This document shows positions 1-64,000 of a stretch of DNA of 64,000 bases, in pieces. How positions within the stretch are numbered: position 1 is the first letter of the stretch; each line of letters starts with the position of its first letter. The translations under genes and the position numbers were made by a program. The notes beneath the pieces were generated by a model. The model saw nothing but the letters and a program-made list of their open reading frames with translations, had not been told where the DNA came from and did no database searches. The DNA comes from Lutibacter sp. B1 (lineage in GTDB: Bacteria; Bacteroidota; Bacteroidia; Flavobacteriales; Flavobacteriaceae): NCBI RefSeq assembly GCF_012524075.1, contig NZ_JAAZUI010000008.1:62001-126000 (forward strand). Reading direction: 5' to 3'.

Positions 1-4
1 GAAC

Positions 5-1315
5 TTGGACCCTGAACCCACGATTTTATTAATATTTTTAACTCAAACTTTTAATTATTGGCTTGTAATCAGCTTAATAGCACTTATTTTATTGTTAACC
101 TCATCAGCATTAATTTCAGGTGCAGAAGTGGCTTTTTTTTCGCTGTCACAAACCGATTTAAATTTAGCTTCGGAGTCAAAATCCAGTAAAGAAAAAACCG
201 TTGTAAGTTTATTGCAAAACCCTCAAAAACTGTTAGCTACCATATTAATTTCAAATAATTTTATAAATATTTTAATTGTTTTAATATTTGCGTACATAGG
301 TGATTTTATATTTAGCGGTATAGCATCAATTCTTTTAAAATTTTTAATAGAAGTTGTGCTGGTAACTTTTTTAATTTTGCTTTTTGGTGAAGTTTTACCC
401 AAAGTATATGCTTCCAGAAATTCACTGAAATTCGCTTCATTTATGGCTTATCCTATAAAAATAGTTGATTATTCGTTGTCGTTTATAAGTGTTCCATTAA
501 TGAATTTAACGAATATAATTGAAAATAAATTAGGGAAAAAGAAATCAAGTTTGTCTGTAGAAAAATTATCTCAGGCTTTAGAACTTACTTCAAATGAATC
601 TACTACAAAAGATGAACAAAAGATTTTAGAAGGTATTGTAAATTTTGGGAATACTGAAACAGCTCAAATAATGACACCTCGTATTGATATTTTTGCGCTT
701 TCTACAAAAGAATCGTACTCGGATGTGATTTCTAAAATAGTAACTAAAGGCTATTCAAGAAATCCTGTTTATAATGAAAATATTGATGATATTGTTGGGG
801 TTTTATACGCAAAAGATCTTTTACTTCATTTAAATAAAACTGATTTTAATTGGCAAAGTTTGATTAGAGATCCTTATTTTGTTCCTGAAAATAAAAAATT
901 GGACGATTTGTTAAAAGAATTTCAAGAAAAGAAAAATCATTTGGCAATTGTAGTTGATGAATATGGTGGAACAAGCGGAATAATTACATTAGAAGATGTT
1001 ATTGAAGAAATTGTTGGAGATATTAGTGATGAGTTTGATGATGATGATATTTCTTATTCTAAACTCGACGACAGTAATTTTTTGTTTGAAGGAAAAACCA
1101 ATTTGAAAGATTTTTATAAAATTTTAGAAATAGATAACTCTGAAATTTTTGAAGAAAATAAAGGTGAGTCTGAAACAATTGCAGGATTTATTTTAGAAGT
1201 ACATGGTAAATTTCCGAAGAAAAGTGAAATAATAAAATTTGAGAATTTTTTATTTAAAGTTGAATCTATGGATAAAAAAAGGCTTAAAAGAATTAAAGTT
1301 ACAATAAAAAGGTAG
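5..1315 (+). CDS. gldE: Gliding-motility-associated protein GldE (CNNM/CorC-type CBS membrane protein)
   Basis: A 436-residue inner-membrane protein. A DUF21/CNNM-type membrane domain with about four hydrophobic segments fills residues 20-170. A CBS-domain pair starts near residue 220 (MTPRIDIF) and runs to about 340, and a CorC_HlyC-like domain ends the protein. The family includes Mg/Co efflux proteins. The gliding assignment rests on gldD starting 9 bases downstream, a gene pair typical of gliding Bacteroidota; GldE is thought to help GldD, but its exact biochemistry is unknown. The start used is TTG at base 5. Only four bases lie upstream in this window, so an earlier start cannot be excluded. 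Confidence 0.88.
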   Translation: MDPEPTILLIFLTQTFNYWLVISLIALILLLTSSALISGAEVAFFSLSQTDLNLASESKSSKEKTVVSLLQNPQKLLATILISNNFINILIVLIFAYIGDFIFSGIASILLKFLIEVVLVTFLILLFGEVLPKVYASRNSLKFASFMAYPIKIVDYSLSFISVPLMNLTNIIENKLGKKKSSLSVEKLSQALELTSNESTTKDEQKILEGIVNFGNTETAQIMTPRIDIFALSTKESYSDVISKIVTKGYSRNPVYNENIDDIVGVLYAKDLLLHLNKTDFNWQSLIRDPYFVPENKKLDDLLKEFQEKKNHLAIVVDEYGGTSGIITLEDVIEEIVGDISDEFDDDDISYSKLDDSNFLFEGKTNLKDFYKILEIDNSEIFEENKGESETIAGFILEVHGKFPKKSEIIKFENFLFKVESMDKKRLKRIKVTIKR

Positions 1316-1324
1316 CTTAGTAAT

Positions 1325-1879
1325 ATGATGAAAAATTTTGGAATACTTTTTATATTGGCAACTATTGTTATTTCTTGTAAAAATGAAACTTTACCCAAGC
1401 CAAAATCATATTTAAAACTTCAATATCCGGAAGCTGTTTATAAAAAAATTGAGACAGATTGTCCATATAATTTTGAAATATCAAACTCTTCTAACTTTAA
1501 TTTAAAAAACAATTGTTGGGCTAGTATTGAATATCCTCAAATAAAAGCTACAATTCATGTAACTTATAGAGCGGTAAATAATAATTTGGAAGAAATTTTA
1601 AAAGAAGTAGAAAAACTTACTTTTGAGCATACCATAAAAGCAAATGCAATTAATGCAATTCCGTATGAGAATTTAGATAAAAGAGTATTTGCCAAATTGT
1701 ATAATATTGAAGGAGATGTAGCAACAAATATACAATTTAGAGCTACCGATAGCGTTAAGCATGTTCTTTCAGGATCGTTGTATTTTTATGCAAAACCTAA
1801 TTACGATTCAATTTTACCCGCAATTAAATATATAGAAAAAGATATAGTTCATTTAGTTGAAACTTTAGAATGGAAATGA
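1325..1879 (+). CDS. gldD: Gliding motility lipoprotein GldD
   Basis: A 184-residue predicted lipoprotein. The signal peptide ends in a lipobox with Cys18 (IVISCKNE), so it should be lipidated after export. The body (PKPKSYLKLQYPEAVYK near the N-terminus) is typical of GldD, a protein required for gliding and type IX secretion in Flavobacterium; its molecular role is not defined. It lies 9 bases after gldE and overlaps the heme A synthase gene by 10 bases, so the three are probably co-transcribed. Two consecutive ATG codons open the frame; either could be the start. Confidence 0.9.
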   Translation: MMKNFGILFILATIVISCKNETLPKPKSYLKLQYPEAVYKKIETDCPYNFEISNSSNFNLKNNCWASIEYPQIKATIHVTYRAVNNNLEEILKEVEKLTFEHTIKANAINAIPYENLDKRVFAKLYNIEGDVATNIQFRATDSVKHVLSGSLYFYAKPNYDSILPAIKYIEKDIVHLVETLEWK

Positions 1880-2931
1880 GAATAACTAATTATAAGTACA
1901 CAAAAACAATTAGAATTTGGTTGTTAATAGGTTTAATTATGTTAATTGGACAAGTAATTTTAGGAGGAATTACCCGATTAACAGGCTCAGGCCTTTCAAT
2001 TACAAGATGGGATGTTATAACAGGTGTTATACCTCCGTTAAATTCTGAACAATGGATAAATGAATTTGAATTGTATAAACAAACTCCTCAGTTTCATAAA
2101 ATAAATTCAACATTTACATTAAAGGATTTTAAATTTATTTACTTCTGGGAATATTTTCACAGGCTTTGGGTTAGAACGCTTGGATTTATATTTTTGATAC
2201 CATTTATCTTTTTTGTTGTTAAAAAGAAAATAGATTTTTATTTGATAAAAAGACTTGCTTTGGTGGTTTTGTTAACTATAATTACTGCTTCAGCAGGTTG
2301 GATAATGGTACAAAGCGGTTTGGTAAACAGGCCTTGGGTAAATGCATATAAACTTACCATACATTTTGTATTAGCACTATTAGTAATAGCGGCAATGGTT
2401 GAAACTGTAGCCGATGTTTATATGTTTGGCACTAAAAAATCTACCAATTTTAAAAAATTAGTTCTTGGAATTTTAGGTATAACATTTATACAAATGATTT
2501 TTGCCGGACTTATGTCTGGGATGAAAGCAGGATTATATTACCCAAGTTGGCCTGATATGAACGGAGAATTTATACCCGAAGTTTTACTAGATTCTAAAAA
2601 TTGGAATTGGGGAAATATGATAAATTATGATAGTTATTTGTTTGCTCCTGCCTTAATACAATTTATTCATAGAATGCTGGCTTACATTTTAGTTTTGCTA
2701 ACAATTTATATGTACTTTAAATTAAAAGGTAAAATTGTAACAACTTCTAAAAGATGGGTTAATTTTTCATTAACTTTTGTATTTATACAGGTTACTTTAG
2801 GAGTATTAACTGTATTAAATGTTGAAGGGAAAATACCATTATTTTTAGGTGTAAGTCACCAATTAGTAGGCTTGTTGTATTTTATGAGTTTACTGTTTTT
2901 ATATTATTCTTTAAGAAAAAGTAAACTATAA
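1870..2931 (+). CDS. ctaA: Heme A synthase, COX15/CtaA family
   Basis: A 353-residue polytopic membrane protein with about eight transmembrane segments. It matches the COX15/CtaA family, which oxidises the C8 methyl of heme O to give heme A for aa3-type cytochrome oxidases. Histidines expected to bind heme occur in EYFHRLWVR, TIHFVLALL, QFIHRMLAY and VSHQLVG, in the two-by-two arrangement of the family. The start overlaps gldD by 10 bases; ATG at 1876 (third codon) is an alternative. A hairpin terminator follows directly. It implies that the cell makes an aerobic heme-copper oxidase, consistent with the O2-tolerant hydrogenase later in the window. Confidence 0.92.
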   Translation: MEMRITNYKYTKTIRIWLLIGLIMLIGQVILGGITRLTGSGLSITRWDVITGVIPPLNSEQWINEFELYKQTPQFHKINSTFTLKDFKFIYFWEYFHRLWVRTLGFIFLIPFIFFVVKKKIDFYLIKRLALVVLLTIITASAGWIMVQSGLVNRPWVNAYKLTIHFVLALLVIAAMVETVADVYMFGTKKSTNFKKLVLGILGITFIQMIFAGLMSGMKAGLYYPSWPDMNGEFIPEVLLDSKNWNWGNMINYDSYLFAPALIQFIHRMLAYILVLLTIYMYFKLKGKIVTTSKRWVNFSLTFVFIQVTLGVLTVLNVEGKIPLFLGVSHQLVGLLYFMSLLFLYYSLRKSKL

Positions 2932-2936
2932 AAAAA

Positions 2937-2963
2937 CTCCAATAGCCTGGCTATTGGAGTTTT
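2937..2963. terminator. Bidirectional hairpin terminator between ctaA and the lipoprotein gene
   Basis: Arms CTCCAATAGCC and GGCTATTGGAG pair perfectly around a single central base. A run of A precedes the hairpin and TTTT follows it, so it can act on both strands. It sits between convergent genes. Confidence 0.85.
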
Positions 2964-2987
2964 AGAATGTTTTAGAACTAAAAAATC

Positions 2988-3275
2988 TTAGTTTTCTACT
3001 GCTTCTTTAACAGCATCAACACCTTCTTTAACTTCTTTTACAGTTTCTTTTGTAGTATCTACAGCATCTTTTACTTTTGCAGCAGTACTGTCAATAACTT
3101 CTTCAGTTGCTTCAGCAGCATCTTTTACTGCATCTTCAGTTGCTTCAGCAGCGTCTTTAACAGTTTCTTCAGTTGCTTCAACAGCATCATTCATGTCTTT
3201 TTTAGTAGATTCTTTACATGACATAGCAAGAACACCAATAAGTGCAATTGCAATTAAAAATTTGATTTTTTTCAT
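2988..3275 (-). CDS. Small lipoprotein with amphipathic Ala/Glu/Lys repeats
   Basis: About 95 residues from the chosen start. The signal peptide MKKIKFLIAIALIGVLAMSC ends in a lipobox with Cys20. The mature part is a low-complexity helix built from about 11-residue units of the type DAAEATEDAVK, rich in A, E, K, D and T, resembling apolipoprotein- or YtxH-like amphipathic helices. The function is not known; a periplasmic or outer-membrane envelope role is inferred. An upstream in-frame start at 3314 would add 13 hydrophilic residues before the signal peptide. It is rejected because the -7 promoter element at 3312-3319 would overlap it, so transcription should begin downstream. Confidence 0.8.
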   Translation of the reverse strand: MKKIKFLIAIALIGVLAMSCKESTKKDMNDAVEATEETVKDAAEATEDAVKDAAEATEEVIDSTAAKVKDAVDTTKETVKEVKEGVDAVKEAVEN

Positions 3276-3311
3276 CTTCGATTGATTTTTATTGTTTGTA
3301 CAAATTAACAA

Positions 3312-3319
3312 CAAATATA
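3312..3319 (-). promoter_or_regulatory. TANNTTTG promoter element for the repeat lipoprotein gene
   Basis: The minus strand reads TATATTTG, a full match to the Bacteroidota -7 element. Transcription should start near 3305, about 30 bases before the ATG at 3275. This decides the start codon of the lipoprotein gene. Confidence 0.65.
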
Positions 3320-3337
3320 TTATAGTTTAAAATTAAT

Positions 3338-3715
3338 TTATTCAGTTTTTTTAAATATTTTATCAATTTCTACTGTTTTTGTTACAGAATACAAATCTCC
3401 ACCGGCAATTTCGCCTATTTTATTGGCTATATCGTCTTTAGAAAGCTTATTTGCATCATAAGTAAACTGCCCTTTTTTGTCTTCAAAACTAACTTTTGAG
3501 TACGAAATCCCGTCAACTTTTGATAATTTTGACTCAATTGTGCGCGCGCAACCAATCTCACACGTCATCCCTTCAATGTCAACTTCAACACTTTTATAAT
3601 TTGCAACTATATCTTCTTTCTTTTCTTTTTGATTTTCAGGTGATGCTTCTTTTTTAGCTTCGTTACAAGAAATTAAAAAAAAGATACTAAAAAAAAGGAG
3701 CGTTAATTTTTTCAT
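3338..3715 (-). CDS. Lipoprotein with a heavy-metal-associated (HMA-like) domain
   Basis: A 125-residue protein with a signal peptide and a lipobox at Cys17 (FFLISCNEA), a charged linker to about residue 42, then a ferredoxin-like HMA domain. The metal-binding loop reads GMTCEIGCARTI, giving Cys-x3-Cys instead of the usual Cys-x2-Cys of copper chaperones and P-type ATPases. The beta-alpha-beta remainder (VDGISYSKVSFEDKKGQF) is typical. A periplasmic role in copper or other thiophilic metal binding is inferred. It lies 62 bases upstream (on the minus strand) of the repeat lipoprotein but probably has its own transcript, since that gene has its own promoter element. Confidence 0.82.
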   Translation of the reverse strand: MKKLTLLFFSIFFLISCNEAKKEASPENQKEKKEDIVANYKSVEVDIEGMTCEIGCARTIESKLSKVDGISYSKVSFEDKKGQFTYDANKLSKDDIANKIGEIAGGDLYSVTKTVEIDKIFKKTE

Positions 3716-3769
3716 AATTAGAATTTTATAAAATATTTATGCGAATTTATAAACTAAAAATTTCAAATC

Positions 3770-3783
3770 CGAATATTTATTCG
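3770..3783. promoter_or_regulatory. Perfect 14-bp palindrome between divergent genes (possible operator)
   Basis: CGAATATTTATTCG is a perfect inverted repeat in the 92-bp gap between the HMA lipoprotein (minus) and the EamA permease (plus). It abuts GATTTTTG at 3783-3790, one mismatch from a TANNTTTG element for the plus-strand gene. An operator function is inferred only from position and symmetry. Confidence 0.4.
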
Positions 3784-3807
3784 ATTTTTGCTTTTTTAAA
3801 TTGATAA

Positions 3808-4677
3808 ATGGAGCAAAAAAAACTACGTTGGGTTTATTTAATAACGCTTTCAATTATTTGGGGGAGTTCATTTATTTTAATAAAAAAAGGGTTGGTGGGC
3901 TTAACTCCAACTCAGTTAGGCGCTCTTCGTATTGTTTTTACTACTATTTTTTTAGGTTCATTTGGTTTTAAAAGTATTAGGAATGTGAAACCAAAAGAAT
4001 GGAAATGGTTAGCGTGGTCAGGATTTTTTGGTTCTTTTTTTCCTCCGTTTTTATTCGCATTGGCACAAACAAAAATTGATAGTTCAATTGCTTCTATTTT
4101 AAATTCATTAACACCATTAAATACTGTTATTTTAGGAGTTTCATTTTTTGGATTTATAATTACCAGAAGACAAGTTTTTGGAGTATTAATTGGTCTTATT
4201 GGCACCGTAATATTGATAAGTAAAGGAGGAGAGTTTTCTTCAAACCAAAATTTTTGGTATTCATTTTTAATAATTATAGCCTCTTTAGGGTATGCTTTAA
4301 ATATTAATATTCTTAAAAAACATTTGGAGGGTTTAAGCGCTTTAGCTATTAGTGTTGGTCATTTTGTTTTAATAGGGTTGCCTGCTTTTATTATTTTAAT
4401 TTACACAGGATTTTTCAATACAATTTTCGAATCTAAAGAAATGCAAATTGCAGTTTTGTACGTATTAATACTATCTTTTTTTGGAACTGCAATTGCAAAA
4501 CTATTATTTAATAAAATGATAAAAATATCGAGTCCGGTTTTTGCAGCATCAGTTACTTACACAATTCCTTTAACTGCAGTTTTATGGGGAATTTTGGACG
4601 GTGAAAATATAAGCTTAACGCAACTGGTAGGAGGAGTAATAATTTTATTAGGCGTGTATTTAGCTAACAGAAAATAA
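3808..4677 (+). CDS. EamA/DMT-family permease
   Basis: A 289-residue inner-membrane protein with about ten hydrophobic segments arranged as two EamA repeats. The first repeat begins near residue 8 (YLITLSIIWGSSFILIKKGL) and the second near residue 150 (YSFLIIIASLGYALNINILKK). Drug/metabolite transporters of this family export amino acids, nucleotides or drugs, and the substrate cannot be predicted here. It appears to be a single-gene unit with a strong terminator immediately after it and no functional link to its neighbours. Confidence 0.88.
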   Translation: MEQKKLRWVYLITLSIIWGSSFILIKKGLVGLTPTQLGALRIVFTTIFLGSFGFKSIRNVKPKEWKWLAWSGFFGSFFPPFLFALAQTKIDSSIASILNSLTPLNTVILGVSFFGFIITRRQVFGVLIGLIGTVILISKGGEFSSNQNFWYSFLIIIASLGYALNINILKKHLEGLSALAISVGHFVLIGLPAFIILIYTGFFNTIFESKEMQIAVLYVLILSFFGTAIAKLLFNKMIKISSPVFAASVTYTIPLTAVLWGILDGENISLTQLVGGVIILLGVYLANRK

Positions 4678-4679
4678 AA

Positions 4680-4707
4680 AACCGAAACAAATTTGTTTCG
4701 GTTTTTT
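4680..4707. terminator. Bidirectional hairpin terminator after the EamA gene
   Basis: AACCGAAACAAA is followed directly by its reverse complement TTTGTTTCGGTT, flanked by A-rich sequence on the left and a T run on the right. It separates the convergent permease and M16 peptidase genes. Confidence 0.88.
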
Positions 4708-4727
4708 AAAATGTATGCTATTGTTTT

Positions 4728-6782
4728 TTATTCAAAATCACTTTCGGTAACTCCTTCATTAATTTTAGCATCAATTAAAGTGAATTCAACATTTTGAGGT
4801 CCTAAACTTCCTGTTTTAATTCCAGGGAATTTTACGCCGTTAAATTCTTTGTAATTACTATAACTAGCTTCTTGGTTTTGAGTTTGACCTCCCATACTAA
4901 TTGTTTGAGCTTCTTTAACTTTTAAACCTGTTTCAACATCAAAATAGATAGAAGTTGAAACAATATCTCCTTTAGTGGTAATTACATAAGCATCTTTTCC
5001 TTCAATAAGTTCAATACCTGTAAGTTTAGAGTTTTCATTATTTAATAAACCCATTTCTAAAAATGTACCTAAAGTATAATTCATTTCACCTGCCATTGCA
5101 GGAGGTAAAGGCTGTTTATTCATAAAAACGCCATCTTTAGTCATAACCACTTTCATCATTACATTTCCGCCCATACTTGTTTCTCTTGCATATTTTTCAG
5201 TAGTTCTTTTTTCAGTATTTTGAATGGTATTACCCATAGCATTAGCTTCATATGTTACCAATGTACTAGCTAATGATTTTATTTTATCTAAACCTCCAAT
5301 AGCATTAAAGTAATTTTCAATAACAGTTTGTTTTGTAACATTGGCCGGAACTTCTTTTTTCATTTCAGGTTTAGAAGCAGGGTTTGCTTCTTTATCAAAA
5401 TAATTGATTTTATAAGGAAGTTTTTCTAAGTTTGGTAATACATCTATTGCCTTACTTGTAACAACAATTCTGGTATTGTCTTCACTAAAATATTTTTGAG
5501 CAACTCTTTGAATATCATCAACAGTAACAGCGTTTAGCTTTGCTAAGTATGTTTCGTAAAAATCTTCAGGTAAATTATTGGTTTTAATGTTTAGAGCATA
5601 TCGAGCAACTGTTTCGGGTTTTTCAATATTTCTAACAAAACTACCTACATAAGCAGCTTTTACATTTTTAAGTTCATCTTCAGTAACTTTTTGACTTCTG
5701 ATTTCTTTTAGCTCTTTCATTATTTCAATCACAGTGCTATCAACAACAGCATTTCTAACTTGTGCGCCTGCGTAAAACATTGCAGGAGTATATTTTTCTG
5801 CACTTAAATCAGATCTGGCTCCGTAAGTATAACCATTCTCTTCACGTAAATTCATATTTAAGTGACTGTTAAAATCGCCACCAAATATTCTGTTTGCTAA
5901 CAAAGCGGCATGGTAATCGTTATCACTCATTTTAAAATCAACGGTGTTTACAACTGTTACGTCAGATTGAACAGCATTTGGCATGTCTATAAAATCAATT
6001 TCAGTTTTTGAAATATTTTCAGGAACCGGCAAGGTGTAAGTTGGAAGTGTTCCTTTTTGCCATTTACTGAAATTTTTGGTTATTAATTTTTTTACATCCT
6101 TAAAATTAACATCTCCGGTAATTACTAAATAAGCATTATTTGGTTTGAAGTAAGTACTATAGAAGTTTTGAACATCGGCTAAAGTTACTTTTGAAGCAGA
6201 TTCTTGTGTTGAGAATTCTCCATAAGGATGATTTTTTCCATAAGCAAGAGCGTATTGAACTCTGTTTGAGATGTTGCCAACACTTTTTTCTTCTGATTTG
6301 ATACCGTCTAATAAAATGTTTAATTGTTTATCAAATTCGTCTTGAGTAAAAATCGGGTTTAAAGCTGCATCTGCAGTTAATTCTAATACTCTTGGAAAAT
6401 ATTTAGACAGTGAACTGGCTCTGGCACTTTGGCTGGAAAAGAAAATTCGAGCTCCTAAATAATCAACTTCTTCATTAAAATCGTCTTTACTAATAGTTTT
6501 GGATCCTGCTCCAAGCATACTTCCGGTTAAACTTTTTACGCCGGCTTTATCTCCTTCAAATACAGGATTGTTATCAATAGTTAAAGTGGCTGATACTCTT
6601 GGTAATTTATGATTTTCAACTACCAGAACTTTTAAGCCATTTTTTAATTCGAAAGTTTGAGGTTTTCCTAAATTAATTTTTGGTGAAGATCCCGGTTTTG
6701 GTTGAACTGATCTATCTATTTGGGCAGACATTGAAAATGTCAATAAAAATACAGTTAGTATTGATATAATTTTTGTTTTCAT
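4728..6782 (-). CDS. M16-family peptidase homologue, probably catalytically inactive partner subunit, with C-terminal LolA-like domain
   Basis: A 684-residue exported protein. A signal peptide (about residues 1-20, ending SAQ) precedes two M16 lobes spanning about 40-470. The place where the zinc motif HxxEH should lie reads LTGSMLGAGSK, so no metal site is present; such copies act as the substrate-binding partner of an active M16 subunit. Residues about 500-684 form an extra beta-rich domain (VTYEANAMGNT, TKGDIVSTSIYFDVETGLKV) that looks like a LolA-type lipid-binding sheet. The gene follows the active paralogue by 14 bases, so the two are probably co-expressed as a periplasmic heterodimer. 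The substrate is unknown. Confidence 0.86.
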   Translation of the reverse strand: MKTKIISILTVFLLTFSMSAQIDRSVQPKPGSSPKINLGKPQTFELKNGLKVLVVENHKLPRVSATLTIDNNPVFEGDKAGVKSLTGSMLGAGSKTISKDDFNEEVDYLGARIFFSSQSARASSLSKYFPRVLELTADAALNPIFTQDEFDKQLNILLDGIKSEEKSVGNISNRVQYALAYGKNHPYGEFSTQESASKVTLADVQNFYSTYFKPNNAYLVITGDVNFKDVKKLITKNFSKWQKGTLPTYTLPVPENISKTEIDFIDMPNAVQSDVTVVNTVDFKMSDNDYHAALLANRIFGGDFNSHLNMNLREENGYTYGARSDLSAEKYTPAMFYAGAQVRNAVVDSTVIEIMKELKEIRSQKVTEDELKNVKAAYVGSFVRNIEKPETVARYALNIKTNNLPEDFYETYLAKLNAVTVDDIQRVAQKYFSEDNTRIVVTSKAIDVLPNLEKLPYKINYFDKEANPASKPEMKKEVPANVTKQTVIENYFNAIGGLDKIKSLASTLVTYEANAMGNTIQNTEKRTTEKYARETSMGGNVMMKVVMTKDGVFMNKQPLPPAMAGEMNYTLGTFLEMGLLNNENSKLTGIELIEGKDAYVITTKGDIVSTSIYFDVETGLKVKEAQTISMGGQTQNQEASYSNYKEFNGVKFPGIKTGSLGPQNVEFTLIDAKINEGVTESDFE

Positions 6783-6796
6783 GTTTGGTAAATGTT

Positions 6797-8116
6797 TTAT
6801 TCTTTATCTTTTTCTGGTAAATAATCTAAAACTAAGCGTTGGCTTGGTTTTAAATACTTTTTAGCAACATCTCTAATTTCTTCTCTGGTAATAGAATTGT
6901 AAATATCAATTTCTGTATTAATTAAATTAATATCATCATACAATAAATAATAAGTTGCTAAAGAGTTTGCAATACCTTCAACACTTGAATTAGAGTTTAC
7001 AAATTGATTTTCAAACTTATTTCTAAGTTTTTGAAGTTCTTTTTCAGAAATTAATTCGGTTTGAATTTTTACAATCTCTTCGTCTATTTCATTTACCAAA
7101 TCATCTAAGGTGTTTTCGCCTAAAGGAAGTGAAAGCACAATATAAGCTCCATAATCTTCTAAAGAATAATTAAATGCGGCAACTTGTAGCGCTTTTTTCT
7201 TTTCGTCTACTAGTTTTTTATAAAGGCGAGAACTTTTACCGTCGCTTAAAATGGTTGAAACCATATCTAAAACTCTTGCATCGCGTGTTGTCATTGCAGG
7301 AGTTCTGTAAACAGTAAATACTGCAGGTATTTGAATGTTTGGGTCCTCGTATGTTACATTTAATTCTTCTTCAATTGGATCTTCATTTATAACGTTACGT
7401 TCTATAGTTTCTCCTTTTGGAATGTCACCAAAATAATCTTCAATCATTTTTTTTGTTGAAGTAGGATCAATATCTCCCGCTACAACAAGTACAGCGTTGT
7501 TAGGAATATAGAATTTTTTATTAAACGCTTGAAATTCTTCTAATGTGGCAGCATCTAAATGATCCATAGAACCAATTGTTGTCCATCTATACGGATGTTT
7601 TTTAAATAGACTTTTAAACATTTCACCAGTCCATTGACCGTAAGGTGAATTGTCAACACGCAATCTCTTTTCTTCTTTAACTACTTCATTTTGAGTATCT
7701 ACGCCAATTTGATTGATAATTGGATGTAGCATTCTTTCGGATTCCATCCATAAGCCTAATTCAACATTATTTGAAGGGAAAACTTCATAATAATAAGTTC
7801 TGTCTTGTGTGGTGTTAGCATTGTTTGTTCCTCCATTAGAAGATACAATTTTAAACCATTCACCTCTTTCTATATTTTCAGTACCTTCAAATAAAAGGTG
7901 TTCAAAAAAGTGTGCAAAACCGGTTCGTTCAGGGTTTTCATCTTTGGCTCCTACATGGTACATTACTGATGTTGTAACAACAGGTGCCGAATTGTCTTGA
8001 TGTAAAATTACATGTAAGCCATTGTCTAAGTCGTACTCTTCAAACTCAACTTTTTGTGCAAAAATACTAATGCTTAAAAAGAGAGTTAAAAAGCTAAGAA
8101 AATAATTTTTTTTCAT
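6797..8116 (-). CDS. M16-family zinc peptidase (active subunit)
   Basis: A 439-residue exported metallopeptidase. The signal peptide ends at about residue 20 (ISIFAQ). The inverted zinc motif HFFEH is present (ERTGFAHFFEHLLFEGTENI), with the further Glu ligand expected in NEVVKEEKRLR about 75 residues on. The C-terminal M16 lobe contains the usual R/Y substrate-binding region (SSRLYKKLVDEKKKAL). It is the first gene of a two-gene minus-strand unit with the inactive M16 homologue. It probably degrades peptides in the periplasm; a role in peptide-substrate turnover near the envelope is inference. Confidence 0.9.
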   Translation of the reverse strand: MKKNYFLSFLTLFLSISIFAQKVEFEEYDLDNGLHVILHQDNSAPVVTTSVMYHVGAKDENPERTGFAHFFEHLLFEGTENIERGEWFKIVSSNGGTNNANTTQDRTYYYEVFPSNNVELGLWMESERMLHPIINQIGVDTQNEVVKEEKRLRVDNSPYGQWTGEMFKSLFKKHPYRWTTIGSMDHLDAATLEEFQAFNKKFYIPNNAVLVVAGDIDPTSTKKMIEDYFGDIPKGETIERNVINEDPIEEELNVTYEDPNIQIPAVFTVYRTPAMTTRDARVLDMVSTILSDGKSSRLYKKLVDEKKKALQVAAFNYSLEDYGAYIVLSLPLGENTLDDLVNEIDEEIVKIQTELISEKELQKLRNKFENQFVNSNSSVEGIANSLATYYLLYDDINLINTEIDIYNSITREEIRDVAKKYLKPSQRLVLDYLPEKDKE

Positions 8117-8309
8117 AGTTATAAATAGGTTTGTTAAAATTTTATTATGTGTATATGACGCATGTTTTAGTTTGATGTTACAATTCTGAAAGGTTAGATT
8201 TTAAACATACAAGTCTTTATCATAGCATTAATACTGATTAAAAGTATCAAACTTTTAGTTATTTTACCCGAATAATTTAAAAATTAACAGAATATTAATA
8301 AAATAATTT

Positions 8310-8344
8310 AAATCACTCATAATGAGTGATTTCTTTAAAGAAAT
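8310..8344. repeat. Two overlapping perfect palindromes upstream of the rplU promoter
   Basis: Arms AAATCACTCAT (8310-8320) and ATGAGTGATTT (8322-8332) pair perfectly around one base. ATTTCTTTAAAGAAAT (8329-8344) is a second perfect palindrome overlapping the first by four bases. The first has no T run after it, so a terminator is less likely than an operator or DNA cruciform-type element. They end just upstream of the -33 region of rplU. Confidence 0.55.
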
Positions 8345-8349
8345 TTTGT

Positions 8350-8380
8350 TTTGTTGAATAAGAAAAAAGTCATATATTTG
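8350..8380 (+). promoter_or_regulatory. Promoter of rplU-rpmA
   Basis: TTTG at 8350-8353 is followed after 19 bases by TATATTTG at 8373-8380, matching both the -33 and -7 elements of Bacteroidota housekeeping promoters. Transcription should begin near 8386, giving a leader of about 50 bases before rplU. Confidence 0.85.
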
Positions 8381-8436
8381 CACCCGCCTTAATTAAAATA
8401 AGGTAGTAAAAATTAATAATAGCGAAAAATTAACTT

Positions 8437-9078
8437 ATGTACGCAATTGTAGAGATAGCAGGGCAACAGTTTAAAGTAGCAAAAGACCAAAAGGTTTACG
8501 TACACCGTTTACAAGAAGAAGAAGGAGCAAAAGTTTCTTTTGATAAAGTTCTTCTTTTAGATAATAATGGTGCTGTAACCGTTGGCGCCCCAGCTATAGA
8601 AGGAGCCGAAGTAACGGCTAAAATCTTAGGTCACTTAAAAGGTGATAAAGTTATCGTTTTTAAGAAAAAACGTAGAAAAGGATACAGAGTAAAAAATGGT
8701 CACAGACAATCTTTTACTGAAATTCAAATTGAAGGTATCGCAGCAAGTGGTGCTCAAAAAAAGACTTCAGCTAAAAAAGAAGCTAAACCAGTTGTAAAAA
8801 AAGCTCCTGTTAAAAAATCTTCTAAAGGAGATGATTTAAAGAAAGTTGAAGGTATTGGACCTAAAATTGCAGAAATATTTGTAGCTGCTGGGATTGATAC
8901 TTTTGCTAAATTAGCTGCAACTGAAGTAGATAAATTAAAAGAAATTTTAACTGCTGCAGGACCAAGATATGCTTCTAAAACACCTGATTCATGGCCAAAA
9001 CAAGCTAAAATGGCTGCTGAAGGGAAATGGGATGAATTAAAAGAATGGCAAGATAATACTAAAGGCGGTATTGAATAA
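8437..9078 (+). CDS. rplU: 50S ribosomal protein L21 with C-terminal helix-hairpin-helix extension
   Basis: A 213-residue protein. Residues 1-103 are a complete bacterial L21 ([14 protein letters not shown] through [16 protein letters not shown]). A basic Lys/Ala linker (about 107-130) leads to a domain of about 80 residues containing [19 protein letters not shown], a helix-hairpin-helix motif, and ending in TKGGIE. Ordinary L21 is about 103 residues, so the tail doubles the protein. Such L21 fusions are seen in Flavobacteriia, and the tail's role is not established; nucleic-acid binding is inferred from the motif. It is co-transcribed with rpmA, 35 bases downstream. Confidence 0.95.
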
Positions 9079-9113
9079 CCAAATTTGTTTAACAATTTTA
9101 AAACCATAATATA

Positions 9114-9374
9114 ATGGCACATAAAAAAGGAGTAGGTAGTTCGAAGAACGGTAGAGAATCAGAATCGAAACGACTTGGAGTAAAAATATTTGGTGGTCAA
9201 GCTGCAATAGCAGGTAATATTATTGTTCGCCAAAGAGGAACTCAACACCATCCTGGTGAAAACGTTTATATGGGAAAAGATCACACATTACACGCTAAAG
9301 TTGATGGTGTGGTTAAGTTCCAAAAAAGAAAAGACAACAAATCATATGTTTCTATTGAGCCTTTTGAAGCTTAA
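9114..9374 (+). CDS. rpmA: 50S ribosomal protein L27
   Basis: An 86-residue L27 starting [20 protein letters not shown], with the conserved [15 protein letters not shown] segment. It is a component of the large subunit near the peptidyl-transferase centre. There is no N-terminal extension before MAHKKG, so no prepeptide cleavage is required as it is in Firmicutes. It is the second gene of the conserved rplU-rpmA pair and is followed by a hairpin terminator. Confidence 0.97.
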
Positions 9375-9398
9375 TAAAATGTGAAAATAAAATTAAAA

Positions 9399-9427
9399 CT
9401 CCCAGACTAAAGTTTGGGAGTTTTTTT
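9399..9427 (+). terminator. Hairpin terminator after rpmA
   Basis: CTCCCAGACT and AGTTTGGGAG form a stem with one internal mismatch, followed by seven T residues. Confidence 0.88.
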
Positions 9428-9440
9428 ATGGGTTATTTTG

Positions 9441-9448
9441 TACATTTG
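9441..9448 (+). promoter_or_regulatory. TANNTTTG element directly in front of waaA (leaderless transcript likely)
   Basis: TACATTTG is a full match to the -7 element and ends only five bases before the waaA ATG at 9454. Transcription would start at or next to the start codon. No good -33 TTTG lies at the usual distance. Confidence 0.55.
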
Positions 9449-9453
9449 CATTT

Positions 9454-10689
9454 ATGTACTTTTTATACAACATACTTGTTTATACTGCACAGTTTTTATT
9501 GAAAATAATTGCATTATTCAATAAAAAAATTAAACTTTTTGTGAGTGGGCGTAAAAAAACATTTACACAATTACAACAAGCTATTTTTAAAGAAGATAAT
9601 GTTATATGGATGCATTGTGCTTCACTTGGAGAATTTGAACAAGGTAGACCTATTATCGAAAAATTAAAGGAACAGAATCCTTTAAAAAAAATAGTAGTAA
9701 CTTTTTTTTCTCCATCAGGATATGAGGTTAGAAAAAACTATGATGTAGCAGATGTTGTATGTTATTTACCTTTGGATACTGAAAAAAATGCTAAAAAATT
9801 TCTTGAAATTGTACACCCACAAACAGCTGTTTTTGTTAAGTATGAATTTTGGCCTAATTTATTGAAAGAACTTAAAACTAAAAATATTGAAACTATTTTA
9901 GTTTCAGGAATTTTTAGGGAAGATCAGCTATTTTTTAAATGGTATGGAGGTTGGATGCGAAAATCATTAAATGCTTTTTCACACCTTTTTGTACAAGATG
10001 AAAATTCAAAAAAATTATTAAGTTCTATTCAATATAAAAATGTTACCGTAAGTGGAGATACTCGTTTTGATCGTGTTTTAGAGATAACCAAACAAAATAA
10101 TCAGCTTTCTTTTATTGAAGAATTTAAAGAAGATGCTTTTATATTGGTTGCCGGAAGTACATGGAAAGAAGATGAAGATTTATTAATTGATTATATTAAT
10201 AATTCAACTTTTGAAAATGAAAAATTTATAATAGCTCCACACAATATAAATTCAAACGATATTAGCGAGTTAAAAAATAGGATTACAAAAAAAACGGTAC
10301 TTTTTTCAGAAAAAGAACATAAAAATCTTTCAGAGTTCAATGTTTTTATAATAGATACTATTGGAATTCTTACCAAAATATACAGTTATGCCAATGTAGC
10401 TTATGTTGGAGGAGGATTTACAAAAACAGGTGTGCATAATGTGCTGGAACCCGCTACTTTTAGTGTACCAATAATAATTGGACCTAATTATTATAAATTT
10501 AATGAAGCTATAGAGCTAGTTAAAAAGGAAGCTTGTTTTGTGGTTGATAATTCTCAAAAATTATCCGTACTTTTAAAAACGTTTTTTCAAGAAAAAGAAA
10601 ATACTATAAAAACAGGTAGTAAAGCAAAGAGTTATGTAATTTCTAAAACAGGAGCTACTACAAAAATTTTAAATTATATAGAAAGATGA
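9454..10689 (+). CDS. waaA: 3-deoxy-D-manno-octulosonic acid (Kdo) transferase
   Basis: A 411-residue membrane-anchored glycosyltransferase of the KdtA/WaaA family, which adds Kdo to lipid A precursors on the cytoplasmic face of the inner membrane. One N-terminal hydrophobic segment (residues about 5-22) precedes the GT-B fold. MHCASLGEFEQGRP contains the family's catalytic Glu. The second lobe carries VAYVGGGFTKTGVHNVLEPA, the nucleotide-sugar (CMP-Kdo) binding region. The gene ends 4 bases inside the following crp-like gene, so the two are translationally coupled although functionally unrelated. Confidence 0.94.
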   Translation: MYFLYNILVYTAQFLLKIIALFNKKIKLFVSGRKKTFTQLQQAIFKEDNVIWMHCASLGEFEQGRPIIEKLKEQNPLKKIVVTFFSPSGYEVRKNYDVADVVCYLPLDTEKNAKKFLEIVHPQTAVFVKYEFWPNLLKELKTKNIETILVSGIFREDQLFFKWYGGWMRKSLNAFSHLFVQDENSKKLLSSIQYKNVTVSGDTRFDRVLEITKQNNQLSFIEEFKEDAFILVAGSTWKEDEDLLIDYINNSTFENEKFIIAPHNINSNDISELKNRITKKTVLFSEKEHKNLSEFNVFIIDTIGILTKIYSYANVAYVGGGFTKTGVHNVLEPATFSVPIIIGPNYYKFNEAIELVKKEACFVVDNSQKLSVLLKTFFQEKENTIKTGSKAKSYVISKTGATTKILNYIER

Positions 10690-11318
10690 GAGAAAAGTTA
10701 GACAGCTATTATTCATTTGTTTTTGAAAAAGAATTACTTGATGAAATTGAACAAGTTGGAGTTTATAAAAAACTTCGAGAAAATGAATTATTGGTCGACT
10801 TAGGTGATCAAATGAAAGGAGTTCCTCTTTTACTTAACGGAGCAATTAAAATTGTAAGGGAAGATAAAAAAGGAGAAGAAATCTTGTTATATTTTTTGGA
10901 AAGAGGAGATACTTGTGCCAGCTCTTTTGCAAGTGCTATATCTAACAATAAATGTGGAATTAGAGCCATAGCCGAAAAAGAATCGGAAATTATTTTTCTG
11001 CCAAAAGAAAAATTAGACGAGTGGTTGGTTAAATATAAGTCTTGGAGAAATTTTGTAATTGATAGTTACAATATTCGACTTAATGAAATGATGGAAACTA
11101 TTGATACATTGGCATTTATGAGAATGGATGAGCGTTTGTATAAATATTTGACAGATAAAGCTCAAATTTTGAGAGAAACATCTCTAAACACAACACATCA
11201 AGATATTGCTTACGATTTACATACATCGCGTGTTGTTATTTCAAGATTGTTAAAACAACTTGAAAATGAAGGTAAAATCAAGCTGAATAGAAATAAAATT
11301 GAGATTTTAGAATTCTAA
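10686..11318 (+). CDS. Crp/Fnr-family transcription regulator (paralogue 1)
   Basis: A 210-residue regulator with a cyclic-nucleotide-binding-like beta-roll (about 1-115), a long dimerisation helix (about 120-145) and a winged helix (about 150-210). The recognition helix reads SRVVISRLLKQL. Aligned with E. coli Crp RETVGR it keeps both Arg (182, 187) but has Val183 where Crp has Glu181. Two cysteines, Cys78 and Cys90 (GDTCASSF, NNKCGIR), lie in the effector domain. There is no N-terminal cysteine cluster, so it is not an Fnr-type Fe-S sensor. A TGTAA-type palindrome just downstream controls yeeE. The gene probably senses a sulfur- or redox-related signal; the effector is unknown. Confidence 0.88.
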   Translation: MREKLDSYYSFVFEKELLDEIEQVGVYKKLRENELLVDLGDQMKGVPLLLNGAIKIVREDKKGEEILLYFLERGDTCASSFASAISNNKCGIRAIAEKESEIIFLPKEKLDEWLVKYKSWRNFVIDSYNIRLNEMMETIDTLAFMRMDERLYKYLTDKAQILRETSLNTTHQDIAYDLHTSRVVISRLLKQLENEGKIKLNRNKIEILEF

Positions 11319-11322
11319 CTTA

Positions 11323-11366
11323 TGTAACAATAGTTACAAAGAGGCGCGATTTATACAATACATTAG
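11323..11366 (+). promoter_or_regulatory. yeeE promoter with Crp/Fnr-type palindrome and -7 element
   Basis: TGTAACAATAGTTACA at 11323-11338 has perfect six-base arms around AATA (TGTAA-N6-TTACA). TACATTAG at 11359-11366 matches TANNTTTG in seven of eight positions. Its first base is 28.5 bp from the palindrome centre, which puts the site near -42 as in class II activation. Confidence 0.65.
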
Positions 11367-11391
11367 ATTATACTAACTAAAAATAATAATT

Positions 11392-11949
11392 ATGGAATTT
11401 ATAAGTCAACCTTGGGCTTGGTATGTTGCAGGCCCTGTAATTGCGTTGGTCATGTTTTTACTTTTCTACTTTGGCGAACGCTTTGGAGTTTCTTCAAACC
11501 TTGAAACATTTTGCTCTATTGGTGGTGCGGGAAAATTTGTAGATTATTTTAAAATTGACTGGAAACAAAATGTGTGGAACTTAATTTTTATTGCTGGTTC
11601 AATTGCCGGTGGTTTTATTGCTACCCAATGGCTTTCAACTACAGAAGTAGTAGATATAAACACACAAACGGTTAAAGATTTAGCCGATATAGGTATTGCT
11701 AATGCAGGAACATCTTATTTGCCCGATGAGATTTTTAGTATAGAAACTATGCTAACACTTAAAGGTTTTATTATTTTGATAGTAGCAGGGTTTATGGTTG
11801 GTTTTGGAGCACGATGGGCAGGTGGATGTACATCCGGACATGCTATTGTGGGATTAAGTAATTTAGAAATTCCTTCTGTAATATCAGTCATTGGATTTTT
11901 TATAGGTGGTTTAATAATGACCTGGTTTATTTTACCTCTAATATTTTAA
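11392..11949 (+). CDS. YeeE/YedE-family sulfur-compound transporter, part 1
   Basis: A 185-residue integral membrane protein with about four to five transmembrane segments. It carries the family signature ARWAGGCTSGHAIVGLSNLE near residue 143, whose Cys belongs to the thiosulfate-relay pathway described for TsuA-type YeeE proteins. It is about half the length of full YeeE and is paired with the next gene, which supplies the other half, as is common in this family. Import of thiosulfate or another reduced sulfur species is inferred. It lies downstream of a regulator gene and carries a Crp/Fnr-type site in its promoter. Confidence 0.87.
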   Translation: MEFISQPWAWYVAGPVIALVMFLLFYFGERFGVSSNLETFCSIGGAGKFVDYFKIDWKQNVWNLIFIAGSIAGGFIATQWLSTTEVVDINTQTVKDLADIGIANAGTSYLPDEIFSIETMLTLKGFIILIVAGFMVGFGARWAGGCTSGHAIVGLSNLEIPSVISVIGFFIGGLIMTWFILPLIF

Positions 11950-11953
11950 AAAG

Positions 11954-12367
11954 ATGAAATATATTAAGTTTTTTTTAGTAGGCATTCTTTTTGGAATAGT
12001 AATGACTAAAGGAGAAATTATATCGTGGTATAGAATTTACGAGATGTTTAAATTTCAGTCTTTTCATATGTATGGAGTTATAGGTTCTGCTGTAGTTCTA
12101 GGTATAGTAAGTATGTATTTATTCAGAAAAAAAATGGTAAAAACCTTTGAAGGAAACGAAATACATGTTGCCCCAAAGAAAAAAGGGTTGTATCGCAATC
12201 TTTTAGGAGGAATTTTATTCGGATTAGGTTGGGCTTTAGCAGGAGCATGCCCGGGACCAATGTTTGTATTAATTGGTAAAGGTGTTGTTTCAATTTTTAT
12301 AGTAATTTTTGGTGCTACTTTAGGAGCTTTCTGTTACGGATTATTTAAAGATAAACTACCTCACTAA
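11954..12367 (+). CDS. YeeE/YedE-family sulfur-compound transporter, part 2 (DUF6691-like)
   Basis: A 137-residue membrane protein with about four transmembrane segments. The signature GWALAGACPGPMFVLIGKG supplies the second conserved Cys of the YeeE fold. It starts 4 bases after the first half-gene, so the two are almost certainly made together and form one transporter. A second Crp/Fnr gene follows 13 bases downstream, putting regulator-transporter-regulator in one cluster. Substrate uncertain; thiosulfate or sulfide-related species favoured. Confidence 0.85.
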   Translation: MKYIKFFLVGILFGIVMTKGEIISWYRIYEMFKFQSFHMYGVIGSAVVLGIVSMYLFRKKMVKTFEGNEIHVAPKKKGLYRNLLGGILFGLGWALAGACPGPMFVLIGKGVVSIFIVIFGATLGAFCYGLFKDKLPH

Positions 12368-12380
12368 AAGGTATGTTCAC

Positions 12381-13013
12381 ATGAAAATAAATGAAATAGT
12401 TACGCAAAGTTTTTCAGATATTTTTGAAAAAAATTTACTTCAAGAAATATATAATTATGGTATTTTAAAACAAGCAACTTCTGAAAAAATAATTTTAGAA
12501 ATTAGAAGAGAAATAAGCTTTATACCTTTAATTGTTTTTGGAGTTGTAAAAGTAATGAGAAGAGATGGTAAAGGTAATGGCATTTTTTTACATTATTTGT
12601 CTGAAAAACAATATAGTGCAATAGCAGTAACTTATGGTCTTGAAAATAAAGAAAGTGAAATTAGATTGGTAGCTGAAAGTGATGTTACTTACATTGCAAT
12701 ACCTATAAAAGTTGTAAATTCGTGGTTTTTAAAGTACAAATCTTGGTCGGTATTTTACAATAAATTAAATCATCAGCAAACATCTTATTTAATTCAAAAT
12801 ATTAATGATATTTGTTTTACAAATTTGGAATTCAGGTTGTTAAAATATTTAGAGCAAACACGTTCAGTTAAAAAAAGAAAAACTATTTTAAAAAAACATT
12901 TTGATATAGCACGTGATTTAAATGTATCTCGGGAAGCAATATCCAGAATATTAAAAAAATTAGAAAAAGAAGAAAGAATAACTTTAGGTAGAAATAAAAT
13001 AATACTCAATTAA
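12381..13013 (+). CDS. Crp/Fnr-family transcription regulator (paralogue 2)
   Basis: A 210-residue Crp/Fnr protein, the same length as the first paralogue but clearly diverged. The effector domain is more basic and AT-driven in composition and lacks the Cys78/Cys90 pair. The recognition helix reads SREAISRILKKL, so it keeps Glu185 at the Crp Glu181 position and would be expected to read TGTGA half-sites. It overlaps moaA by one base, which ties it to the Moco operon. A TGTGA-N6-TCACA site stands in front of the molybdo-enzyme genes at 22305-22320, a plausible target. Confidence 0.85.
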   Translation: MKINEIVTQSFSDIFEKNLLQEIYNYGILKQATSEKIILEIRREISFIPLIVFGVVKVMRRDGKGNGIFLHYLSEKQYSAIAVTYGLENKESEIRLVAESDVTYIAIPIKVVNSWFLKYKSWSVFYNKLNHQQTSYLIQNINDICFTNLEFRLLKYLEQTRSVKKRKTILKKHFDIARDLNVSREAISRILKKLEKEERITLGRNKIILN

Positions 13014-13999
13014 TGGAGTTGTTAGATAAATTTGGCAGAAAAATTACTTATTTGCGATTAGCAGTTACCGATCGTTGTAATTTGCGTTGTCAATATTGTA
13101 TGCCTGCACAAGGAATTGATATTGTTGATAGGAAAGAATTATTGTCGTACAAAGAAATGTATCGAATTACTCGTGTGTTATCAGAATTGGGAGTAAATAA
13201 AGTACGTTTAACCGGTGGTGAGCCATTTGTTAGAAAAGACTTTGTAAACTTTTTAGAATCGTTGAGTTTTAATGATAAGCTTGAGGAAATCAATATCACA
13301 ACAAACGGGGCTTTAATTTCAAATCATATAAATAAGTTGGAAGAATTGAACATACATTCAATTAACTTAAGTATAGATAGTTTACAAAAAGAAAAGTTTG
13401 CTAAAATTACCAGAAGAGATGTTTTTGATGGTGTTTTTAACACATTTGATTTGTTAGAAAAAAGCAATCTTAAATTAAAATTGAACGTTGTAGTACAATC
13501 TGGTTTTAATACCGATGAAATTATTGATTTTATAGAGCTGTCAAAAGAAAAAGAGATAGAAGTTCGTTTTATTGAAGAAATGCCTTTTAATGGAAGTGGA
13601 AAAAGAAATGTTGAGGAGGTATGGAATTTTAACAAAATACTGGATTATATAAAAAATCACTATCCAACTATTGAAGAACTTAACTCAAAAAAATCATCTA
13701 CATCTTATAATTATAAAATACCAAACTACAAAGGTTCATTTGGTGTAATTCCTTCATATACAAGACTTATTTGTAAAGATTGCAATAGAATTAGAATTAC
13801 AGCCACAGGCTTGTTTAAAAATTGTTTGTTTGACGGTGGCGTTTTTAATGTGCGCGATTTTATTAGAAAAGGAGCAAACGATGATGATTTAAAAGAATTA
13901 TTTATTTCAACAGTACATCACAAACCCGAAAATGGTTTTATAGCTGAAGCTAATAGAGCAACTAACGTTTCAGAAAGTATGTCTACAATTGGAGGGTAA
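13013..13999 (+). CDS. moaA: GTP 3',8-cyclase MoaA (radical SAM)
   Basis: A 328-residue radical SAM enzyme that converts GTP to 3',8-cyclo-7,8-dihydro-GTP, the first step of molybdopterin synthesis. The N-terminal cluster motif is CNLRCQYC (near residues 22-29). The C-terminal cluster is CKDCNRIRITATGLFKNC (Cys-x2-Cys-x13-Cys), which binds GTP. The protein ends in STIGG, with the C-terminal Gly-Gly needed for activity. It overlaps the regulator gene upstream and the TrpF-like gene downstream by one base each, indicating a tight operon. Confidence 0.96.
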   Translation: MELLDKFGRKITYLRLAVTDRCNLRCQYCMPAQGIDIVDRKELLSYKEMYRITRVLSELGVNKVRLTGGEPFVRKDFVNFLESLSFNDKLEEINITTNGALISNHINKLEELNIHSINLSIDSLQKEKFAKITRRDVFDGVFNTFDLLEKSNLKLKLNVVVQSGFNTDEIIDFIELSKEKEIEVRFIEEMPFNGSGKRNVEEVWNFNKILDYIKNHYPTIEELNSKKSSTSYNYKIPNYKGSFGVIPSYTRLICKDCNRIRITATGLFKNCLFDGGVFNVRDFIRKGANDDDLKELFISTVHHKPENGFIAEANRATNVSESMSTIGG

Positions 14000-14652
14000 T
14001 GAGAATTCCAAAAGTAAAAATTTGTTGTATCAGCAGTATTAAAGAAGCAAATTTAGCCGTTAAAGCAGGTGCATCTGCAATAGGTTTGGTTGGGCATATG
14101 CCAAGTGGTCCGGGAATTATAAAAGATGAATTAATTGCTGAAATTACTCAAATTGTACCCAAACATATTGATACTTTTTTGCTAACCAGCGAAACAGAAG
14201 TAGAAAAAATTATTGAACACCACTCAAAAGTAAACACAACAACCATTCAAATTGTTGATGCACTCACAAAAGGAACACACCAACAATTAAAAACAGCTTT
14301 ACCAAATGTAAAAATAGTTCAGGTTTTACATGTTTTAGACGAAAAATCAATTGATGAAGCCATTGCAATTTCAAAAAAAGTAGATTGTATTTTGTTAGAT
14401 AGTGGAAATCCTAATTTGAAAACCAAAGAGTTAGGTGGTACAGGTAGAGTTCATAACTGGAAAATAAGCAAACAAATTGTTGAAAAAGTAAATATACCTG
14501 TGTTTTTAGCAGGAGGTTTATCGTCAATCAATGCAAAAGAAGCTATAGATAATGTGAATCCCTACGGACTTGATTTATGTAGTGGTGTTAGAACTAACGG
14601 AAAACTTGATTCAACTAAATTAACAGCCTTTTTTAGGGCTATAAAGCATTAG
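13999..14652 (+). CDS. TrpF-fold protein (phosphoribosylanthranilate isomerase homologue) inside the Moco operon
   Basis: A 217-residue TIM barrel clearly related to TrpF. The general base/acid pair is kept: Cys9 (VKICCIS, normally KICGI) and Asp134 (ILLDSGNP). The C-terminal phosphate-binding loops are also kept (FLAGGLSS, DLCSGVR). However, the substrate loop that normally reads SxRYxS, with the Arg that holds the anthranilate carboxylate, reads PSGPGII, and the QLHG strand reads QIVD. The location between moaA and moeA, with one-base overlap and a 4-base gap, and with no other trp gene nearby, argues for a role other than tryptophan synthesis. A true TrpF with unusual loops remains possible. 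Confidence 0.75.
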   Translation: MRIPKVKICCISSIKEANLAVKAGASAIGLVGHMPSGPGIIKDELIAEITQIVPKHIDTFLLTSETEVEKIIEHHSKVNTTTIQIVDALTKGTHQQLKTALPNVKIVQVLHVLDEKSIDEAIAISKKVDCILLDSGNPNLKTKELGGTGRVHNWKISKQIVEKVNIPVFLAGGLSSINAKEAIDNVNPYGLDLCSGVRTNGKLDSTKLTAFFRAIKH

Positions 14653-14656
14653 TAAA

Positions 14657-15859
14657 ATGGAATTAACAACAGTAAAAGAAGCCTTAGAAATAATTTTAAA
14701 AAACACTCACGATTTTGGAACGGAAGAAGTAGATTTTTTAGATGCTGTTGGAAGAATTTTAAAAGAAGATATTGTTGCCGATAGAGATTTTCCGCCTTTT
14801 GATAGAGTTAGTATGGACGGAATTGCTATTTCTTCGGAAGAATTCAATAAAGGGCAACGGGAGTTTAAAATTGAAGGAGTTCAGGCGGCAGGAAGTGAAC
14901 AACTTTTACTTCAAAATAAAAATAATTGTATTGAAGCAATGACCGGTGCGATACTTCCTAAAAATACGGATGCTGTTATTCAGTACGAGCAATTAGAAAT
15001 AACCAACGGTATAGCTAAAATTCTGATTGATGAGGTTAAATATTTAAAAAATGTTCACAAAAAAGGGTTGGATAAAAAACAAGGAGATGTATTAATTTAT
15101 AAAAATACGCTAATTTCTTCTGCTGAAATAGGAGTGTTGGCTACAGTTGGAAAATCAAAAGTTAAAGTTGCAAAACAACCAAAAGTTATGATTGTTTCAA
15201 CCGGTAATGAGTTGGTAAAGGTTTCTGAGGTACCTGCAGAACATCAAATTAGAAGAAGCAATGTTTTTACGTTGGTTTCATTGTTAAATAAATTTAAAAT
15301 AAAAGCAGAGACAGCACATATTTTAGATAATAAAGAAACGTTATTAACTAAAATAGACTCTTTTTTAAATAAGTATGATGTGCTTATTTTTAGCGGAGCA
15401 GTTTCTAAAGGAAAATTCGATTTTATACCGGAAGTTTTAGATACTTTAGGTGTTGAAAAATTATTTCATAGGGTAAAACAAAAACCGGGGAAACCTTTTT
15501 GGTTTGGTAAAAAAAGAAATACAACAATTTTCGCATTTCCCGGAAATCCGGTTTCAACATTTGTAAGCTGTTTAAAATATTTTTATCCGTGGTATCAAAA
15601 ATCTGTTGGATTGAATTTTAAAAATAAGCAACAGGCAATTTTAAGTGAAGATTTTTCATTTAAACAAGGACTGACTTATTTTTTACAGGTAAAATTAAAT
15701 GTTGAAGAAGGGAAATTATTAGCAACACCTGTAGCAGGAAAAGGTTCGGGAGATTTAGCTAATTTAGTTGATGCTGATGCTTTTTTGGAATTACCGGATG
15801 ATAGAAGTAATTTTACCAAAGGAGAAGTTTTTCCGATACTTATGTATCGTAGTTTTTAA
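14657..15859 (+). CDS. moeA: Molybdopterin molybdenumtransferase MoeA
   Basis: A 400-residue MoeA/gephyrin E-domain protein that inserts molybdate into adenylylated molybdopterin. Typical segments are FPPFDRVSMDGIAI near residue 48, MTGAILPKNTDAVIQYEQ near 100, VSTGNELVKV near 185, SGAVSKGKFDFIPE near 250 and FAFPGNPVSTFVSCLKYFYP near 300. Domains I-IV are all present and the length is normal. It lies 4 bases after the TrpF-like gene. Downstream the operon is interrupted by a decayed four-helix-bundle gene before moaC. Confidence 0.95.
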   Translation: MELTTVKEALEIILKNTHDFGTEEVDFLDAVGRILKEDIVADRDFPPFDRVSMDGIAISSEEFNKGQREFKIEGVQAAGSEQLLLQNKNNCIEAMTGAILPKNTDAVIQYEQLEITNGIAKILIDEVKYLKNVHKKGLDKKQGDVLIYKNTLISSAEIGVLATVGKSKVKVAKQPKVMIVSTGNELVKVSEVPAEHQIRRSNVFTLVSLLNKFKIKAETAHILDNKETLLTKIDSFLNKYDVLIFSGAVSKGKFDFIPEVLDTLGVEKLFHRVKQKPGKPFWFGKKRNTTIFAFPGNPVSTFVSCLKYFYPWYQKSVGLNFKNKQQAILSEDFSFKQGLTYFLQVKLNVEEGKLLATPVAGKGSGDLANLVDADAFLELPDDRSNFTKGEVFPILMYRSF

Positions 15860-15875
15860 TTTTGAGTGTTGAGTT

Positions 15876-16232
15876 ATGAGTGAAAGTATTATTAGTAATA
15901 AAAGTTTTCAGTTTTAATTAAAAATAATTCAGCTTTATAAAAAGTTATTAAACGAAAAAGAATTTATTATTTCAAGACAATTACTTAAAAGCGGAACTTC
16001 AATAGGAGCAAATATTGAAGAAGCATTAGCAGGACAAAGCAAAAAAGATTTTATTGCAAAAATGTCAATTTCATAAAAAGAAGCGAGAGAAACTAAATAT
16101 TGGTTACGTTTGTTAAAAGAAAGTGAATTAATAATATTAGATGTAAATGATGAGTTGAAAGCAGTAGAAGAATTAATAAAAATGTTAACAGCTATTGTTA
16201 AAACCTCTCAACAAAACATAACTAAAAACTAA
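15876..16232 (+). pseudogene. Decayed four-helix-bundle protein gene (23S rRNA intervening-sequence protein family)
   Basis: One continuous frame of 119 codons encodes a recognisable S23/IVP-type four-helix bundle (SRQLLKSGTSIGANIEEA, then FIAKMSIS, then KEARETKYWLRLLKESEL). Two in-frame TAA codons break it, at 15915-15917 and 16074-16076, with no frameshift, so it is a recent nonsense pseudogene. This family occurs as scattered orphan genes in Bacteroidota, often dropped into intergenic spaces. The flanks (TTGAGTGTTGAGTTATGAG at the left edge and an AACACTTAAAACTATAG-like right edge) look like the degenerate GAGTT-type repeats around such orphans. It fills the 402-bp gap between moeA and moaC. 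Confidence 0.85.
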
Positions 16233-16261
16233 ACATTTAACACTTAAAACTATAGTAGAAA

Positions 16262-16741
16262 TTGAAAAAACATTTTTCTCATATCAATAAAAAAAACCAA
16301 CCAAAAATGGTAAATGTTGGTGATAAAAAAGTTACCAAACGTAAGGCTACTGCTAAAGCTGTGATGTTTTTAGGTGAAGAAATAATTGCTTATTTTGAAA
16401 ATAAGGAGTTAACTACCAAAAAAGGTCCTGTTTTTCAAACAGCAATAATTGCTGGAATTCAGGCTGTTAAAAAAACATCAGAATTAATACCAATGTGTCA
16501 TCCGTTATTAATTAGTGGAGTTGATATTGATATCAATGTTATAGATATTGAGCATATAGAAATTTTATGTACTGTTTCTATTGAAGGTAAAACAGGTGTT
16601 GAAATGGAAGCTTTAACCGGAGCAAATATTGCTGCTTTAACGGTGTATGATATGTGTAAAGCTATTTCTCAAAAAATGGTAATTAAAGAAGTTAAACTAG
16701 TAGAAAAATCGGGAGGTAAAAGCGATATTAAAAATGAGTAA
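16262..16741 (+). CDS. moaC: Cyclic pyranopterin monophosphate synthase MoaC
   Basis: A 159-residue MoaC, which rearranges the MoaA product to cPMP. The frame opens with TTG and gives MKKHFSHINKKNQPKMVNVG, the typical N-terminus, so the TTG start is accepted. Conserved segments are KKTSELIPMCHPLLISGVDI (active-site His/Cys loop near residue 78) and VEMEALTGANIAALTVYDMC near 120. It overlaps the mobA gene by 8 bases. The upstream pseudogene may mean that moaC relies on readthrough or on its own weak promoter; no clear -7 element was found before it. Confidence 0.94.
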   Translation: MKKHFSHINKKNQPKMVNVGDKKVTKRKATAKAVMFLGEEIIAYFENKELTTKKGPVFQTAIIAGIQAVKKTSELIPMCHPLLISGVDIDINVIDIEHIEILCTVSIEGKTGVEMEALTGANIAALTVYDMCKAISQKMVIKEVKLVEKSGGKSDIKNE

Positions 16742-17846
16742 ACATCAAAAACATACCAAACTAAAGTTAAGAAGTAATGATAATTTTGCACCAAATGAAA
16801 TTGCAATTGTAGGCACAAAGTGTACTATAGTTTCTAGTTTGGTTCAGCAAATTTCAGAAAAATTACCCCAATATAAATTGGGATATTTAGACGCTTCACA
16901 CAGTGAAAATAAACCGATGAGTACTTTGCAAACCTATACATTTCATTCACAAGGTTCGGTAGAAATCACTGCTCAAAATTTAGTGAATAAATTCAACCAA
17001 CGTGTAGAATTTTTTCAGTTAGACTTTTTATTCATTAATGGTAATCATTATCAGGGAGCTAAACAAATTTTGGTATTGGATAATGATAAAGAGGCTTCGG
17101 TTTTAAAAAGGCTCAATCAGTTAAATAATGTACAATTTGTTATAAAATTAACAGATGATTCCAACTATTTTGGTTTTTTAGAAGAAAAGTATCCTCAAAT
17201 TAAAAATTTGCTGTGTTATCAAATAAGTGAAATTGATAAAATAGCTAAGCATATTGAAAATTTAATTAAAGAAAAAACAGCACCAATTAAAGGGTTGGTA
17301 CTAGCCGGAGGGAAAAGTACCAGAATGGGAACAGATAAAGGAACGCTTAACTTTTATGGTAAAAACCAACGCGATGTAGCAATTGAATTGTTAGAAAAAA
17401 ATCATTTAAAAACCTATTTATCGGTTAGAGAGGACCAAGAAATTGATGTAAAAAATAAAATTACCGATAAATTTTTAGGTTTAGGTCCGTTTGGAGCAAT
17501 TTGTTCTGCTTTTCAAGAAGATCCGGATGTGGCTTGGTTAGTATTGGCAACCGATTTGCCTTTTGTGAACGATGAAGTTATTAAATTACTTTTAAAACAT
17601 CGAAATCCATCAAAAGCAGCAACCACTATAAAAGGTAAAAGCAATCAATTTCCAGAGCCTTTAATTACCGTTTGGGAGCCAAAAAGTTATACGTTAATGC
17701 TCAATTATTTAGCACAAGGGTATTCGTGCCCGCGAAAAGTTTTGATTAATGCCAATGTTGAAATAGTTGAAGTTGATGAACATTTTATAAGAAATATCAA
17801 TACACCTGAAGAATATAAGTCTGCATTTAAAGAAATCAATGAATAA
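16734..17846 (+). CDS. mobA: Molybdenum cofactor guanylyltransferase MobA with degenerate MobB-like N-terminal domain
   Basis: A 370-residue two-part protein. Residues about 185-370 are MobA: KGLVLAGGKSTRMGTDKG is the nucleotide-binding loop, LATDLPFVND the metal-binding strand and FPEPLITVWEP the C-terminal motif. The enzyme makes Mo-bis-MGD. Residues 1-180 resemble MobB in strand order (EIAIVGTKCTIVSSLVQQI, then KLGYLDASHSEN, then DFLFINGNHYQG), but the P-loop GxxGxGKT/S is lost, so GTP binding is doubtful. A bis-MGD enzyme follows at 24010. It overlaps moaC by 8 bases and the DUF1835 gene by 8 bases. Confidence 0.88.
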   Translation: MSKHQKHTKLKLRSNDNFAPNEIAIVGTKCTIVSSLVQQISEKLPQYKLGYLDASHSENKPMSTLQTYTFHSQGSVEITAQNLVNKFNQRVEFFQLDFLFINGNHYQGAKQILVLDNDKEASVLKRLNQLNNVQFVIKLTDDSNYFGFLEEKYPQIKNLLCYQISEIDKIAKHIENLIKEKTAPIKGLVLAGGKSTRMGTDKGTLNFYGKNQRDVAIELLEKNHLKTYLSVREDQEIDVKNKITDKFLGLGPFGAICSAFQEDPDVAWLVLATDLPFVNDEVIKLLLKHRNPSKAATTIKGKSNQFPEPLITVWEPKSYTLMLNYLAQGYSCPRKVLINANVEIVEVDEHFIRNINTPEEYKSAFKEINE

Positions 17847-18675
17847 TATTTTACACATAGTAAATGGTGATTGTACGGCACAAATTTTAGCTAAAACTTC
17901 ATTAAAAGGTGATGTTGTTGTATGGAGAGAAATGTTGTGTGAAGGACCTTTACACAAAAATGTGGCAAGTGATGAATTTTGGAAGAAAAGATATGCTTTT
18001 TTTGAAGAAGAACATAACATTCAAAAATTAGAGTACTTTGATAAAACCATTAAAGAAATTGTAAAAATTGAAAATATTGAAGCTTATAATGAAGTTGTTT
18101 TATGGTTTGAATTCGATTTATTTTGTCAGGTAAATTTATTGGCTTTATGCAGTTATTTATTGCAAAATTTCAGAAAAGACATCAACTATTATTTAGTTTG
18201 CACAGGTAAAGTAAAAGGAAAAGAAAAATTGCAAACACTTTCAGATTTTTTACCGGAAGAATATTCGTTATTGTATAAAAATAAAGTGAAATTAACTAGA
18301 AATAACTTGTTGTTTGCCGAGAATTGCTGGAATGTGTATGTAGAAAATAATTTAATAAAACTGCAGCAATTTAACTTTGATAAGAGTTCTAAATTTCAAT
18401 ATTTACAACAGGCAATCCTCCAGCATTTAAAACGATTTCCATCGGAAAATGGTTTAAATCAGATTCAAAATAAAATAATGAGCATTATCAATTCTGAAGT
18501 ATTATCAGCAAAAGAAATAGTACATAAATTATTGATTTGGCAAAGTTCAGCAACTGTTTATGGTTTTGGTGATTTACAATATTACACGTATCTTAAAAAA
18601 TTGAGTGATTATGTTGAGGTGAAAGATGAAAAGTATTATTTAACTGCCAAAGCAAAATTATTGATAAGCGAATAA
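17839..18675 (+). CDS. DUF1835-domain protein of unknown function
   Basis: A 278-residue cytoplasmic protein. The first 120 residues match the DUF1835 pattern (LHIVNGDCTAQILAK, then VVVWREMLCEGPL, then VVLWFEFDLFCQVNLLAL). The rest is helical (LQQAILQHLKRFPS, then VHKLLIWQSSATVYGFGDL) and resembles the winged-helix-like tail often attached. No enzymatic motif is recognised. It overlaps mobA by 8 bases and the moeB-like gene by one base, so it is translated within the Moco operon. Whether it acts in Moco maturation, regulation or an unrelated job cannot be said. Confidence 0.72.
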   Translation: MNNILHIVNGDCTAQILAKTSLKGDVVVWREMLCEGPLHKNVASDEFWKKRYAFFEEEHNIQKLEYFDKTIKEIVKIENIEAYNEVVLWFEFDLFCQVNLLALCSYLLQNFRKDINYYLVCTGKVKGKEKLQTLSDFLPEEYSLLYKNKVKLTRNNLLFAENCWNVYVENNLIKLQQFNFDKSSKFQYLQQAILQHLKRFPSENGLNQIQNKIMSIINSEVLSAKEIVHKLLIWQSSATVYGFGDLQYYTYLKKLSDYVEVKDEKYYLTAKAKLLISE

Positions 18676-19754
18676 TGGAAATTAGTAAAGAAGCATATTT
18701 CATAAGGCAAACCACACTTCCTGAAATTGGTAAACAAGGTCAGGAAAAATTACAAAACGCTAAGGTTTTGATAATTGGTTGTGGAGGTTTGGGTAGTCCG
18801 GTTGCTGTATATTTAGCTGCAAGCGGAATTGGAACGCTTCATTTGGTTGATTTTGATGTTGTTTCGGTTTCCAATTTACACCGCCAAGTTTTTTATAAAA
18901 CGGAAGATGTTGGTAAACCAAAAGCTGAAATTTTAGCTTCAGAAATAAAAAAAAGAGCACCTTTTACACAGGTAACTTTTAGTAATAAAGAAGTAGATAA
19001 AAACTCAATATTAGAGCTTATTTCCAAGTTTGATGTTGTTGTTGATGCAACCGATAATTTACCTGTAAAATATTTGATAAATGATGCTTGTGTAATCGCT
19101 CAAAAATCGTTGGTTTATGGCTCTTTATATAAATTTGATGGTTATGTAGCAACATTTAATGTATCTGATAATCAGGGTAATATTAGCTGTAATTTGCGTG
19201 ATGCTTTTCCAAAAATAGCAACCGATATTCCTAATTGCGAACAAGCAGGAACTTTAAATCCGATAGTTGGAATTATTGCAATGCTTCAAGCCAACGAAGT
19301 GATAAAATTGATTACAAAAACAGGTAAATTATTAGCTAATCAGTTGTTAATTTACAATGCTTTAGAAAACAGTCAGCTTAAAATAAAACTCAAAAAAAAT
19401 GCAGACTTAAATATTCATGAAATTTTTAAAAATTCAACTTATATAGATAAAGATTGTAGTGTTCAGGATCCCTCTATGTTAATTTCAGGTTCAAGTTTAA
19501 AAAAAATTGTGAATGATGATAATTTTAAAATTGTAAGCATTTTAAACGAAACGGATATAGAACTTCCATTCAACGTACATCAAAAAATACCGTATGCTAT
19601 TTTTGATGTTGAAAAATTCAATCCTGATTTTTCAAAAAGCTATGTGATAGTTTGCCCAAAAGGAATTACAAGTTACGATGTAACTTTAAAATTAAAAGAT
19701 AAATACCCATTACTTTCTGTTTTTAGTTTAAAAAACGGTATTATAAATTATTAA
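18675..19754 (+). CDS. MoeB/ThiF-type adenylyltransferase with C-terminal rhodanese-like domain
   Basis: A 359-residue E1-like enzyme expected to adenylylate the C-terminal Gly-Gly of MoaD so that it can be thiocarboxylated. The nucleotide loop is VLIIGCGGLGSPVAVYLAAS (near residue 35), followed by FDVVSVSNLHRQVFY with the catalytic Arg and DVVVDATDNLPVKYLIND. The usual two Cys-x2-Cys zinc pairs of MoeB are absent. Residues about 265-359 form a rhodanese-like domain whose loop CPKGITS could carry persulfide sulfur. It thus could both activate MoaD and deliver sulfur. Coupled by one-base overlap to the DUF1835 gene and directly abutting the MutS-like gene. Confidence 0.88.
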   Translation: MEISKEAYFIRQTTLPEIGKQGQEKLQNAKVLIIGCGGLGSPVAVYLAASGIGTLHLVDFDVVSVSNLHRQVFYKTEDVGKPKAEILASEIKKRAPFTQVTFSNKEVDKNSILELISKFDVVVDATDNLPVKYLINDACVIAQKSLVYGSLYKFDGYVATFNVSDNQGNISCNLRDAFPKIATDIPNCEQAGTLNPIVGIIAMLQANEVIKLITKTGKLLANQLLIYNALENSQLKIKLKKNADLNIHEIFKNSTYIDKDCSVQDPSMLISGSSLKKIVNDDNFKIVSILNETDIELPFNVHQKIPYAIFDVEKFNPDFSKSYVIVCPKGITSYDVTLKLKDKYPLLSVFSLKNGIINY

Positions 19755-21524
19755 ATGCAAAATCCACTAGAATTTTACACAGCTGAAAAAGCACATTTTG
19801 AGCAAGAGTTGAAAAAGTTAAAAAAGAAATTAGCCGTTTCAAGCTCATTGCGGTTACTCATTTTTTTAAGTACCATTTTTGGTGTTTATTTCTTTTTTGG
19901 CACTATTAAAATTATGATTTCTATTGTAGTGATTGGAGTTAGTTTGTTTATCTATTTAATAGCAAGGCATTCAAACTTGCAATATAAAAGCAACCTAAAT
20001 AAAGCGTTAGTTGAAATAAATGAAACAGAAATAAAAGTTTTAAATCGAGATTATGTATCATTAAATGACGGAAACGAATTTGTTGATCATTCACATCCAT
20101 TTAGTTATGATATTGATTTGTTTGGGAAAGGTTCTTTTTTTCAATATTGTAATAGAACTGTAACAAATGATGGTAAAAAGGAGTTTGTTGACAAACTAAT
20201 TACAAATGATATTACGAATATTAAGGAAAAGCAACTTGGAATTAAAGAATTGAGTCAAAAACCTAAATGGAGACAACAATTTTCAGCTTTAGCAAGTTTG
20301 GTAAAAGTAGAACATCCTGCAGAGGAAATAGTAGATTGGATCCATAATTACAAATCCGAATTTCCTAAATTCATATCGTTTTTACCCAAGGTATTTTCTA
20401 TGATTTCAATTGTGTTAATAGCACTTGCCGTTATGGGAATTATAGCAGAACAAGTGCTGTTACTTTGGTTTTTTGTTGGTTTAGGAATTTCCGGTGCGTA
20501 CCATAAAAGAGTAAATGAATTGTATAATGATGCAAGTAATACTAAAGATACGTTTAAACAATATCATAAATTATTAAATGAAATTGAATCAATATCGTTT
20601 ACATCAGAAATTTTGAGAGAAAAACAGCAACAAATTCAAACAGAATCTCAAAAAGCATCAACAATATTTGCGAAATTTTCTAAAGTTTTAGATGCGTTTG
20701 ATCAGCGTAACAACCTTTTAATTGATTTTTTTGGTAATGCTTTTTTGTTGCGTGATTTACAACAAGTTCATAATGTAGAAAAATGGATGAATAGGTATAA
20801 AGATGTTGTGGAAGATTGGTTTAAAGTGATTGCTTTTTTTGATGCACAAAATTCGTTGGCAAATTTTGCATTTAACCATCCAAATTATGTTTTCCCGGAA
20901 ATTGAAAAAAATAAGGGCGTGATTATTTCTAAAAATTTAGGACATCCTTTATTGAAAGAGTCTGAACGCATTGATAATGATTTTAAAATAGAAAATCACC
21001 AGTTTTTTATCATTACCGGAGCAAATATGGCAGGTAAAAGTACTTTTTTAAGAACGGTTTCATTGGCTATTGTTATGGCAAATATGGGTATGCCGGTATG
21101 TGCCGAAAAATTTAAGTATTCTCCCATAAAATTGATTACCAGTATGCGAACTTCAGATTCATTAGCGGATAATGAATCGTATTTCTTTTCTGAATTAAAA
21201 AGGCTGAAATTTATTGTTGATGAAATAAAAAATGAAGATTATTTTATCATTTTAGATGAAATTTTAAAAGGAACAAACAGTACAGATAAAGCCATTGGTT
21301 CGAAAAAATTTGTGCAAAAATTAGTAGCTTCAAACTCTACAGGAATTATTGCTACACACGATTTAAGCTTGTGTGAAATTGAAAAAGAATTATCAGAAGT
21401 ATTAAATTATTATTTTGATGCTGAAATTATAAATGATGAATTGCATTTTGATTACAAATTAAAAGTAGGCACTTGTAAAAATATGAATGCTTCTTTTTTG
21501 TTAAAGAAAATGGAAATTGTTTAA
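19755..21524 (+). CDS. Membrane-anchored MutS-like ATPase
   Basis: A 589-residue protein with two N-terminal hydrophobic segments (about residues 33-70) and two more near 215-250, followed by MutS core helices and a MutS domain V ATPase. Walker A is ITGANMAGKSTFLRT (about 420-434) and Walker B with signature is FIILDEILKGTNSTDKA (about 500). The mismatch-recognition domain I is missing, so it is not a repair MutS; it belongs to a Bacteroidota group annotated as MutS-related. A membrane role is inferred from the hydrophobic segments. It is the last gene of the Moco operon and its end overlaps the convergent moaE by 4 bases. Confidence 0.8.
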   Translation: MQNPLEFYTAEKAHFEQELKKLKKKLAVSSSLRLLIFLSTIFGVYFFFGTIKIMISIVVIGVSLFIYLIARHSNLQYKSNLNKALVEINETEIKVLNRDYVSLNDGNEFVDHSHPFSYDIDLFGKGSFFQYCNRTVTNDGKKEFVDKLITNDITNIKEKQLGIKELSQKPKWRQQFSALASLVKVEHPAEEIVDWIHNYKSEFPKFISFLPKVFSMISIVLIALAVMGIIAEQVLLLWFFVGLGISGAYHKRVNELYNDASNTKDTFKQYHKLLNEIESISFTSEILREKQQQIQTESQKASTIFAKFSKVLDAFDQRNNLLIDFFGNAFLLRDLQQVHNVEKWMNRYKDVVEDWFKVIAFFDAQNSLANFAFNHPNYVFPEIEKNKGVIISKNLGHPLLKESERIDNDFKIENHQFFIITGANMAGKSTFLRTVSLAIVMANMGMPVCAEKFKYSPIKLITSMRTSDSLADNESYFFSELKRLKFIVDEIKNEDYFIILDEILKGTNSTDKAIGSKKFVQKLVASNSTGIIATHDLSLCEIEKELSEVLNYYFDAEIINDELHFDYKLKVGTCKNMNASFLLKKMEIV

Positions 21525-21943
21525 GGATGTGAATTTACCCAAACTTCACCATTTTCAAAATGTTCTTTTTTCCAAATAGGGACCGTTTTTTTTAATGTGT
21601 CAATAGCATATTCGCAAGCTTCAAAAGCAGCTTTTCTATGAGCAGACGAAACAGCAATAATTACAGGAATATCACCAATTTTAAGTTCTCCAACAGCGTG
21701 GTGAATGGCTATTTTTGTAATTGAAAATTTTTCTAAAGCAGTATCAGCAATTTTTTGAATTTCCTTTAAAGCCATTGGCTCATAAGAACTGAAATCTAAC
21801 AACGTTACTGTTTTGTTTTCAGTAGAATTTCGAACAGCTCCTATAAAAACAGCTATTCCGCCACAAGAAGCATCTTGTACAAAATCATAACAATCTTGTA
21901 TATTTAATTTGTTACTTGTAAGTAAAACAGAAGTTTTTTTCAT
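21521..21943 (-). CDS. moaE: Molybdopterin synthase catalytic subunit MoaE
   Basis: A 140-residue MoaE, which transfers sulfur from two MoaD thiocarboxylates to cPMP to form molybdopterin. Conserved features include GGIAVFIGAVRNSTENKTV near residue 30, the IHHAVGELKIGD segment near 83 and VPIWKKEHFENGEVWV near 125 with the catalytic Lys. It follows moaD by 35 bases on the minus strand, separate from and convergent with the main Moco operon, and overlaps the MutS-like gene end by four bases. Confidence 0.94.
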   Translation of the reverse strand: MKKTSVLLTSNKLNIQDCYDFVQDASCGGIAVFIGAVRNSTENKTVTLLDFSSYEPMALKEIQKIADTALEKFSITKIAIHHAVGELKIGDIPVIIAVSSAHRKAAFEACEYAIDTLKKTVPIWKKEHFENGEVWVNSHP

Positions 21944-21978
21944 AAACTAAAATCTAAATTAATAACAACTAAAATTAT

Positions 21979-22221
21979 TTATCCACCGCTAACCGGAGGT
22001 ATAATAGCCACAATATCACCTTTTTTCAACATTAAGTTATCTTCGGCATAATCTTCGTTTACTGCAATAGCAAAGTCATTTATATTTTTTAAACTGCTAT
22101 ATTCTTTTGTCAAGTCATATTTTAATTGCTTGATAGTTGTTTTTTTTTCTACCAAAAGAATAATAGAATTTTTTCCAACTAAATCAGCAGTAATTCCAAA
22201 AAATAATACTTGAATTTCCAT
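21979..22221 (-). CDS. moaD: Molybdopterin synthase sulfur-carrier subunit MoaD
   Basis: An 80-residue ubiquitin-fold protein (MEIQVLFFGITADLVGKNSI at the start) ending in PPVSGG. The terminal Gly-Gly becomes a thiocarboxylate and donates sulfur to MoaE-bound cPMP. The length and ending are normal. It is the first gene of the moaD-moaE unit and has its own -7 element at 22239-22246. It shares its upstream region with the molybdo-oxidoreductase genes and the Crp-like site between them. Confidence 0.93.
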   Translation of the reverse strand: MEIQVLFFGITADLVGKNSIILLVEKKTTIKQLKYDLTKEYSSLKNINDFAIAVNEDYAEDNLMLKKGDIVAIIPPVSGG

Positions 22222-22238
22222 TTATTTGATGATTTATG

Positions 22239-22246
22239 CAAAAATA
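22239..22246 (-). promoter_or_regulatory. TANNTTTG element for moaD-moaE
   Basis: The minus strand reads TATTTTTG, a full match to TANNTTTG. It predicts a start of transcription near 22232, about 11 bases before the moaD ATG. Confidence 0.6.
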
Positions 22247-22304
22247 ACGTATTTAAAATTAAAAAATAACTTACTTATTTAAAATTATTCTAAATAATAT
22301 ATTG

Positions 22305-22348
22305 TGTGATTTTAATCACAAAACTAATACAACCAATAGTTAAATTTG
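22305..22348 (+). promoter_or_regulatory. Crp-type palindrome and -7 element of the molybdo-oxidoreductase genes
   Basis: TGTGATTTTAATCACA at 22305-22320 is a perfect TGTGA-N6-TCACA palindrome. TAAATTTG at 22341-22348 is a full -7 match. The distance from palindrome centre to the first base of the element is 28.5 bp, the same as at the yeeE and hydrogenase promoters. It lies in the 155-bp gap between moaD and the oxidoreductase and could affect both directions. Confidence 0.72.
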
Positions 22349-22376
22349 TTTAATCCTATAAATATTTTAACAAAGA

Positions 22377-23993
22377 ATGAAATATGGTTTTATAATAGAT
22401 AACCGAAAATGTATTGGTTGTCATGCTTGTACAACGGCCTGTAAATCAGAACATGATGTAGCTGTTGGAGTTAACAGAACGTATGTTAAACAAGTTGAAA
22501 AGGGAGAATTCCCCAATACTCGAAGAATTTTTTCTGTAATGCGTTGCAATCATTGTACCGATGCTCCTTGTGTAGAAATTTGCCCAGTTGAGGCACTCTA
22601 TACACGAGAAGATGGTATAGTAGATTTTGATAACAATCGGTGTATAGGTTGCAAATCGTGTATGCAAGCTTGCCCTTATGATGCGTTGTATATTGACCCT
22701 GATAATAATACTGCAGCAAAATGCAATTATTGTGCGCATAGAGTTGATGTTGGTCGTGAACCGGCTTGTGTAACTGTTTGTCCGGAACATGCAATTATTG
22801 CAGGAGATATGCACAATCCAACTACTGAAATATCACAATTGTTGGCACGCCAACATGTAAAAGTTCGTAAACCTGAAAAAGGAACAAATCCAAATTTGTT
22901 CTATATTGATGCAGATGAAGCCTCTTTGAACCCTGAAGCAACCGATAAATCAGGTCCAAGTTTATGGAATTCACAAGCTCGTGGTGTTGGACATTTTGCG
23001 AAAGCTGCAGAAAAAATGATGCATACAAATGATGATGTTGATTTATTGCAAATGACTATAGATAATGAAATTCAAGCAGCATATCAGAAAAAAGAAACTG
23101 AAAACCCAAATTATATTGATGTTTTAAGTGGGAAAGCCCGTAGAGTATACGATACACCAGACAAAGGAATTCTTTGGGGATGGGAAGTGTCAACCTATGT
23201 TTTTACTAAAGCAATAGCTGCAGGTGCTTTCTTAATTCCATTTTTAGCCATCATGTTAGGATATGATGTTTCAAACACAGCTAAACTTTGGTCGGCTGGA
23301 ATTTCTCTTGTTTTTTTAGGATTAACAGGATTATTCTTAGTAATGGATTTAGACAGACCGGATCGTTTTTTAAATGTTCTTTTAAGACCACAATGGAATT
23401 CATGGCTAGTTAAAGGAGGTTATATTTTAACCATTTTTGGATTATTAGTAACTATTTGGGGAGTATCAACTTTGTTTGGTTGGAACATTCCTGAACAATC
23501 CTTGTTATGGGTAACCGCTGTTTTTGCAATATTGTTAGCCGTGTATACTGCTTTCTTATTTGCACAGGCAAAAGGACGTGATTTTTGGCAAAGCCCTACA
23601 TTACCATTACACATGTTGGTTCATAGTGTAATGGCAGGAGCTGCAGTTTTTATTTTAGTCGGATTTGTTTTGGGTTATGAATATTGGATGGATATTTTAA
23701 AAATCACTTTAACCATCGCATTAGTTGTAAATGTATTTACGTTAATAACCGAGTTAACTGTAACTCATCCAACAACAGCCGCAAAAAAAGTTGTTAAAAT
23801 GATTACCAAAGGTAGATATAAAAATCTGTTTTGGTTTGTAACTGTACTTATAGGAAATATTATTCCAATAGCACTTTTATTTTATGGAAACAGCGAAATA
23901 ACAATTATTATAACAGCTGTTTTAGTTTTAATAGGAATTGTTTTTACAGAGAAAATTTGGGTTGAAGCACCTCAAAGAGTACCGTTAGCTTAA
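22377..23993 (+). CDS. Fused 4Fe-4S ferredoxin / NrfD-type membrane subunit of a molybdo-oxidoreductase
   Basis: A 538-residue fusion. Residues 1-150 hold four [4Fe-4S] motifs (CIGCHACTTACKSE, CNHCTDAPCVEICP, CIGCKSCMQACP, CNYCAHRVDVGREPACVTVCP), as in PsrB, DmsB or SoeB. After a linker, residues about 260-535 form an NrfD/PsrC-like quinone-interacting membrane domain with about nine transmembrane segments. Normally the electron-transfer and membrane subunits are separate proteins. It should shuttle electrons between the catalytic subunit encoded 17 bases downstream and the quinone pool. No Tat or Sec signal is seen at the N-terminus, which suggests that the Fe-S domain faces the cytoplasm. 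Confidence 0.9.
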   Translation: MKYGFIIDNRKCIGCHACTTACKSEHDVAVGVNRTYVKQVEKGEFPNTRRIFSVMRCNHCTDAPCVEICPVEALYTREDGIVDFDNNRCIGCKSCMQACPYDALYIDPDNNTAAKCNYCAHRVDVGREPACVTVCPEHAIIAGDMHNPTTEISQLLARQHVKVRKPEKGTNPNLFYIDADEASLNPEATDKSGPSLWNSQARGVGHFAKAAEKMMHTNDDVDLLQMTIDNEIQAAYQKKETENPNYIDVLSGKARRVYDTPDKGILWGWEVSTYVFTKAIAAGAFLIPFLAIMLGYDVSNTAKLWSAGISLVFLGLTGLFLVMDLDRPDRFLNVLLRPQWNSWLVKGGYILTIFGLLVTIWGVSTLFGWNIPEQSLLWVTAVFAILLAVYTAFLFAQAKGRDFWQSPTLPLHMLVHSVMAGAAVFILVGFVLGYEYWMDILKITLTIALVVNVFTLITELTVTHPTTAAKKVVKMITKGRYKNLFWFVTVLIGNIIPIALLFYGNSEITIIITAVLVLIGIVFTEKIWVEAPQRVPLA

Positions 23994-24009
23994 TTAAAAA
24001 ATAAAAATC

Positions 24010-26901
24010 ATGGGATATAAAAAACCATCATTTATAGAAAATATTGCAGAAAAGTTAGGGATCATTCCTAATTTGCATAAAGAAGGATATCAAGAATTTG
24101 ATAAAGATATGCGTCATTTTACCGACGAGGAAGTGGCTCAAATGTACGAGAATTTCCCATCACCTGAAAAATGGGATAATTGGGTGGAATACAACCCGAA
24201 AGTATGGCCTAAAAAGGAGAAAAAAACCTATCAAATTGTACCTACTACGTGTTTTAATTGTGAAAGTGCTTGCGGTTTAACTGCTTTTATTGATAAAGAA
24301 ACTCAAGAAGTTAAAAAATTCGAAGGCAATCCGTATCATCCTGGAAGTAGAGGACGTAATTGTGCAAAAGGTCCGGCAACTATAAATCAAATTACTGATC
24401 CGGATCGAATTTTATTTCCTTTGAAAAGAAAAGGAAAAAGAGGAAGTGGAGAATGGGAACGTGTTTCGTGGGATGAGGTTTTAGACACCATTGCCGAGCG
24501 TATCAGAAATGCAATTAAAGAAAACCGTCATAATGAAGTTGCATATCATGTTGGACGCCCAGGTGCAGAAGGATTTATGAATTGGGTATTACAATCGTGG
24601 GGAATTGACGGACATAATTCTCACACCAATATCTGTTCTTCAGGAGCTCGATTTGGATACAATTTATGGTATGGGTACGACAGACCTTCACCTGATCATT
24701 CTGAAGCAAAATTCATTTTATTGGTATCTGCACATTTAGAGTCGGGACATTACTTCAATCCGCACGCACAACGTATTATTGAAGGAAAAATGAAAGGAGC
24801 AAAATTAGCAACTATGGATCCAAGATTATCTAATACGGCTTCCATGTCCGATTATTGGTTGCCTTCATATCCTGGAACTGAAGCTGCAGTTTTGTTAGCT
24901 ATGGCTTTAATTATTTTAAAAGAAGGATTGTATAATAGAAAGTATTTAGAAAATTGGACAAACTGGAAAGAATATTTAAAAGCTCGGCATAGCGATAAAG
25001 AAGTAACTTTTGAGAACTACATTGCCGCTATGATTGATGAGTATAAAGAATTTACCCCCGAGTTTGCTGAAAAAGAATCAGGAGTAAAAGCCGAAATGAT
25101 TGTTGAAATTGCGCATAAAATTGGTGAAGCTGGCGAACGTTTTGCTTCGCATAACTGGCGAGCAGCCGGAGCCTCAAATTTAGGTGGTTGGGCAGTAGCA
25201 CGTTGTTTGCATTTTCTAACAGTGTTAACAGGTGCCGTTGGAGCCAAAGGAGGAACATCGCCAAACTCATGGAATAAATTTAAGCCTCAAGTACCAAATC
25301 CGCCAAAACCTCAAAAACAATGGAATGAGCTTCATTTTCCAAAAGAGTATCCTTTAGCATTTTTTGAAATGAGCCAACTTTTGCCACATATGTTAAAAGA
25401 AGGTCGTGGTAAAATGGATGTCTATTTTTCACGGGTTTTTAATCCTGTTTGGACGTATCCTGATGGATTTACTTGGATGGAAATGTTATCGGATGAAACT
25501 AAATTTGGACTACACGCAGCTTTAACTCCAACTTGGAACGAAACAGCTTTTTATGCAGATTTTGTATTGCCAATGGGATTGGCTTCTGAACGCCACGATT
25601 TAAACAGTTATGCAACACATAGTGGAACTTGGGTGGCTTTTCGTCAGCCTGTATTGCGTGAAGCAGCACGCAGAAATGGCAAACCGGTTGAATATACTTA
25701 TCAGTCTAATCCGGGTGAAGTTTGGGAAGAAGATGAGTTTTGGATTGAATTGAGTTGGAGAATTGATCCTGATGGAAGTATGGGAATTCGTGAGCACTTT
25801 GAATCGCCTTATCGACCGGGTAAAAAAATTACAATAGATGAATACTACCAATATGTTTTTGAACGTGTAAAAGGTTTGCCGGAAGCTGCTGAAAAAGAAG
25901 GCTTAACAGCATTAGAATATATGCAAAAATACGGAGCTTTTGAAATAGAAAAACAGGGTTATAAAAAGAATGAAGTTAAATTAACGAAAGAACAATTAGA
26001 AGGTTCTGAAGTTGATAAAAATAACGATGTTATTTATAAAGACGGTAAAGCTATTGGAGTGATGGTTGATGGAGAAGCTTGTGTAGGTTTTCCTACACCA
26101 TCTCGTAAAAACGAGTTTTATTCACAAACTATGGTAGATTGGAAATGGCCTGAGTATGCTACGCCAACGTATATTAAAAGCCATATTCATAATGATAATT
26201 TAGATAAATCTAAAGGAGAATACGTATTGGTGCCAACTTTTAGATTGCCTACTTTAATTCATTCTCGATCAGGAAATGCAAAATGGTTGGTGGAAATTTC
26301 CAATAGAAATCCTATTTGGATGCATCCGAACGATGCTGCAAAATGGGGCTTTAAAACCGGTGATTTGGTTAAAATGAATACTGATATAGGCTATTTTATT
26401 GATAAAGTTTGGGTAACACAAAGTATGAAACCGGGTGTTGTTGCGTGCTCACATCATATTGGACGTTGGCGTAGACAACAAGATAAAATTGGAAACCGCT
26501 GGGCAACAAATACTGTAGATATACAAGGAGATGGAAAAGGCAGGTGGAAAATGAATACAATTGCGGGTATAAAACCTTTTGAATCTGATGATAAAGATTC
26601 TAAACGAATTTTTTGGAAAGATGGTGGTGTGCACCAAAATATTACACATGCTGTACATCCTGATCCAATTAGCGGAATGCATTGTTGGCATCAGCGAGTT
26701 AAAATTGAAAAACCAAAAGAAGGTGAAAAATATGGAGATATTTTTGTTGATACGAATAAATCTCATGAAATTTATAAGGAATGGTTAGCAATGACTCGTC
26801 CTGCTCCAGGACCAAATGGTGAGCGTAGACCTCTTTGGTTTAAAAGAGCATTTCAACCAGATGAATCAGTCTATTACATTAAGAATAAAAAAGAAGAATA
26901 A
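24010..26901 (+). CDS. Molybdopterin (bis-MGD) oxidoreductase catalytic subunit, SoeA/PsrA-like
   Basis: A 963-residue catalytic subunit of the DMSO-reductase family. The [4Fe-4S] cluster ligands are Cys81, Cys84, Cys88 and Cys118 (CFNCESACG, then RGRNCAKGP). The probable Mo ligand is Cys209 in NICSSGARFG. The C-terminal MGD-binding domain starts near 735 (YVLVPTFRLPTLIHSRSGNA). No twin-arginine signal is present. Cytoplasmic orientation and an NrfD partner are features of the sulfite dehydrogenase SoeABC; polysulfide or thiosulfate reductases usually have Tat signals. Substrate is therefore unproven, with a sulfur compound favoured by the nearby YeeE genes. A strong terminator follows. Confidence 0.85.
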   Translation: MGYKKPSFIENIAEKLGIIPNLHKEGYQEFDKDMRHFTDEEVAQMYENFPSPEKWDNWVEYNPKVWPKKEKKTYQIVPTTCFNCESACGLTAFIDKETQEVKKFEGNPYHPGSRGRNCAKGPATINQITDPDRILFPLKRKGKRGSGEWERVSWDEVLDTIAERIRNAIKENRHNEVAYHVGRPGAEGFMNWVLQSWGIDGHNSHTNICSSGARFGYNLWYGYDRPSPDHSEAKFILLVSAHLESGHYFNPHAQRIIEGKMKGAKLATMDPRLSNTASMSDYWLPSYPGTEAAVLLAMALIILKEGLYNRKYLENWTNWKEYLKARHSDKEVTFENYIAAMIDEYKEFTPEFAEKESGVKAEMIVEIAHKIGEAGERFASHNWRAAGASNLGGWAVARCLHFLTVLTGAVGAKGGTSPNSWNKFKPQVPNPPKPQKQWNELHFPKEYPLAFFEMSQLLPHMLKEGRGKMDVYFSRVFNPVWTYPDGFTWMEMLSDETKFGLHAALTPTWNETAFYADFVLPMGLASERHDLNSYATHSGTWVAFRQPVLREAARRNGKPVEYTYQSNPGEVWEEDEFWIELSWRIDPDGSMGIREHFESPYRPGKKITIDEYYQYVFERVKGLPEAAEKEGLTALEYMQKYGAFEIEKQGYKKNEVKLTKEQLEGSEVDKNNDVIYKDGKAIGVMVDGEACVGFPTPSRKNEFYSQTMVDWKWPEYATPTYIKSHIHNDNLDKSKGEYVLVPTFRLPTLIHSRSGNAKWLVEISNRNPIWMHPNDAAKWGFKTGDLVKMNTDIGYFIDKVWVTQSMKPGVVACSHHIGRWRRQQDKIGNRWATNTVDIQGDGKGRWKMNTIAGIKPFESDDKDSKRIFWKDGGVHQNITHAVHPDPISGMHCWHQRVKIEKPKEGEKYGDIFVDTNKSHEIYKEWLAMTRPAPGPNGERRPLWFKRAFQPDESVYYIKNKKEE

Positions 26902-26904
26902 TTT

Positions 26905-26930
26905 AAATCCCGCAATTGTGGGATTTTTTT
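26905..26930 (+). terminator. Hairpin terminator after the molybdo-oxidoreductase genes
   Basis: AAATCCCGCA and TGTGGGATTT pair (one G-U) around a short ATT-type loop, followed by seven T residues. Confidence 0.88.
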
Positions 26931-26937
26931 AGTTTTG
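26930..26937 (+). promoter_or_regulatory. TANNTTTG element in front of queG
   Basis: TAGTTTTG is a full match and begins at the last T of the preceding terminator. Transcription would start near 26942-26944, so a translation start at the TTG at 26935 is unlikely. Confidence 0.5.
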
Positions 26938-26940
26938 TAT

Positions 26941-27870
26941 GTGTTGAAAAATCTGCAAACATATTCCAATTTAATTAAAGCCGAAGCTAAACGATTAGGC
27001 TTTGACAGTTGTGGTATTGCCAAAGCCGAATTTTTAGAAGATGAAGCTCCAAAATTAGAACAATGGCTTAAAAATGGTTATCATGGCAAAATGCAATACA
27101 TGGAGAATTATTTTGATAAACGGCTCGATCCTCGGTTATTAGTTGATGATGCAAAATCAGTTATTAGTTTATCATTTAATTATTTTCCTGAGAAATTTCA
27201 AAAAAAAGATTCCTATAGAGTAGCAAAGTATGCCTACGGAGAAGATTATCATCATGTGTTAAAATCAAAAATAAAAGAACTTACACATTTTATACAAAAT
27301 ACTATTGGTGAAGTTAATGGAAGAGCTTTTGTAGATTCTGCACCAGTTTTAGAACGTGCTTGGGCGCAAAAAAGCGGTTTGGGTTGGCAGGGAAAACATT
27401 CATTAATCATTCAAAAAAATAAAGGTTCGTTTTTCTTTTTGGTTGAACTGATTTTAGATATTGAATTAGCTTACGATTATCCTTTTGTAACAGATCATTG
27501 CGGAAAATGTACAAAATGCGTTGATGCGTGTCCAACGGAAGCTATTTTATCAAATAATATAATAGATGCCGGTAAGTGTATTTCGTATTTTACTATTGAA
27601 TTAAAAGATGAATTGCCTTCAGAAATGAAAGGTAAATTTGAAGATTGGATGTTTGGCTGCGATATTTGTCAGGATGTTTGTCCGTGGAACCGATTTTCAA
27701 AACCACATTCCGAAGAAAAATTTAAACCTCATCCCGATTTGCTAACTATGAAAAAAAACGATTGGGAAGAAATTACGGAAGATGTTTTTAAAAACATTTT
27801 TAAAAAATCGGCTGTAAAGCGCACGAAATTTTCAGGTTTAACTCGAAATATTCAATTTTTAGAAAAATAA
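26941..27870 (+). CDS. queG: Epoxyqueuosine reductase QueG
   Basis: About 309 residues. This is the cobalamin- and Fe-S-dependent enzyme of the last step in queuosine tRNA modification. The N-terminal segment [20 protein letters not shown] is typical. [20 protein letters not shown] carries the conserved substrate region, and two [4Fe-4S] motifs follow ([17 protein letters not shown] and [11 protein letters not shown]). No ATG lies at the start; candidates are GTG 26941 and TTG 26944. The TTG at 26935 is within the promoter element and is discounted. The transcript is probably leaderless. The 3' end overlaps the convergent lacI-type gene by 19 bases. Confidence 0.9.
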
Positions 27871-28889
27871 TTTAATGTTGAATTTCTTTTAATAACACCT
27901 GTAGGTAGCACAATAGTTTGATGTTGAAATTCTTTATGTTTTTTTAATGCTTTAATTTCTTTAAGTAACAATTTTAAAGCACTTTTCCCCATTTCAAAAC
28001 CAGGTTGATCTATAGTACTTAGTGAAGGGGAAATTACTGATGACATAAACCAGTTACTAAATCCAATAATTGATATTTGTTGAGGTATTTTAATCCCAAC
28101 CTCATTAAAATAAGCAATAACTCCAATCGCTACAGGATCCGTTACTGCGAAAACACCATCAACATCTTTTTGTTCAGTATGAATTTGTTTTGCAAACCCA
28201 TACCCTTCTTCAAAAGTAACCTTTTCACAAGTATATATTAATGATTTATCAAAAGTAATCTTATTGTCTTCTAAAGCTTTTTTATAACCTAAAAAACGGT
28301 CAATTGCATTTTGGGGGTTTAAAGGACCTCTTATATGAGCTATTTTTTTACAGCCAGAGTTAATTAAATGGCACGTAGCATCGTAAGCGGCTTTTCTGTC
28401 ATCAATAACTACTTTTGAACAATTTAATAATTTGGTGATTTTATCAAATAGCACCAAAGGAACATTGTGGTCAATAACTTTTTGTAGATGTTCTATTGTT
28501 TTTGTGTTATTTGATAACGATATTAAAATACCGTCAACTCTTTTATCCAGGAGTAAATCAATCTGTTTTTTTTCTAATTCAAGAGATTCGTTTGATTGTA
28601 ATGTAATAACTAAATACCCCTTTTTTTCAGCTTTTTCAATAATTGCATTTACAATACTTGAAAAAAAGTGATGAACAATTTCAGGTATAATTAAACCAAT
28701 AGTTTTAGATTCTTGAGTGCGAAGATTTACAGCAAAAGAATTGGGTTTGTAATCAAGTTTATGAGCAAGTTTTAATACTGCTTTTCGAGTTTTTGGGCTA
28801 ACATCAGTGTAATTTTTTAATGCTTTTGAAACAGTTGTAATTGAAATACCTAATTCTTGGGCAATTTCTTTTAGGGTAACTTCCTTCAT
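27852..28889 (-). CDS. LacI-family repressor of the sucrose locus
   Basis: A 345-residue LacI/GalR-type regulator. The helix-turn-helix is at the N-terminus ([20 protein letters not shown]), with the hinge region near 45-60 ([15 protein letters not shown]). A periplasmic-binding-protein-like effector domain ([19 protein letters not shown] onwards) fills the rest. The Leu residue of the usual minor-groove hinge position is replaced by FAVNL. It is divergent from the TonB-dependent receptor gene, and the 148-bp gap holds two LacI-type operators. It is expected to control the sucrose genes and itself; the effector is probably a sugar such as sucrose or fructose. Confidence 0.9.
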
Positions 28890-28893
28890 AGTA

Positions 28894-28901
28894 CAAAATT
28901 A
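28894..28901 (-). promoter_or_regulatory. TANNTTTG element directly in front of the lacI-type gene (leaderless transcript likely)
   Basis: The minus strand reads TAATTTTG, a full match that ends four bases before the ATG at 28889. The -33 position falls into the first operator (28921-28934), predicting autoregulation. Confidence 0.55.
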
Positions 28902-28920
28902 AAGATAATAAATCATTTAA

Positions 28921-28955
28921 CGAAAACGATTTCGTGCTTTTCGAAAACGATTTCG
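28921..28955. promoter_or_regulatory. Tandem LacI-type operators
   Basis: CGAAAACGATTTCG occurs twice, at 28921-28934 and 28942-28955. Each is a near-palindrome centred on CpG with one mismatch, typical of LacI-family sites. The centres are 21 bp apart, two helical turns, so two dimers would bind on the same DNA face. They lie between the divergent regulator and receptor genes. Confidence 0.85.
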
Positions 28956-29037
28956 TTAATAATACAGAACATAAAGGTGTTAATAATAAATATATTTAAC
29001 TAATTAAATGAGTTAAAATAATAATTAAATACTTATT

Positions 29038-31662
29038 ATGAAAAAAATATTTTTATTTATCAGAGATTTCGTATTTGTAGCTTCCTTTCTAATTACAAGT
29101 TTTTCTTTTGCACAAAATACGAGTATAACAGGAGTTGTAACGGGCTCTTTTGGGGAACCACTTCCCGGAGTAAATATTGCTATTAAAGGCTCTGTAATAG
29201 GAACAATTTCAGATATGGAAGGTAAATATATCCTATCAAATGTTGAAAAGGGAAATTATACTATTGAGTTTTCTTATATTGGTTTTAAAACTGTTTTAAA
29301 AGAACTTAAAGTTGAAGGAACCGATTTAGTTGTTAACGTAGTTTTAATAGAAGACGTAATGTCTTTGGATGATGTGGTTATAACAGGAATTGCAAATCCA
29401 CGGTCAAGAATTGAATCAAGTATTTCAGTAACAACAATGAAACCAGAAGTTATAAAGCAATCAGCACCTAGATCAACAGCTGAAATCTTTAGAACTATAC
29501 CAGGAATTCGTTCTGAATCATCAGGGGGAGAGGGGAATGCTAATATCGCTGTAAGAGGTGTGCCAATTTCATCAGGAGGTTCAAAATATGTACAAATACA
29601 AGAGGATGGATTACCAGTATTATTATATGGTGATATTTCTTTTGCAACAGCAGATATTTTTACACGTTTTGATTCAAATATAAGAAGAATTGAAGCTATA
29701 AGAGGAGGTTCTGCATCAACCTTGTCTTCAAACTCACCGGGAGGTATTATTAATATAATAAGTAAAACAGGTAAAGAAGAAGGAGGCTCTGTAGGAACTA
29801 CCTTTGGAGCAGATTATAATAGTTTTAGAACAGATTTTGATTATGGAGCACCAATTGGTAATGGTTTATATTTTCATATAGGAGGTTTTTATAGAGGAGG
29901 AGAAGGAGTTAGAGAAACTGATTTTACAGCAAATAATGGAGGTCAATTAAAATTTAATATTACAAAAGAATTTGAAAAAGGTTATGTAAGGATATATACT
30001 AAATTTTTAGATGATAAAGCGGCCGCTTATATGCCAATGCCTGTGAAAGTTACAGGTAGTAATAGCGATCCTGATTGGAAAAATGTTCATAATTTTGATG
30101 TTACTCACGGAGCTTTACAATCCTCTTATTTAACACAAAACAACAGTTTAGGTGCGGAAGGGAACATACATAGAACTAAAGTGTCAGAAGGAATGCACCC
30201 TGTTTCCTCCTCTGTAGGTATAGAAGCTTCTTTTGAATTAAACGATGGTTGGAAAATAAAAAATAATGGAAGATATTCTTCTAATAGCGGACATTTTATA
30301 GCTCCTTTCCCTGGAGAAGCGGCGAATACAGCCTCAATTATTTCAGAATCTTTTGGGGAAGGTTCAACTTTAACTTATGCAACAGATGGTTCTTTAGTAG
30401 ATGGAAATCAATTAGTACATAGAATAGTAATGTTTGACACCAAGTTAAATGATTTCAATAATTTCATGAATGATTTAAGAATTACAAAATCATTTGAAAA
30501 TCTGGATATTACAGTAGGGTATTTTAAGTCTATACAAAATTTATCTATGACCTGGATGCCAAATACATATTTACAGGAGGTTTCAGATAATAATGCACGA
30601 TTGATAAATATATTTGACTCTTCAGGAAATCTTTTAACAGACAATGGGTTGGTAAATTATCATGCACCTTGGGGAGGAAGTTATAGTAATTATGATACAG
30701 AATATAATGTTTCAGCACCGTATGCTAATGTCTCTTTTGAAGCCTCTGATAAAATTACATTAGATGGTAGTATTCGTTACGATAAAGGAAAAGTTGATGG
30801 GTCGTTTGCAGGTATGACTAATACTGAGTATGATATAAATAAAGATGGAGAAATTTCTGTGCCAGAACAAAGTGTCGCAGTTATAGATTACACTAATGCT
30901 ACACCTGTTAATTATGATTATGATTATGTGTCTTTCTCCGTAGGGGCTAATTATAAATTAAAAAATAGAGAAGCAGTATTTTTAAGATATAGTAGAGGTG
31001 CATCTGCCAAAGCAGATCGTGTTTTGTTTTCAGGATTAGATTATTTCAATGGAGACAAAGTTAATGATACAGATTTTCTTAATCAGGCAGAATTAGGGTA
31101 TAAAAAAGGATTTGAAAATGGAGCGCTTTATGCTACTGCATTTTATGCAAAAACAGAAGAAGAAGGAGGTTATGAAGTTACATCAAACAGTATTATTGAA
31201 AACGATTATAAATCTTTTGGTATAGAATTAGAGGGTTTTTATAATTTTAATAACTTTAATTTAAGAGGAGCACTAACTTGGACAGATGCAGAAATAGACT
31301 CTGGTGAGAATGACGGTAATACACCAAGAAGACAACCGGATTTTATTTATAATATTATTCCATCTTATAGCTTTGGTAATGAAAAACAAAATTCGGTAGG
31401 ATTAAGTTTTGTAGGTCAAACTAAAGCCTATGCTCAAGATTCAAACAAATTGGAAATGCCTGGATTTGTATTGGTAAATGGGTTTATAACTGTTGGGATT
31501 ACAGAAAGTTTATATGTTAATTTAGCTGCTAATAATATTTTTGATTCTATAGGAATAACAGAAGCTGAAGAAGGAAGTATTACAAAAGGAGTTGTTAATT
31601 ATGTGAGAGCAAGGTCTTTACCAGGAAGATCTATATCTGCCTCTCTTACTTATAATTTTTAA
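29038..31662 (+). CDS. TonB-dependent outer-membrane receptor of the sucrose locus
   Basis: An 874-residue outer-membrane transporter. The signal peptide ends near residue 25 (SFSFAQ), followed by a carboxypeptidase-regulatory-like beta domain (TSITGVVTGSFGEPLPGVNI, to about 110). A plug domain (APRSTAEIFRTIPGIRSESS) is next, then a beta barrel that ends in LPGRSISASLTYNF with terminal Phe. It is shorter than SusC proteins, and no SusD-like gene is adjacent. Sucrose or a related small sugar is the inferred ligand from neighbours. A TATATTTA sequence at 28991-28998 may be its -7 element. Confidence 0.88.
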   Translation: MKKIFLFIRDFVFVASFLITSFSFAQNTSITGVVTGSFGEPLPGVNIAIKGSVIGTISDMEGKYILSNVEKGNYTIEFSYIGFKTVLKELKVEGTDLVVNVVLIEDVMSLDDVVITGIANPRSRIESSISVTTMKPEVIKQSAPRSTAEIFRTIPGIRSESSGGEGNANIAVRGVPISSGGSKYVQIQEDGLPVLLYGDISFATADIFTRFDSNIRRIEAIRGGSASTLSSNSPGGIINIISKTGKEEGGSVGTTFGADYNSFRTDFDYGAPIGNGLYFHIGGFYRGGEGVRETDFTANNGGQLKFNITKEFEKGYVRIYTKFLDDKAAAYMPMPVKVTGSNSDPDWKNVHNFDVTHGALQSSYLTQNNSLGAEGNIHRTKVSEGMHPVSSSVGIEASFELNDGWKIKNNGRYSSNSGHFIAPFPGEAANTASIISESFGEGSTLTYATDGSLVDGNQLVHRIVMFDTKLNDFNNFMNDLRITKSFENLDITVGYFKSIQNLSMTWMPNTYLQEVSDNNARLINIFDSSGNLLTDNGLVNYHAPWGGSYSNYDTEYNVSAPYANVSFEASDKITLDGSIRYDKGKVDGSFAGMTNTEYDINKDGEISVPEQSVAVIDYTNATPVNYDYDYVSFSVGANYKLKNREAVFLRYSRGASAKADRVLFSGLDYFNGDKVNDTDFLNQAELGYKKGFENGALYATAFYAKTEEEGGYEVTSNSIIENDYKSFGIELEGFYNFNNFNLRGALTWTDAEIDSGENDGNTPRRQPDFIYNIIPSYSFGNEKQNSVGLSFVGQTKAYAQDSNKLEMPGFVLVNGFITVGITESLYVNLAANNIFDSIGITEAEEGSITKGVVNYVRARSLPGRSISASLTYNF

Positions 31663-31750
31663 AAGTTTATTATAATAATTACAGCTTCAATTAAGAAAAT
31701 TGACAAAAAGAGGTTAAAATATTGGCCGTTTAATATTCAGAAATTAACAA

Positions 31751-31822
31751 AAAAGGTGTGCCTATTTAAAATACTAATTTGCAATTTATGCTAAAACAAT
31801 AAAAAAAGATAGGTCACCTTTT
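31751..31822 (+). repeat. Long-range inverted repeat between receptor and sucrose phosphorylase genes
   Basis: AAAAGGTGTGCCTAT (31751-31765) and ATAGGTCACCTTTT (31809-31822) are near-perfect inverted copies with one extra base, separated by about 43 bases. They lie in a 190-bp gap otherwise without a recognisable gene or terminator. A structured leader or mRNA processing element is possible. Confidence 0.5.
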
Positions 31823-31852
31823 AAATATTTAACACTAAAATTATCGAAGCAC

Positions 31853-33322
31853 TTGAAAAATAAGATACAATTAATTACATACGTTGATAGATTGGGATGT
31901 AAGAACATCCAGGATTTAAATTTACTGTTCAAAAATGAGTTTAAAGGGTTTTTTGGAGGTGTACATATATTACCTTTCTTTTTTCCTTTTGATGGAGAAG
32001 ATGCAGGGTTTGATCCAATAAACCATCAATTAATAGACCCAAGATTAGGTGATTGGGATGATTTGAATGATTTAAGTAATGAAGTGGATATTATGGCTGA
32101 CTTAATTGTAAATCATGTATCTGCAAAATCAGAAGAATTTAAAGACTATATTGAAAAAGGAAAGAAATCTGCACATGCCTCCATGTTTTTATGTTATGAA
32201 AAGGTTTTTCCAAAAGGAGCTTTAGAAGCCGATTTATTAAAAATATACCGTCCTCGTCCCGGGTTTCCGTTTACAGCTTTTAAGTTAAATGATGGATCAA
32301 ATAAATTAATTTGGACCACATTTACAAGTAATCAGATAGATATTGATGTTACAAGTGAGATGGGAGCTAAATATTTAGAAGACATTTTAACAACATTTCA
32401 AAATGCAGGAATTACCATAATTCGCCTTGATGCTGCAGGGTATGCAGTCAAAAAAAAAGGGACAACCTGTTTTATGATTGATGAAACTTTTGAGTTTATT
32501 TCACAGTTAACAAAAAAGGCGAAAGCTAAAGGTATGGAAGTATTGGTTGAAATACATTCATATTATAGAACTCAAATTGAAATTGCAAGAAGAGTAGACT
32601 ATGTGTATGATTTTGCACTTCCAGTATTGGTTTTGGATACACTTTTTAATAAAAATACATTAAGTTTAAAAAAATGGTTAAAAGTAAGTCCGAGAAATGC
32701 AATAACTGTACTTGATACACATGATGGAATTGGAATAGTTGATGTAGCTGCAGAAGATGATAAACCGGGTTTAATTGAAGATGAAATATTGGATAAAATT
32801 GTTCAGCAAATTCATATAAATAGTAAAAAAGAAAGTTTAAAAGCTACAGGAGAAGCAGCTTCAAATTTAGATTTGTATCAAGTAAATTGTACTTATTTTG
32901 ATGCTTTAGGAAGGGATGAAAAAGCATATCTTATTGCAAGAGCCATTCAGTTTTTTGTTCCTGGTGTACCACAAGTATATTATGTTGGTTTATTTGCAGG
33001 AGAAAACGATATGGAATTACTTGAAAAAACAAATACTGGAAGAGATATTAATAGGCATTATTATACACCAAAAGAAATTATTTCACAGTTGAAAAAACCG
33101 TTCATTAAAGAATTAACGGAATTAATGTTTTTCCGTAATAATCACAATGCTTTTAATGGAGATTTTAATCTTATTAACACAGAAAGCCATATTCTAAACA
33201 TAAAATGGATAAATAATGATGACTGGGCAGAGCTTTTTATTGATTTAGATACAATGGAGATGAAAATTAAATTTTCAGCACACAATAATAAATTAAATAG
33301 CAAGCGGGATTGTTTTAAATAA
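31853..33322 (+). CDS. Sucrose phosphorylase (GH13 subfamily 18)
   Basis: A 489-residue cytoplasmic enzyme that splits sucrose with phosphate into glucose 1-phosphate and fructose. The N-terminus MKNKIQLITYVDRLG, the GGVHILPFFFPFDGEDAGFD block and the loop IYRPRPGFPFT match sucrose phosphorylases closely. The nucleophile is Asp193 (IIRLDAAGY), the acid/base is Glu233 (VLVEIHSYY), and LDTHDGIG carries the third Asp. The close agreement with the sequence of the Bifidobacterium enzyme includes catalytic positions shifted by just one. TTG is the start, supported by this N-terminus. The following permease and fructokinase fit sucrose; other GH13_18 specificities are less likely. Confidence 0.92.
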   Translation: MKNKIQLITYVDRLGCKNIQDLNLLFKNEFKGFFGGVHILPFFFPFDGEDAGFDPINHQLIDPRLGDWDDLNDLSNEVDIMADLIVNHVSAKSEEFKDYIEKGKKSAHASMFLCYEKVFPKGALEADLLKIYRPRPGFPFTAFKLNDGSNKLIWTTFTSNQIDIDVTSEMGAKYLEDILTTFQNAGITIIRLDAAGYAVKKKGTTCFMIDETFEFISQLTKKAKAKGMEVLVEIHSYYRTQIEIARRVDYVYDFALPVLVLDTLFNKNTLSLKKWLKVSPRNAITVLDTHDGIGIVDVAAEDDKPGLIEDEILDKIVQQIHINSKKESLKATGEAASNLDLYQVNCTYFDALGRDEKAYLIARAIQFFVPGVPQVYYVGLFAGENDMELLEKTNTGRDINRHYYTPKEIISQLKKPFIKELTELMFFRNNHNAFNGDFNLINTESHILNIKWINNDDWAELFIDLDTMEMKIKFSAHNNKLNSKRDCFK

Positions 33323-33329
33323 AAAAATA

Positions 33330-34559
33330 ATGATTAATCAAGATATTCATAAAAACACGTATAATCAACGAAATATTAAATGGCTTACATACTTAATGTT
33401 CATGATGTTTGCCATGACAACTGATGCTGTTGGAGTTATTATTCCAGAAGTAATGGGAAAATTCAATTTATCCATGACAGCAGCAGGTCTTTTACACTAT
33501 GGTCCAATGACAGCGATTGCTTTAGCAGGTATTTTTCTTGGGTTTTTAGCAGATAAATTAGGGAGAAAAAAAACGATTGTTATAGGTCTCACCATATTTG
33601 TTATTAGTTCTTATTTGTTTCTTATAGGAAATACTTTTGGGTTCTTTCTACTTCTCTTAATAATTTCAGGAGTTGCAATTGGTATTTTTAAAACAGGAGC
33701 ATTAGCATTAATTGGAGATATGTCAAGGTCTACCAATGAACATACATCAACAATGAATATTGTTGAAGGTTTTTTTGGTGTAGGTGCTATTATTGGACCA
33801 TTTTTAGTAAGCTATTTTTTGTCTCAAAATGTAGATTGGAAGTGGCTTTACATAGTGGCAGCAACATTGTGTGTGGTTTTAATAATAATGGCTTTATTGG
33901 CAAAATATCCGGAAACCAAGAAAACTACTGAAGAACCAATTAATGTAAAACGAACATTAAAAATGGTTAAAGATCCATATGCATTGGGGTTTTCAATGGG
34001 TGCTTTTCTATACGTATCAATAGAGGCCGCTATTTATGTATGGATGCCAACATTAATTGCAGATTATGACGGAAGTTTTATGTTTATAGCAATTTATGCT
34101 TTGCCTATATTTTTTATTTTAAGAGCTGGAGGAAGATTTTTTGGGGCTTGGTTATTAGCTAATCTTAATTGGACGGTTGTATTAACTATATCAAGTTTAT
34201 TAATTTTCTTATGTTATGCTTTTAGTTTTTTAAATGATACAGCTACTGTAATTTTATTACCGCTTTCGGGTTTATTTATGTCGGTAATTTATCCGACAAT
34301 AAATTCAAAAGGGATAAGTTGTTTTCCAAAATCAAGCCACGGTTCAGTTGCTGGAATAATTTTATTTTTCACATCAGCAGGAGCTGCTATAGGACCTTTA
34401 TTAATGGGAGTTATTAGCGATTTATTTGATTCTCAAGCAAAATATGGTTTTATATTTGCAACTGTATTGGCAGGTTTATTATTTATAGGATTTCTTTTGA
34501 ATATGATATTTAAACCAACAAAAAAACGTTTGGAATTATTAAATAAAAGTGAGTATTAA
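33330..34559 (+). CDS. MFS sugar permease of the sucrose locus
   Basis: A 409-residue major-facilitator protein with about 12 transmembrane segments. The loop 2-3 motif is GFLADKLGRKKTIVIG (residues about 72-87), the standard MFS signature. It starts 7 bases after the sucrose phosphorylase gene and precedes the fructokinase by 20 bases. It presumably carries sucrose (or fructose) across the inner membrane after uptake by the TonB-dependent receptor. The specificity is inferred from context alone. Confidence 0.88.
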   Translation: MINQDIHKNTYNQRNIKWLTYLMFMMFAMTTDAVGVIIPEVMGKFNLSMTAAGLLHYGPMTAIALAGIFLGFLADKLGRKKTIVIGLTIFVISSYLFLIGNTFGFFLLLLIISGVAIGIFKTGALALIGDMSRSTNEHTSTMNIVEGFFGVGAIIGPFLVSYFLSQNVDWKWLYIVAATLCVVLIIMALLAKYPETKKTTEEPINVKRTLKMVKDPYALGFSMGAFLYVSIEAAIYVWMPTLIADYDGSFMFIAIYALPIFFILRAGGRFFGAWLLANLNWTVVLTISSLLIFLCYAFSFLNDTATVILLPLSGLFMSVIYPTINSKGISCFPKSSHGSVAGIILFFTSAGAAIGPLLMGVISDLFDSQAKYGFIFATVLAGLLFIGFLLNMIFKPTKKRLELLNKSEY

Positions 34560-34579
34560 AAGAGCAAATAAAAATTATT

Positions 34580-35437
34580 ATGATAAGAAAGAAGTTTAAT
34601 GTTGTTGGAATTGGAGAATTACTTTGGGATGTATTGCCTGATAGTAAAGAGTTAGGAGGAGCTCCTGCAAATTTCACATATCATGCTAATTATTTGGGAG
34701 CAAACTCTACTATTATTAGTGCTGTGGGTGATGATGAACTAGGTGAAGAGATTCTTTTACTTTTAAAAGAGAGAAATTTAAAATATACAATTAACATAGT
34801 TGAATATCCTACAGGTGAGGTTTCTGTACAACTTGATAATGGAATTCCAAATTATGTTATTCATGAAAATGTAGCGTGGGATTTTATAAAACTTAAAAAA
34901 GAGGCAATTTCTATTTTAAAAAAAGCTGATGCTATTTGTTTTGGAACGCTATCACAACGTTCAAAAGAATCTTTTAAAACAATTCAAAAGGCTTTGAATT
35001 TAGTTCCTGCTACTGCATTAAAAATTTTTGATGTTAATTTTAGGCAATCATATTACAGTAAAAACATTATCGAAAATTCTTTAAAATATGCTAATGTCTT
35101 AAAGCTTAATGATGAGGAACTTATAATTTTAAGTAATATGTTTAATTTACCAAACAGTCAGGATGAAGCTTGTAAAAAATTATTCAATCAGTTTGATTTG
35201 AAATTGTTGGCATTAACTATTGGGTCAAAGGGTAGTGTTCTGTTTAATCAAAAAGAAATATCCAGATATTCTGTTCCAAAAGTAGTAGTCGTTGATACTA
35301 TTGGAGCTGGAGATTCTTTTACTGCTGCATTGGTAGTGGGAATGCTAAAGGGAAAATCTTTAGAGCAAATTCATAAAGATGCAAATGAACATGCTGCTAA
35401 AGTTTGTATGTATAGAGGAGCTACCCCTACATTTTAA
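34580..35437 (+). CDS. PfkB-family fructokinase
   Basis: A 285-residue sugar kinase. The N-terminal motif GELLWDVLPDSKELGGAPANF has the substrate-binding Gly-Gly-Ala-Pro-Asn block typical of fructokinases. The C-terminal signature VVDTIGAGDSFTAALVVG contains the catalytic Asp of the PfkB family. It is expected to phosphorylate the fructose released by sucrose phosphorylase, so the locus converts sucrose to glucose 1-phosphate and fructose 6-phosphate. It is the last gene of the operon; no clear hairpin terminator follows. Confidence 0.9.
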   Translation: MIRKKFNVVGIGELLWDVLPDSKELGGAPANFTYHANYLGANSTIISAVGDDELGEEILLLLKERNLKYTINIVEYPTGEVSVQLDNGIPNYVIHENVAWDFIKLKKEAISILKKADAICFGTLSQRSKESFKTIQKALNLVPATALKIFDVNFRQSYYSKNIIENSLKYANVLKLNDEELIILSNMFNLPNSQDEACKKLFNQFDLKLLALTIGSKGSVLFNQKEISRYSVPKVVVVDTIGAGDSFTAALVVGMLKGKSLEQIHKDANEHAAKVCMYRGATPTF

Positions 35438-35555
35438 TTTTAGAATAATAATTCTCTCATTATCATTCAATAAATCAATAATCCATCTTAAGTTAGAAAG
35501 GTTACAAAGCGCAATATTTCAAATGAATAAAAGACTAATTAATCATTTTTTGCTT

Positions 35556-35563
35556 TATCTTTG
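35556..35563 (+). promoter_or_regulatory. TANNTTTG element for the malic enzyme gene
   Basis: TATCTTTG is a full match to the -7 element, 25 bases before the ATG at 35589. No convincing -33 TTTG was seen. Confidence 0.6.
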
Positions 35564-35588
35564 TTAGTTCATACAAAATACTGTTTTC

Positions 35589-37868
35589 ATGAGAGATTCA
35601 AGAAAAAAGAGTGAGGCTTTATTATACCACTCAACACCTACTCCAGGGAAAATTAAAGTAGTACCTACAAAAAAACATTCAACACAACGCGATTTATCAT
35701 TAGCCTATTCGCCGGGTGTTGCAGAACCGTGTTTAGAAATTGAAAAAAATCCTGATGATGTATATAAATACACTGCTAAAGGGAATTTAGTTGCAGTAAT
35801 TTCTAACGGAACAGCTGTTTTAGGATTGGGAGATATTGGACCTTTAGCAGGAAAGCCTGTTATGGAAGGGAAAGGACTTCTTTTTAAAATATTTGCTGAT
35901 ATTGATGTTTTTGATATTGAAGTAGATACAAAAGATGTAGAAAAGTTTATAGAAACAGTTAAAAATATAGCACCAACTTTTGGAGGTATTAATTTAGAAG
36001 ATATTAAAGCACCTGAAGCATTCGAGATTGAGCGTAGGTTGAAAGAAGAATTAGATATTCCTGTAATGCACGATGATCAGCATGGTACTGCAATAATATC
36101 GGCAGCCGCACTAAAAAACGCACTTGAAATTACAGGAAAAGATATTACAAAAGTTAAAATTGTGGTAAATGGAGCCGGTGCGGCAGCAATTTCTTGTACT
36201 CGTTTGTATTTAGCACTTGGAGCAAAAAGAGAAAATGTTGTTATGTGCGATAGTAAAGGTGTAATTAGAAAAGATATTGAAAACTTGTCACCACAAAAAG
36301 CTGAATTTGCAACATCAAGAGATATCAGAACTTTAGCTGAAGCAATTATTGATGCAGATGTATTTATTGGCTTGTCGGTTGCTGATGTTTTTACACCAAA
36401 AATGTTATTAGCAATGGCTAAAGACCCAATTGTTTTTGCTATGGCAAATCCAAATCCTGAAATTGCTTATGATGTTGCCATTAAAACAAGAAAAGATGTA
36501 ATTATGGCAACGGGTCGTTCCGATCATCCTAATCAGGTAAATAACGTGTTAGGGTTCCCATTTATTTTTAGAGGAGCGTTAGATGTAAGAGCTTCTAAAA
36601 TTAATGAAGAAATGAAGGTGGCAGCTGTACATGCTTTGGCAAATTTAGCTAAAGAGCCTGTACCTGAGCAAGTTAATATAACGTATGGTGAAACAAATAT
36701 TCAATTCGGAAAAGACTATATAATTCCTAAACCATTCGACCACAGATTAATTACTGAAGTTCCGCCGGCAGTTGCAAAAGCCGCTATAGAATCTGGAGTT
36801 GCGAAAGAACCTATTACCGATTGGGAGGCATATAAAGAAATTTTAGCCGAGCGTTTAGGTACAGGAAGCAAATTAATGCGTATGCTTATGACTAGAGCAA
36901 AAACTGATTTAAAAACAATTGTTTTTGCTGAAGCCGATCATTTAAATGTATTAAAAGCTGCCCAAATTATTTATGATGATGGAATTGGGAAACCAATTTT
37001 ATTAGGAAATAAAAAGATTATAAAAGAATTAATGGAGGAAATCCATTTTGATGCAGATGTAACTATTATTGATCCTCATTCCGAAGAGGAAGCTGAAAGA
37101 AGAAAAAGATTTGCACATTTGTATTGGGAGAAAAGACAACGTCACGGATTAACATTACTGGACGCTCAAAAATTGATGAAAGAGCGCAATTATTTTGCCG
37201 CTATGATGTTAAATGTCAATGAAGCAGATTCTTTGGTAACAGGATATTCAAGAAATTATCCTGCGGTTGTAAAACCAATGATTGAGTTAATAGGTACTCA
37301 AAGAGGTGTTGATAGAATTGCTGCTACCAGCATTATGTTAACCAAAAGAGGCCCAATGTTTTTCTCAGATACTGCAATAAATATCAATCCATCAGCAAAA
37401 GAATTAGCTAATATTGCATATATGACAAATATTGGAATTAAAATGTTTGGTTTTGAACCAAACATAGCAATGTTATCATTTTCAAATTTTGGATCTTCAA
37501 AATCAGATGAAGCTAATAAAGTTTCAGAAGCTGTAGAGATATTGCATAAAAAACATCCAAAAATAAATGTAGATGGTGAACTGCAAGCCGATTTTGCATT
37601 GAATCCTATAATGCTAAAAGAAAAATTCCCATTTTCTAAATTAGTTGATAAAAAAGTAAACGGTTTAATTTTTCCAGATTTACAATCAGCAAATATTGGG
37701 TATAAATTAATGAAAGAATTCAACAGTATTGATACTATTGGCCCTATAATAATGGGACTTAAAAAGCCTGTTCACATTATTCAGCTTGGAGCAAGTGTAG
37801 ACGAAATTGTTAATACAGCTTGTGTTACACTTGTACATGCTCAAGAACAAAGTAAAAATAAACAATAA
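35589..37868 (+). CDS. maeB: NADP-dependent malic enzyme with phosphotransacetylase-like C-terminal domain
   Basis: A 759-residue protein. The first 430 residues are the malic enzyme, oxidatively decarboxylating malate to pyruvate: YSPGVAEPCLEIEKNPDDVY, then the metal site in MHDDQHGTAIISAAALKNAL and the Rossmann loop VVNGAGAAAISCTRLYLALG. Residues about 435-759 resemble phosphotransacetylase (LNPIMLKEKFPFSKLVDKKV, FPDLQSANIGYKLM) and in MaeB proteins act as a regulatory domain, probably for acetyl-CoA. Length is normal for MaeB. It is followed at 42 bases by ruvA, which has its own promoter element. Confidence 0.95.
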   Translation: MRDSRKKSEALLYHSTPTPGKIKVVPTKKHSTQRDLSLAYSPGVAEPCLEIEKNPDDVYKYTAKGNLVAVISNGTAVLGLGDIGPLAGKPVMEGKGLLFKIFADIDVFDIEVDTKDVEKFIETVKNIAPTFGGINLEDIKAPEAFEIERRLKEELDIPVMHDDQHGTAIISAAALKNALEITGKDITKVKIVVNGAGAAAISCTRLYLALGAKRENVVMCDSKGVIRKDIENLSPQKAEFATSRDIRTLAEAIIDADVFIGLSVADVFTPKMLLAMAKDPIVFAMANPNPEIAYDVAIKTRKDVIMATGRSDHPNQVNNVLGFPFIFRGALDVRASKINEEMKVAAVHALANLAKEPVPEQVNITYGETNIQFGKDYIIPKPFDHRLITEVPPAVAKAAIESGVAKEPITDWEAYKEILAERLGTGSKLMRMLMTRAKTDLKTIVFAEADHLNVLKAAQIIYDDGIGKPILLGNKKIIKELMEEIHFDADVTIIDPHSEEEAERRKRFAHLYWEKRQRHGLTLLDAQKLMKERNYFAAMMLNVNEADSLVTGYSRNYPAVVKPMIELIGTQRGVDRIAATSIMLTKRGPMFFSDTAININPSAKELANIAYMTNIGIKMFGFEPNIAMLSFSNFGSSKSDEANKVSEAVEILHKKHPKINVDGELQADFALNPIMLKEKFPFSKLVDKKVNGLIFPDLQSANIGYKLMKEFNSIDTIGPIIMGLKKPVHIIQLGASVDEIVNTACVTLVHAQEQSKNKQ

Positions 37869-37874
37869 TTTTAT

Positions 37875-37882
37875 TACATTTG
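37875..37882 (+). promoter_or_regulatory. TANNTTTG element for ruvA-sprA
   Basis: TACATTTG is a full match lying 27 bases before ruvA. It would start a transcript that probably includes ruvA, sprA, gcvH and the VanZ-like gene, since gaps after it are short. Confidence 0.6.
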
Positions 37883-37909
37883 GAGCATAAGAAATAAGAA
37901 AGCTGTAAT

Positions 37910-38491
37910 ATGATTACTCACATAAAAGGCAAATTGGTAGAGAAAAACCCTACCTATGCTGTTATTGAAACAAACGGAGTAGGATATTGGTTAAACATTT
38001 CATTAAACACATATACTCAGTTGCCAGACACTGAGGCAGTGATGCTATATACTCATTTACTGGTTAGGGAAGATTCAAATACTTTGTATGGTTTTATTGA
38101 TAAAATTGAAAGAGAAATATTCAGATTACTAATTTCGGTATCAGGAGTTGGTCCCAGTATAGCTCGCACAATGTTATCTTCTATGACAACTGATGAAATT
38201 CAATCAGCAATAGCTTCAGGAAATGTAGGTGTAATTCAATCTGTTAAAGGCATAGGTGTTAAAACTGCTCAACGGGTGTTAGTAGATTTGAAAGATAAAA
38301 TTGATAAAACCTATAATATTGGTGAAGTTTCTTCAACAGAAAACAATACGAATAAAAATGAAGCGTTATCTGCTTTAGAAGTATTAGGTTTTGCCAGCAA
38401 ACAATCAGAAAAAGTATTAGATAAAATTTTATTAGAAGATAAAACCTTAAGTGTAGAAGTTTTAATAAAAAAAGCGCTAAAAAATTTATAG
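37910..38491 (+). CDS. ruvA: Holliday junction branch migration protein RuvA
   Basis: A 193-residue RuvA that binds Holliday junctions and recruits RuvB. The N-terminal OB-fold begins MITHIKGKLVEKNPTYAVIE. Two helix-hairpin-helix motifs follow (LLISVSGVGPSIARTMLSSM and IQSVKGIGVKTAQRVLVDLK), and the C-terminal RuvB-binding domain includes ALSALEVLGFASKQSEKVL. Length and domain order are normal. It is separated from sprA by only 3 bases, a gene order also found in other flavobacteria. Confidence 0.97.
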   Translation: MITHIKGKLVEKNPTYAVIETNGVGYWLNISLNTYTQLPDTEAVMLYTHLLVREDSNTLYGFIDKIEREIFRLLISVSGVGPSIARTMLSSMTTDEIQSAIASGNVGVIQSVKGIGVKTAQRVLVDLKDKIDKTYNIGEVSSTENNTNKNEALSALEVLGFASKQSEKVLDKILLEDKTLSVEVLIKKALKNL

Positions 38492-38494
38492 GAT

Positions 38495-41400
38495 TTGAAA
38501 AAATTACAATTTATAATTAAAACCCATTTTTTATTTTTTTTATTGTTGTTTTTTCATTCAGCAGTAAAAGCACAAGCAATTCCAAACACTAATTTAAAAG
38601 ATACAACTAAAGTAGAAGTTTCAAAAGATACTTTAAAATATCCTTTTAAAAGTGATGAAGTGGGTAGTTTATTTTTGAATAATCCTTCTGAAACAGAAAT
38701 AATTTACGATACTGAGTTAAAAAAATATGTAATAATTGAAAAAATAGGTGATTATTACATTAAGCATCCTATCTATATGTCTCAGGAAGAGTACAAAAAG
38801 TATAAGCAACAAAAAGATATACTTAAGTACTATAAAGATAAAATAAGTGCAACAAACAGTAAAAAGAAAGGAAGTGCAGAAGCTCAAAAAAACTTACTGC
38901 CTACGTATTATGTAAATTCTGATTTTTTTGAATCTGTTTTTGGAGGAAATACTATTGAAGTAAATCCTCAAGGTTCGGTGTTGGTAAAAATGGGTATTTT
39001 ATATCAAAAAGTAGATAACCCACAATTATCAGAACGAAATAGAAGCAGTTTTACGTTTGATTTCGATCAGGAAATAAGTGCCAGTATACAGGCAAAAGTA
39101 GGAACACGATTAAAAGTAGGCGCTCAATACGATACACAATCAACGTTTAATTTCCAAAATCAAATAAAATTAGAATATACACCTAATGAAGATGATATTT
39201 TACAAAAAGTAGAAGTAGGTAATGTAAGTATGCCTTTAAAAAACTCCTTAATTGTAGGTGCTCAAAGTTTATTTGGTGTTAAAACTCAACTAAAATTTGG
39301 AAATACAACTGTTACAGGTGTTTTTGCAGAACAAAAATCGCAAACACGTTCTGTAGCTGCGCAAGGAGGTTCTACAATTCAGGAATTTGAACTTCAAACA
39401 ACTGATTATGATGAGAACAGACACTTCTTTTTATCACAATATTTTAAAGATGCTTATAACAATGCTTTAAAAGACTATCCGCTAATTAATAGTCCGGTAA
39501 ATATTACTAAGATTGAAGTTTGGGTTACTAATAGAAATGCAACAACTACAGATATTAGAAATATTGTTGCTTTAGCCGATATTGCAGAAGGAGATCCAAA
39601 TAATATTGGACCTGCAAATGTAACACCAACTCCCGGAGCATTTTACCCGGAAAATGAAGCCAATAATATTTCGCAAATTTTAACTACAACAAATCCTGTT
39701 AGAAAAATAGCTACAGTTGGAGATGGATTGGCTCCATATAGTATGCAACAAGGGCGTGATTATTCAGTTTTAGAAAATGCAATTAAACTGAATCCGGATG
39801 AATATAGAATTCACCCTCAGTTAGGATATATTTCATTAAACAGAAGGTTGGCTGATTCTGATGTGTTGGCAGTAGCTTTTGAATATACTATAAGTGGAGA
39901 CTCTAAAGTTTACAAAGTAGGTGAATTTACAAGTGATGGAATTGTTTCTCCAGACAATATTGTTGTTAAATTATTGAGAAGTGAAATTATAAGTACCGAA
40001 ATTCCTATGTGGGAACTAATGATGAAGAATATCTATTCATTACAAACCTACAGAATGCAGCAAGATGGTTTTAGGCTAGAACTTTTATATGCTGATGATG
40101 CTACAGGTGTTTCAATAAATGTATTACAAAATGCTCAAACAAGTGGAGTTTCGGACAGAACTTTATTGAATTTGTTTGATATTGATAGGCTAGATCAAAA
40201 TCAATTTTATACACCGGAAGGCGATGGCTATTTTGATTATGTTGAAGGATCTACTGTTAACTCTGAAAAAGGATATATTATTTTCCCAACAGTTGAACCT
40301 TTTGGTAAAGATTTAGAATCAAAACTTACCAATTCAAATGATGCCAATTACGTGTTTAATGAGCTTTATGAAATGACTCAATCTGAAGCAAAAAACAACT
40401 TTCAGCAAAAAGATAAATATTTAATTAAAGGATATCATAAATCAGAAAGTGCCAATGGTATTCCTTTAGGGGCTTTTAATGTTCCACAAGGCTCTGTAAG
40501 AGTTACTTCTGGAGGAAGAGAACTTGTAGAAGGTGTAGATTATGTGGTTGATTATCAAATGGGACGAGTTCAAATAGTAAACCCTAGTTTAGAGGCTTCA
40601 AATGCACCAATAGAAGTTTCAGTTGAAAATAATGCGGCATTTAACTTACAAACTAAACGATTTTTAGGTATTGATATTGAGCATAAATTTTCGGATAAAT
40701 TTATGGCAGGTGCTACAATTTTAAATTTAAATGAAAAACCAATAACTCAAAAAGCATTATTTGGACAAGAACCTATAAATAATACAATTTTCGGTTTAAA
40801 TGCAAGTTATGGAACTGAGGTGCCAAAATTTACAAAATGGGTAAACTATTTACCAAATATTGATACCGATGTTGAATCTAATTTTTCAATTAGAGGAGAT
40901 TTTGCCTATTTAAAACCGGGTTCACCAAAAAGAATTGAGCAAGACGGCGAAGCAACTTCTTATGTTGATGATTTTGAAGGGTCGCAAATTCCTTTAGAAA
41001 TAAAATCAATTCAGCAATGGCATTTAGCAAGTACACCACAATATCAAACACAATTTGATTTTAATGGAAATGCATCCGATTTATCTTATGGATATAAAAG
41101 AGCAAAATTAGCTTGGTATATAATCGATCCTCTTTTTTACGGCGGGTCGTCACTAAAACCGGGAAGTATTGATAATGATGAGCTTTCACGTGCAGAGGTT
41201 AGAAGAGTTAGGTATGAAGAATTATTTCCGGAGCAAGATTTAGACTTAACTCAATCTACAATTGTTAGAACATTGGATTTGGCTTATTTTCCGAGTGAAA
41301 GAGGTAGTTATAATTTTGACACAAATAATGTAGGAGCTGATGGTAAGTTTACCAATCCTGAAGATAGGTGGGCAGGTATAACAAGAGCTTTAACAACTAC

Positions 41401-44400
41401 CAATTTTGAACAATCTAACGTAGAATACATACAGTTTTGGTTAATGGATCCGTACGATCATTATTCAATTACACAAGAAGAAGGTTTACCTGCAGGGATT
41501 AATCCGAACGATCCTTCAAATCAAGTAGGAGAATTATATTTTAACTTAGGGAATATTTCTGAAGATGTTTTAAAAGATGGTAGAAAAATGTATGAAAACG
41601 GATTGCCTGAAAATCCGTTAAGTACTAATAATACTGATGAAACCATTTGGGGTAAAATACCAACAAACCAATCCTTATTGTATGCTTTTAGTGATAGTGA
41701 TAATGAAAGATTAAGCCAAGATGTTGGTTTTGACGGATTGAATGATGAAGAAGAGATTGTTAAGTTTGGATCAAATTTTGGACCGGATCCGGCGAATGAT
41801 AACTATATGTATTTTAGAAGTTCAGAATATGATGATACCGAAGCTTCAATAATTACACGATATAAAAAGTTCAATAATACTCAAGGTAACTCTCCAACAA
41901 ATAATCTTTCACCTCAAGGCTATCCAACAGCAGCAACTTCATATCCTGATACAGAAGATATCAATAAAGATCAAACAATGAATTCTGTTGAAAGCTATTA
42001 TCAATATAAAGTATCGTTGAATAAAAACGATTTGGTTGTTGGTCAAAACAATATAGTTGATGAAAAAAATGTAAAAGTAGAATTGGCTGATGGAAGTGAA
42101 AAAGAATTCAGATGGTTGCAATTTAGAATTCAGGTAAGTACGCCCGATGAAGTAGTTAATGATATTACAGGATTTAATTCCATTCGATTTATGCGAATGT
42201 TTTTAACCAAATTCAAAATGCCAATTGTATTGCGTATGGGAGAATTGCAATTGGTTCGTGGAGATTGGAGAAGATACACTAAAACACTTGAAGCAGACAA
42301 TACACAACCTCAGGATTTAACCAATGCTCAATTACAAAATTTTGAAGTAGGAGTAGTTAATATACAAGAAAATGAAGATAGAACTCCTATACCTTACGTT
42401 TTACCTCCGGGAATTAAAAGAGAAATTTTAAGAGGCAGCACAACTTTACAAAAACAAAATGAGCAATCCGTTTCATTAAAAGTAACAGATTTAGAACCGG
42501 AAGAAACCAGAGCAATATTTAAAAACGTAAAAGTAGATCTTAGAATGTATAAGCGTTTAAGATTGTTTTTACATGCCGAAGGAGTTCAAACCAAAACTCA
42601 AGTTCAAAATAATGAACTAAAAGCGGTAATAAGGTTGGGCAGCGATTTAAATGATAACTATTATCAAATAGAAAAATTACTTACAATTTCCGATTATGGA
42701 GCTACAACACCATTAGAAATTTGGCCTGAAGAAAACAATTTAGATGCTTTTTTAGAAAATTTGGGAAAACTTAAATTATTAAGATTTAAAGAAGGTATTG
42801 CTCCAAACATATTATATCCGGCAATTGATGCGCCATCTCCAATAGAAGGATTAGAAGGTTATGAGATAAGAGTTAAGGGAAATCCAAATTTAGCCAATAT
42901 AAAAACCATAATGCTTGGGGTTAATAATGTTTCAAACAATAACCAAAGTGCAGAAGTTTGGTTTAATGAAATGCGTGTTTCAGAATTTGATAATGAAGGA
43001 GGTTGGGCAGCAATTGTAAGTGCCGATGCAAATTTTGCCGATTTTGCCGATGTAGCTATAACAGGAAGAATGGAAACTGAAGGATTTGGAGGTATAGAGC
43101 AACGAGTTAATGAACGCAGTCAGGAAGATACAAAGTTATACGATTTTGTAACAAACGTAAATATTGGAAAACTTTTACCAAAAGATTGGGGAATTCAATT
43201 ACCGCTAAATTATAGTATTGCCGAAGAATTTAGAGATCCAAAATACGATCCTCAATACCAAGATGTACTTTTTGATGATGCAAAAGATATTAACCCTAAT
43301 AGCGATAAAGCAAGAGATTATACAAAACGTAGAAGTATAAGCTTTATAAATGTTAGAAAAGAAATAAACCCAAATGCAACAAATAAGCAGCATTTTTACA
43401 GTGTTGAAAATCTATCTGTTTCTTACGCTTTTAGTGAAACATATCATAGAGATTATAATGTTCAAAAATATGTTGATCAGAATGTAAGGGCTTCAGCAAA
43501 TTATAATTATAGCTTTGAGCCAAAAACAATTGAACCTTTTAAAAACTGGGAATCATTAAATAGTAAATATCTTAAATTCATTAAAGATTTTAATGTGAAT
43601 CTTTTGCCTTCTACAGTTTCAGTAAATTCAAATATAATTAGACGTTATAACGAGCAGTTATCAAGGAGTTTAATAGAAGGTTTGCCTGAGCTTCCAACTT
43701 TAAAACAGCGACATTTTATGTTTAATTGGGATTATAATATTGGGTATAATTTAACAAAATCATTACAATTTAATTTTAGAGCAGCAAATAATTATATTTA
43801 TGATGATTTTGATGCTAGTGATGATATTGAGTTGTTCGATAATTTCTTTACTGTTGGAAGACCGGATCATTATCATCAAACATTAAATGGAACGTATAAA
43901 TTACCTTTAGATAAACTGCCATATCTTAATTTTTTGAAGGCCGATTATACTTATACAGCAGATTTTGATTGGCAAGCATCATCTCAATCTTATGTAGAAA
44001 GTGTTGGAAACGTTATTCAAAATGCAAATACACATACTTTTGGTACCGATATCGATTTTAATAAGTTTTATAAAATTATTGGTGCAGACAAATTATTTAG
44101 TGCTAAAAAAATAATTCCGTCTAAAAAGGATCCGAAATTACCTGTAGCACCTAAAACAGTTGCTGCTAAAAAGAATAAAAGTATTGGTTATAAAATTGGT
44201 AAAGGATTTTATAATGTAGTAACATCAATAAAAAAAGCACGTATCAATTACTCTGAAAATAATGGTACATTTTTACCTGGGTATGTTCCTGAAATAGGAT
44301 TTTTAGGAAGAGATAATTATAGTGGTGGTTTGGCTCCAACTTTTGGATTTGTATTTGGAAGCCAGATTGATATCAGACAAAAAGCTGTTGAAAAAGGATG

Positions 44401-45532
44401 GTTACTTTCAAGAAATGAAGATGACCCTTATTATAACAAAACATATAGCCAAACTCACTACAATAAATTGGATGCTATAATAACTGCAGAGCCTTTTAAA
44501 GATTTTGATGTTGAGTTTAGAGGAAGTAAAACATATACTAAAAGTACTTCACAACAACTAGATGTTGTTGATAATAAATTAAATACTGAATCTCCAGTAA
44601 CGCAATACGGTAACTTTAGTATAAGTCATAACATGATAAAAACATCATTTAAAAATAATGATGAAACTTTTGAAGAATTTAAAAAGAATAGAGAAATTAT
44701 TGCTCAAAGATTAGCTGCAAAATCTGGGCAACCGATAGATGGGTTTGGTAAAAACAGTCAACAGGTAATGTTGCCTGCGTTTATAGCGGCTTATTCAGGT
44801 ACCGATGTTTCAAATGTTAGTTTAAAAGCTTTTAGAGATGTACCAATACCGGGTTGGCAAGTTACCTACAAAGGACTTATGAGAATGAAGTGGTTTAAAA
44901 GTAATTTTAGAAGTTTCTCTTTATCGCATAGTTATAACTCATTATATTCAATCACTAGTTTTAGTAATAATTTAGAGTACGATGCCGAAAATCCGTATGC
45001 TGAAACTGATATTGCCGGAAATTACTTTAACAAAACACTTTTTACAAATGTTAACTTATTAGAAGAATTTTCTCCTTTAATAAAAGTAGACATGAAAATG
45101 AAAAATTCAGTATCTTTCAGCGGCAGAATTAATAAAGATAGAGGACTTACTTTAAACTTTAATAATAACACGCTTACTCAAATAAAAGGTGTAGAATATA
45201 TTGTGGGTTTAGGATATAGATTTAAAGATTTAGCGATGAAATTTAGATTTGGAGGTAAATTAACCAGATTAAAAGGAGACTTAAATTTAAGAGCAGACAT
45301 ATCGTTAAGAGATAACAAAACTATAATTAGAGATATTGATGAAGATAATAACCAAGTAACAGGAGGTCAACGTTTATTATCATTAAAATTCTTTGCAGAT
45401 TATGCTGTAAACCAAAATTTAACAGCATCATTTTATTTTGATCAAAGCTCTTCAAAATATGCAATTTCAACAACTTACCCTAGGCAATCAGTTAGTGCAG
45501 GGTTAAGTGTTAGATACGTTTTAGGTAATTAA
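38495..45532 (+). CDS. sprA: SprA, giant outer-membrane translocon of the type IX secretion system
   Basis: A 2345-residue protein with a signal peptide ending near residue 28 (SAVKAQ). SprA (Sov in Porphyromonas) forms the very large beta-barrel pore through which type IX substrates and gliding adhesins leave the cell. Characteristic pieces include QKVEVGNVSMPLKNSLIVGA near residue 245, SYVDDFEGSQIPLEIKS near 825 and the C-terminus QSVSAGLSVRYVLGN. Length agrees with the family (about 2300-2500). It opens with TTG and lies three bases after ruvA. With gldD/gldE and remB in the window it shows that the organism glides or descends from gliders. Confidence 0.96.
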   Translation: MKKLQFIIKTHFLFFLLLFFHSAVKAQAIPNTNLKDTTKVEVSKDTLKYPFKSDEVGSLFLNNPSETEIIYDTELKKYVIIEKIGDYYIKHPIYMSQEEYKKYKQQKDILKYYKDKISATNSKKKGSAEAQKNLLPTYYVNSDFFESVFGGNTIEVNPQGSVLVKMGILYQKVDNPQLSERNRSSFTFDFDQEISASIQAKVGTRLKVGAQYDTQSTFNFQNQIKLEYTPNEDDILQKVEVGNVSMPLKNSLIVGAQSLFGVKTQLKFGNTTVTGVFAEQKSQTRSVAAQGGSTIQEFELQTTDYDENRHFFLSQYFKDAYNNALKDYPLINSPVNITKIEVWVTNRNATTTDIRNIVALADIAEGDPNNIGPANVTPTPGAFYPENEANNISQILTTTNPVRKIATVGDGLAPYSMQQGRDYSVLENAIKLNPDEYRIHPQLGYISLNRRLADSDVLAVAFEYTISGDSKVYKVGEFTSDGIVSPDNIVVKLLRSEIISTEIPMWELMMKNIYSLQTYRMQQDGFRLELLYADDATGVSINVLQNAQTSGVSDRTLLNLFDIDRLDQNQFYTPEGDGYFDYVEGSTVNSEKGYIIFPTVEPFGKDLESKLTNSNDANYVFNELYEMTQSEAKNNFQQKDKYLIKGYHKSESANGIPLGAFNVPQGSVRVTSGGRELVEGVDYVVDYQMGRVQIVNPSLEASNAPIEVSVENNAAFNLQTKRFLGIDIEHKFSDKFMAGATILNLNEKPITQKALFGQEPINNTIFGLNASYGTEVPKFTKWVNYLPNIDTDVESNFSIRGDFAYLKPGSPKRIEQDGEATSYVDDFEGSQIPLEIKSIQQWHLASTPQYQTQFDFNGNASDLSYGYKRAKLAWYIIDPLFYGGSSLKPGSIDNDELSRAEVRRVRYEELFPEQDLDLTQSTIVRTLDLAYFPSERGSYNFDTNNVGADGKFTNPEDRWAGITRALTTTNFEQSNVEYIQFWLMDPYDHYSITQEEGLPAGINPNDPSNQVGELYFNLGNISEDVLKDGRKMYENGLPENPLSTNNTDETIWGKIPTNQSLLYAFSDSDNERLSQDVGFDGLNDEEEIVKFGSNFGPDPANDNYMYFRSSEYDDTEASIITRYKKFNNTQGNSPTNNLSPQGYPTAATSYPDTEDINKDQTMNSVESYYQYKVSLNKNDLVVGQNNIVDEKNVKVELADGSEKEFRWLQFRIQVSTPDEVVNDITGFNSIRFMRMFLTKFKMPIVLRMGELQLVRGDWRRYTKTLEADNTQPQDLTNAQLQNFEVGVVNIQENEDRTPIPYVLPPGIKREILRGSTTLQKQNEQSVSLKVTDLEPEETRAIFKNVKVDLRMYKRLRLFLHAEGVQTKTQVQNNELKAVIRLGSDLNDNYYQIEKLLTISDYGATTPLEIWPEENNLDAFLENLGKLKLLRFKEGIAPNILYPAIDAPSPIEGLEGYEIRVKGNPNLANIKTIMLGVNNVSNNNQSAEVWFNEMRVSEFDNEGGWAAIVSADANFADFADVAITGRMETEGFGGIEQRVNERSQEDTKLYDFVTNVNIGKLLPKDWGIQLPLNYSIAEEFRDPKYDPQYQDVLFDDAKDINPNSDKARDYTKRRSISFINVRKEINPNATNKQHFYSVENLSVSYAFSETYHRDYNVQKYVDQNVRASANYNYSFEPKTIEPFKNWESLNSKYLKFIKDFNVNLLPSTVSVNSNIIRRYNEQLSRSLIEGLPELPTLKQRHFMFNWDYNIGYNLTKSLQFNFRAANNYIYDDFDASDDIELFDNFFTVGRPDHYHQTLNGTYKLPLDKLPYLNFLKADYTYTADFDWQASSQSYVESVGNVIQNANTHTFGTDIDFNKFYKIIGADKLFSAKKIIPSKKDPKLPVAPKTVAAKKNKSIGYKIGKGFYNVVTSIKKARINYSENNGTFLPGYVPEIGFLGRDNYSGGLAPTFGFVFGSQIDIRQKAVEKGWLLSRNEDDPYYNKTYSQTHYNKLDAIITAEPFKDFDVEFRGSKTYTKSTSQQLDVVDNKLNTESPVTQYGNFSISHNMIKTSFKNNDETFEEFKKNREIIAQRLAAKSGQPIDGFGKNSQQVMLPAFIAAYSGTDVSNVSLKAFRDVPIPGWQVTYKGLMRMKWFKSNFRSFSLSHSYNSLYSITSFSNNLEYDAENPYAETDIAGNYFNKTLFTNVNLLEEFSPLIKVDMKMKNSVSFSGRINKDRGLTLNFNNNTLTQIKGVEYIVGLGYRFKDLAMKFRFGGKLTRLKGDLNLRADISLRDNKTIIRDIDEDNNQVTGGQRLLSLKFFADYAVNQNLTASFYFDQSSSKYAISTTYPRQSVSAGLSVRYVLGN

Positions 45533-45551
45533 TAATTAAATAAATATAGAA

Positions 45552-45932
45552 ATGAGTATTCCGTCAGAATTAAAATACACTAAAGATCACGAATGGGTGA
45601 AAATAGAAGGTGACAAGGCAATTGTTGGTATTACACACTTTGCACAAGGCGAATTAGGAGATATAGTTTATGTTGATGTTGATACTGTTGATGAAACAGT
45701 AGAGAAAGATGAAGTATTTGGATCAGTAGAAGCAGTAAAAACAGTATCCGATTTATTTATGCCTTTATCTGGCCAAGTTATTGAGTTTAATGAAGCATTA
45801 GAAGATGAACCGGAAAAAGTGAATTCAGATCCTTATGGTGAAGGATGGATGATAAAAATTACAATTTCTGATTCATCAGAGATTGAAGAATTATTATCTG
45901 CAGAAGATTATAAAGAACTCATTGGGGCGTAG
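45552..45932 (+). CDS. gcvH: Glycine cleavage system H protein
   Basis: A 126-residue GcvH, the lipoyl carrier shuttling the aminomethyl group between the P and T proteins of glycine cleavage. The lipoylation site is the Lys in [14 protein letters not shown] (near residue 63), and [20 protein letters not shown] is the typical N-terminal block. No other gcv genes are in the window. It follows sprA by 19 bases, a conserved flavobacterial neighbourhood, and its end overlaps the VanZ-like gene. Confidence 0.96.
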
Positions 45933-46311
45933 CTACTACTTTTATATTGCATTTTTCATTACCCTTGCAATTGGTGTTGGAAGTTTAATTTCAACTAACA
46001 ATGCAAAAGTTGAAAATATACTTATGTACGACAAAGTTGTGCATGCAGGAGCTTATTGTATATTAACATTGAGTTGGCTTTTAGCCTTAAATAATAAAGT
46101 TAAAAGTTTAAAAAGCAGTATTTTAATTTTAATATTGATTTTTATTTATGGCATAATTATTGAGCTTTTGCAAGGGGTGTTTACAAGTGACAGAAATGCC
46201 GATTTATTAGATATTATTGCTAATACTGTTGGTATTTTAATAGCAATTATTGTATTTAAAAGTATTTTGAAAAAAAATAAATTATTTAAAAAAATATACT
46301 TGGAAAAGTAA
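45922..46311 (+). CDS. VanZ-like family membrane protein
   Basis: About 129 residues with four transmembrane segments, matching the VanZ-like family ([18 protein letters not shown], then [28 protein letters not shown]). The conserved His and the Asp-rich SDRNADLLD segment are both present. The molecular function of the family is unclear; VanZ itself affects teicoplanin resistance. Two TTG starts are possible, 45883 (50-base overlap with gcvH) and 45922 (11-base overlap). The latter is preferred because it leaves a normal short N-terminus ahead of the first membrane helix. Confidence 0.8.
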
Positions 46312-46352
46312 TTTTAAAATTATTAAATTAGCACACTATAAAATTATTACAA

Positions 46353-47072
46353 ATGGAAATTAAAAAAAATCCAAAAGCAAATCTAGAAAACTACAGTAAA
46401 TTGTTCATGCAGTTGGGGTTAGTTTTGGCACTTTTAGTGGCGTATATGGCGATTGAAAGAAAGACGTACGATAGAGTTATTGCAGATTTAGGTCCTGCTA
46501 ACTACAATGTTCAAGAGGAGGAGCAAATTATTGAAATAGAGCAAATAAAACCGCCAGAACCAAAAACTCCACCACCACCAACACCAGATAAAATTGAAGT
46601 TGTTGAAGATGAACAAGATGTTGAGGAAACAGTTATTGAATCTACAGAAACTGATGAGAATGAGGCTGTTGAAGTAGAAGAGATTATAGAAGTTGAGGAG
46701 GAAGAGGAAGTTATGGAGGATGTTCCTTTTGCAATTATAGAAGATGTGCCTGTTTATCCTGGATGTAAAGGAAATAAAGCTCAGTTAAAGGAATGTTTAC
46801 AAGATAATATTACAAAACATGTAAACAGAAAATTTAATTCTGATCTGGCATCTGATTTAGGATTATCTCCTGGAGTTAAGAGAATTTTTGTAATGTTCAA
46901 AATTGATAAAAACGGAAATATTACGGATGTAATGGCTCGTGCACCTCATAAGAGATTACAAGATGAAGCTATTAGAGTGGTAAAATCTTTACCAAAAATG
47001 CAACCAGGAAAACAACGTGGTCGTCCAGTGGGTGTTAAATATAGCTTACCTATTGCATTTAAAGTAGAATAG
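46353..47072 (+). CDS. TonB-family energy transducer, copy 1
   Basis: A 239-residue TonB. One membrane anchor (LFMQLGLVLALLVAYMAIE, residues about 18-36) is followed by a proline-rich stretch (KPPEPKTPPPPTPDKIE) and an acidic Glu/Val linker. The C-terminal TonB domain (about 145-239) has a Cys pair in VYPGCKGNKAQLKECL and ends in LPIAFKVE. It couples the proton-motive force to outer-membrane receptors. It is the first of three tandem paralogues and the only one with the proline-rich spacer intact. A perfect hairpin terminator follows it, so the copies are transcribed separately. Confidence 0.92.
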   Translation: MEIKKNPKANLENYSKLFMQLGLVLALLVAYMAIERKTYDRVIADLGPANYNVQEEEQIIEIEQIKPPEPKTPPPPTPDKIEVVEDEQDVEETVIESTETDENEAVEVEEIIEVEEEEEVMEDVPFAIIEDVPVYPGCKGNKAQLKECLQDNITKHVNRKFNSDLASDLGLSPGVKRIFVMFKIDKNGNITDVMARAPHKRLQDEAIRVVKSLPKMQPGKQRGRPVGVKYSLPIAFKVE

Positions 47073-47096
47073 AATTTAATAAATAGAACAGTAAAA

Positions 47097-47125
47097 GCTC
47101 AACCAATTGGTTGAGCTTTTTTTTT
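47097..47125 (+). terminator. Hairpin terminator after tonB copy 1
   Basis: GCTCAACCAATTGGTTGAGC is a perfect 20-bp palindrome followed by nine T residues. Confidence 0.9.
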
Positions 47126-47258
47126 GGTATGTTTATTGATGTTAACAAAATATTAACATTTATTCTTTAAAAGCCTATATTGTAATTAATAGTCTCAATA
47201 CCACTCAAAACATTAATTCAAAATAAGTTATGTAAAGAATAAGCTAAATTTTATTCTT

Positions 47259-47984
47259 ATGAAAACAAAAAAACATCCCAAAGCAAATTTAGACAATTAC
47301 ACTAAATTATTTGTTCAACTAGGCTTAGTATTATCGCTAATTGTTGTTTATTCACTAATTCAAAATAAAACTTTAACAAAAAATACAATTGTTTTAAATG
47401 AGAAAATAAGAGTTCATACTGAAGAACCCATACAAATGGTTGATATAAAAATTGAAAAACAAATACCCAAAACAACTTTTAAAAAACAAGTATTACCTGA
47501 AATAATTATAAAAGCAGAAAACAATTCTAATATTGATGAGGTTTTTTTTGATAATATTGACACAAGTGATCCTGTTGATATAAATAGTTTTGTTGATGAA
47601 AAAAATGAGGATGAACCGATGGGAATTGATGTTGTTGATTATGTATTTTTAGAAGAAGCACCATTGTTTCCGGGCTGTAGTGGTACAAATGAAGAAAGAA
47701 AAGCCTGTTTTTCTAATAAAATAAGTAAATATATCAATAGAAAATTTAATACGGAATTAGCATTTGAATTAGGTTTAAAACCCGGGATTCAAAAAATTTA
47801 TACGCAATTTAAGATAGATAAAAACGGTAATATTACTGATGTTCAAGCCAGATCACCTCATAAAGAATTACAACTTGAGGCAATTAGAGTTATAAACTTA
47901 TTGCCAAAAATGGAACCTGGAAAGCAACAAGGAAATCCAGTAAAAGTAAGATATTCAATTCCAATTGTATTTAAAGTTGAATAG
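47259..47984 (+). CDS. TonB-family energy transducer, copy 2
   Basis: A 241-residue paralogue of the preceding TonB. The anchor is LFVQLGLVLSLIVVYSLI and the C-terminal domain keeps the Cys pair (LFPGCSGTNEERKACF) and the ending IPIVFKVE. The periplasmic linker has lost the proline-rich segment and is instead Lys- then Asp/Glu-rich, so its reach or its partners may differ. No -7 element was identified with confidence; TATGTTTA in the upstream gap is one mismatch away. The gap of 186 bp upstream holds the terminator of copy 1. Confidence 0.88.
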   Translation: MKTKKHPKANLDNYTKLFVQLGLVLSLIVVYSLIQNKTLTKNTIVLNEKIRVHTEEPIQMVDIKIEKQIPKTTFKKQVLPEIIIKAENNSNIDEVFFDNIDTSDPVDINSFVDEKNEDEPMGIDVVDYVFLEEAPLFPGCSGTNEERKACFSNKISKYINRKFNTELAFELGLKPGIQKIYTQFKIDKNGNITDVQARSPHKELQLEAIRVINLLPKMEPGKQQGNPVKVRYSIPIVFKVE

Positions 47985-48067
47985 TTTAATAATCAACTGT
48001 TTGTTTAAGTAATTTAACTAAAAAAAATTGTAAATTATATTAAAATATTGTAACTTTAATATGAAGG

Positions 48068-48120
48068 AAATCTTGCAAGATTTTACTTCGTTATAAGTAT
48101 TCTGAGATGTAAATCTTGCA
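48068..48120. repeat. Short palindrome with partial repeat upstream of tonB copy 3
   Basis: AAATCTTGCAAGATTT at 48068-48083 is a perfect palindrome, and its half AAATCTTGCA recurs at 48111-48120. They lie in the 204-bp gap before the third tonB. An operator is possible; nothing else is seen in this gap. Confidence 0.4.
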
Positions 48121-48188
48121 TTATAAATTATCCTGTATAAATAATACAGTTCTGTTTAGTTGTTTTTGTTTAACTTAAAACATTAACC

Positions 48189-48923
48189 ATGCAAGTAAAA
48201 AAATATCCAAACGCAATTCTTGAAAATTATAGTAGAATTTTAATTCAATTAGGGTTAGTATTGTCACTTTTTGTGGTTTATCAATTCATGAAAATGAAAT
48301 CATATCCTAGAGAAGCTAAAGAATTGGTTGGTACCTACATAAATGTAGAAGACACAAAAAACTTGATCGAAATTAAAAATATAGAACCCGAAATACCAAA
48401 ACAACAAGCTCAGGCAGTAATTCCTGAGAAAATAGTTAAAGTTGAAGACGAAATTGATGTTCAGGAAACAATTATTGAAACTACAGAGACCGATGAATCT
48501 GAAGCAATTTCAATTTCTGTTGATAAAGATATAGTTGAAGTTAAGGAAGAGGAAGAAGTGCTGGAAGATGTTGCATTTGTTGTAATTGAAGAAGTTCCTG
48601 TTTTTCCTGGTTGTACAGGAGGTAAAGATGAACTCAGAGCTTGTTTCTCAAATCAAATATCCAAATTTGTAACAAGAAATTTCAATTCTGAATTAGCCTC
48701 TGATTTAGGTTTGCAAACAGGAAGTATTCAAAAAATATTTGTAATGTTTACAATTGATAAAGATGGAAGTATTACAAATATTCAAGCAAGAGCACCTCAT
48801 GTAAAACTGCAAGATGAAGCAATAAGAGTTGTTAAAATGTTACCTAAAATGACACCTGGTAAACAAAGAGGCAGACCTGTAGGTGTTAAGTATGGATTGC
48901 CTATTGTATTTAAGGTAGAATAA
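48189..48923 (+). CDS. TonB-family energy transducer, copy 3
   Basis: A 244-residue TonB paralogue, closer to copy 1 than to copy 2 in the C-terminal domain (TPGKQRGRPVGVKYGLPIVF). The anchor is ILIQLGLVLSLFVVYQFM. The linker is acidic (VKEEEEVLEDVAFVVIEEV) with few prolines. The Cys pair is in VFPGCTGGKDELRACF. It completes a tandem triplication located between sprA-gcvH-vanZ and remB, where one tonB-like gene is more usual. A perfect terminator hairpin follows. Confidence 0.9.
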   Translation: MQVKKYPNAILENYSRILIQLGLVLSLFVVYQFMKMKSYPREAKELVGTYINVEDTKNLIEIKNIEPEIPKQQAQAVIPEKIVKVEDEIDVQETIIETTETDESEAISISVDKDIVEVKEEEEVLEDVAFVVIEEVPVFPGCTGGKDELRACFSNQISKFVTRNFNSELASDLGLQTGSIQKIFVMFTIDKDGSITNIQARAPHVKLQDEAIRVVKMLPKMTPGKQRGRPVGVKYGLPIVFKVE

Positions 48924-48941
48924 AATAATTTTAAAAGATAA

Positions 48942-48965
48942 AAACCCGCTTAAGCGGGTTTTTTT
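48942..48965 (+). terminator. Hairpin terminator after tonB copy 3
   Basis: AAACCCGCTTAAGCGGGTTT is a perfect 20-bp palindrome followed by further T residues. Confidence 0.9.
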
Positions 48966-48989
48966 ATGACGTATTGCTAATTAAAAAAC

Positions 48990-48997
48990 TATATTTG
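48990..48997 (+). promoter_or_regulatory. TANNTTTG element for deoC
   Basis: TATATTTG is a full match, 39 bases before the deoC ATG. It probably drives deoC, the acetyltransferase gene and remB. Confidence 0.65.
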
Positions 48998-49036
48998 TTA
49001 TGTAAATTAGTATTTTCGTAAAATAAAATTAAAAAA

Positions 49037-49780
49037 ATGAACATCAATCAATATTTAGATTCAACCTATTTAAAAACAGCAGAACAAGCAGGTATTTCTG
49101 AAGAAGAAACAAAAGAAAAAGTTGTTGAATTAGTTAATGAAGCTATTGAAAATGAATTCAAATTAGCAATGATTCGCCCAAAATTTGTTGCAATGGCTCG
49201 TGAAATGGTAAAAGCAGCCAATTCAAGTACGTTAGTTGGTACTGTTATTGGATTTCATGAAGGAACTTATGAAACAGAAGAAAAATTAAAAGAAGCTCAA
49301 AAAGCAATTGAAGATGATGTAGATGAGTTAGATTATGTTGTTAATTATACAGCCTTTAAAGAAGAGAAAATTAATTTAGTTAAGGCAGAGGTTTTTAAAG
49401 GCACAAAATTAGCTTTAGACAATAATAAAGTTGCTAAGTGGATTATTGAAATTGCCGCTTTAACAAACGATGAAATTATTGCTTTAACTCAACTAATTAG
49501 AGATGTTGTTATAGATAATTTTGGAGAAGAAAATGCCGATAAGGTTTTTGTAAAATCATCAACAGGGTTTTATAAAACTGAAGGAGGTAAACCAAATGGA
49601 GCTACTTTTGAAGCAATGGAACTTATTGTAGAGCATGCAAAACCATTACCTGCTAAAGCTGCCGGTGGCGTTAGAAATTATGAAGATGCTGTAAAAATGG
49701 TAGAGTTAGGCGTAACCCGAATTGGAACTTCATCAGCTAAAGTAATTTCTGAAGGAGGTACAGCTAAAGGAGGCTATTAA
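49037..49780 (+). CDS. deoC: Deoxyribose-phosphate aldolase
   Basis: A 247-residue class I aldolase that splits 2-deoxyribose 5-phosphate into acetaldehyde and glyceraldehyde 3-phosphate. The Schiff-base Lys lies in [15 protein letters not shown] (near residue 173), and the phosphate-binding segment [20 protein letters not shown] follows near 213 with the second Lys of the proton relay. Length is typical. It is followed by the acetyltransferase gene after one base, suggesting co-transcription without an obvious metabolic link. Confidence 0.95.
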
Positions 49781-49781
49781 A

Positions 49782-50360
49782 ATGGATACTTTTTTTGCAC
49801 ATGAAACCGCAGTAATTGATGAAGGCTGCGAAATAGGAGAAGGAACTAAAATTTGGCATTTTAGCCATATTATGACCAATTCTAAAATTGGGAAAAATTG
49901 TAATATTGGTCAAAATGTTGTTGTTTCCCCTCAAGTGGTTTTAGGAAATAATGTAAAAGTGCAAAACAATGTGTCAATATATACCGGTGTTATTTGTGAA
50001 GATGATGTGTTTTTAGGGCCGTCAATGGTATTTACAAATGTAATTAATCCAAGAAGCGCTATTATTCGTAAAAATGAATACCAACAAACTATTGTAAAAA
50101 AAGGAGCAAGTATAGGTGCCAATGCTACAATTGTTTGTGGAAATGAAATAGGTGAGTATGCATTTATTGGTGCAGGAGCAGTTGTAACTAAACAAGTACT
50201 GCCTTATGCATTAGTTGTAGGAAATCCTTCAAAACAAATTGGTTGGATTAGCGAGTATGGACATCGATTAGATTTTGATGAAAAAGGATTTGCCACTTGT
50301 GTTGAGAGTGGAGAAAAATATCAATTAATAAGTAATAAAAAGATTGTTAAAATTTTGTAA
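49782..50360 (+). CDS. Hexapeptide-repeat (left-handed beta-helix) acyltransferase
   Basis: A 192-residue acyltransferase with hexapeptide repeats ([34 protein letters not shown] and following) folding as a left-handed beta-helix. IWHFSHI carries the probable catalytic His. It resembles WbpD/WlbB-type N-acetyltransferases acting on UDP-amino sugars for surface polysaccharides. A Leu-rich C-terminal segment follows the helix. No sugar-biosynthesis genes are adjacent, so the substrate is not assigned. It sits one base after deoC and 10 bases before remB. Confidence 0.85.
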
Positions 50361-50370
50361 TTAACTACTA

Positions 50371-52440
50371 ATGAGATATACATTTATAAGTTTCCTTTTT
50401 CTCCTTTTATCTTTTTCAGTTTATGGTCAAATCCAAAAATATCCCGTTTTCAAAACCTGCGATACGGTTATTATTGAGAAACTATCTTATTGTTTTAAAA
50501 AGGAATTAAAAGAAGCTGTTATAAGTGAATTTAAAGTGCCTGATAATCTTGAAAAAGAGAATTTTAAAGCAACAGTTAATATTGTTTTTTTAGTAAGTTC
50601 AGAAGGAAATTTTAAAGTAATATATGTAAACTCTCCTTATAAAGAATTAAAAGCCGAAGCCGAACGTGTTTTTGATTTGTTACCACAAATTACACCTGCA
50701 AAATACAATAACCATCCTATTGAAATGCAATTTGTGTTGCCTTTAAAAATTCCATTAACTGAAAATTCTGAAGAAATTTATGTTGAAGAAGAAAAGGCAG
50801 AAGCTATTATTGCTGATGAAGAAGTTACTGATATTATTGAAAAAAGACCAGATGATACGTTGTTTCCTGAGCATAAAAGTGAACTAAACATTCCTTTTGT
50901 ACATTCTGAATATAGTAAATTCGATTATTATTTGAATCAACAAGATAATTCACATACAGCAGTTAAACCCTATATTTATTCTGAAATGAGTAAATATGTA
51001 GATTTGGATGCTCAAAAAAATAAATTAATAAAACCAAAGCAAACTTGGTTTGGACGAAAGTTGTTAAATGAACACATGGTGTATGTTAAAGGGAAGGATT
51101 ATTGGTTTACACTAAATCCAGTAGTAGATTTACAGTTGGGTAGAGACAGCAAAGATGTAAATACATTTAACAATACACGTGCAGTTCAAATTAACGGCGG
51201 TTTAGGAAAAAACTTTAACTTTTCTGCTAGTTTTTACGAAAGTCAGGGACGTTTTGCAAAATATGTAAACGATTATGCTAATTATATAAAACCTGATGGT
51301 GGAAATCCGGCAATAGTACCGGGAAGAGGAATAGCCAAAGAAATTTATACAGATGCGTATGATTATCCTGTTTCTGAAGCTTATTTATCATACACGCCAA
51401 GTAAGTTTTTTAATTTTCAGTTTGGATACGGTAAAAATTTTATAGGCGACGGCTATAGATCTTTATTTTTATCGGATGTAGCTTCACCACACTCTTTTTT
51501 TAAGATAAGCACTAATTTTTGGAAAATAAAATATACCAATATTTGGATGTGGCTAGAAGATGTTAGACCTGAACTTACGGTAGATGGTGCACATAAACAA
51601 AAGTTTATGGCTATACATTATTTAAGCTGGAATGTTACCAAAAAACTGAATTTAGGATTTTATGAAGCGGTGATTTGGGATAAAGCCAACGATAGAGGTT
51701 TTGAAGTAGATTACGCCAATCCGCTTTTATTTTATAATGCTATTGAATTTTCGAGAGGTTCAAGAGCAGGAAATTCATTACTTGGTTTAAATTTAAAATA
51801 CAAGCTTAAAAACATCTCATTATATTCTCAAATACTTATTGATGATTTAAGATTCTCAGAGATTACCGACAGCAAAAGTTGGTGGGGAAATAAATATGGA
51901 ATTCAGTTAGGTGCTAAATATTACAATGCATTCAATATTGAAAATTTATATCTTCAAGCAGAATTTAATTCCGTAAGACCTTACACCTATTCTCACGATG
52001 AGTTGAATTATAATTTTGGACATAAAAACCAATCTATGGCACATTTATGGGGTTCAAATTTTAATGAAATTATTGGAATAGCTCGTTATACTAAAGAGCG
52101 TTGGTTTGCAAATGCCAAATTAATAGTTGGTGAAAAAGGTTTTGATTACAATAATGGATTGGATACGTATAGTTATGGTGGTAATATTTTTAGAGATAAT
52201 GATGACAGAGCTTCAGATTATGATAATGAAATAGGACAAGGAAACAATGCCAAAATTTTTATTGGAGATTTACAAGTAGGTTATTTGGTAAACCCAACAA
52301 CCAATTTAAAACTGTTTGCCGGTTTTACATATCGTAATTTTGATCCAAACGAGCCAACAAATATGTTTGTTAAATCCAATTCAACTTGGGTTACTTTTGG
52401 ATTAAAAACAGATGTATTTAATTGGTATTTTGATTTTTAA
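50371..52440 (+). CDS. remB: Gliding motility protein RemB (TonB-C-like domain fused to outer-membrane Wzi-like barrel)
   Basis: A 689-residue protein with a signal peptide ending near residue 19 (LSFSVYGQ). Residues about 22-135 resemble the C-terminal domain of the nearby TonB proteins, including the Cys pair (FKTCDTVIIEKLSYCFKKEL) and PYKELKAEAERVFDLLPQIT. Residues about 215-689 look like a Wzi/capsule-assembly-type beta barrel (FNFQFGYGKNFIGDGYRSLF) ending in DVFNWYFDF. RemB is known in Flavobacterium johnsoniae as a motility-linked outer-membrane protein located near sprA, which supports the name. Its end overlaps convergent hypC by 4 bases. Confidence 0.85.
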   Translation: MRYTFISFLFLLLSFSVYGQIQKYPVFKTCDTVIIEKLSYCFKKELKEAVISEFKVPDNLEKENFKATVNIVFLVSSEGNFKVIYVNSPYKELKAEAERVFDLLPQITPAKYNNHPIEMQFVLPLKIPLTENSEEIYVEEEKAEAIIADEEVTDIIEKRPDDTLFPEHKSELNIPFVHSEYSKFDYYLNQQDNSHTAVKPYIYSEMSKYVDLDAQKNKLIKPKQTWFGRKLLNEHMVYVKGKDYWFTLNPVVDLQLGRDSKDVNTFNNTRAVQINGGLGKNFNFSASFYESQGRFAKYVNDYANYIKPDGGNPAIVPGRGIAKEIYTDAYDYPVSEAYLSYTPSKFFNFQFGYGKNFIGDGYRSLFLSDVASPHSFFKISTNFWKIKYTNIWMWLEDVRPELTVDGAHKQKFMAIHYLSWNVTKKLNLGFYEAVIWDKANDRGFEVDYANPLLFYNAIEFSRGSRAGNSLLGLNLKYKLKNISLYSQILIDDLRFSEITDSKSWWGNKYGIQLGAKYYNAFNIENLYLQAEFNSVRPYTYSHDELNYNFGHKNQSMAHLWGSNFNEIIGIARYTKERWFANAKLIVGEKGFDYNNGLDTYSYGGNIFRDNDDRASDYDNEIGQGNNAKIFIGDLQVGYLVNPTTNLKLFAGFTYRNFDPNEPTNMFVKSNSTWVTFGLKTDVFNWYFDF

Positions 52441-52697
52441 GAGTTTTCTAAAGACTCAAAATCATCAAGTTCATTAAGCTGTTTTAAGAGATCGAAAGTT
52501 TTTTTAGCTTCATCTTCATCAACTATCGAAATAGCAGCACCTACGTGTACTAAAACATAATTACCAACAGTAGCTTCAGGTACTAAAGTTAAACTTACTT
52601 CTTTTATAATTCCATCAAAGGAAACTTTACCAACTCTAAAGGTCTCATCTAATTCAGAAGTGATTTCAATTAATTTTCCGGGTATAGCTAAACACAT
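52437..52697 (-). CDS. hypC: Hydrogenase maturation chaperone HypC
   Basis: An 86-residue HypC beginning MCLAIPGKLIEI, with the essential Cys2. With HypD it carries the Fe(CN)2CO unit and guides it to the large-subunit precursor. The C-terminal helix (DEAKKTFDLLKQL) is typical. It follows hypB by 81 bases containing a terminator-like hairpin, so hypC may be expressed at a lower level than hypAB. It converges on remB with a 4-base overlap. Confidence 0.94.
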   Translation of the reverse strand: MCLAIPGKLIEITSELDETFRVGKVSFDGIIKEVSLTLVPEATVGNYVLVHVGAAISIVDEDEAKKTFDLLKQLNELDDFESLENS

Positions 52698-52754
52698 ACT
52701 TTCTTGTTGTTTAATTGTTTAATAGCGTATTTGTTTTTTTTGATACTTAAAAAG

Positions 52755-52777
52755 TCCTTTCCTTTGGAAAGAAAGGA
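52755..52777 (-). terminator. Terminator-like hairpin between hypB and hypC
   Basis: TCCTTTC and GAAAGGA pair around a short partly paired loop, and on the minus strand a CTTTTT run follows. It lies one base after the hypB stop and could attenuate transcription into hypC. Confidence 0.6.
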
Positions 52778-52778
52778 T

Positions 52779-53615
52779 TTAGGATGGGTTTTTTAACCAC
52801 TCATACCATTTTTCCATACCTTCACCTTTGGTGGCAGACATTTCAAAAAACTGCAAATGAGGATTTACCTGCAATGCATAATTCTTTAATTTTTCAATAT
52901 CAATATTAACATAAGGTAATAAATCCATTTTATTTATAATGCAAATATCTGCAGTATGAAACATATCAGGATATTTAATTGGTTTGTCTTCACCTTCTGT
53001 AGTGCTCAAAATTACAACGCGTTTGTTTTCACCTAAATCAAACATTGAAGGGCAAACTAAATTTCCAACATTTTCGATCATTAAAATTGAATTGTCTTTA
53101 ATCTCAAGTTTTTTAACGGCATCATATACTACGTCACTTTCTAAATGGCAGCCTTTGCCGGTATTAATTTGAACTACAGGTATTTTAAGTTTGTCAATTC
53201 TGTTGGCATCGTTCAATGTTTGCTGATCTCCTTCAATAACATAAAAAGAAATGTCATTTTTTAAATCGGCTAAAGTACGTTCTAGAATTGAGGTTTTACC
53301 AGATCCGGGAGAGCTGACTAAATTTAACGCAAAAATATTTTTTGCTTCAAAATAGCCTCTGTTTCTTGCAGCTAAAACTTGATTGTTTTGTAAAATATCC
53401 TGCTCAATTTCTAACACTTTATGTTGATGATCATGAGTGTGATTATCATGATGATGTCCGTGTGAATGTGTGTGTCCATCATGATGGTGATGATTATGGT
53501 CATGAGAATGACCATGCTCGTCATGGTGGTGCTCACCATGAGTATGTTTATGTTCACCCGGTTTTAATATTGTTGGACCGTTATTGTCTGATCCACAGCC
53601 ACAAGTTCCGCACAT
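52779..53615 (-). CDS. hypB: Hydrogenase nickel-incorporation GTPase HypB with histidine-rich N-terminus
   Basis: A 278-residue HypB. The N-terminus MCGTCGCGSD is the high-affinity nickel site. Residues about 22-64 are more than half histidine (24 of 44) and should store nickel. The GTPase core follows with G1 VSSPGSGKTSIL near 98, the metal Cys/His pair GKGCHLESD near 150 and the NKMDL motif near 230. It hydrolyses GTP to drive nickel insertion into the large subunit together with HypA. It lies 4 bases after hypA. The His-rich insert is seen in many but not all HypB proteins. Confidence 0.96.
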   Translation of the reverse strand: MCGTCGCGSDNNGPTILKPGEHKHTHGEHHHDEHGHSHDHNHHHHDGHTHSHGHHHDNHTHDHQHKVLEIEQDILQNNQVLAARNRGYFEAKNIFALNLVSSPGSGKTSILERTLADLKNDISFYVIEGDQQTLNDANRIDKLKIPVVQINTGKGCHLESDVVYDAVKKLEIKDNSILMIENVGNLVCPSMFDLGENKRVVILSTTEGEDKPIKYPDMFHTADICIINKMDLLPYVNIDIEKLKNYALQVNPHLQFFEMSATKGEGMEKWYEWLKNPS

Positions 53616-53619
53616 AATT

Positions 53620-53967
53620 TTAGTTTTGAATGATTTCTAAAGATTTTACTTTTAATTCCTTACCCTGAAGGATTCCTTTAAAATTGCTGTTGCATTTGGG
53701 GCAACAATCATAAATGTTTTCCATTTCAAATTCTGTATCACAATCTACACATTTACCTTTACCGTGAATAATAATAATTTTTTTTTCGGCATTTTCAAGA
53801 ACACTGTCTTTTACTGCCATTTCCCATACAAAATTTAAAGAATCTAACTCAATACCTGATAAAACACCAATTTCCAGTTCTATTTTAGATACTTTATCGG
53901 CTTTTACTTTTGCTGTTTCATCTTCAGCAATTTTAACAATACTCATAGCTATAGATAATTCGTGCAT
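53620..53967 (-). CDS. hypA: Hydrogenase nickel-incorporation protein HypA
   Basis: A 115-residue nickel metallochaperone starting MHELSIAMSIV, whose N-terminal Met-His-Glu binds nickel. A zinc finger is formed by GKCVDCDTEFEME and DCCPKCNS (residues about 73-97). It heads the minus-strand hypA-hypB-hypC unit and is divergent from the hydrogenase structural genes. The -7 element at 53990-53997 precedes it, and the shared 246-bp gap carries a Crp/Fnr-type site. Confidence 0.95.
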   Translation of the reverse strand: MHELSIAMSIVKIAEDETAKVKADKVSKIELEIGVLSGIELDSLNFVWEMAVKDSVLENAEKKIIIIHGKGKCVDCDTEFEMENIYDCCPKCNSNFKGILQGKELKVKSLEIIQN

Positions 53968-53989
53968 TGTTGTTAAGTTAGATTACTCT

Positions 53990-53997
53990 CAAAATTA
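53990..53997 (-). promoter_or_regulatory. TANNTTTG element for hypABC
   Basis: The minus strand reads TAATTTTG, a full match. Transcription would begin near 53983, placing the shared palindrome at about -70, a position compatible with class I activation. Confidence 0.55.
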
Positions 53998-54045
53998 CGA
54001 ATTAAATAGTAGAATTAATAATTATTATAGAATACTAATAATTTT

Positions 54046-54089
54046 TGTAACAATTGTTACTAATATAGGAGTATTACATCTTATTTTAA
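54046..54089 (+). promoter_or_regulatory. Hydrogenase promoter with Crp/Fnr-type palindrome
   Basis: GTAACAATTGTTAC at 54047-54060 is a perfect palindrome that repeats the yeeE site almost exactly (TGTAA-N6-TTACT including flanks). TATTTTAA at 54082-54089 matches TANNTTTG in six of eight positions. Its first base is 28.5 bp from the palindrome centre, the same spacing as at the other two sites. A weak -7 box fits a promoter that depends on an activator. Confidence 0.6.
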
Positions 54090-54091
54090 AG

Positions 54092-54186
54092 CATTCTAAA
54101 TTAGGATGTTAACGTTATGCGTATTAAAAAAAATTGTAATTTAGAATGTGACTTTTTTAAAGTTAAAGCAATAAGTTTTAAAAGTC
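54092..54186 (+). repeat. Inverted repeats in the leader region of the hydrogenase operon
   Basis: CATTCTAAATTA (54092-54103) and TAATTTAGAATG (54137-54148) are perfect 12-bp inverted copies separated by 33 bases. GACTTTT (54150-54156) and AAAAGTC (54180-54186) form a second smaller pair. If transcription starts near 54095, most of this is in the roughly 120-base leader before the small-subunit gene. It could be an RNA structure or a DNA operator. Confidence 0.5.
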
Positions 54187-54213
54187 TTTTTTAACTATCT
54201 AAAATTTTACCCT

Positions 54214-55338
54214 ATGTCTATTAATAATGAGCAACGTAAAACATATTATGAGAGCATTATAAAGAATGGCTATAATCGTAGAGATTTTATGAAATTTACT
54301 ACATATATGGCTGCTTTTATGGGCTTAGAATCTACAATGGTTGGGCAAATTGCAAAATCATTGGAAAATACACCTCGATTACCTGTTATTTGGGAGCATT
54401 ATCAAGAGTGTACTTGTTGTAGTGAATCTTTTATAAGATCAGATCATCCAATTGTAGCTGATATTATTTTAGATCGAATTTCTTTAGATTATACATTAAC
54501 CTTAATGGCTGCATCCGGGCATCAAGCCGAAGCTGCCAAACAGGAAACGATGAATAAATACAAAGGAGAGTATATTCTTTGTGTTGAAGGTTCTATTCCT
54601 TTAGGTGATGATGGTAATTATTGTTGTATTGCCGGTAAATCAGCAAAAGAATCATTTTTAGAAGCAGCTGAGGGAGCAAAAGCAATAATTGCTTGGGGTA
54701 GTTGTGCTTCTAATGGTTGTATACAAGCTGCAAAACCAAATCCAACAGAAGCCACTCCAATACATAAAATTGTAAAAAATAAACCAATAATCAGAGTACC
54801 GGGTTGTCCTCCTATTGGTGAAGTTATGGCGGGTATTATTGTTCATGTAGTGGCATTTGGTCGTTTACCTGAACTTGATCGTTTAGGGCGTCCTAAAGCA
54901 TTTTATGCAAAACGTGTACACGATAGTTGTTATCGTCGTCCTTATTATGATGCCGGATTATTTGCTGAAACTTTTGATGATCATAACGCTAAAGAAGGTT
55001 ATTGTTTATACAAATTAGGTTGTAAAGGGCCTATGACTTACAATTCTTGCGGAACTATAAAGTGGAATAACGGTGTTAGTTACCCAATTCAGTCAGGCCA
55101 TGGTTGTATTGGTTGTAGTGAAGCTAATTTCTGGGATAATGGACCTTTTTATGAGAGAGCCACAAAAGTACCGGGATTAGAAGAAGAAGGACTTGCAGAT
55201 GATATAGGAAAAGTGGCTGCCGGTGTATTAGCAGGTGGCTTAGCAGTACATGCTGTTGCGGCAAATATATCTAAACGCAAAGAACTAATGAGCAGAATTA
55301 GAAGAGGTAAGTCTAACGAAAAAAATATTGATTCTTAA
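54214..55338 (+). CDS. hyaA: [NiFe]-hydrogenase small subunit, oxygen-tolerant type (group 1d-like)
   Basis: A 374-residue electron-transfer subunit exported by Tat (YNRRDFMKF at about residues 20-28). The proximal-cluster cysteines are Cys66, Cys68, Cys69 (ECTCCSESF), Cys164, Cys169 (GSCASNGCIQAA) and Cys198 (RVPGCPPIGE). Their spacing equals the six cysteines of E. coli Hyd-1, including the two extra ones that bind a [4Fe-3S] cluster and confer O2 tolerance. A C-terminal membrane helix (about 332-352, VAAGVLAGGLAVHAVAAN) anchors it and contains a His that may contact heme. It starts a hyaABCD-hypFDE series. Confidence 0.95.
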   Translation: MSINNEQRKTYYESIIKNGYNRRDFMKFTTYMAAFMGLESTMVGQIAKSLENTPRLPVIWEHYQECTCCSESFIRSDHPIVADIILDRISLDYTLTLMAASGHQAEAAKQETMNKYKGEYILCVEGSIPLGDDGNYCCIAGKSAKESFLEAAEGAKAIIAWGSCASNGCIQAAKPNPTEATPIHKIVKNKPIIRVPGCPPIGEVMAGIIVHVVAFGRLPELDRLGRPKAFYAKRVHDSCYRRPYYDAGLFAETFDDHNAKEGYCLYKLGCKGPMTYNSCGTIKWNNGVSYPIQSGHGCIGCSEANFWDNGPFYERATKVPGLEEEGLADDIGKVAAGVLAGGLAVHAVAANISKRKELMSRIRRGKSNEKNIDS

Positions 55339-55349
55339 AACTTAAAACA

Positions 55350-57080
55350 ATGGCAAATAGAATAGTAGTTGATCCTGTTACACGTATTGAGGGTCATTTA
55401 AGAATAGAAGCAGAAATAAAAGATGGAAAAATAGTTGATGCCTATAGTTCAAGTACAATGGTTAGAGGTATTGAACAAATTGTTAAAGGACGTGATCCCA
55501 GAGATGTTTGGGCTTTTGTACAACGCACTTGTGGTGTTTGTACTACCGTACATGCATTAGCTTCAGTTAGAGCTGTTGAAGATGCTTTAGATATTGCAAT
55601 TCCAGCAAATGCCGAAATGGTTAGAAATATTATGGAAGGTTCATTATATATGCACGATCATGTAGTTCATTTCTATCATTTACACGCATTAGATTGGGTT
55701 GATGTGGTGAATTGTTTAAAAGCCGATCCTAAAAAAACATCAGAAATAGCACAAAGCATTTCAAGTTGGCCAAAAAGTTCTCCGGGTTATTTTTCCGATG
55801 TTCAAAGAAGAATACAAAAATTTGTAGAAAGTGGTCAATTAGGAATTTTTGCTAATGGTTATTGGGGACATCCTCAAATGAAATTACCTGCTGAAGTTAA
55901 TTTATTAGGAGTTGCACATTATTTAGAAGCCTTAGAATGGCAAAAAGAAATTGTAAAAATTCATACCATTTTTGGAGGTAAAAATCCACATCCTAATTAT
56001 TTGGTGGGCGGTATGGCTTGTGCTATAAACTCTGAAAGTCCTGGAGGTTTAAATGCTGAAAGATTAGCAATGGTAGGTAAATTATTAAAAGAAGGAAAAC
56101 AATTTGTTGAACAAGTTTATATACCGGATTTATTGGCAATTGCTTCATTTTATAAAGATTGGGGAGCAATAGGTAAAGGTTTTGGAAATTATATGTCTTA
56201 CGGAGATTTTCCAACCAATGGTTATGCCGATTTATCTAGCTTTAAATTCCCACAAGGAGTTATTTTAGATAGAGATTTATCTAAAGTTCACGATGTAGAT
56301 CATAGAAATGGAGATATAGAAGAGTTTGTGAATAATTCTTGGTACAATTATTCTGATGGTGACGATAAAGGAAAACATCCTTGGGATGGAGAAACAAATA
56401 TCAATTATTCAGGACCAAAACCACCGTACGATTTCTTAAATGTTGAAGAAAAATACAGCTTTATAAAAACACCTCGTTGGAAAGGATTACCTATGGAAGT
56501 TGGTCCACTTGCACGCTTATTGGTTGGCTATGGTAGAGGAAATAAAGAAATACAAGATGCTGTAAATGGTGCATTAACTCATTTAGATGTGCCTGTTGAT
56601 GCATTATTTTCTACTTTGGGTAGAACAGCTGCTCGTGGTATTGAAACGCAATTGGTTGCTAATTGGACAATGGGATTTTATGACACATTGATGAACAACA
56701 TTAAAAATGGTGATGAACGTATGGCTAATATGAATAGTTGGGAACCAAAAACATGGCCTGCTGAAGCCAAAGGGGTTGGTTTTATGGAAGCTCCAAGAGG
56801 TGCTTTAGCACATTGGATTAGAATTAAAGACGGGAAAACTGCAAATTACCAACAAGTGGTGCCAAGTACTTGGAACGCATCACCACGTGATCCTAAAGGG
56901 CAACGTTCAGCTTACGAATCTACTTTAATAGGTACGCCTGTTGCTGATCCTGAATTGCCTTTAGAAATTATACGCACCATACATTCTTTTGATCCTTGTA
57001 TTGCGTGTGCAGTACATTTATATGATGAACATGGAAATCATATTTCTCAAGTTCAAAATATTGCAAGTTGCGAACGTTAA
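55350..57080 (+). CDS. hyaB: [NiFe]-hydrogenase large (catalytic) subunit
   Basis: A 576-residue catalytic subunit that oxidises H2. The L1 motif RTCGVCTTVHALASVRAVED has Cys61 and Cys64. The L2 motif SFDPCIACAVH has Cys550 and Cys553, so all four NiFe ligands are present. A 20-residue tail after His556 should be removed by the dedicated protease (57908 gene) after nickel insertion. It lies 11 bases after the small subunit, and its complex is exported to the periplasm by the small subunit's Tat signal. Confidence 0.97.
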   Translation: MANRIVVDPVTRIEGHLRIEAEIKDGKIVDAYSSSTMVRGIEQIVKGRDPRDVWAFVQRTCGVCTTVHALASVRAVEDALDIAIPANAEMVRNIMEGSLYMHDHVVHFYHLHALDWVDVVNCLKADPKKTSEIAQSISSWPKSSPGYFSDVQRRIQKFVESGQLGIFANGYWGHPQMKLPAEVNLLGVAHYLEALEWQKEIVKIHTIFGGKNPHPNYLVGGMACAINSESPGGLNAERLAMVGKLLKEGKQFVEQVYIPDLLAIASFYKDWGAIGKGFGNYMSYGDFPTNGYADLSSFKFPQGVILDRDLSKVHDVDHRNGDIEEFVNNSWYNYSDGDDKGKHPWDGETNINYSGPKPPYDFLNVEEKYSFIKTPRWKGLPMEVGPLARLLVGYGRGNKEIQDAVNGALTHLDVPVDALFSTLGRTAARGIETQLVANWTMGFYDTLMNNIKNGDERMANMNSWEPKTWPAEAKGVGFMEAPRGALAHWIRIKDGKTANYQQVVPSTWNASPRDPKGQRSAYESTLIGTPVADPELPLEIIRTIHSFDPCIACAVHLYDEHGNHISQVQNIASCER

Positions 57081-57090
57081 AATGTAAGTT

Positions 57091-57819
57091 ATGAAAACTA
57101 GAAACTTTAAAAGAGTGATGGTTTGGGAGCTGCCGGTTAGAATTTTTCATTGGTTAAATGTTCTATGTATAGTTGTTTTAACCATTACAGGTTTTTTAAT
57201 AGCAAACCCTCCTGCAATTCTATCAAGTGCAGAAGCAACAAACTTACACACTTTCGGAATTATTAGATTTATTCATTTCACTGCTGCTTATATCTTCTTT
57301 TTTGTAATGATTTTAAGAATTTATTGGGCGTTTGTAGGAAACCAATTTGCAAGTTGGAGAGCCTTTTGGCCATTTACCAAAAAGAACTGGAATAACTTTT
57401 GGCATGTATTAAAAATTGATATATTTCTGCTAAATGAAGAAAAACACGATGTAAGAGATATAAGTATAGGTCATAACAGTGTAGCAACACTTTCCTATCT
57501 AGTGATGTTCTTTATAGCTCTAATTCAGGTATTTACAGGTTTTGCATTATATGCTGACATGTCAAGTTGGTGGTTACCAAAATTATTCAGTTGGGTAATA
57601 CCTTTATTTGGAGGTGATTTTATGGTACGTACCATACATCATATTGCTATGTGGTTGTTCATATTTTTTAGTATGATTCATGTATATCTTGTGTTTTATC
57701 ATGATTATATAGAAGGAAGAGGAGAAGTTTCATCTATGTTTGGAGGTTTTAAATTTGTAGATGAAACCAGATTAAAAAAGGCTGTTGAAGAATTGGATGA
57801 AGAAATAAAAACTGATTGA
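57091..57819 (+). CDS. hyaC: Ni/Fe-hydrogenase b-type cytochrome subunit
   Basis: A 242-residue membrane cytochrome b with four transmembrane helices, starting MKTRNFKRVMVWELPVRIFH. His residues for two b hemes lie in FHWLNVLC, FIHFTAAY, TIHHIAMW and SMIHVYLV. It passes electrons from the small subunit to quinone. It is 10 bases after the large-subunit gene. A strong hairpin separates it from the protease gene. With an O2-tolerant enzyme it implies H2 oxidation linked to respiration. Confidence 0.94.
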   Translation: MKTRNFKRVMVWELPVRIFHWLNVLCIVVLTITGFLIANPPAILSSAEATNLHTFGIIRFIHFTAAYIFFFVMILRIYWAFVGNQFASWRAFWPFTKKNWNNFWHVLKIDIFLLNEEKHDVRDISIGHNSVATLSYLVMFFIALIQVFTGFALYADMSSWWLPKLFSWVIPLFGGDFMVRTIHHIAMWLFIFFSMIHVYLVFYHDYIEGRGEVSSMFGGFKFVDETRLKKAVEELDEEIKTD

Positions 57820-57840
57820 TTTTTTTATACCCTTAGACTA

Positions 57841-57892
57841 AAAAGTAAATTCATTCTGCTGCCGTATTTTTAGGTTGAATGAATTTACTTTT
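57841..57892 (+). repeat. 16-bp perfect hairpin between hyaC and the protease gene
   Basis: AAAAGTAAATTCATTC (57841-57856) and GAATGAATTTACTTTT (57877-57892) pair without mismatch around a 20-base loop. No strong T run follows beyond TTTT. It is inside the operon, so partial termination or a stabilising 3' end for the hyaABC mRNA is the likeliest role. Confidence 0.65.
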
Positions 57893-57907
57893 AAAATTTA
57901 AATAAAA

Positions 57908-58441
57908 ATGAATATAAAAGAAAGAACTCCGGTTGCCATAAGTAGCGACTCCTATTTTTTTGAAAAAGATAAATCTAGCAGTGTTTTAGTTATGGGTGTT
58001 GGTAATTATTTGATGGGAGATGAAGGTATAGGTGTGCATGTAATTCAGCAAATGGATAAGTTGAATTTACCTAAAAATGTAGATATTTTAGACGGAGGAA
58101 CTGGCGGTTTTTTACTACTCAGTTGTTTTGAAGCCTATGCAACCATTATTTTTGTTGATGCTACTATGGATGGTAAACCAGAAGGAACAATTTCTTTAAT
58201 TCGACCAAAATTTGCCTCCGATTTTCCTTCAGCATTAAGTGTACACGATGTAGGTTTAAAAGATATGATTGAAGCGGTTTATTTAATGGAAAAAGTACCT
58301 GATATTCATCTATTCACGGTTTCTATAAAAGAATTAACTCCAATGACTATTGAATTAAATCCAAAAGTTAAACAAGCAATACCTAAACTTATAGAGCAAA
58401 TTTTAAAGTTATCAGAAGAACTTCAGCTAAAAAAATCGTAA
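57908..58441 (+). CDS. hyaD: Hydrogenase maturation protease (HyaD/HybD type)
   Basis: A 177-residue endopeptidase that cuts the C-terminal tail from the large subunit after nickel is inserted. VLVMGVGNYLMGDEGIGVH gives the nickel-sensing Glu, and LSVHDVGLKDM gives the conserved His-Asp. An N-terminal extension of about 26 residues (to SSSVLVMG) precedes the family start, so the true initiation could be later, although no other ATG is close. It is downstream of the hairpin at 57841-57892 and 32 bases before hypF. Confidence 0.92.
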   Translation: MNIKERTPVAISSDSYFFEKDKSSSVLVMGVGNYLMGDEGIGVHVIQQMDKLNLPKNVDILDGGTGGFLLLSCFEAYATIIFVDATMDGKPEGTISLIRPKFASDFPSALSVHDVGLKDMIEAVYLMEKVPDIHLFTVSIKELTPMTIELNPKVKQAIPKLIEQILKLSEELQLKKS

Positions 58442-58473
58442 ATTTATAGTATTCTAAATAAGCTGTAAATAAT

Positions 58474-60726
58474 ATGCTGAAAACCTGTAAAATTACTTTT
58501 TCCGGACAAGTACAAGGTGTAGGTTTTCGTCCGTATGTTTATGGTTTGGCTACTAAATTTTCATTAAAAGGAACGGTTTCTAACAATGAAACAGGTGTTG
58601 TTATTTATGTAACAGGTTTAAAAAAATCTATTAAAAATTTCTATCAAAAAATATATCAATTTCCTCCTCCGGTCTCAAAAATAAAGCATAGTGAAATTGA
58701 AGAAGTTGATTTTATCTCATTTGAAGATTTTAAAATAGTGCCTTCTCAAAAAAACGGACAGTTAAATTTGCCTTTAACACCCGATTTTGCTATTTGCGAT
58801 AATTGTAAAAAGGATATTGAAAATCCTGAAAACAGACGTTACCAATATCCGTTTACTACCTGTGTAAATTGTGGACCACGTTGGGCAATTACACAAACAT
58901 TCCCTTTTGAAAGAAATCATACAAGCATAGACGATTTTCCAATGTGTGATGAATGCAAGGAAGAATATACAAATTCGATAAATAGACGATTTCATTCGCA
59001 AACTAATACGTGTAAAACTTGCGGAATTTCATTAAAATTAATTGATAATTCAGGAAAAAAACTTTCTGTTTCAAAAGCTGATGTATTCCCGAAAATAGCA
59101 AGTTTACTTTCTCAAGGAAAAATTATAGCCATTAAAAATACTAGTGGTTATTTGTTGTGCTGTAATGCTCAAAATGCGGAGGTTGTAACAAAGTTAAGAG
59201 CGAAAAAAAACAGACCAAAAAAACCTTTTGCGGTTTTATATCCTTCTTTAAAATTTTTACAAAAGGAATTAACTGTTACTGAAGCTCATATAAAATCGCT
59301 CACTTCTTCCGAGCGACCAATCAACATTATTTCTTTAAAAAATTATACAGGAAATATTGCTTTAAATGAAGTTGCTCCAGAATTAAATCAGTTGGGTGTA
59401 ATGTTGCCTTATTCAGGTATTTTACAATTGTTAGCAAACAAATTAGAGTTTCCAATTGTAGCCACAAGTGGCAATATTCACGGCTCATCAATCATAAGTG
59501 AAAATGAAGAAGCAATTGAAAAATTAAGAGAAGTAGCCGATTATTTTTTACAGCACAATTTACAAATTATGCATCCGCAGGATGATTCCGTGGTAAAATT
59601 CAGTTATAAATTTGGTCAGGAAGTTTTATTTAGGCGTTCACGTGGTTATGCACCCAATTATTTGAATATTTCAATACAATCTGATGCTAAAATAATGGCA
59701 ATGGGAGCACATTTAAAAAGCAGTATTGCCTTTTTGCCTAATGAAAATTTGTATGTAAGTCAGTATTTAGGAAACTTGGATAATTTTGATGTTTATCAAC
59801 GTTTTTCTCAAACTTCCATATCCTTCATCAACATTTTTGAACAGCAACCAAACGTTGTTTTGGTAGATAAACATCTGCTATATAACAGCACACAGTTTGG
59901 AAAAGAATTGGCTTCAACAACACATTCAAAATTAGTAGAAATTCAGCATCATAAAGCGCATTTTACAGCTATTTTAGGCGAACATAATTTGTGGAATGAA
60001 AAAGTATTAGGTGTTATTTTTGATGGTACAGGTTATGGAGATGATGCTCAAATTTGGGGAGGAGAATTTTTTAATTATGAGAAGAATTCAATACAAAGAA
60101 TCCATCATTTTGAGTATTTTGATTGGTTGTTGGGAGATAAAATGTCGAAAGAACCTCGCTTATCTTTGCTCTCTTTAGCTTTGCCAGAAATGGAACCGGT
60201 TTTAACTGAAAAATTTTCAGAAAAAGAACTGAAAACATATCAATATTTATTGAAAAACAATAAATTAAAAACATCTTCCGTTGGGCGGATTTTTGATGCG
60301 GTAGCTTCACTTTTAAATATATCGGATTTTAACAGTTATGAAGCTGAAGCTCCTATTTTATTAGAAAATCAAGTTGAAGATTATAGTGTAAACTCTTGTA
60401 CGTGTTATTTGAAAGATTCCTCTATAATTTCAGCAAAAGAAATCATACAAAATGTGTATGTAGATGTTCTAAAAGGCGAAACAACCAGCCATATTATTGC
60501 AAACTTTTTATATACGTTGGCAAAAATCATTATTGAAATTGCCCAACTACATCATTATAAAAACGTAGCTTTAAGTGGCGGTATTTTTCAGAATACTACG
60601 TTGGTTGATATGCTTTTGGAATTAGCACCAAAAGAAATAAAATTGTATTTTCATAAAGATTTATCACCAAACGATGAAAATATATCTTTTGGACAAATGA
60701 TGTATTACTTGAAAATTAAGAATTGA
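58474..60726 (+). CDS. hypF: Carbamoyltransferase HypF
   Basis: A 750-residue protein that makes thiocarbamoyl on HypE for cyanide ligand synthesis. The domains in order are acylphosphatase (VQGVGFRPYVYGLATKFSL, about 10-90), zinc fingers (CDNCKKDIE, TTCVNCGPRWA, CDECKEEY, CKTCG, about 105-190), a YrdC-like carbamate-activating domain (IAIKNTSGYLLCCNA, about 210-380) and a Kae1-like domain (HHKAHFTAILGEHNLW near 490, IFDGTGYGDDAQIWGGE near 515). Length is normal. Gap to hypD is 27 bases with an AATTGAGAATTACGAATTG-type sequence. Confidence 0.96.
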   Translation: MLKTCKITFSGQVQGVGFRPYVYGLATKFSLKGTVSNNETGVVIYVTGLKKSIKNFYQKIYQFPPPVSKIKHSEIEEVDFISFEDFKIVPSQKNGQLNLPLTPDFAICDNCKKDIENPENRRYQYPFTTCVNCGPRWAITQTFPFERNHTSIDDFPMCDECKEEYTNSINRRFHSQTNTCKTCGISLKLIDNSGKKLSVSKADVFPKIASLLSQGKIIAIKNTSGYLLCCNAQNAEVVTKLRAKKNRPKKPFAVLYPSLKFLQKELTVTEAHIKSLTSSERPINIISLKNYTGNIALNEVAPELNQLGVMLPYSGILQLLANKLEFPIVATSGNIHGSSIISENEEAIEKLREVADYFLQHNLQIMHPQDDSVVKFSYKFGQEVLFRRSRGYAPNYLNISIQSDAKIMAMGAHLKSSIAFLPNENLYVSQYLGNLDNFDVYQRFSQTSISFINIFEQQPNVVLVDKHLLYNSTQFGKELASTTHSKLVEIQHHKAHFTAILGEHNLWNEKVLGVIFDGTGYGDDAQIWGGEFFNYEKNSIQRIHHFEYFDWLLGDKMSKEPRLSLLSLALPEMEPVLTEKFSEKELKTYQYLLKNNKLKTSSVGRIFDAVASLLNISDFNSYEAEAPILLENQVEDYSVNSCTCYLKDSSIISAKEIIQNVYVDVLKGETTSHIIANFLYTLAKIIIEIAQLHHYKNVALSGGIFQNTTLVDMLLELAPKEIKLYFHKDLSPNDENISFGQMMYYLKIKN

Positions 60727-60753
60727 GAATTACGAATTGCTGAAAACTAAAGA

Positions 60754-61845
60754 ATGAAGTATTTAAGTGAATATAGAAATTTAGAAGCCACCAAAAAATA
60801 CTTGGACGAAATTCATAAAATTACCACTAGCGTATGGAATATTATGGAGATTTGTGGTGGACAAACACATAGCTTAGTTAAAAATGGGATTTTAGAATTA
60901 TTACCCGAAAAAGTGCGAATGATTCACGGTCCGGGTTGTCCGGTTTGTGTAACACCACTCCATTTAATTGATAAAGCTATTGAATTGTTAGAGCAAGGTA
61001 TTATTGTGTGTTCATTTGGCGATATGATTCGGGTCCCGGGAAGTAAAAAAAGCTTGTTAGAAGCCAAAGCAAACGGAGGTGATTTGCGTATTTTATACTC
61101 ACCTATTGAAGCGGTTTCTATTGCAAAACAAAACCCTGATAAAGAAGTGGTATTTTTTGCTGTTGGGTTTGAAACTACAGCTCCGGCGAATGCACTTTCT
61201 GTATTGCACGCTGAAAAAGAAGGAATTACAAATTATTCAATTTTAACATCTCACGTATTAGTGCCTCCTGCGATGGAAGCCATTTTAGATGATGAATTGT
61301 GTACTATTGATGCTTTTTTGGGAGCAGGACACGTTTGTGCTATTATGGGAATGAAAGAATATTATCCGTTGGTTGAGAAATATAAAATTCCAATTGTTGT
61401 TACAGGTTTTGAACCGTTAGATTTGGTGCAAGGGATTTATATGGCAGTAAAACAGTTGGAAGAAGGCAATTATGAATTGGAAAATCAATATGCACGTGTG
61501 GTTAAAGAAGAAGGTAATATTCCGGCGATAAAAGTTATTCATCAGGTTTTTGAAATTGGAAATAGAGAATGGCGTGGCATTGGTGAAATTCCAAATAGTG
61601 GTTATGTAATTAAAGAAGCTTATAAAAAGTATGATGCTGAGGTAAAATTCAATATAAGTAATATAAAAGTACTTGAAAATTCAGCTTGTATAGCAGGTGA
61701 AATTTTACGAGGCATCAAAAAGCCATATCAATGCAGTCAATTTGCAAAAGTGTGCAAACCATCCAATCCGTTAGGAGCTCCAATGGTTTCTTCGGAAGGT
61801 GCTTGTGCAGCGTATTATCATTTTTCAAACAATTTAATCGATTAA
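60754..61845 (+). CDS. hypD: Hydrogenase maturation protein HypD
   Basis: A 363-residue scaffold for assembly of Fe(CN)2CO with HypC. Motifs include MEICGGQTHSLVKNGI near residue 31 (with the essential Cys), GPGCPVCVTPLHLIDKAI near 67, VFFAVGFETTAPANALSVLH near 135 and a [4Fe-4S] site formed by Cys residues in CIAGEILRGIKKPYQCSQFA and CKPSNPLG. Length is normal. It is followed by hypE after one base. Confidence 0.96.
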   Translation: MKYLSEYRNLEATKKYLDEIHKITTSVWNIMEICGGQTHSLVKNGILELLPEKVRMIHGPGCPVCVTPLHLIDKAIELLEQGIIVCSFGDMIRVPGSKKSLLEAKANGGDLRILYSPIEAVSIAKQNPDKEVVFFAVGFETTAPANALSVLHAEKEGITNYSILTSHVLVPPAMEAILDDELCTIDAFLGAGHVCAIMGMKEYYPLVEKYKIPIVVTGFEPLDLVQGIYMAVKQLEEGNYELENQYARVVKEEGNIPAIKVIHQVFEIGNREWRGIGEIPNSGYVIKEAYKKYDAEVKFNISNIKVLENSACIAGEILRGIKKPYQCSQFAKVCKPSNPLGAPMVSSEGACAAYYHFSNNLID

Positions 61846-61846
61846 A

Positions 61847-62872
61847 ATGGATATAGAAAATTTAGGATTTGATACTATAAATTTAGGACACGGAAGTGGT
61901 GGAGAATTAACCAGAAAATTGTTGGATAACATCATTTTTAAAACATTCAGCAACCCATATTTAGATCAAAAACACGATGGTTCTATTGTAAAATTTGAAG
62001 GTGAAATTGCTGCTTCTACCGATAGTTTTGTAATAACTCCTATTTTTTTTAAAGGAGGAAATATTGGTGAATTGGCTGTTTACGGAACAGTAAATGATGT
62101 GGCTATGTGTGGAGCCATTCCTAAATATTTATCGTTGGCTTTTATTGTTGAAGAAGGGTTAAAAGTTGAAGAGTTTATTAAAATAGTAACTTCTATAAAA
62201 AAAGCAGCCGATGAAAGTGGAGTGTTAATTATTACCGGCGATACAAAAGTGGTAGAAAAAGGAAAAGGCGATAAAATTTTTATTAATACCACAGGTTTCG
62301 GAGAAGTGCATCCAAAGGCGAATATTTCAGTTCAAAATATAAAAGCAGGAGATAAAATTTTGGTGAATGGTTTTATTGCTCAGCACGGAATGGCAATTAT
62401 GAGTGAGCGTGAAGGCTTGGAATTTGAATCGGATTTAGAAAGCGATTCCACTAATTTAAACTTTTTAGTTGAAGAGTTATTAGATAATTTTGGAGATAAA
62501 ATTAAATTATTCAGAGATCCGACACGTGGAGGTTTAGGCACAGTTTTACACGAAATAGCTACAGATATTTCAAAAGGAGTATTTATAAAAGAAGCATTAA
62601 TTCCTGTTGAAAAACAAGTAGCTGCAGCTTGTGAAATGTTAGGTTTAGATCCTATGTATGTGGCAAATGAAGGCGTTTTTTTGGTAGTTGTTGATTCAAG
62701 TATTGAAGCTGAAGTTTTAAAACTAATGAAAAACCATACAAAAGGCAAAAATTCAGCCATTATTGGAGAATTCACTAATGAACACCCTAATAAAGTAGTG
62801 ATGGAAAGTTTGATTGGAGGTAAAAGAATTGTGAGTCCGTTAGTTGGTGAGCAATTACCCCGAATTTGTTAG
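61847..62872 (+). CDS. hypE: Carbamoyl dehydratase HypE
   Basis: A 341-residue PurM-fold ATPase that dehydrates thiocarbamate to thiocyanate on its C-terminal Cys. The C-terminus LPRIC is intact (Cys341). The N-terminal GHGSGGELTRKLLDNIIFK and the DSFVITPIFFKGGNIGELAV segments hold the ATP-binding region. It is the last hyp gene of the plus-strand series, so hypA-F is complete in the window (hypC, B, A on the minus strand; F, D, E on the plus strand). Confidence 0.96.
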   Translation: MDIENLGFDTINLGHGSGGELTRKLLDNIIFKTFSNPYLDQKHDGSIVKFEGEIAASTDSFVITPIFFKGGNIGELAVYGTVNDVAMCGAIPKYLSLAFIVEEGLKVEEFIKIVTSIKKAADESGVLIITGDTKVVEKGKGDKIFINTTGFGEVHPKANISVQNIKAGDKILVNGFIAQHGMAIMSEREGLEFESDLESDSTNLNFLVEELLDNFGDKIKLFRDPTRGGLGTVLHEIATDISKGVFIKEALIPVEKQVAAACEMLGLDPMYVANEGVFLVVVDSSIEAEVLKLMKNHTKGKNSAIIGEFTNEHPNKVVMESLIGGKRIVSPLVGEQLPRIC

Positions 62873-62977
62873 CCCCCTAACTCCAAAGAGGAATCAAATT
62901 TAAGCTAAAAATTATGTCATTCTTGTAGAATTCTATCATTCCTACCTTCTCAGGAATGATAGGTGTGTAAGTATAAA
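62873..62977. repeat. Degenerate intergenic repeat with 11-bp hairpin after hypE
   Basis: The gap contains an AGCCCCCTAACTCC-type repeat sequence followed by arms CTATCATTCCT (62933-62943) and AGGAATGATAG (62952-62962) around an eight-base loop. Neither strand has a strong T run. It resembles the small dispersed repeats of flavobacterial genomes; termination for the convergent genes is possible. Confidence 0.55.
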
Positions 62978-63679
62978 TTAATTAGCAATTGTCCAATATA
63001 CACCAATAACCAATGCAAATAAGCCTCCGGCTAATCGAATACCTTTAAAAAAGGTATCGTTATGGTCTTGTTTAGAAAAATCGGCAATTTTACCAATAAC
63101 AAATGCAAATGAAATCATAGCTATTAAAGTTCCAATTCCAAAACCAATAATATATTTTACAGAGTCCAATTTTGAGGTAAAACCTAATACAGGTAAAAAC
63201 AGCAAAAAGTGAGCTACACCGGCTAATCCATGAATAAACCCAAAAGATAATGAGGCTATATTACCCTGTTTTAAATTTTTATGTTCGTGATTGTGTGTTT
63301 TATCGTGTTGATGTATATGTTTATGCTTGTGAATTATTGGATTTCCGTCGCTATGAACATGTGTATGTTTATGGTGTTTATCTTTTTTAAATATTTTATA
63401 AAGTACCCATAAGCCTAAAACAATTAAAATAATTCCCACAAATTGCTCACTATGCTCTGAAATTTTTTCAACAGGAATTAATTCTTTAAAAGCTAAAAAT
63501 AAAACACCAATAGAAAGCATTCCTAATAAATGTCCGATTCCCCAAAACAAACCAACTTTCCAAGCTTTCTTTTTACTCTCAATAGCAAAAGGTGTTACGG
63601 CTGCTAAATGATCGGGTCCTGAAATAACATGTAGCATTGCCGCTAAAATACCGGCAAATAAAGGGAAAGTTAGCTCCAT
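62978..63679 (-). CDS. Nickel/cobalt permease-like membrane protein (UreH/NicO-related) with histidine-rich loop
   Basis: A 233-residue membrane protein with about six transmembrane segments. The first carries MLHVISGPDHLAAVTPFAIE, the His/Asp pattern of NicO/UreH-type nickel permeases. A cytoplasmic or periplasmic loop at about 100-133 is rich in His (HKHTHVHSDGNPIIHKHKHIH). A second motif, FGFIHGLAGVAHFLLFLP, comes after it. Nickel supply to the hydrogenase is inferred from adjacency and from the His loop. A TauE/SafE-like function cannot be excluded. It converges on hypE. Confidence 0.8.
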   Translation of the reverse strand: MELTFPLFAGILAAMLHVISGPDHLAAVTPFAIESKKKAWKVGLFWGIGHLLGMLSIGVLFLAFKELIPVEKISEHSEQFVGIILIVLGLWVLYKIFKKDKHHKHTHVHSDGNPIIHKHKHIHQHDKTHNHEHKNLKQGNIASLSFGFIHGLAGVAHFLLFLPVLGFTSKLDSVKYIIGFGIGTLIAMISFAFVIGKIADFSKQDHNDTFFKGIRLAGGLFALVIGVYWTIAN

Positions 63680-63909
63680 TAAGTTTGAATTTGATAGTAT
63701 AAATTTAATGATTTTTTTTAAGTAATAATTTAAACTGAAATTAAAATTTTAAAAATGGATTAAAGTTAAATAAATGAGTAAAATTTAGTTAAAATAATAA
63801 TAAAAGCAGATTCAATCAATAGAGTTGATAATAAATCAAAATAATTATTAAAATTAATTTAAATATTATATTTTTGATACTCATATTAACCAAACTAATA
63901 AATTGTATT
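63680..63909. other. 230-bp AT-rich intergenic region
   Basis: No gene, tRNA or hairpin of note is seen. It holds the promoter element of the following lipoprotein gene at 63869-63876. Confidence 0.6.
63869..63876 (+). promoter_or_regulatory. TANNTTTG element for the final lipoprotein gene
   Basis: TATTTTTG is a full match, 33 bases before the ATG at 63910. Confidence 0.55.
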
Positions 63910-64000
63910 ATGAAAAAAAGTTATCTTTTATTTTCAATTGTGTTTTTGCTTTTGAATTCTTGTGACAAGTCTGATTTTATAGAAGAAGTTGCTAATAGCG
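63910..64000 (+). CDS. Lipoprotein, N-terminal fragment (runs off the window)
   Basis: Thirty codons are visible, reading MKKSYLLFSIVFLLLNSCDK and then a short hydrophilic stretch. The signal peptide and lipobox with Cys18 indicate an exported lipoprotein. The rest lies beyond the window, so the function cannot be assigned. Confidence 0.7.
   Translation, partial: MKKSYLLFSIVFLLLNSCDKSDFIEEVANS

Follow-up and report, generated by a model that had tools for sequence, protein, structure and literature searches.

Does one regulator of the Crp/Fnr family govern sulfur transport, a molybdo-enzyme and a hydrogenase in Lutibacter? The window analyzed here, a stretch of 64,000 nt from Lutibacter sp. 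B1 (contig NZ_JAAZUI010000008.1, positions 62,001 to 126,000 of the forward strand, assembly GCF_012524075.1), raises this question. A sequence-only reading had assigned three of its promoters to one regulon on the grounds of a shared TGTRA-N6-TYACA palindrome centered exactly 28.5 bp before a -7-like element. Read directly, the three palindromes and boxes are present at the coordinates that it gave and the distance is correct at all three, but the shared motif is perfect only at 11323 and 22305, since the palindrome at 54046-54061 lacks the last base (9/10). Site quality decreases in the order 22305, 11323, 54046. Throughout, N20 denotes a distance of 28.5 bp from palindrome center to first box base and N21 one of 29.5 bp, the B1 genome is the 3.42-Mb assembly that holds the window, and the genome sample comprises Flavobacteriaceae, the family of the window.

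The features under discussion are the following (window positions).

10686-11318, forward strand: R1, Crp/Fnr-family regulator of 210 aa with Cys77, Cys90 and helix TSRVVISR (Pfam cNMP_binding and HTH_Crp_2)
11323-11338, forward strand: palindrome TGTAACAATAGTTACA, predicted R1 site of the yeeE operon; perfect TGTRA-N6-TYACA, center at predicted -40.5
11359-11366, forward strand: -7-like box TACATTAG, 5/6 match to TANNTTTG, at N20
11392-11949, forward strand: YeeE1 (Sulf_transp; Pfam), first gene past the yeeE site
11954-12367, forward strand: YeeE2 (DUF6691/Sulf_transp; Pfam)
12381-13013, forward strand: R2, second Crp/Fnr-family protein, without Cys77, helix VSREAISR (Pfam, alignments)
13013-15859, forward strand: MoaA, PRAI-like and MoeA genes (molybdenum cofactor), close behind R2 (ORF coordinates, Pfam)
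22305-22320, forward strand: palindrome TGTGATTTTAATCACA, predicted site of the molybdo-enzyme operon; perfect TGTRA-N6-TYACA
22341-22348, forward strand: -7 box TAAATTTG, 6/6 match, at N20
22377-23993, forward strand: fused Fe-S/NrfD subunit of the molybdo-enzyme (Pfam Fer4_11, NrfD), "SoeB" by analogy only
24010-26901, forward strand: molybdopterin catalytic subunit (Pfam Molybdopterin), "SoeA" by analogy only
54046-54061, forward strand: palindrome TGTAACAATTGTTACT upstream of the hydrogenase, 9/10; regulon membership doubtful
54082-54089, forward strand: weak -7-like box TATTTTAA, 4/6 match, at N20
54214-57080, forward strand: [NiFe]-hydrogenase small and large subunits (Pfam)

The stop codon of R1 ends at 11318, leaving four bases before the yeeE palindrome. 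YeeE1 shows a weak similarity to TsuA that is under the cut-off, and the MoaA, PRAI-like and MoeA genes probably share an operon with R2. The molybdo-enzyme is similar to several molybdo-oxidoreductases; its NCBIfam scores fall under every cut-off and no curated model gives sulfite dehydrogenase, so that we call it putatively sulfite-oxidizing only by context. Elsewhere in the window, ribosomal protein L21 carries a C-terminal helix-hairpin-helix extension (8437-9078), and three similar proteins of 239, 241 and 244 aa stand in tandem (46353-48923), the first of which, the one scanned, has a TonB_C domain.

Class II activators of the Crp/Fnr family classically bind near -41.5. An excerpt of PMC9723704 places the sigma-A box TAnnTTTG of F. 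psychrophilum at -12 to -5. By analogy with this position, transcription of yeeE is predicted to start at 11371 and that of the molybdo-enzyme at 22353, and the palindrome center would fall at -41.5 at N21 and at -40.5 at N20. The class II geometry proposed in the sequence-only reading therefore holds as a prediction that uses this box position.

Spacing in the window and in the B1 genome

The window by itself gives no support to the claim, because both palindrome and N20 counts lie at chance level. It contains 11 palindromes with at most one mismatch against 15.3 expected, and of its 22 oriented palindromes five have a box matching 4/6 or better at N20, a count within the range of 0-6 seen at other gaps. 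Since N20 pairing was no better than chance, the coincidence within the window was dropped as evidence in itself.

The B1 genome contains 44 perfect TGTRA-N6-TYACA palindromes, and the reversed control pattern occurs 23 times. Of the 88 orientations, 5 show a box matching 5/6 or better at N20, where the average over other gaps is 1.34 (for this single gap, uncorrected Poisson P 0.012). These five are the sites at 11323 and 22305 and three sites on contig C150. Gap N38 scores six boxes over the same 44 palindromes, and the N20 peak is thus not significant by itself. A sharper pattern is seen with TGTGA-N6-TCACA, a subset picked after the data were seen: all four intergenic sites have a TAnnTTTG-like box at N20, with at most two at other gaps, a result with a chance of about 1.3e-4 after correcting for 45 gaps. 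These four sites precede SQR-like, PDO-like, SulP and window molybdo-enzyme genes; the fifth lies within an ORF.

The core GTRAC-N4-GTYAC occurs 16 times in the B1 genome against 8 for its reverse, and shows no such doubling in two same-genus genomes (12 vs 11 and 9 vs 8). Of 15 of the 16 core sites (all but C139:41826), only five face a gene across a box matching 5/6 or better at N20 or N21; the other ten do not.

Targets outside the window were identified at both kinds of site. The three C150 sites precede a 437-aa protein like sulfide:quinone oxidoreductase (SQR), whose best NCBIfam match is type III SQR at 248 bits (cut-off 525), a 471-aa metallo-beta-lactamase/rhodanese protein, classed by its domains as of the persulfide dioxygenase (PDO) kind, and a SulP permease. 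Core sites precede a 103-aa rhodanese at N20, a 141-aa rhodanese at N21 and a thioredoxin-like gene (by eye) at N21 with box TCACTTTG (5/6). The sites of the 141-aa rhodanese and the thioredoxin-like gene are kept in both same-genus genomes, and that of the 103-aa rhodanese in one.

Several further loci were noted alongside these targets. A second cluster (L381, G000:C33:36000-55000, positions 1306 and 7815) encodes two R1 paralogues, rhodaneses and a YeeE-like protein together with a 747-aa molybdo-enzyme, Fe-S and NrfD-like subunits. In three Lutibacter genomes this molybdo-enzyme is preceded by GTAAC-N4-GTTAC, without a box of 5/6 at N20 or N21. One-mismatch N20 sites lie before a 444-aa membrane protein resembling cytochrome bd subunit I by eye (G000:C58:64892-64935, L278), bd oxidases being resistant to sulfide, and before an OsmC-like protein of 139 aa (by eye) in two Lutibacter genomes (G000:C139:138039, L281; G047:C82:5454, L294).

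Spacing and targets across the family

Strict scans of the family, in which a perfect box TANNTTTG was required at any gap from 6 to 34, recovered TGTAAC-N4-GTTACA at 73 places in 239 genomes (51 at N21, 9 at N20, 13 at all other gaps) and TGTGAY-N4-RTCACA at 56 places in 397 genomes (45 at N21, 6 at N20, 5 elsewhere). N20 and N21 together account for 111 of these 129 strict pairs. The exact N20 pattern with TGTRA-N6-TYACA was found in 70 of 397 genomes, at 85 places against 11 reversed (our own tally), and relaxed matches in 80 loci around R1 genes peaked at N21 (44) and N20 (33), followed by N22 (15), with 1-14 at other gaps. The spacing signal is real across the family, though not in the window alone. 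The exact 28.5 bp, for its part, describes six of the eight well-formed promoters found in the B1 genome but not the 141-aa rhodanese and thioredoxin-like promoters, which are at 29.5 bp. A fixed rule of 28.5 bp was consequently rejected: the Lutibacter promoters seen are mostly N20, and the family norm is N21.

Target genes were classified only against proteins of the window and of locus L036. Of 40 TGTAAC loci, all of the N21 type (40 of the 51 N21 places and of the 73 places overall), 12 precede TauE/SafE-like genes, assigned by eye against the Pfam-tested L174 protein, 4 rhodanese, 3 YeeE, 3 R1, 2 PDO and 2 SQR genes, one YeeE and one SQR starting more than 330 bp past the box; 14 precede none of these. 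The site follows an R1 gene within about 50 bases in 10 of the 40, as in the window. The 29 TGTGA loci, which cover 29 of the 56 places, include 10 PDO, 1 SQR-like, 1 SulP (B1 genome), 1 molybdo-enzyme and 4 FAD/NAD reductase-type targets, the others being different or unclassified; two of the other 27 places, L111 and the window site, were seen separately. The N20 scan (30 loci) gave 3 YeeE, 4 SulP, 1 molybdo-enzyme and 1 rhodanese, with 9 of the 30 sites inside an ORF, including the rhodanese and molybdo-enzyme ones. A small protein starting with the zinc-ribbon-like CPKCH(E/Q)ESM is an N20 target at seven of these 30 loci (L094-L096, L100, L105, L119 and L123).

Orthologous promoters of yeeE and the molybdo-enzyme

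The two better window sites recur at orthologous promoters. At 14 of 19 orthologous molybdo-enzyme promoters (that of B1 included), the palindrome matches 9/10 or better and a perfect 6/6 box follows at N20 or N21; three of the remaining five have weaker palindromes (8/10), one is at N19 and one is without a site, the gene in this last case coming after YeeE2 (by eye). The yeeE promoter beside R1 has a palindrome and a box of at least 5/6 at N20 in nine of the ten closest loci, the half-site being of the TGTAA type in four and of the TGTGA type in five.

These data bear on the possibility that AT-rich DNA produced the palindromes by chance and that their equal spacing is a coincidence. Such a reading accords with the chance-level palindrome and N20 counts of the window and with the N38 boxes of the B1 genome, but the family-wide spacing peaks, the functional coherence of targets and the conservation of orthologous promoters make it extremely improbable. 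The family data refute it for 11323 and 22305, though not for 54046. The single regulon claimed for three promoters thus stands for yeeE and the molybdo-enzyme, whose predicted common membership is supported by site conservation, and is doubtful for the hydrogenase, whose site is not conserved.

The hydrogenase promoter

Hydrogenase orthologues were collected at 18 loci, 15 of them evaluable; L228-L230 were dropped by the ORF rule, and the same-genus genome G269 lay outside the sample. Apart from the window promoter, none of the evaluable orthologues (14, the same-genus G047 included) showed a palindrome matching 9/10 or better, and the hydrogenase was rejected as a conserved member of the regulon for this reason. 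A different palindrome, TGAY-N4-RTCA (mostly ATGAY-N4-RTCAT), was recovered instead in 11 of the 15 evaluable promoters (HydS loci L214, L216, L217, L219-L221 and L223-L227), and one more has seven of its eight letters; the window genome and G047 are without it. In 9 of these 11 promoters a 5/6 box (mostly TANNTTTA) is located exactly at N21, with at most one at any other gap. The relatives' hydrogenase promoters therefore look like a class II layout with another type of Crp/Fnr site, and the different palindrome at N21 suggests that another Crp/Fnr protein probably serves the hydrogenase there. It also follows that the N21 geometry is not specific to the TGTRA site type.

In the window strain, either the site type was switched or the palindrome arose by chance. 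That the promoter is a genuine member here, its ancestral ATGAY-N4-RTCAT site switched to TGTAAC so that H2 and sulfur oxidation are co-regulated, seems to us somewhat unlikely. The core GTAACAATTGTTAC is perfect, one of 16 core sites in 3.4 Mb, and the site matches that of yeeE at 14 of 16 bases, but its box matches at just 4/6 and its palindrome is 153 bp from the start codon, compared with 54 bp for yeeE and 57 bp for the molybdo-enzyme, and lies nearer (79 bp) to the divergent hypA. Relatives have a Crp/Fnr-like palindrome at the same class II position, which speaks for a switch, yet the G047 promoter has no palindrome of the window type though its -7 region aligns (by eye), and neither do 13 further evaluable orthologues. 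The hydrogenase leader also holds an inverted repeat, CATTCTAAATTA / TAATTTAGAATG (54092-54150), which is partly present in G047 (by eye).

The regulators R1 and R2

With a cNMP_binding-type N-terminal domain and a C-terminal HTH_Crp_2 domain, both above Pfam cut-offs, R1 belongs to the Crp/Fnr superfamily. Its predicted structure has a mean pLDDT of 83.7 and a modest value of about 61 around Cys77, and the top 50 Foldseek matches are all Crp/Fnr structures (probability 1.00, TM-scores 0.47-0.64). The window R1 is 89-95% identical to that of the ten closest loci, seven of them from Lutibacter. Of 149 family genomes 135 have a match, 117 of which count as R1 (E below 1e-50) and 18, weaker, as other subfamilies. 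Genomes with R1 carry a strict site in 50 of 117 cases and those without R1 in 1 of 32 (P 4.6e-6). Among genomes of at least 2.5 Mb (a hand count; R1-less genomes tend to be small), the figures are 48 of 106 and 0 of 16 (P 1.6e-4). Both P values are optimistic because kinship among genomes is uncorrected. Against a role of R1, 67 of the 117 R1 genomes are without a strict site, though these scans demand a perfect box.

R1 scores 43.5 bits as a cAMP-dependent CRP (curated cut-off 266) and 42.5 as NtcA (244.95), so that neither assignment fits. The oxygen-sensing Fe-S type of FNR has four cluster-binding cysteines; R1 has two only, 77 and 90, and does not match this type. All 35 aligned R1 proteins share Cys77 and the helix TSRVVxSR. 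Cys83/84 occur in more than half of the aligned family but not in the window R1. Compared with CRP (4bh9), the helix keeps the equivalents of Arg180 and Arg185 and has Val at 181 (numbering of PMC1274295), as do all 35 R1 sequences. In HcpR2 proteins, according to an excerpt of PMC1274295, E181 is changed to Pro, the motif is GTAACnnnnGTTAC and residue 181 is tied to the motif change. R1 shares the GTAACnnnnGTTAC motif and has Val in place of this Pro; given the tie, Val181 fits TGTRA.

R2 has Glu at 181 and lacks Cys77. Its matches at 63-69% come only from two other same-genus genomes, the next best reaching 40% (20 genomes searched), and it stands beside R1 in eight of the ten closest loci, the other two ending near there. 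The two helices therefore differ exactly at the specificity position, which would suit a pair of overlapping regulons in Lutibacter, with R1 (Val181) reading TGTAA and R2 (Glu181) reading TGTGA. The limitation of clear R2 matches to the genus and the B1 sites themselves, TGTGA before the SQR, SulP, PDO and molybdo-enzyme genes and TGTAA before yeeE and rhodanese genes, agree with this arrangement. However, TGTGA sites at N20 or N21 also occur in G009, G119, G218 and G330, where the best R2 matches are at 33-38%, and Lutibacter yeeE orthologues have either half-site at a constant N20 with R2 beside both types. We regard two overlapping regulons as improbable, and reject a strict split on account of the presence of R2 beside both half-site types. 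Furthermore, three of the 11 HTH_Crp_2 matches in the B1 genome are R1-like, so another protein could bind the sites.

A proposed sulfide oxidation regulon

We consider it quite probable that the yeeE and molybdo-enzyme promoters belong to a regulon for sulfide and persulfide oxidation, widespread in Flavobacteriaceae, that R1 would switch on as a class II activator; its genes appear to serve the oxidation or export of toxic sulfide. From the computed sites, spacing, conservation, targets, R1/site co-occurrence and Cys77 conservation, we infer binding by R1, activation, signal and enzyme reactions as follows. An R1 dimer would bind TGTRA-N6-TYACA, its core often GTAAC-N4-GTTAC, at a site centered 28.5 or 29.5 bp upstream of the sigma-A -7 box (about -40.5/-41.5) and in place of a -33 element, from where it would recruit RNA polymerase as a class II activator. 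The signal may be reactive sulfur, sensed through Cys77, which would lie in the loop used by CRP for effector binding. SQR would convert sulfide to persulfide, PDO and rhodaneses would convert persulfide to sulfite, and the molybdo-enzyme, with cofactor genes provided downstream of yeeE, would convert sulfite to sulfate, while SulP, TauE/SafE and YeeE would serve transport. The basis for these steps is family annotation, together with the parallel to the FisR and BigR operons in an excerpt of PMC7315123. Compared with the one first proposed, this regulon covers more genes and has a narrower theme, sulfide/persulfide oxidation. More tentatively, and with less than even probability, R1 could be a persulfide-sensing Crp/Fnr activator of the sulfide-to-sulfate route across Flavobacteriaceae, in which Cys77 replaces the cyclic-nucleotide contact, and would do the job that FisR, BigR or SqrR do elsewhere; R2 of Lutibacter could be an added second input at the same sites.

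Comparison with known systems

Neither the class II layout nor the Crp/Fnr fold nor the motif core is new in kind, and other regulators are known to control this gene set. In Acinetobacter baumannii, an excerpt of PMC7315123 describes SQR, PDO and TauE under FisR and yeeE-yedE-pdo2 under BigR, much the same gene set as in the proposed R1 regulon. The regulators differ in type: FisR activates with sigma-54 and BigR is a repressor of the ArsR family, whereas R1 is a Crp/Fnr protein with predicted class II sites. The proposed R1 regulon also includes the molybdo-enzyme, and that excerpt makes no mention of one for FisR or BigR. HcpR2 of Bacteroides and others resembles R1 in family, in motif GTAACnnnnGTTAC and in an altered residue 181, but in most Bacteroides its regulon is hcp only, with Pro181, in contrast to the predicted sulfur targets and the Val181 of R1 (PMC1274295, in excerpt). 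The solved HcpR of P. gingivalis (9day) is a distant match of R1 (E 2.5e-5).

Two further relatives deserve comparison. NtcA and R1 both have R-V in the recognition helix (TRVTVTR and SRVVISR, respectively). The NtcA consensus GTA-N8-TAC equals the R1 core, but NtcA is a cyanobacterial nitrogen regulator with nitrogen targets. Its ligand, judging from PDB titles, is 2-oxoglutarate. The other relative comes from Eubacterium rectale, a member of a different phylum. This Crp/Fnr protein (3dv8) is the best match of R1 among solved structures (E 7.5e-24) and has a cysteine aligned to Cys77.

In the literature searched, which included few subscription journals and part of each source, we found no Crp/Fnr regulator of sulfide or persulfide genes for Bacteroidota, though one may be described elsewhere, no described regulator of flavobacterial sulfide oxidation and nothing useful on the sulfide physiology of Lutibacter.

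Biological significance

Flavobacteria are abundant at oxic/sulfidic boundaries. With R1, a candidate regulator of their sulfide oxidation can be named that is present in 117 of 149 sampled genomes of the family. Because the site model has a fixed spacing and transcription starts are predicted to the base, it is testable in a tractable laboratory flavobacterium. The results also suggest that Bacteroidota, with their unusual sigma-A -7 box, place at least two types of Crp/Fnr site, TGTRA and, at hydrogenases, ATGAY, at the classical -41.5.
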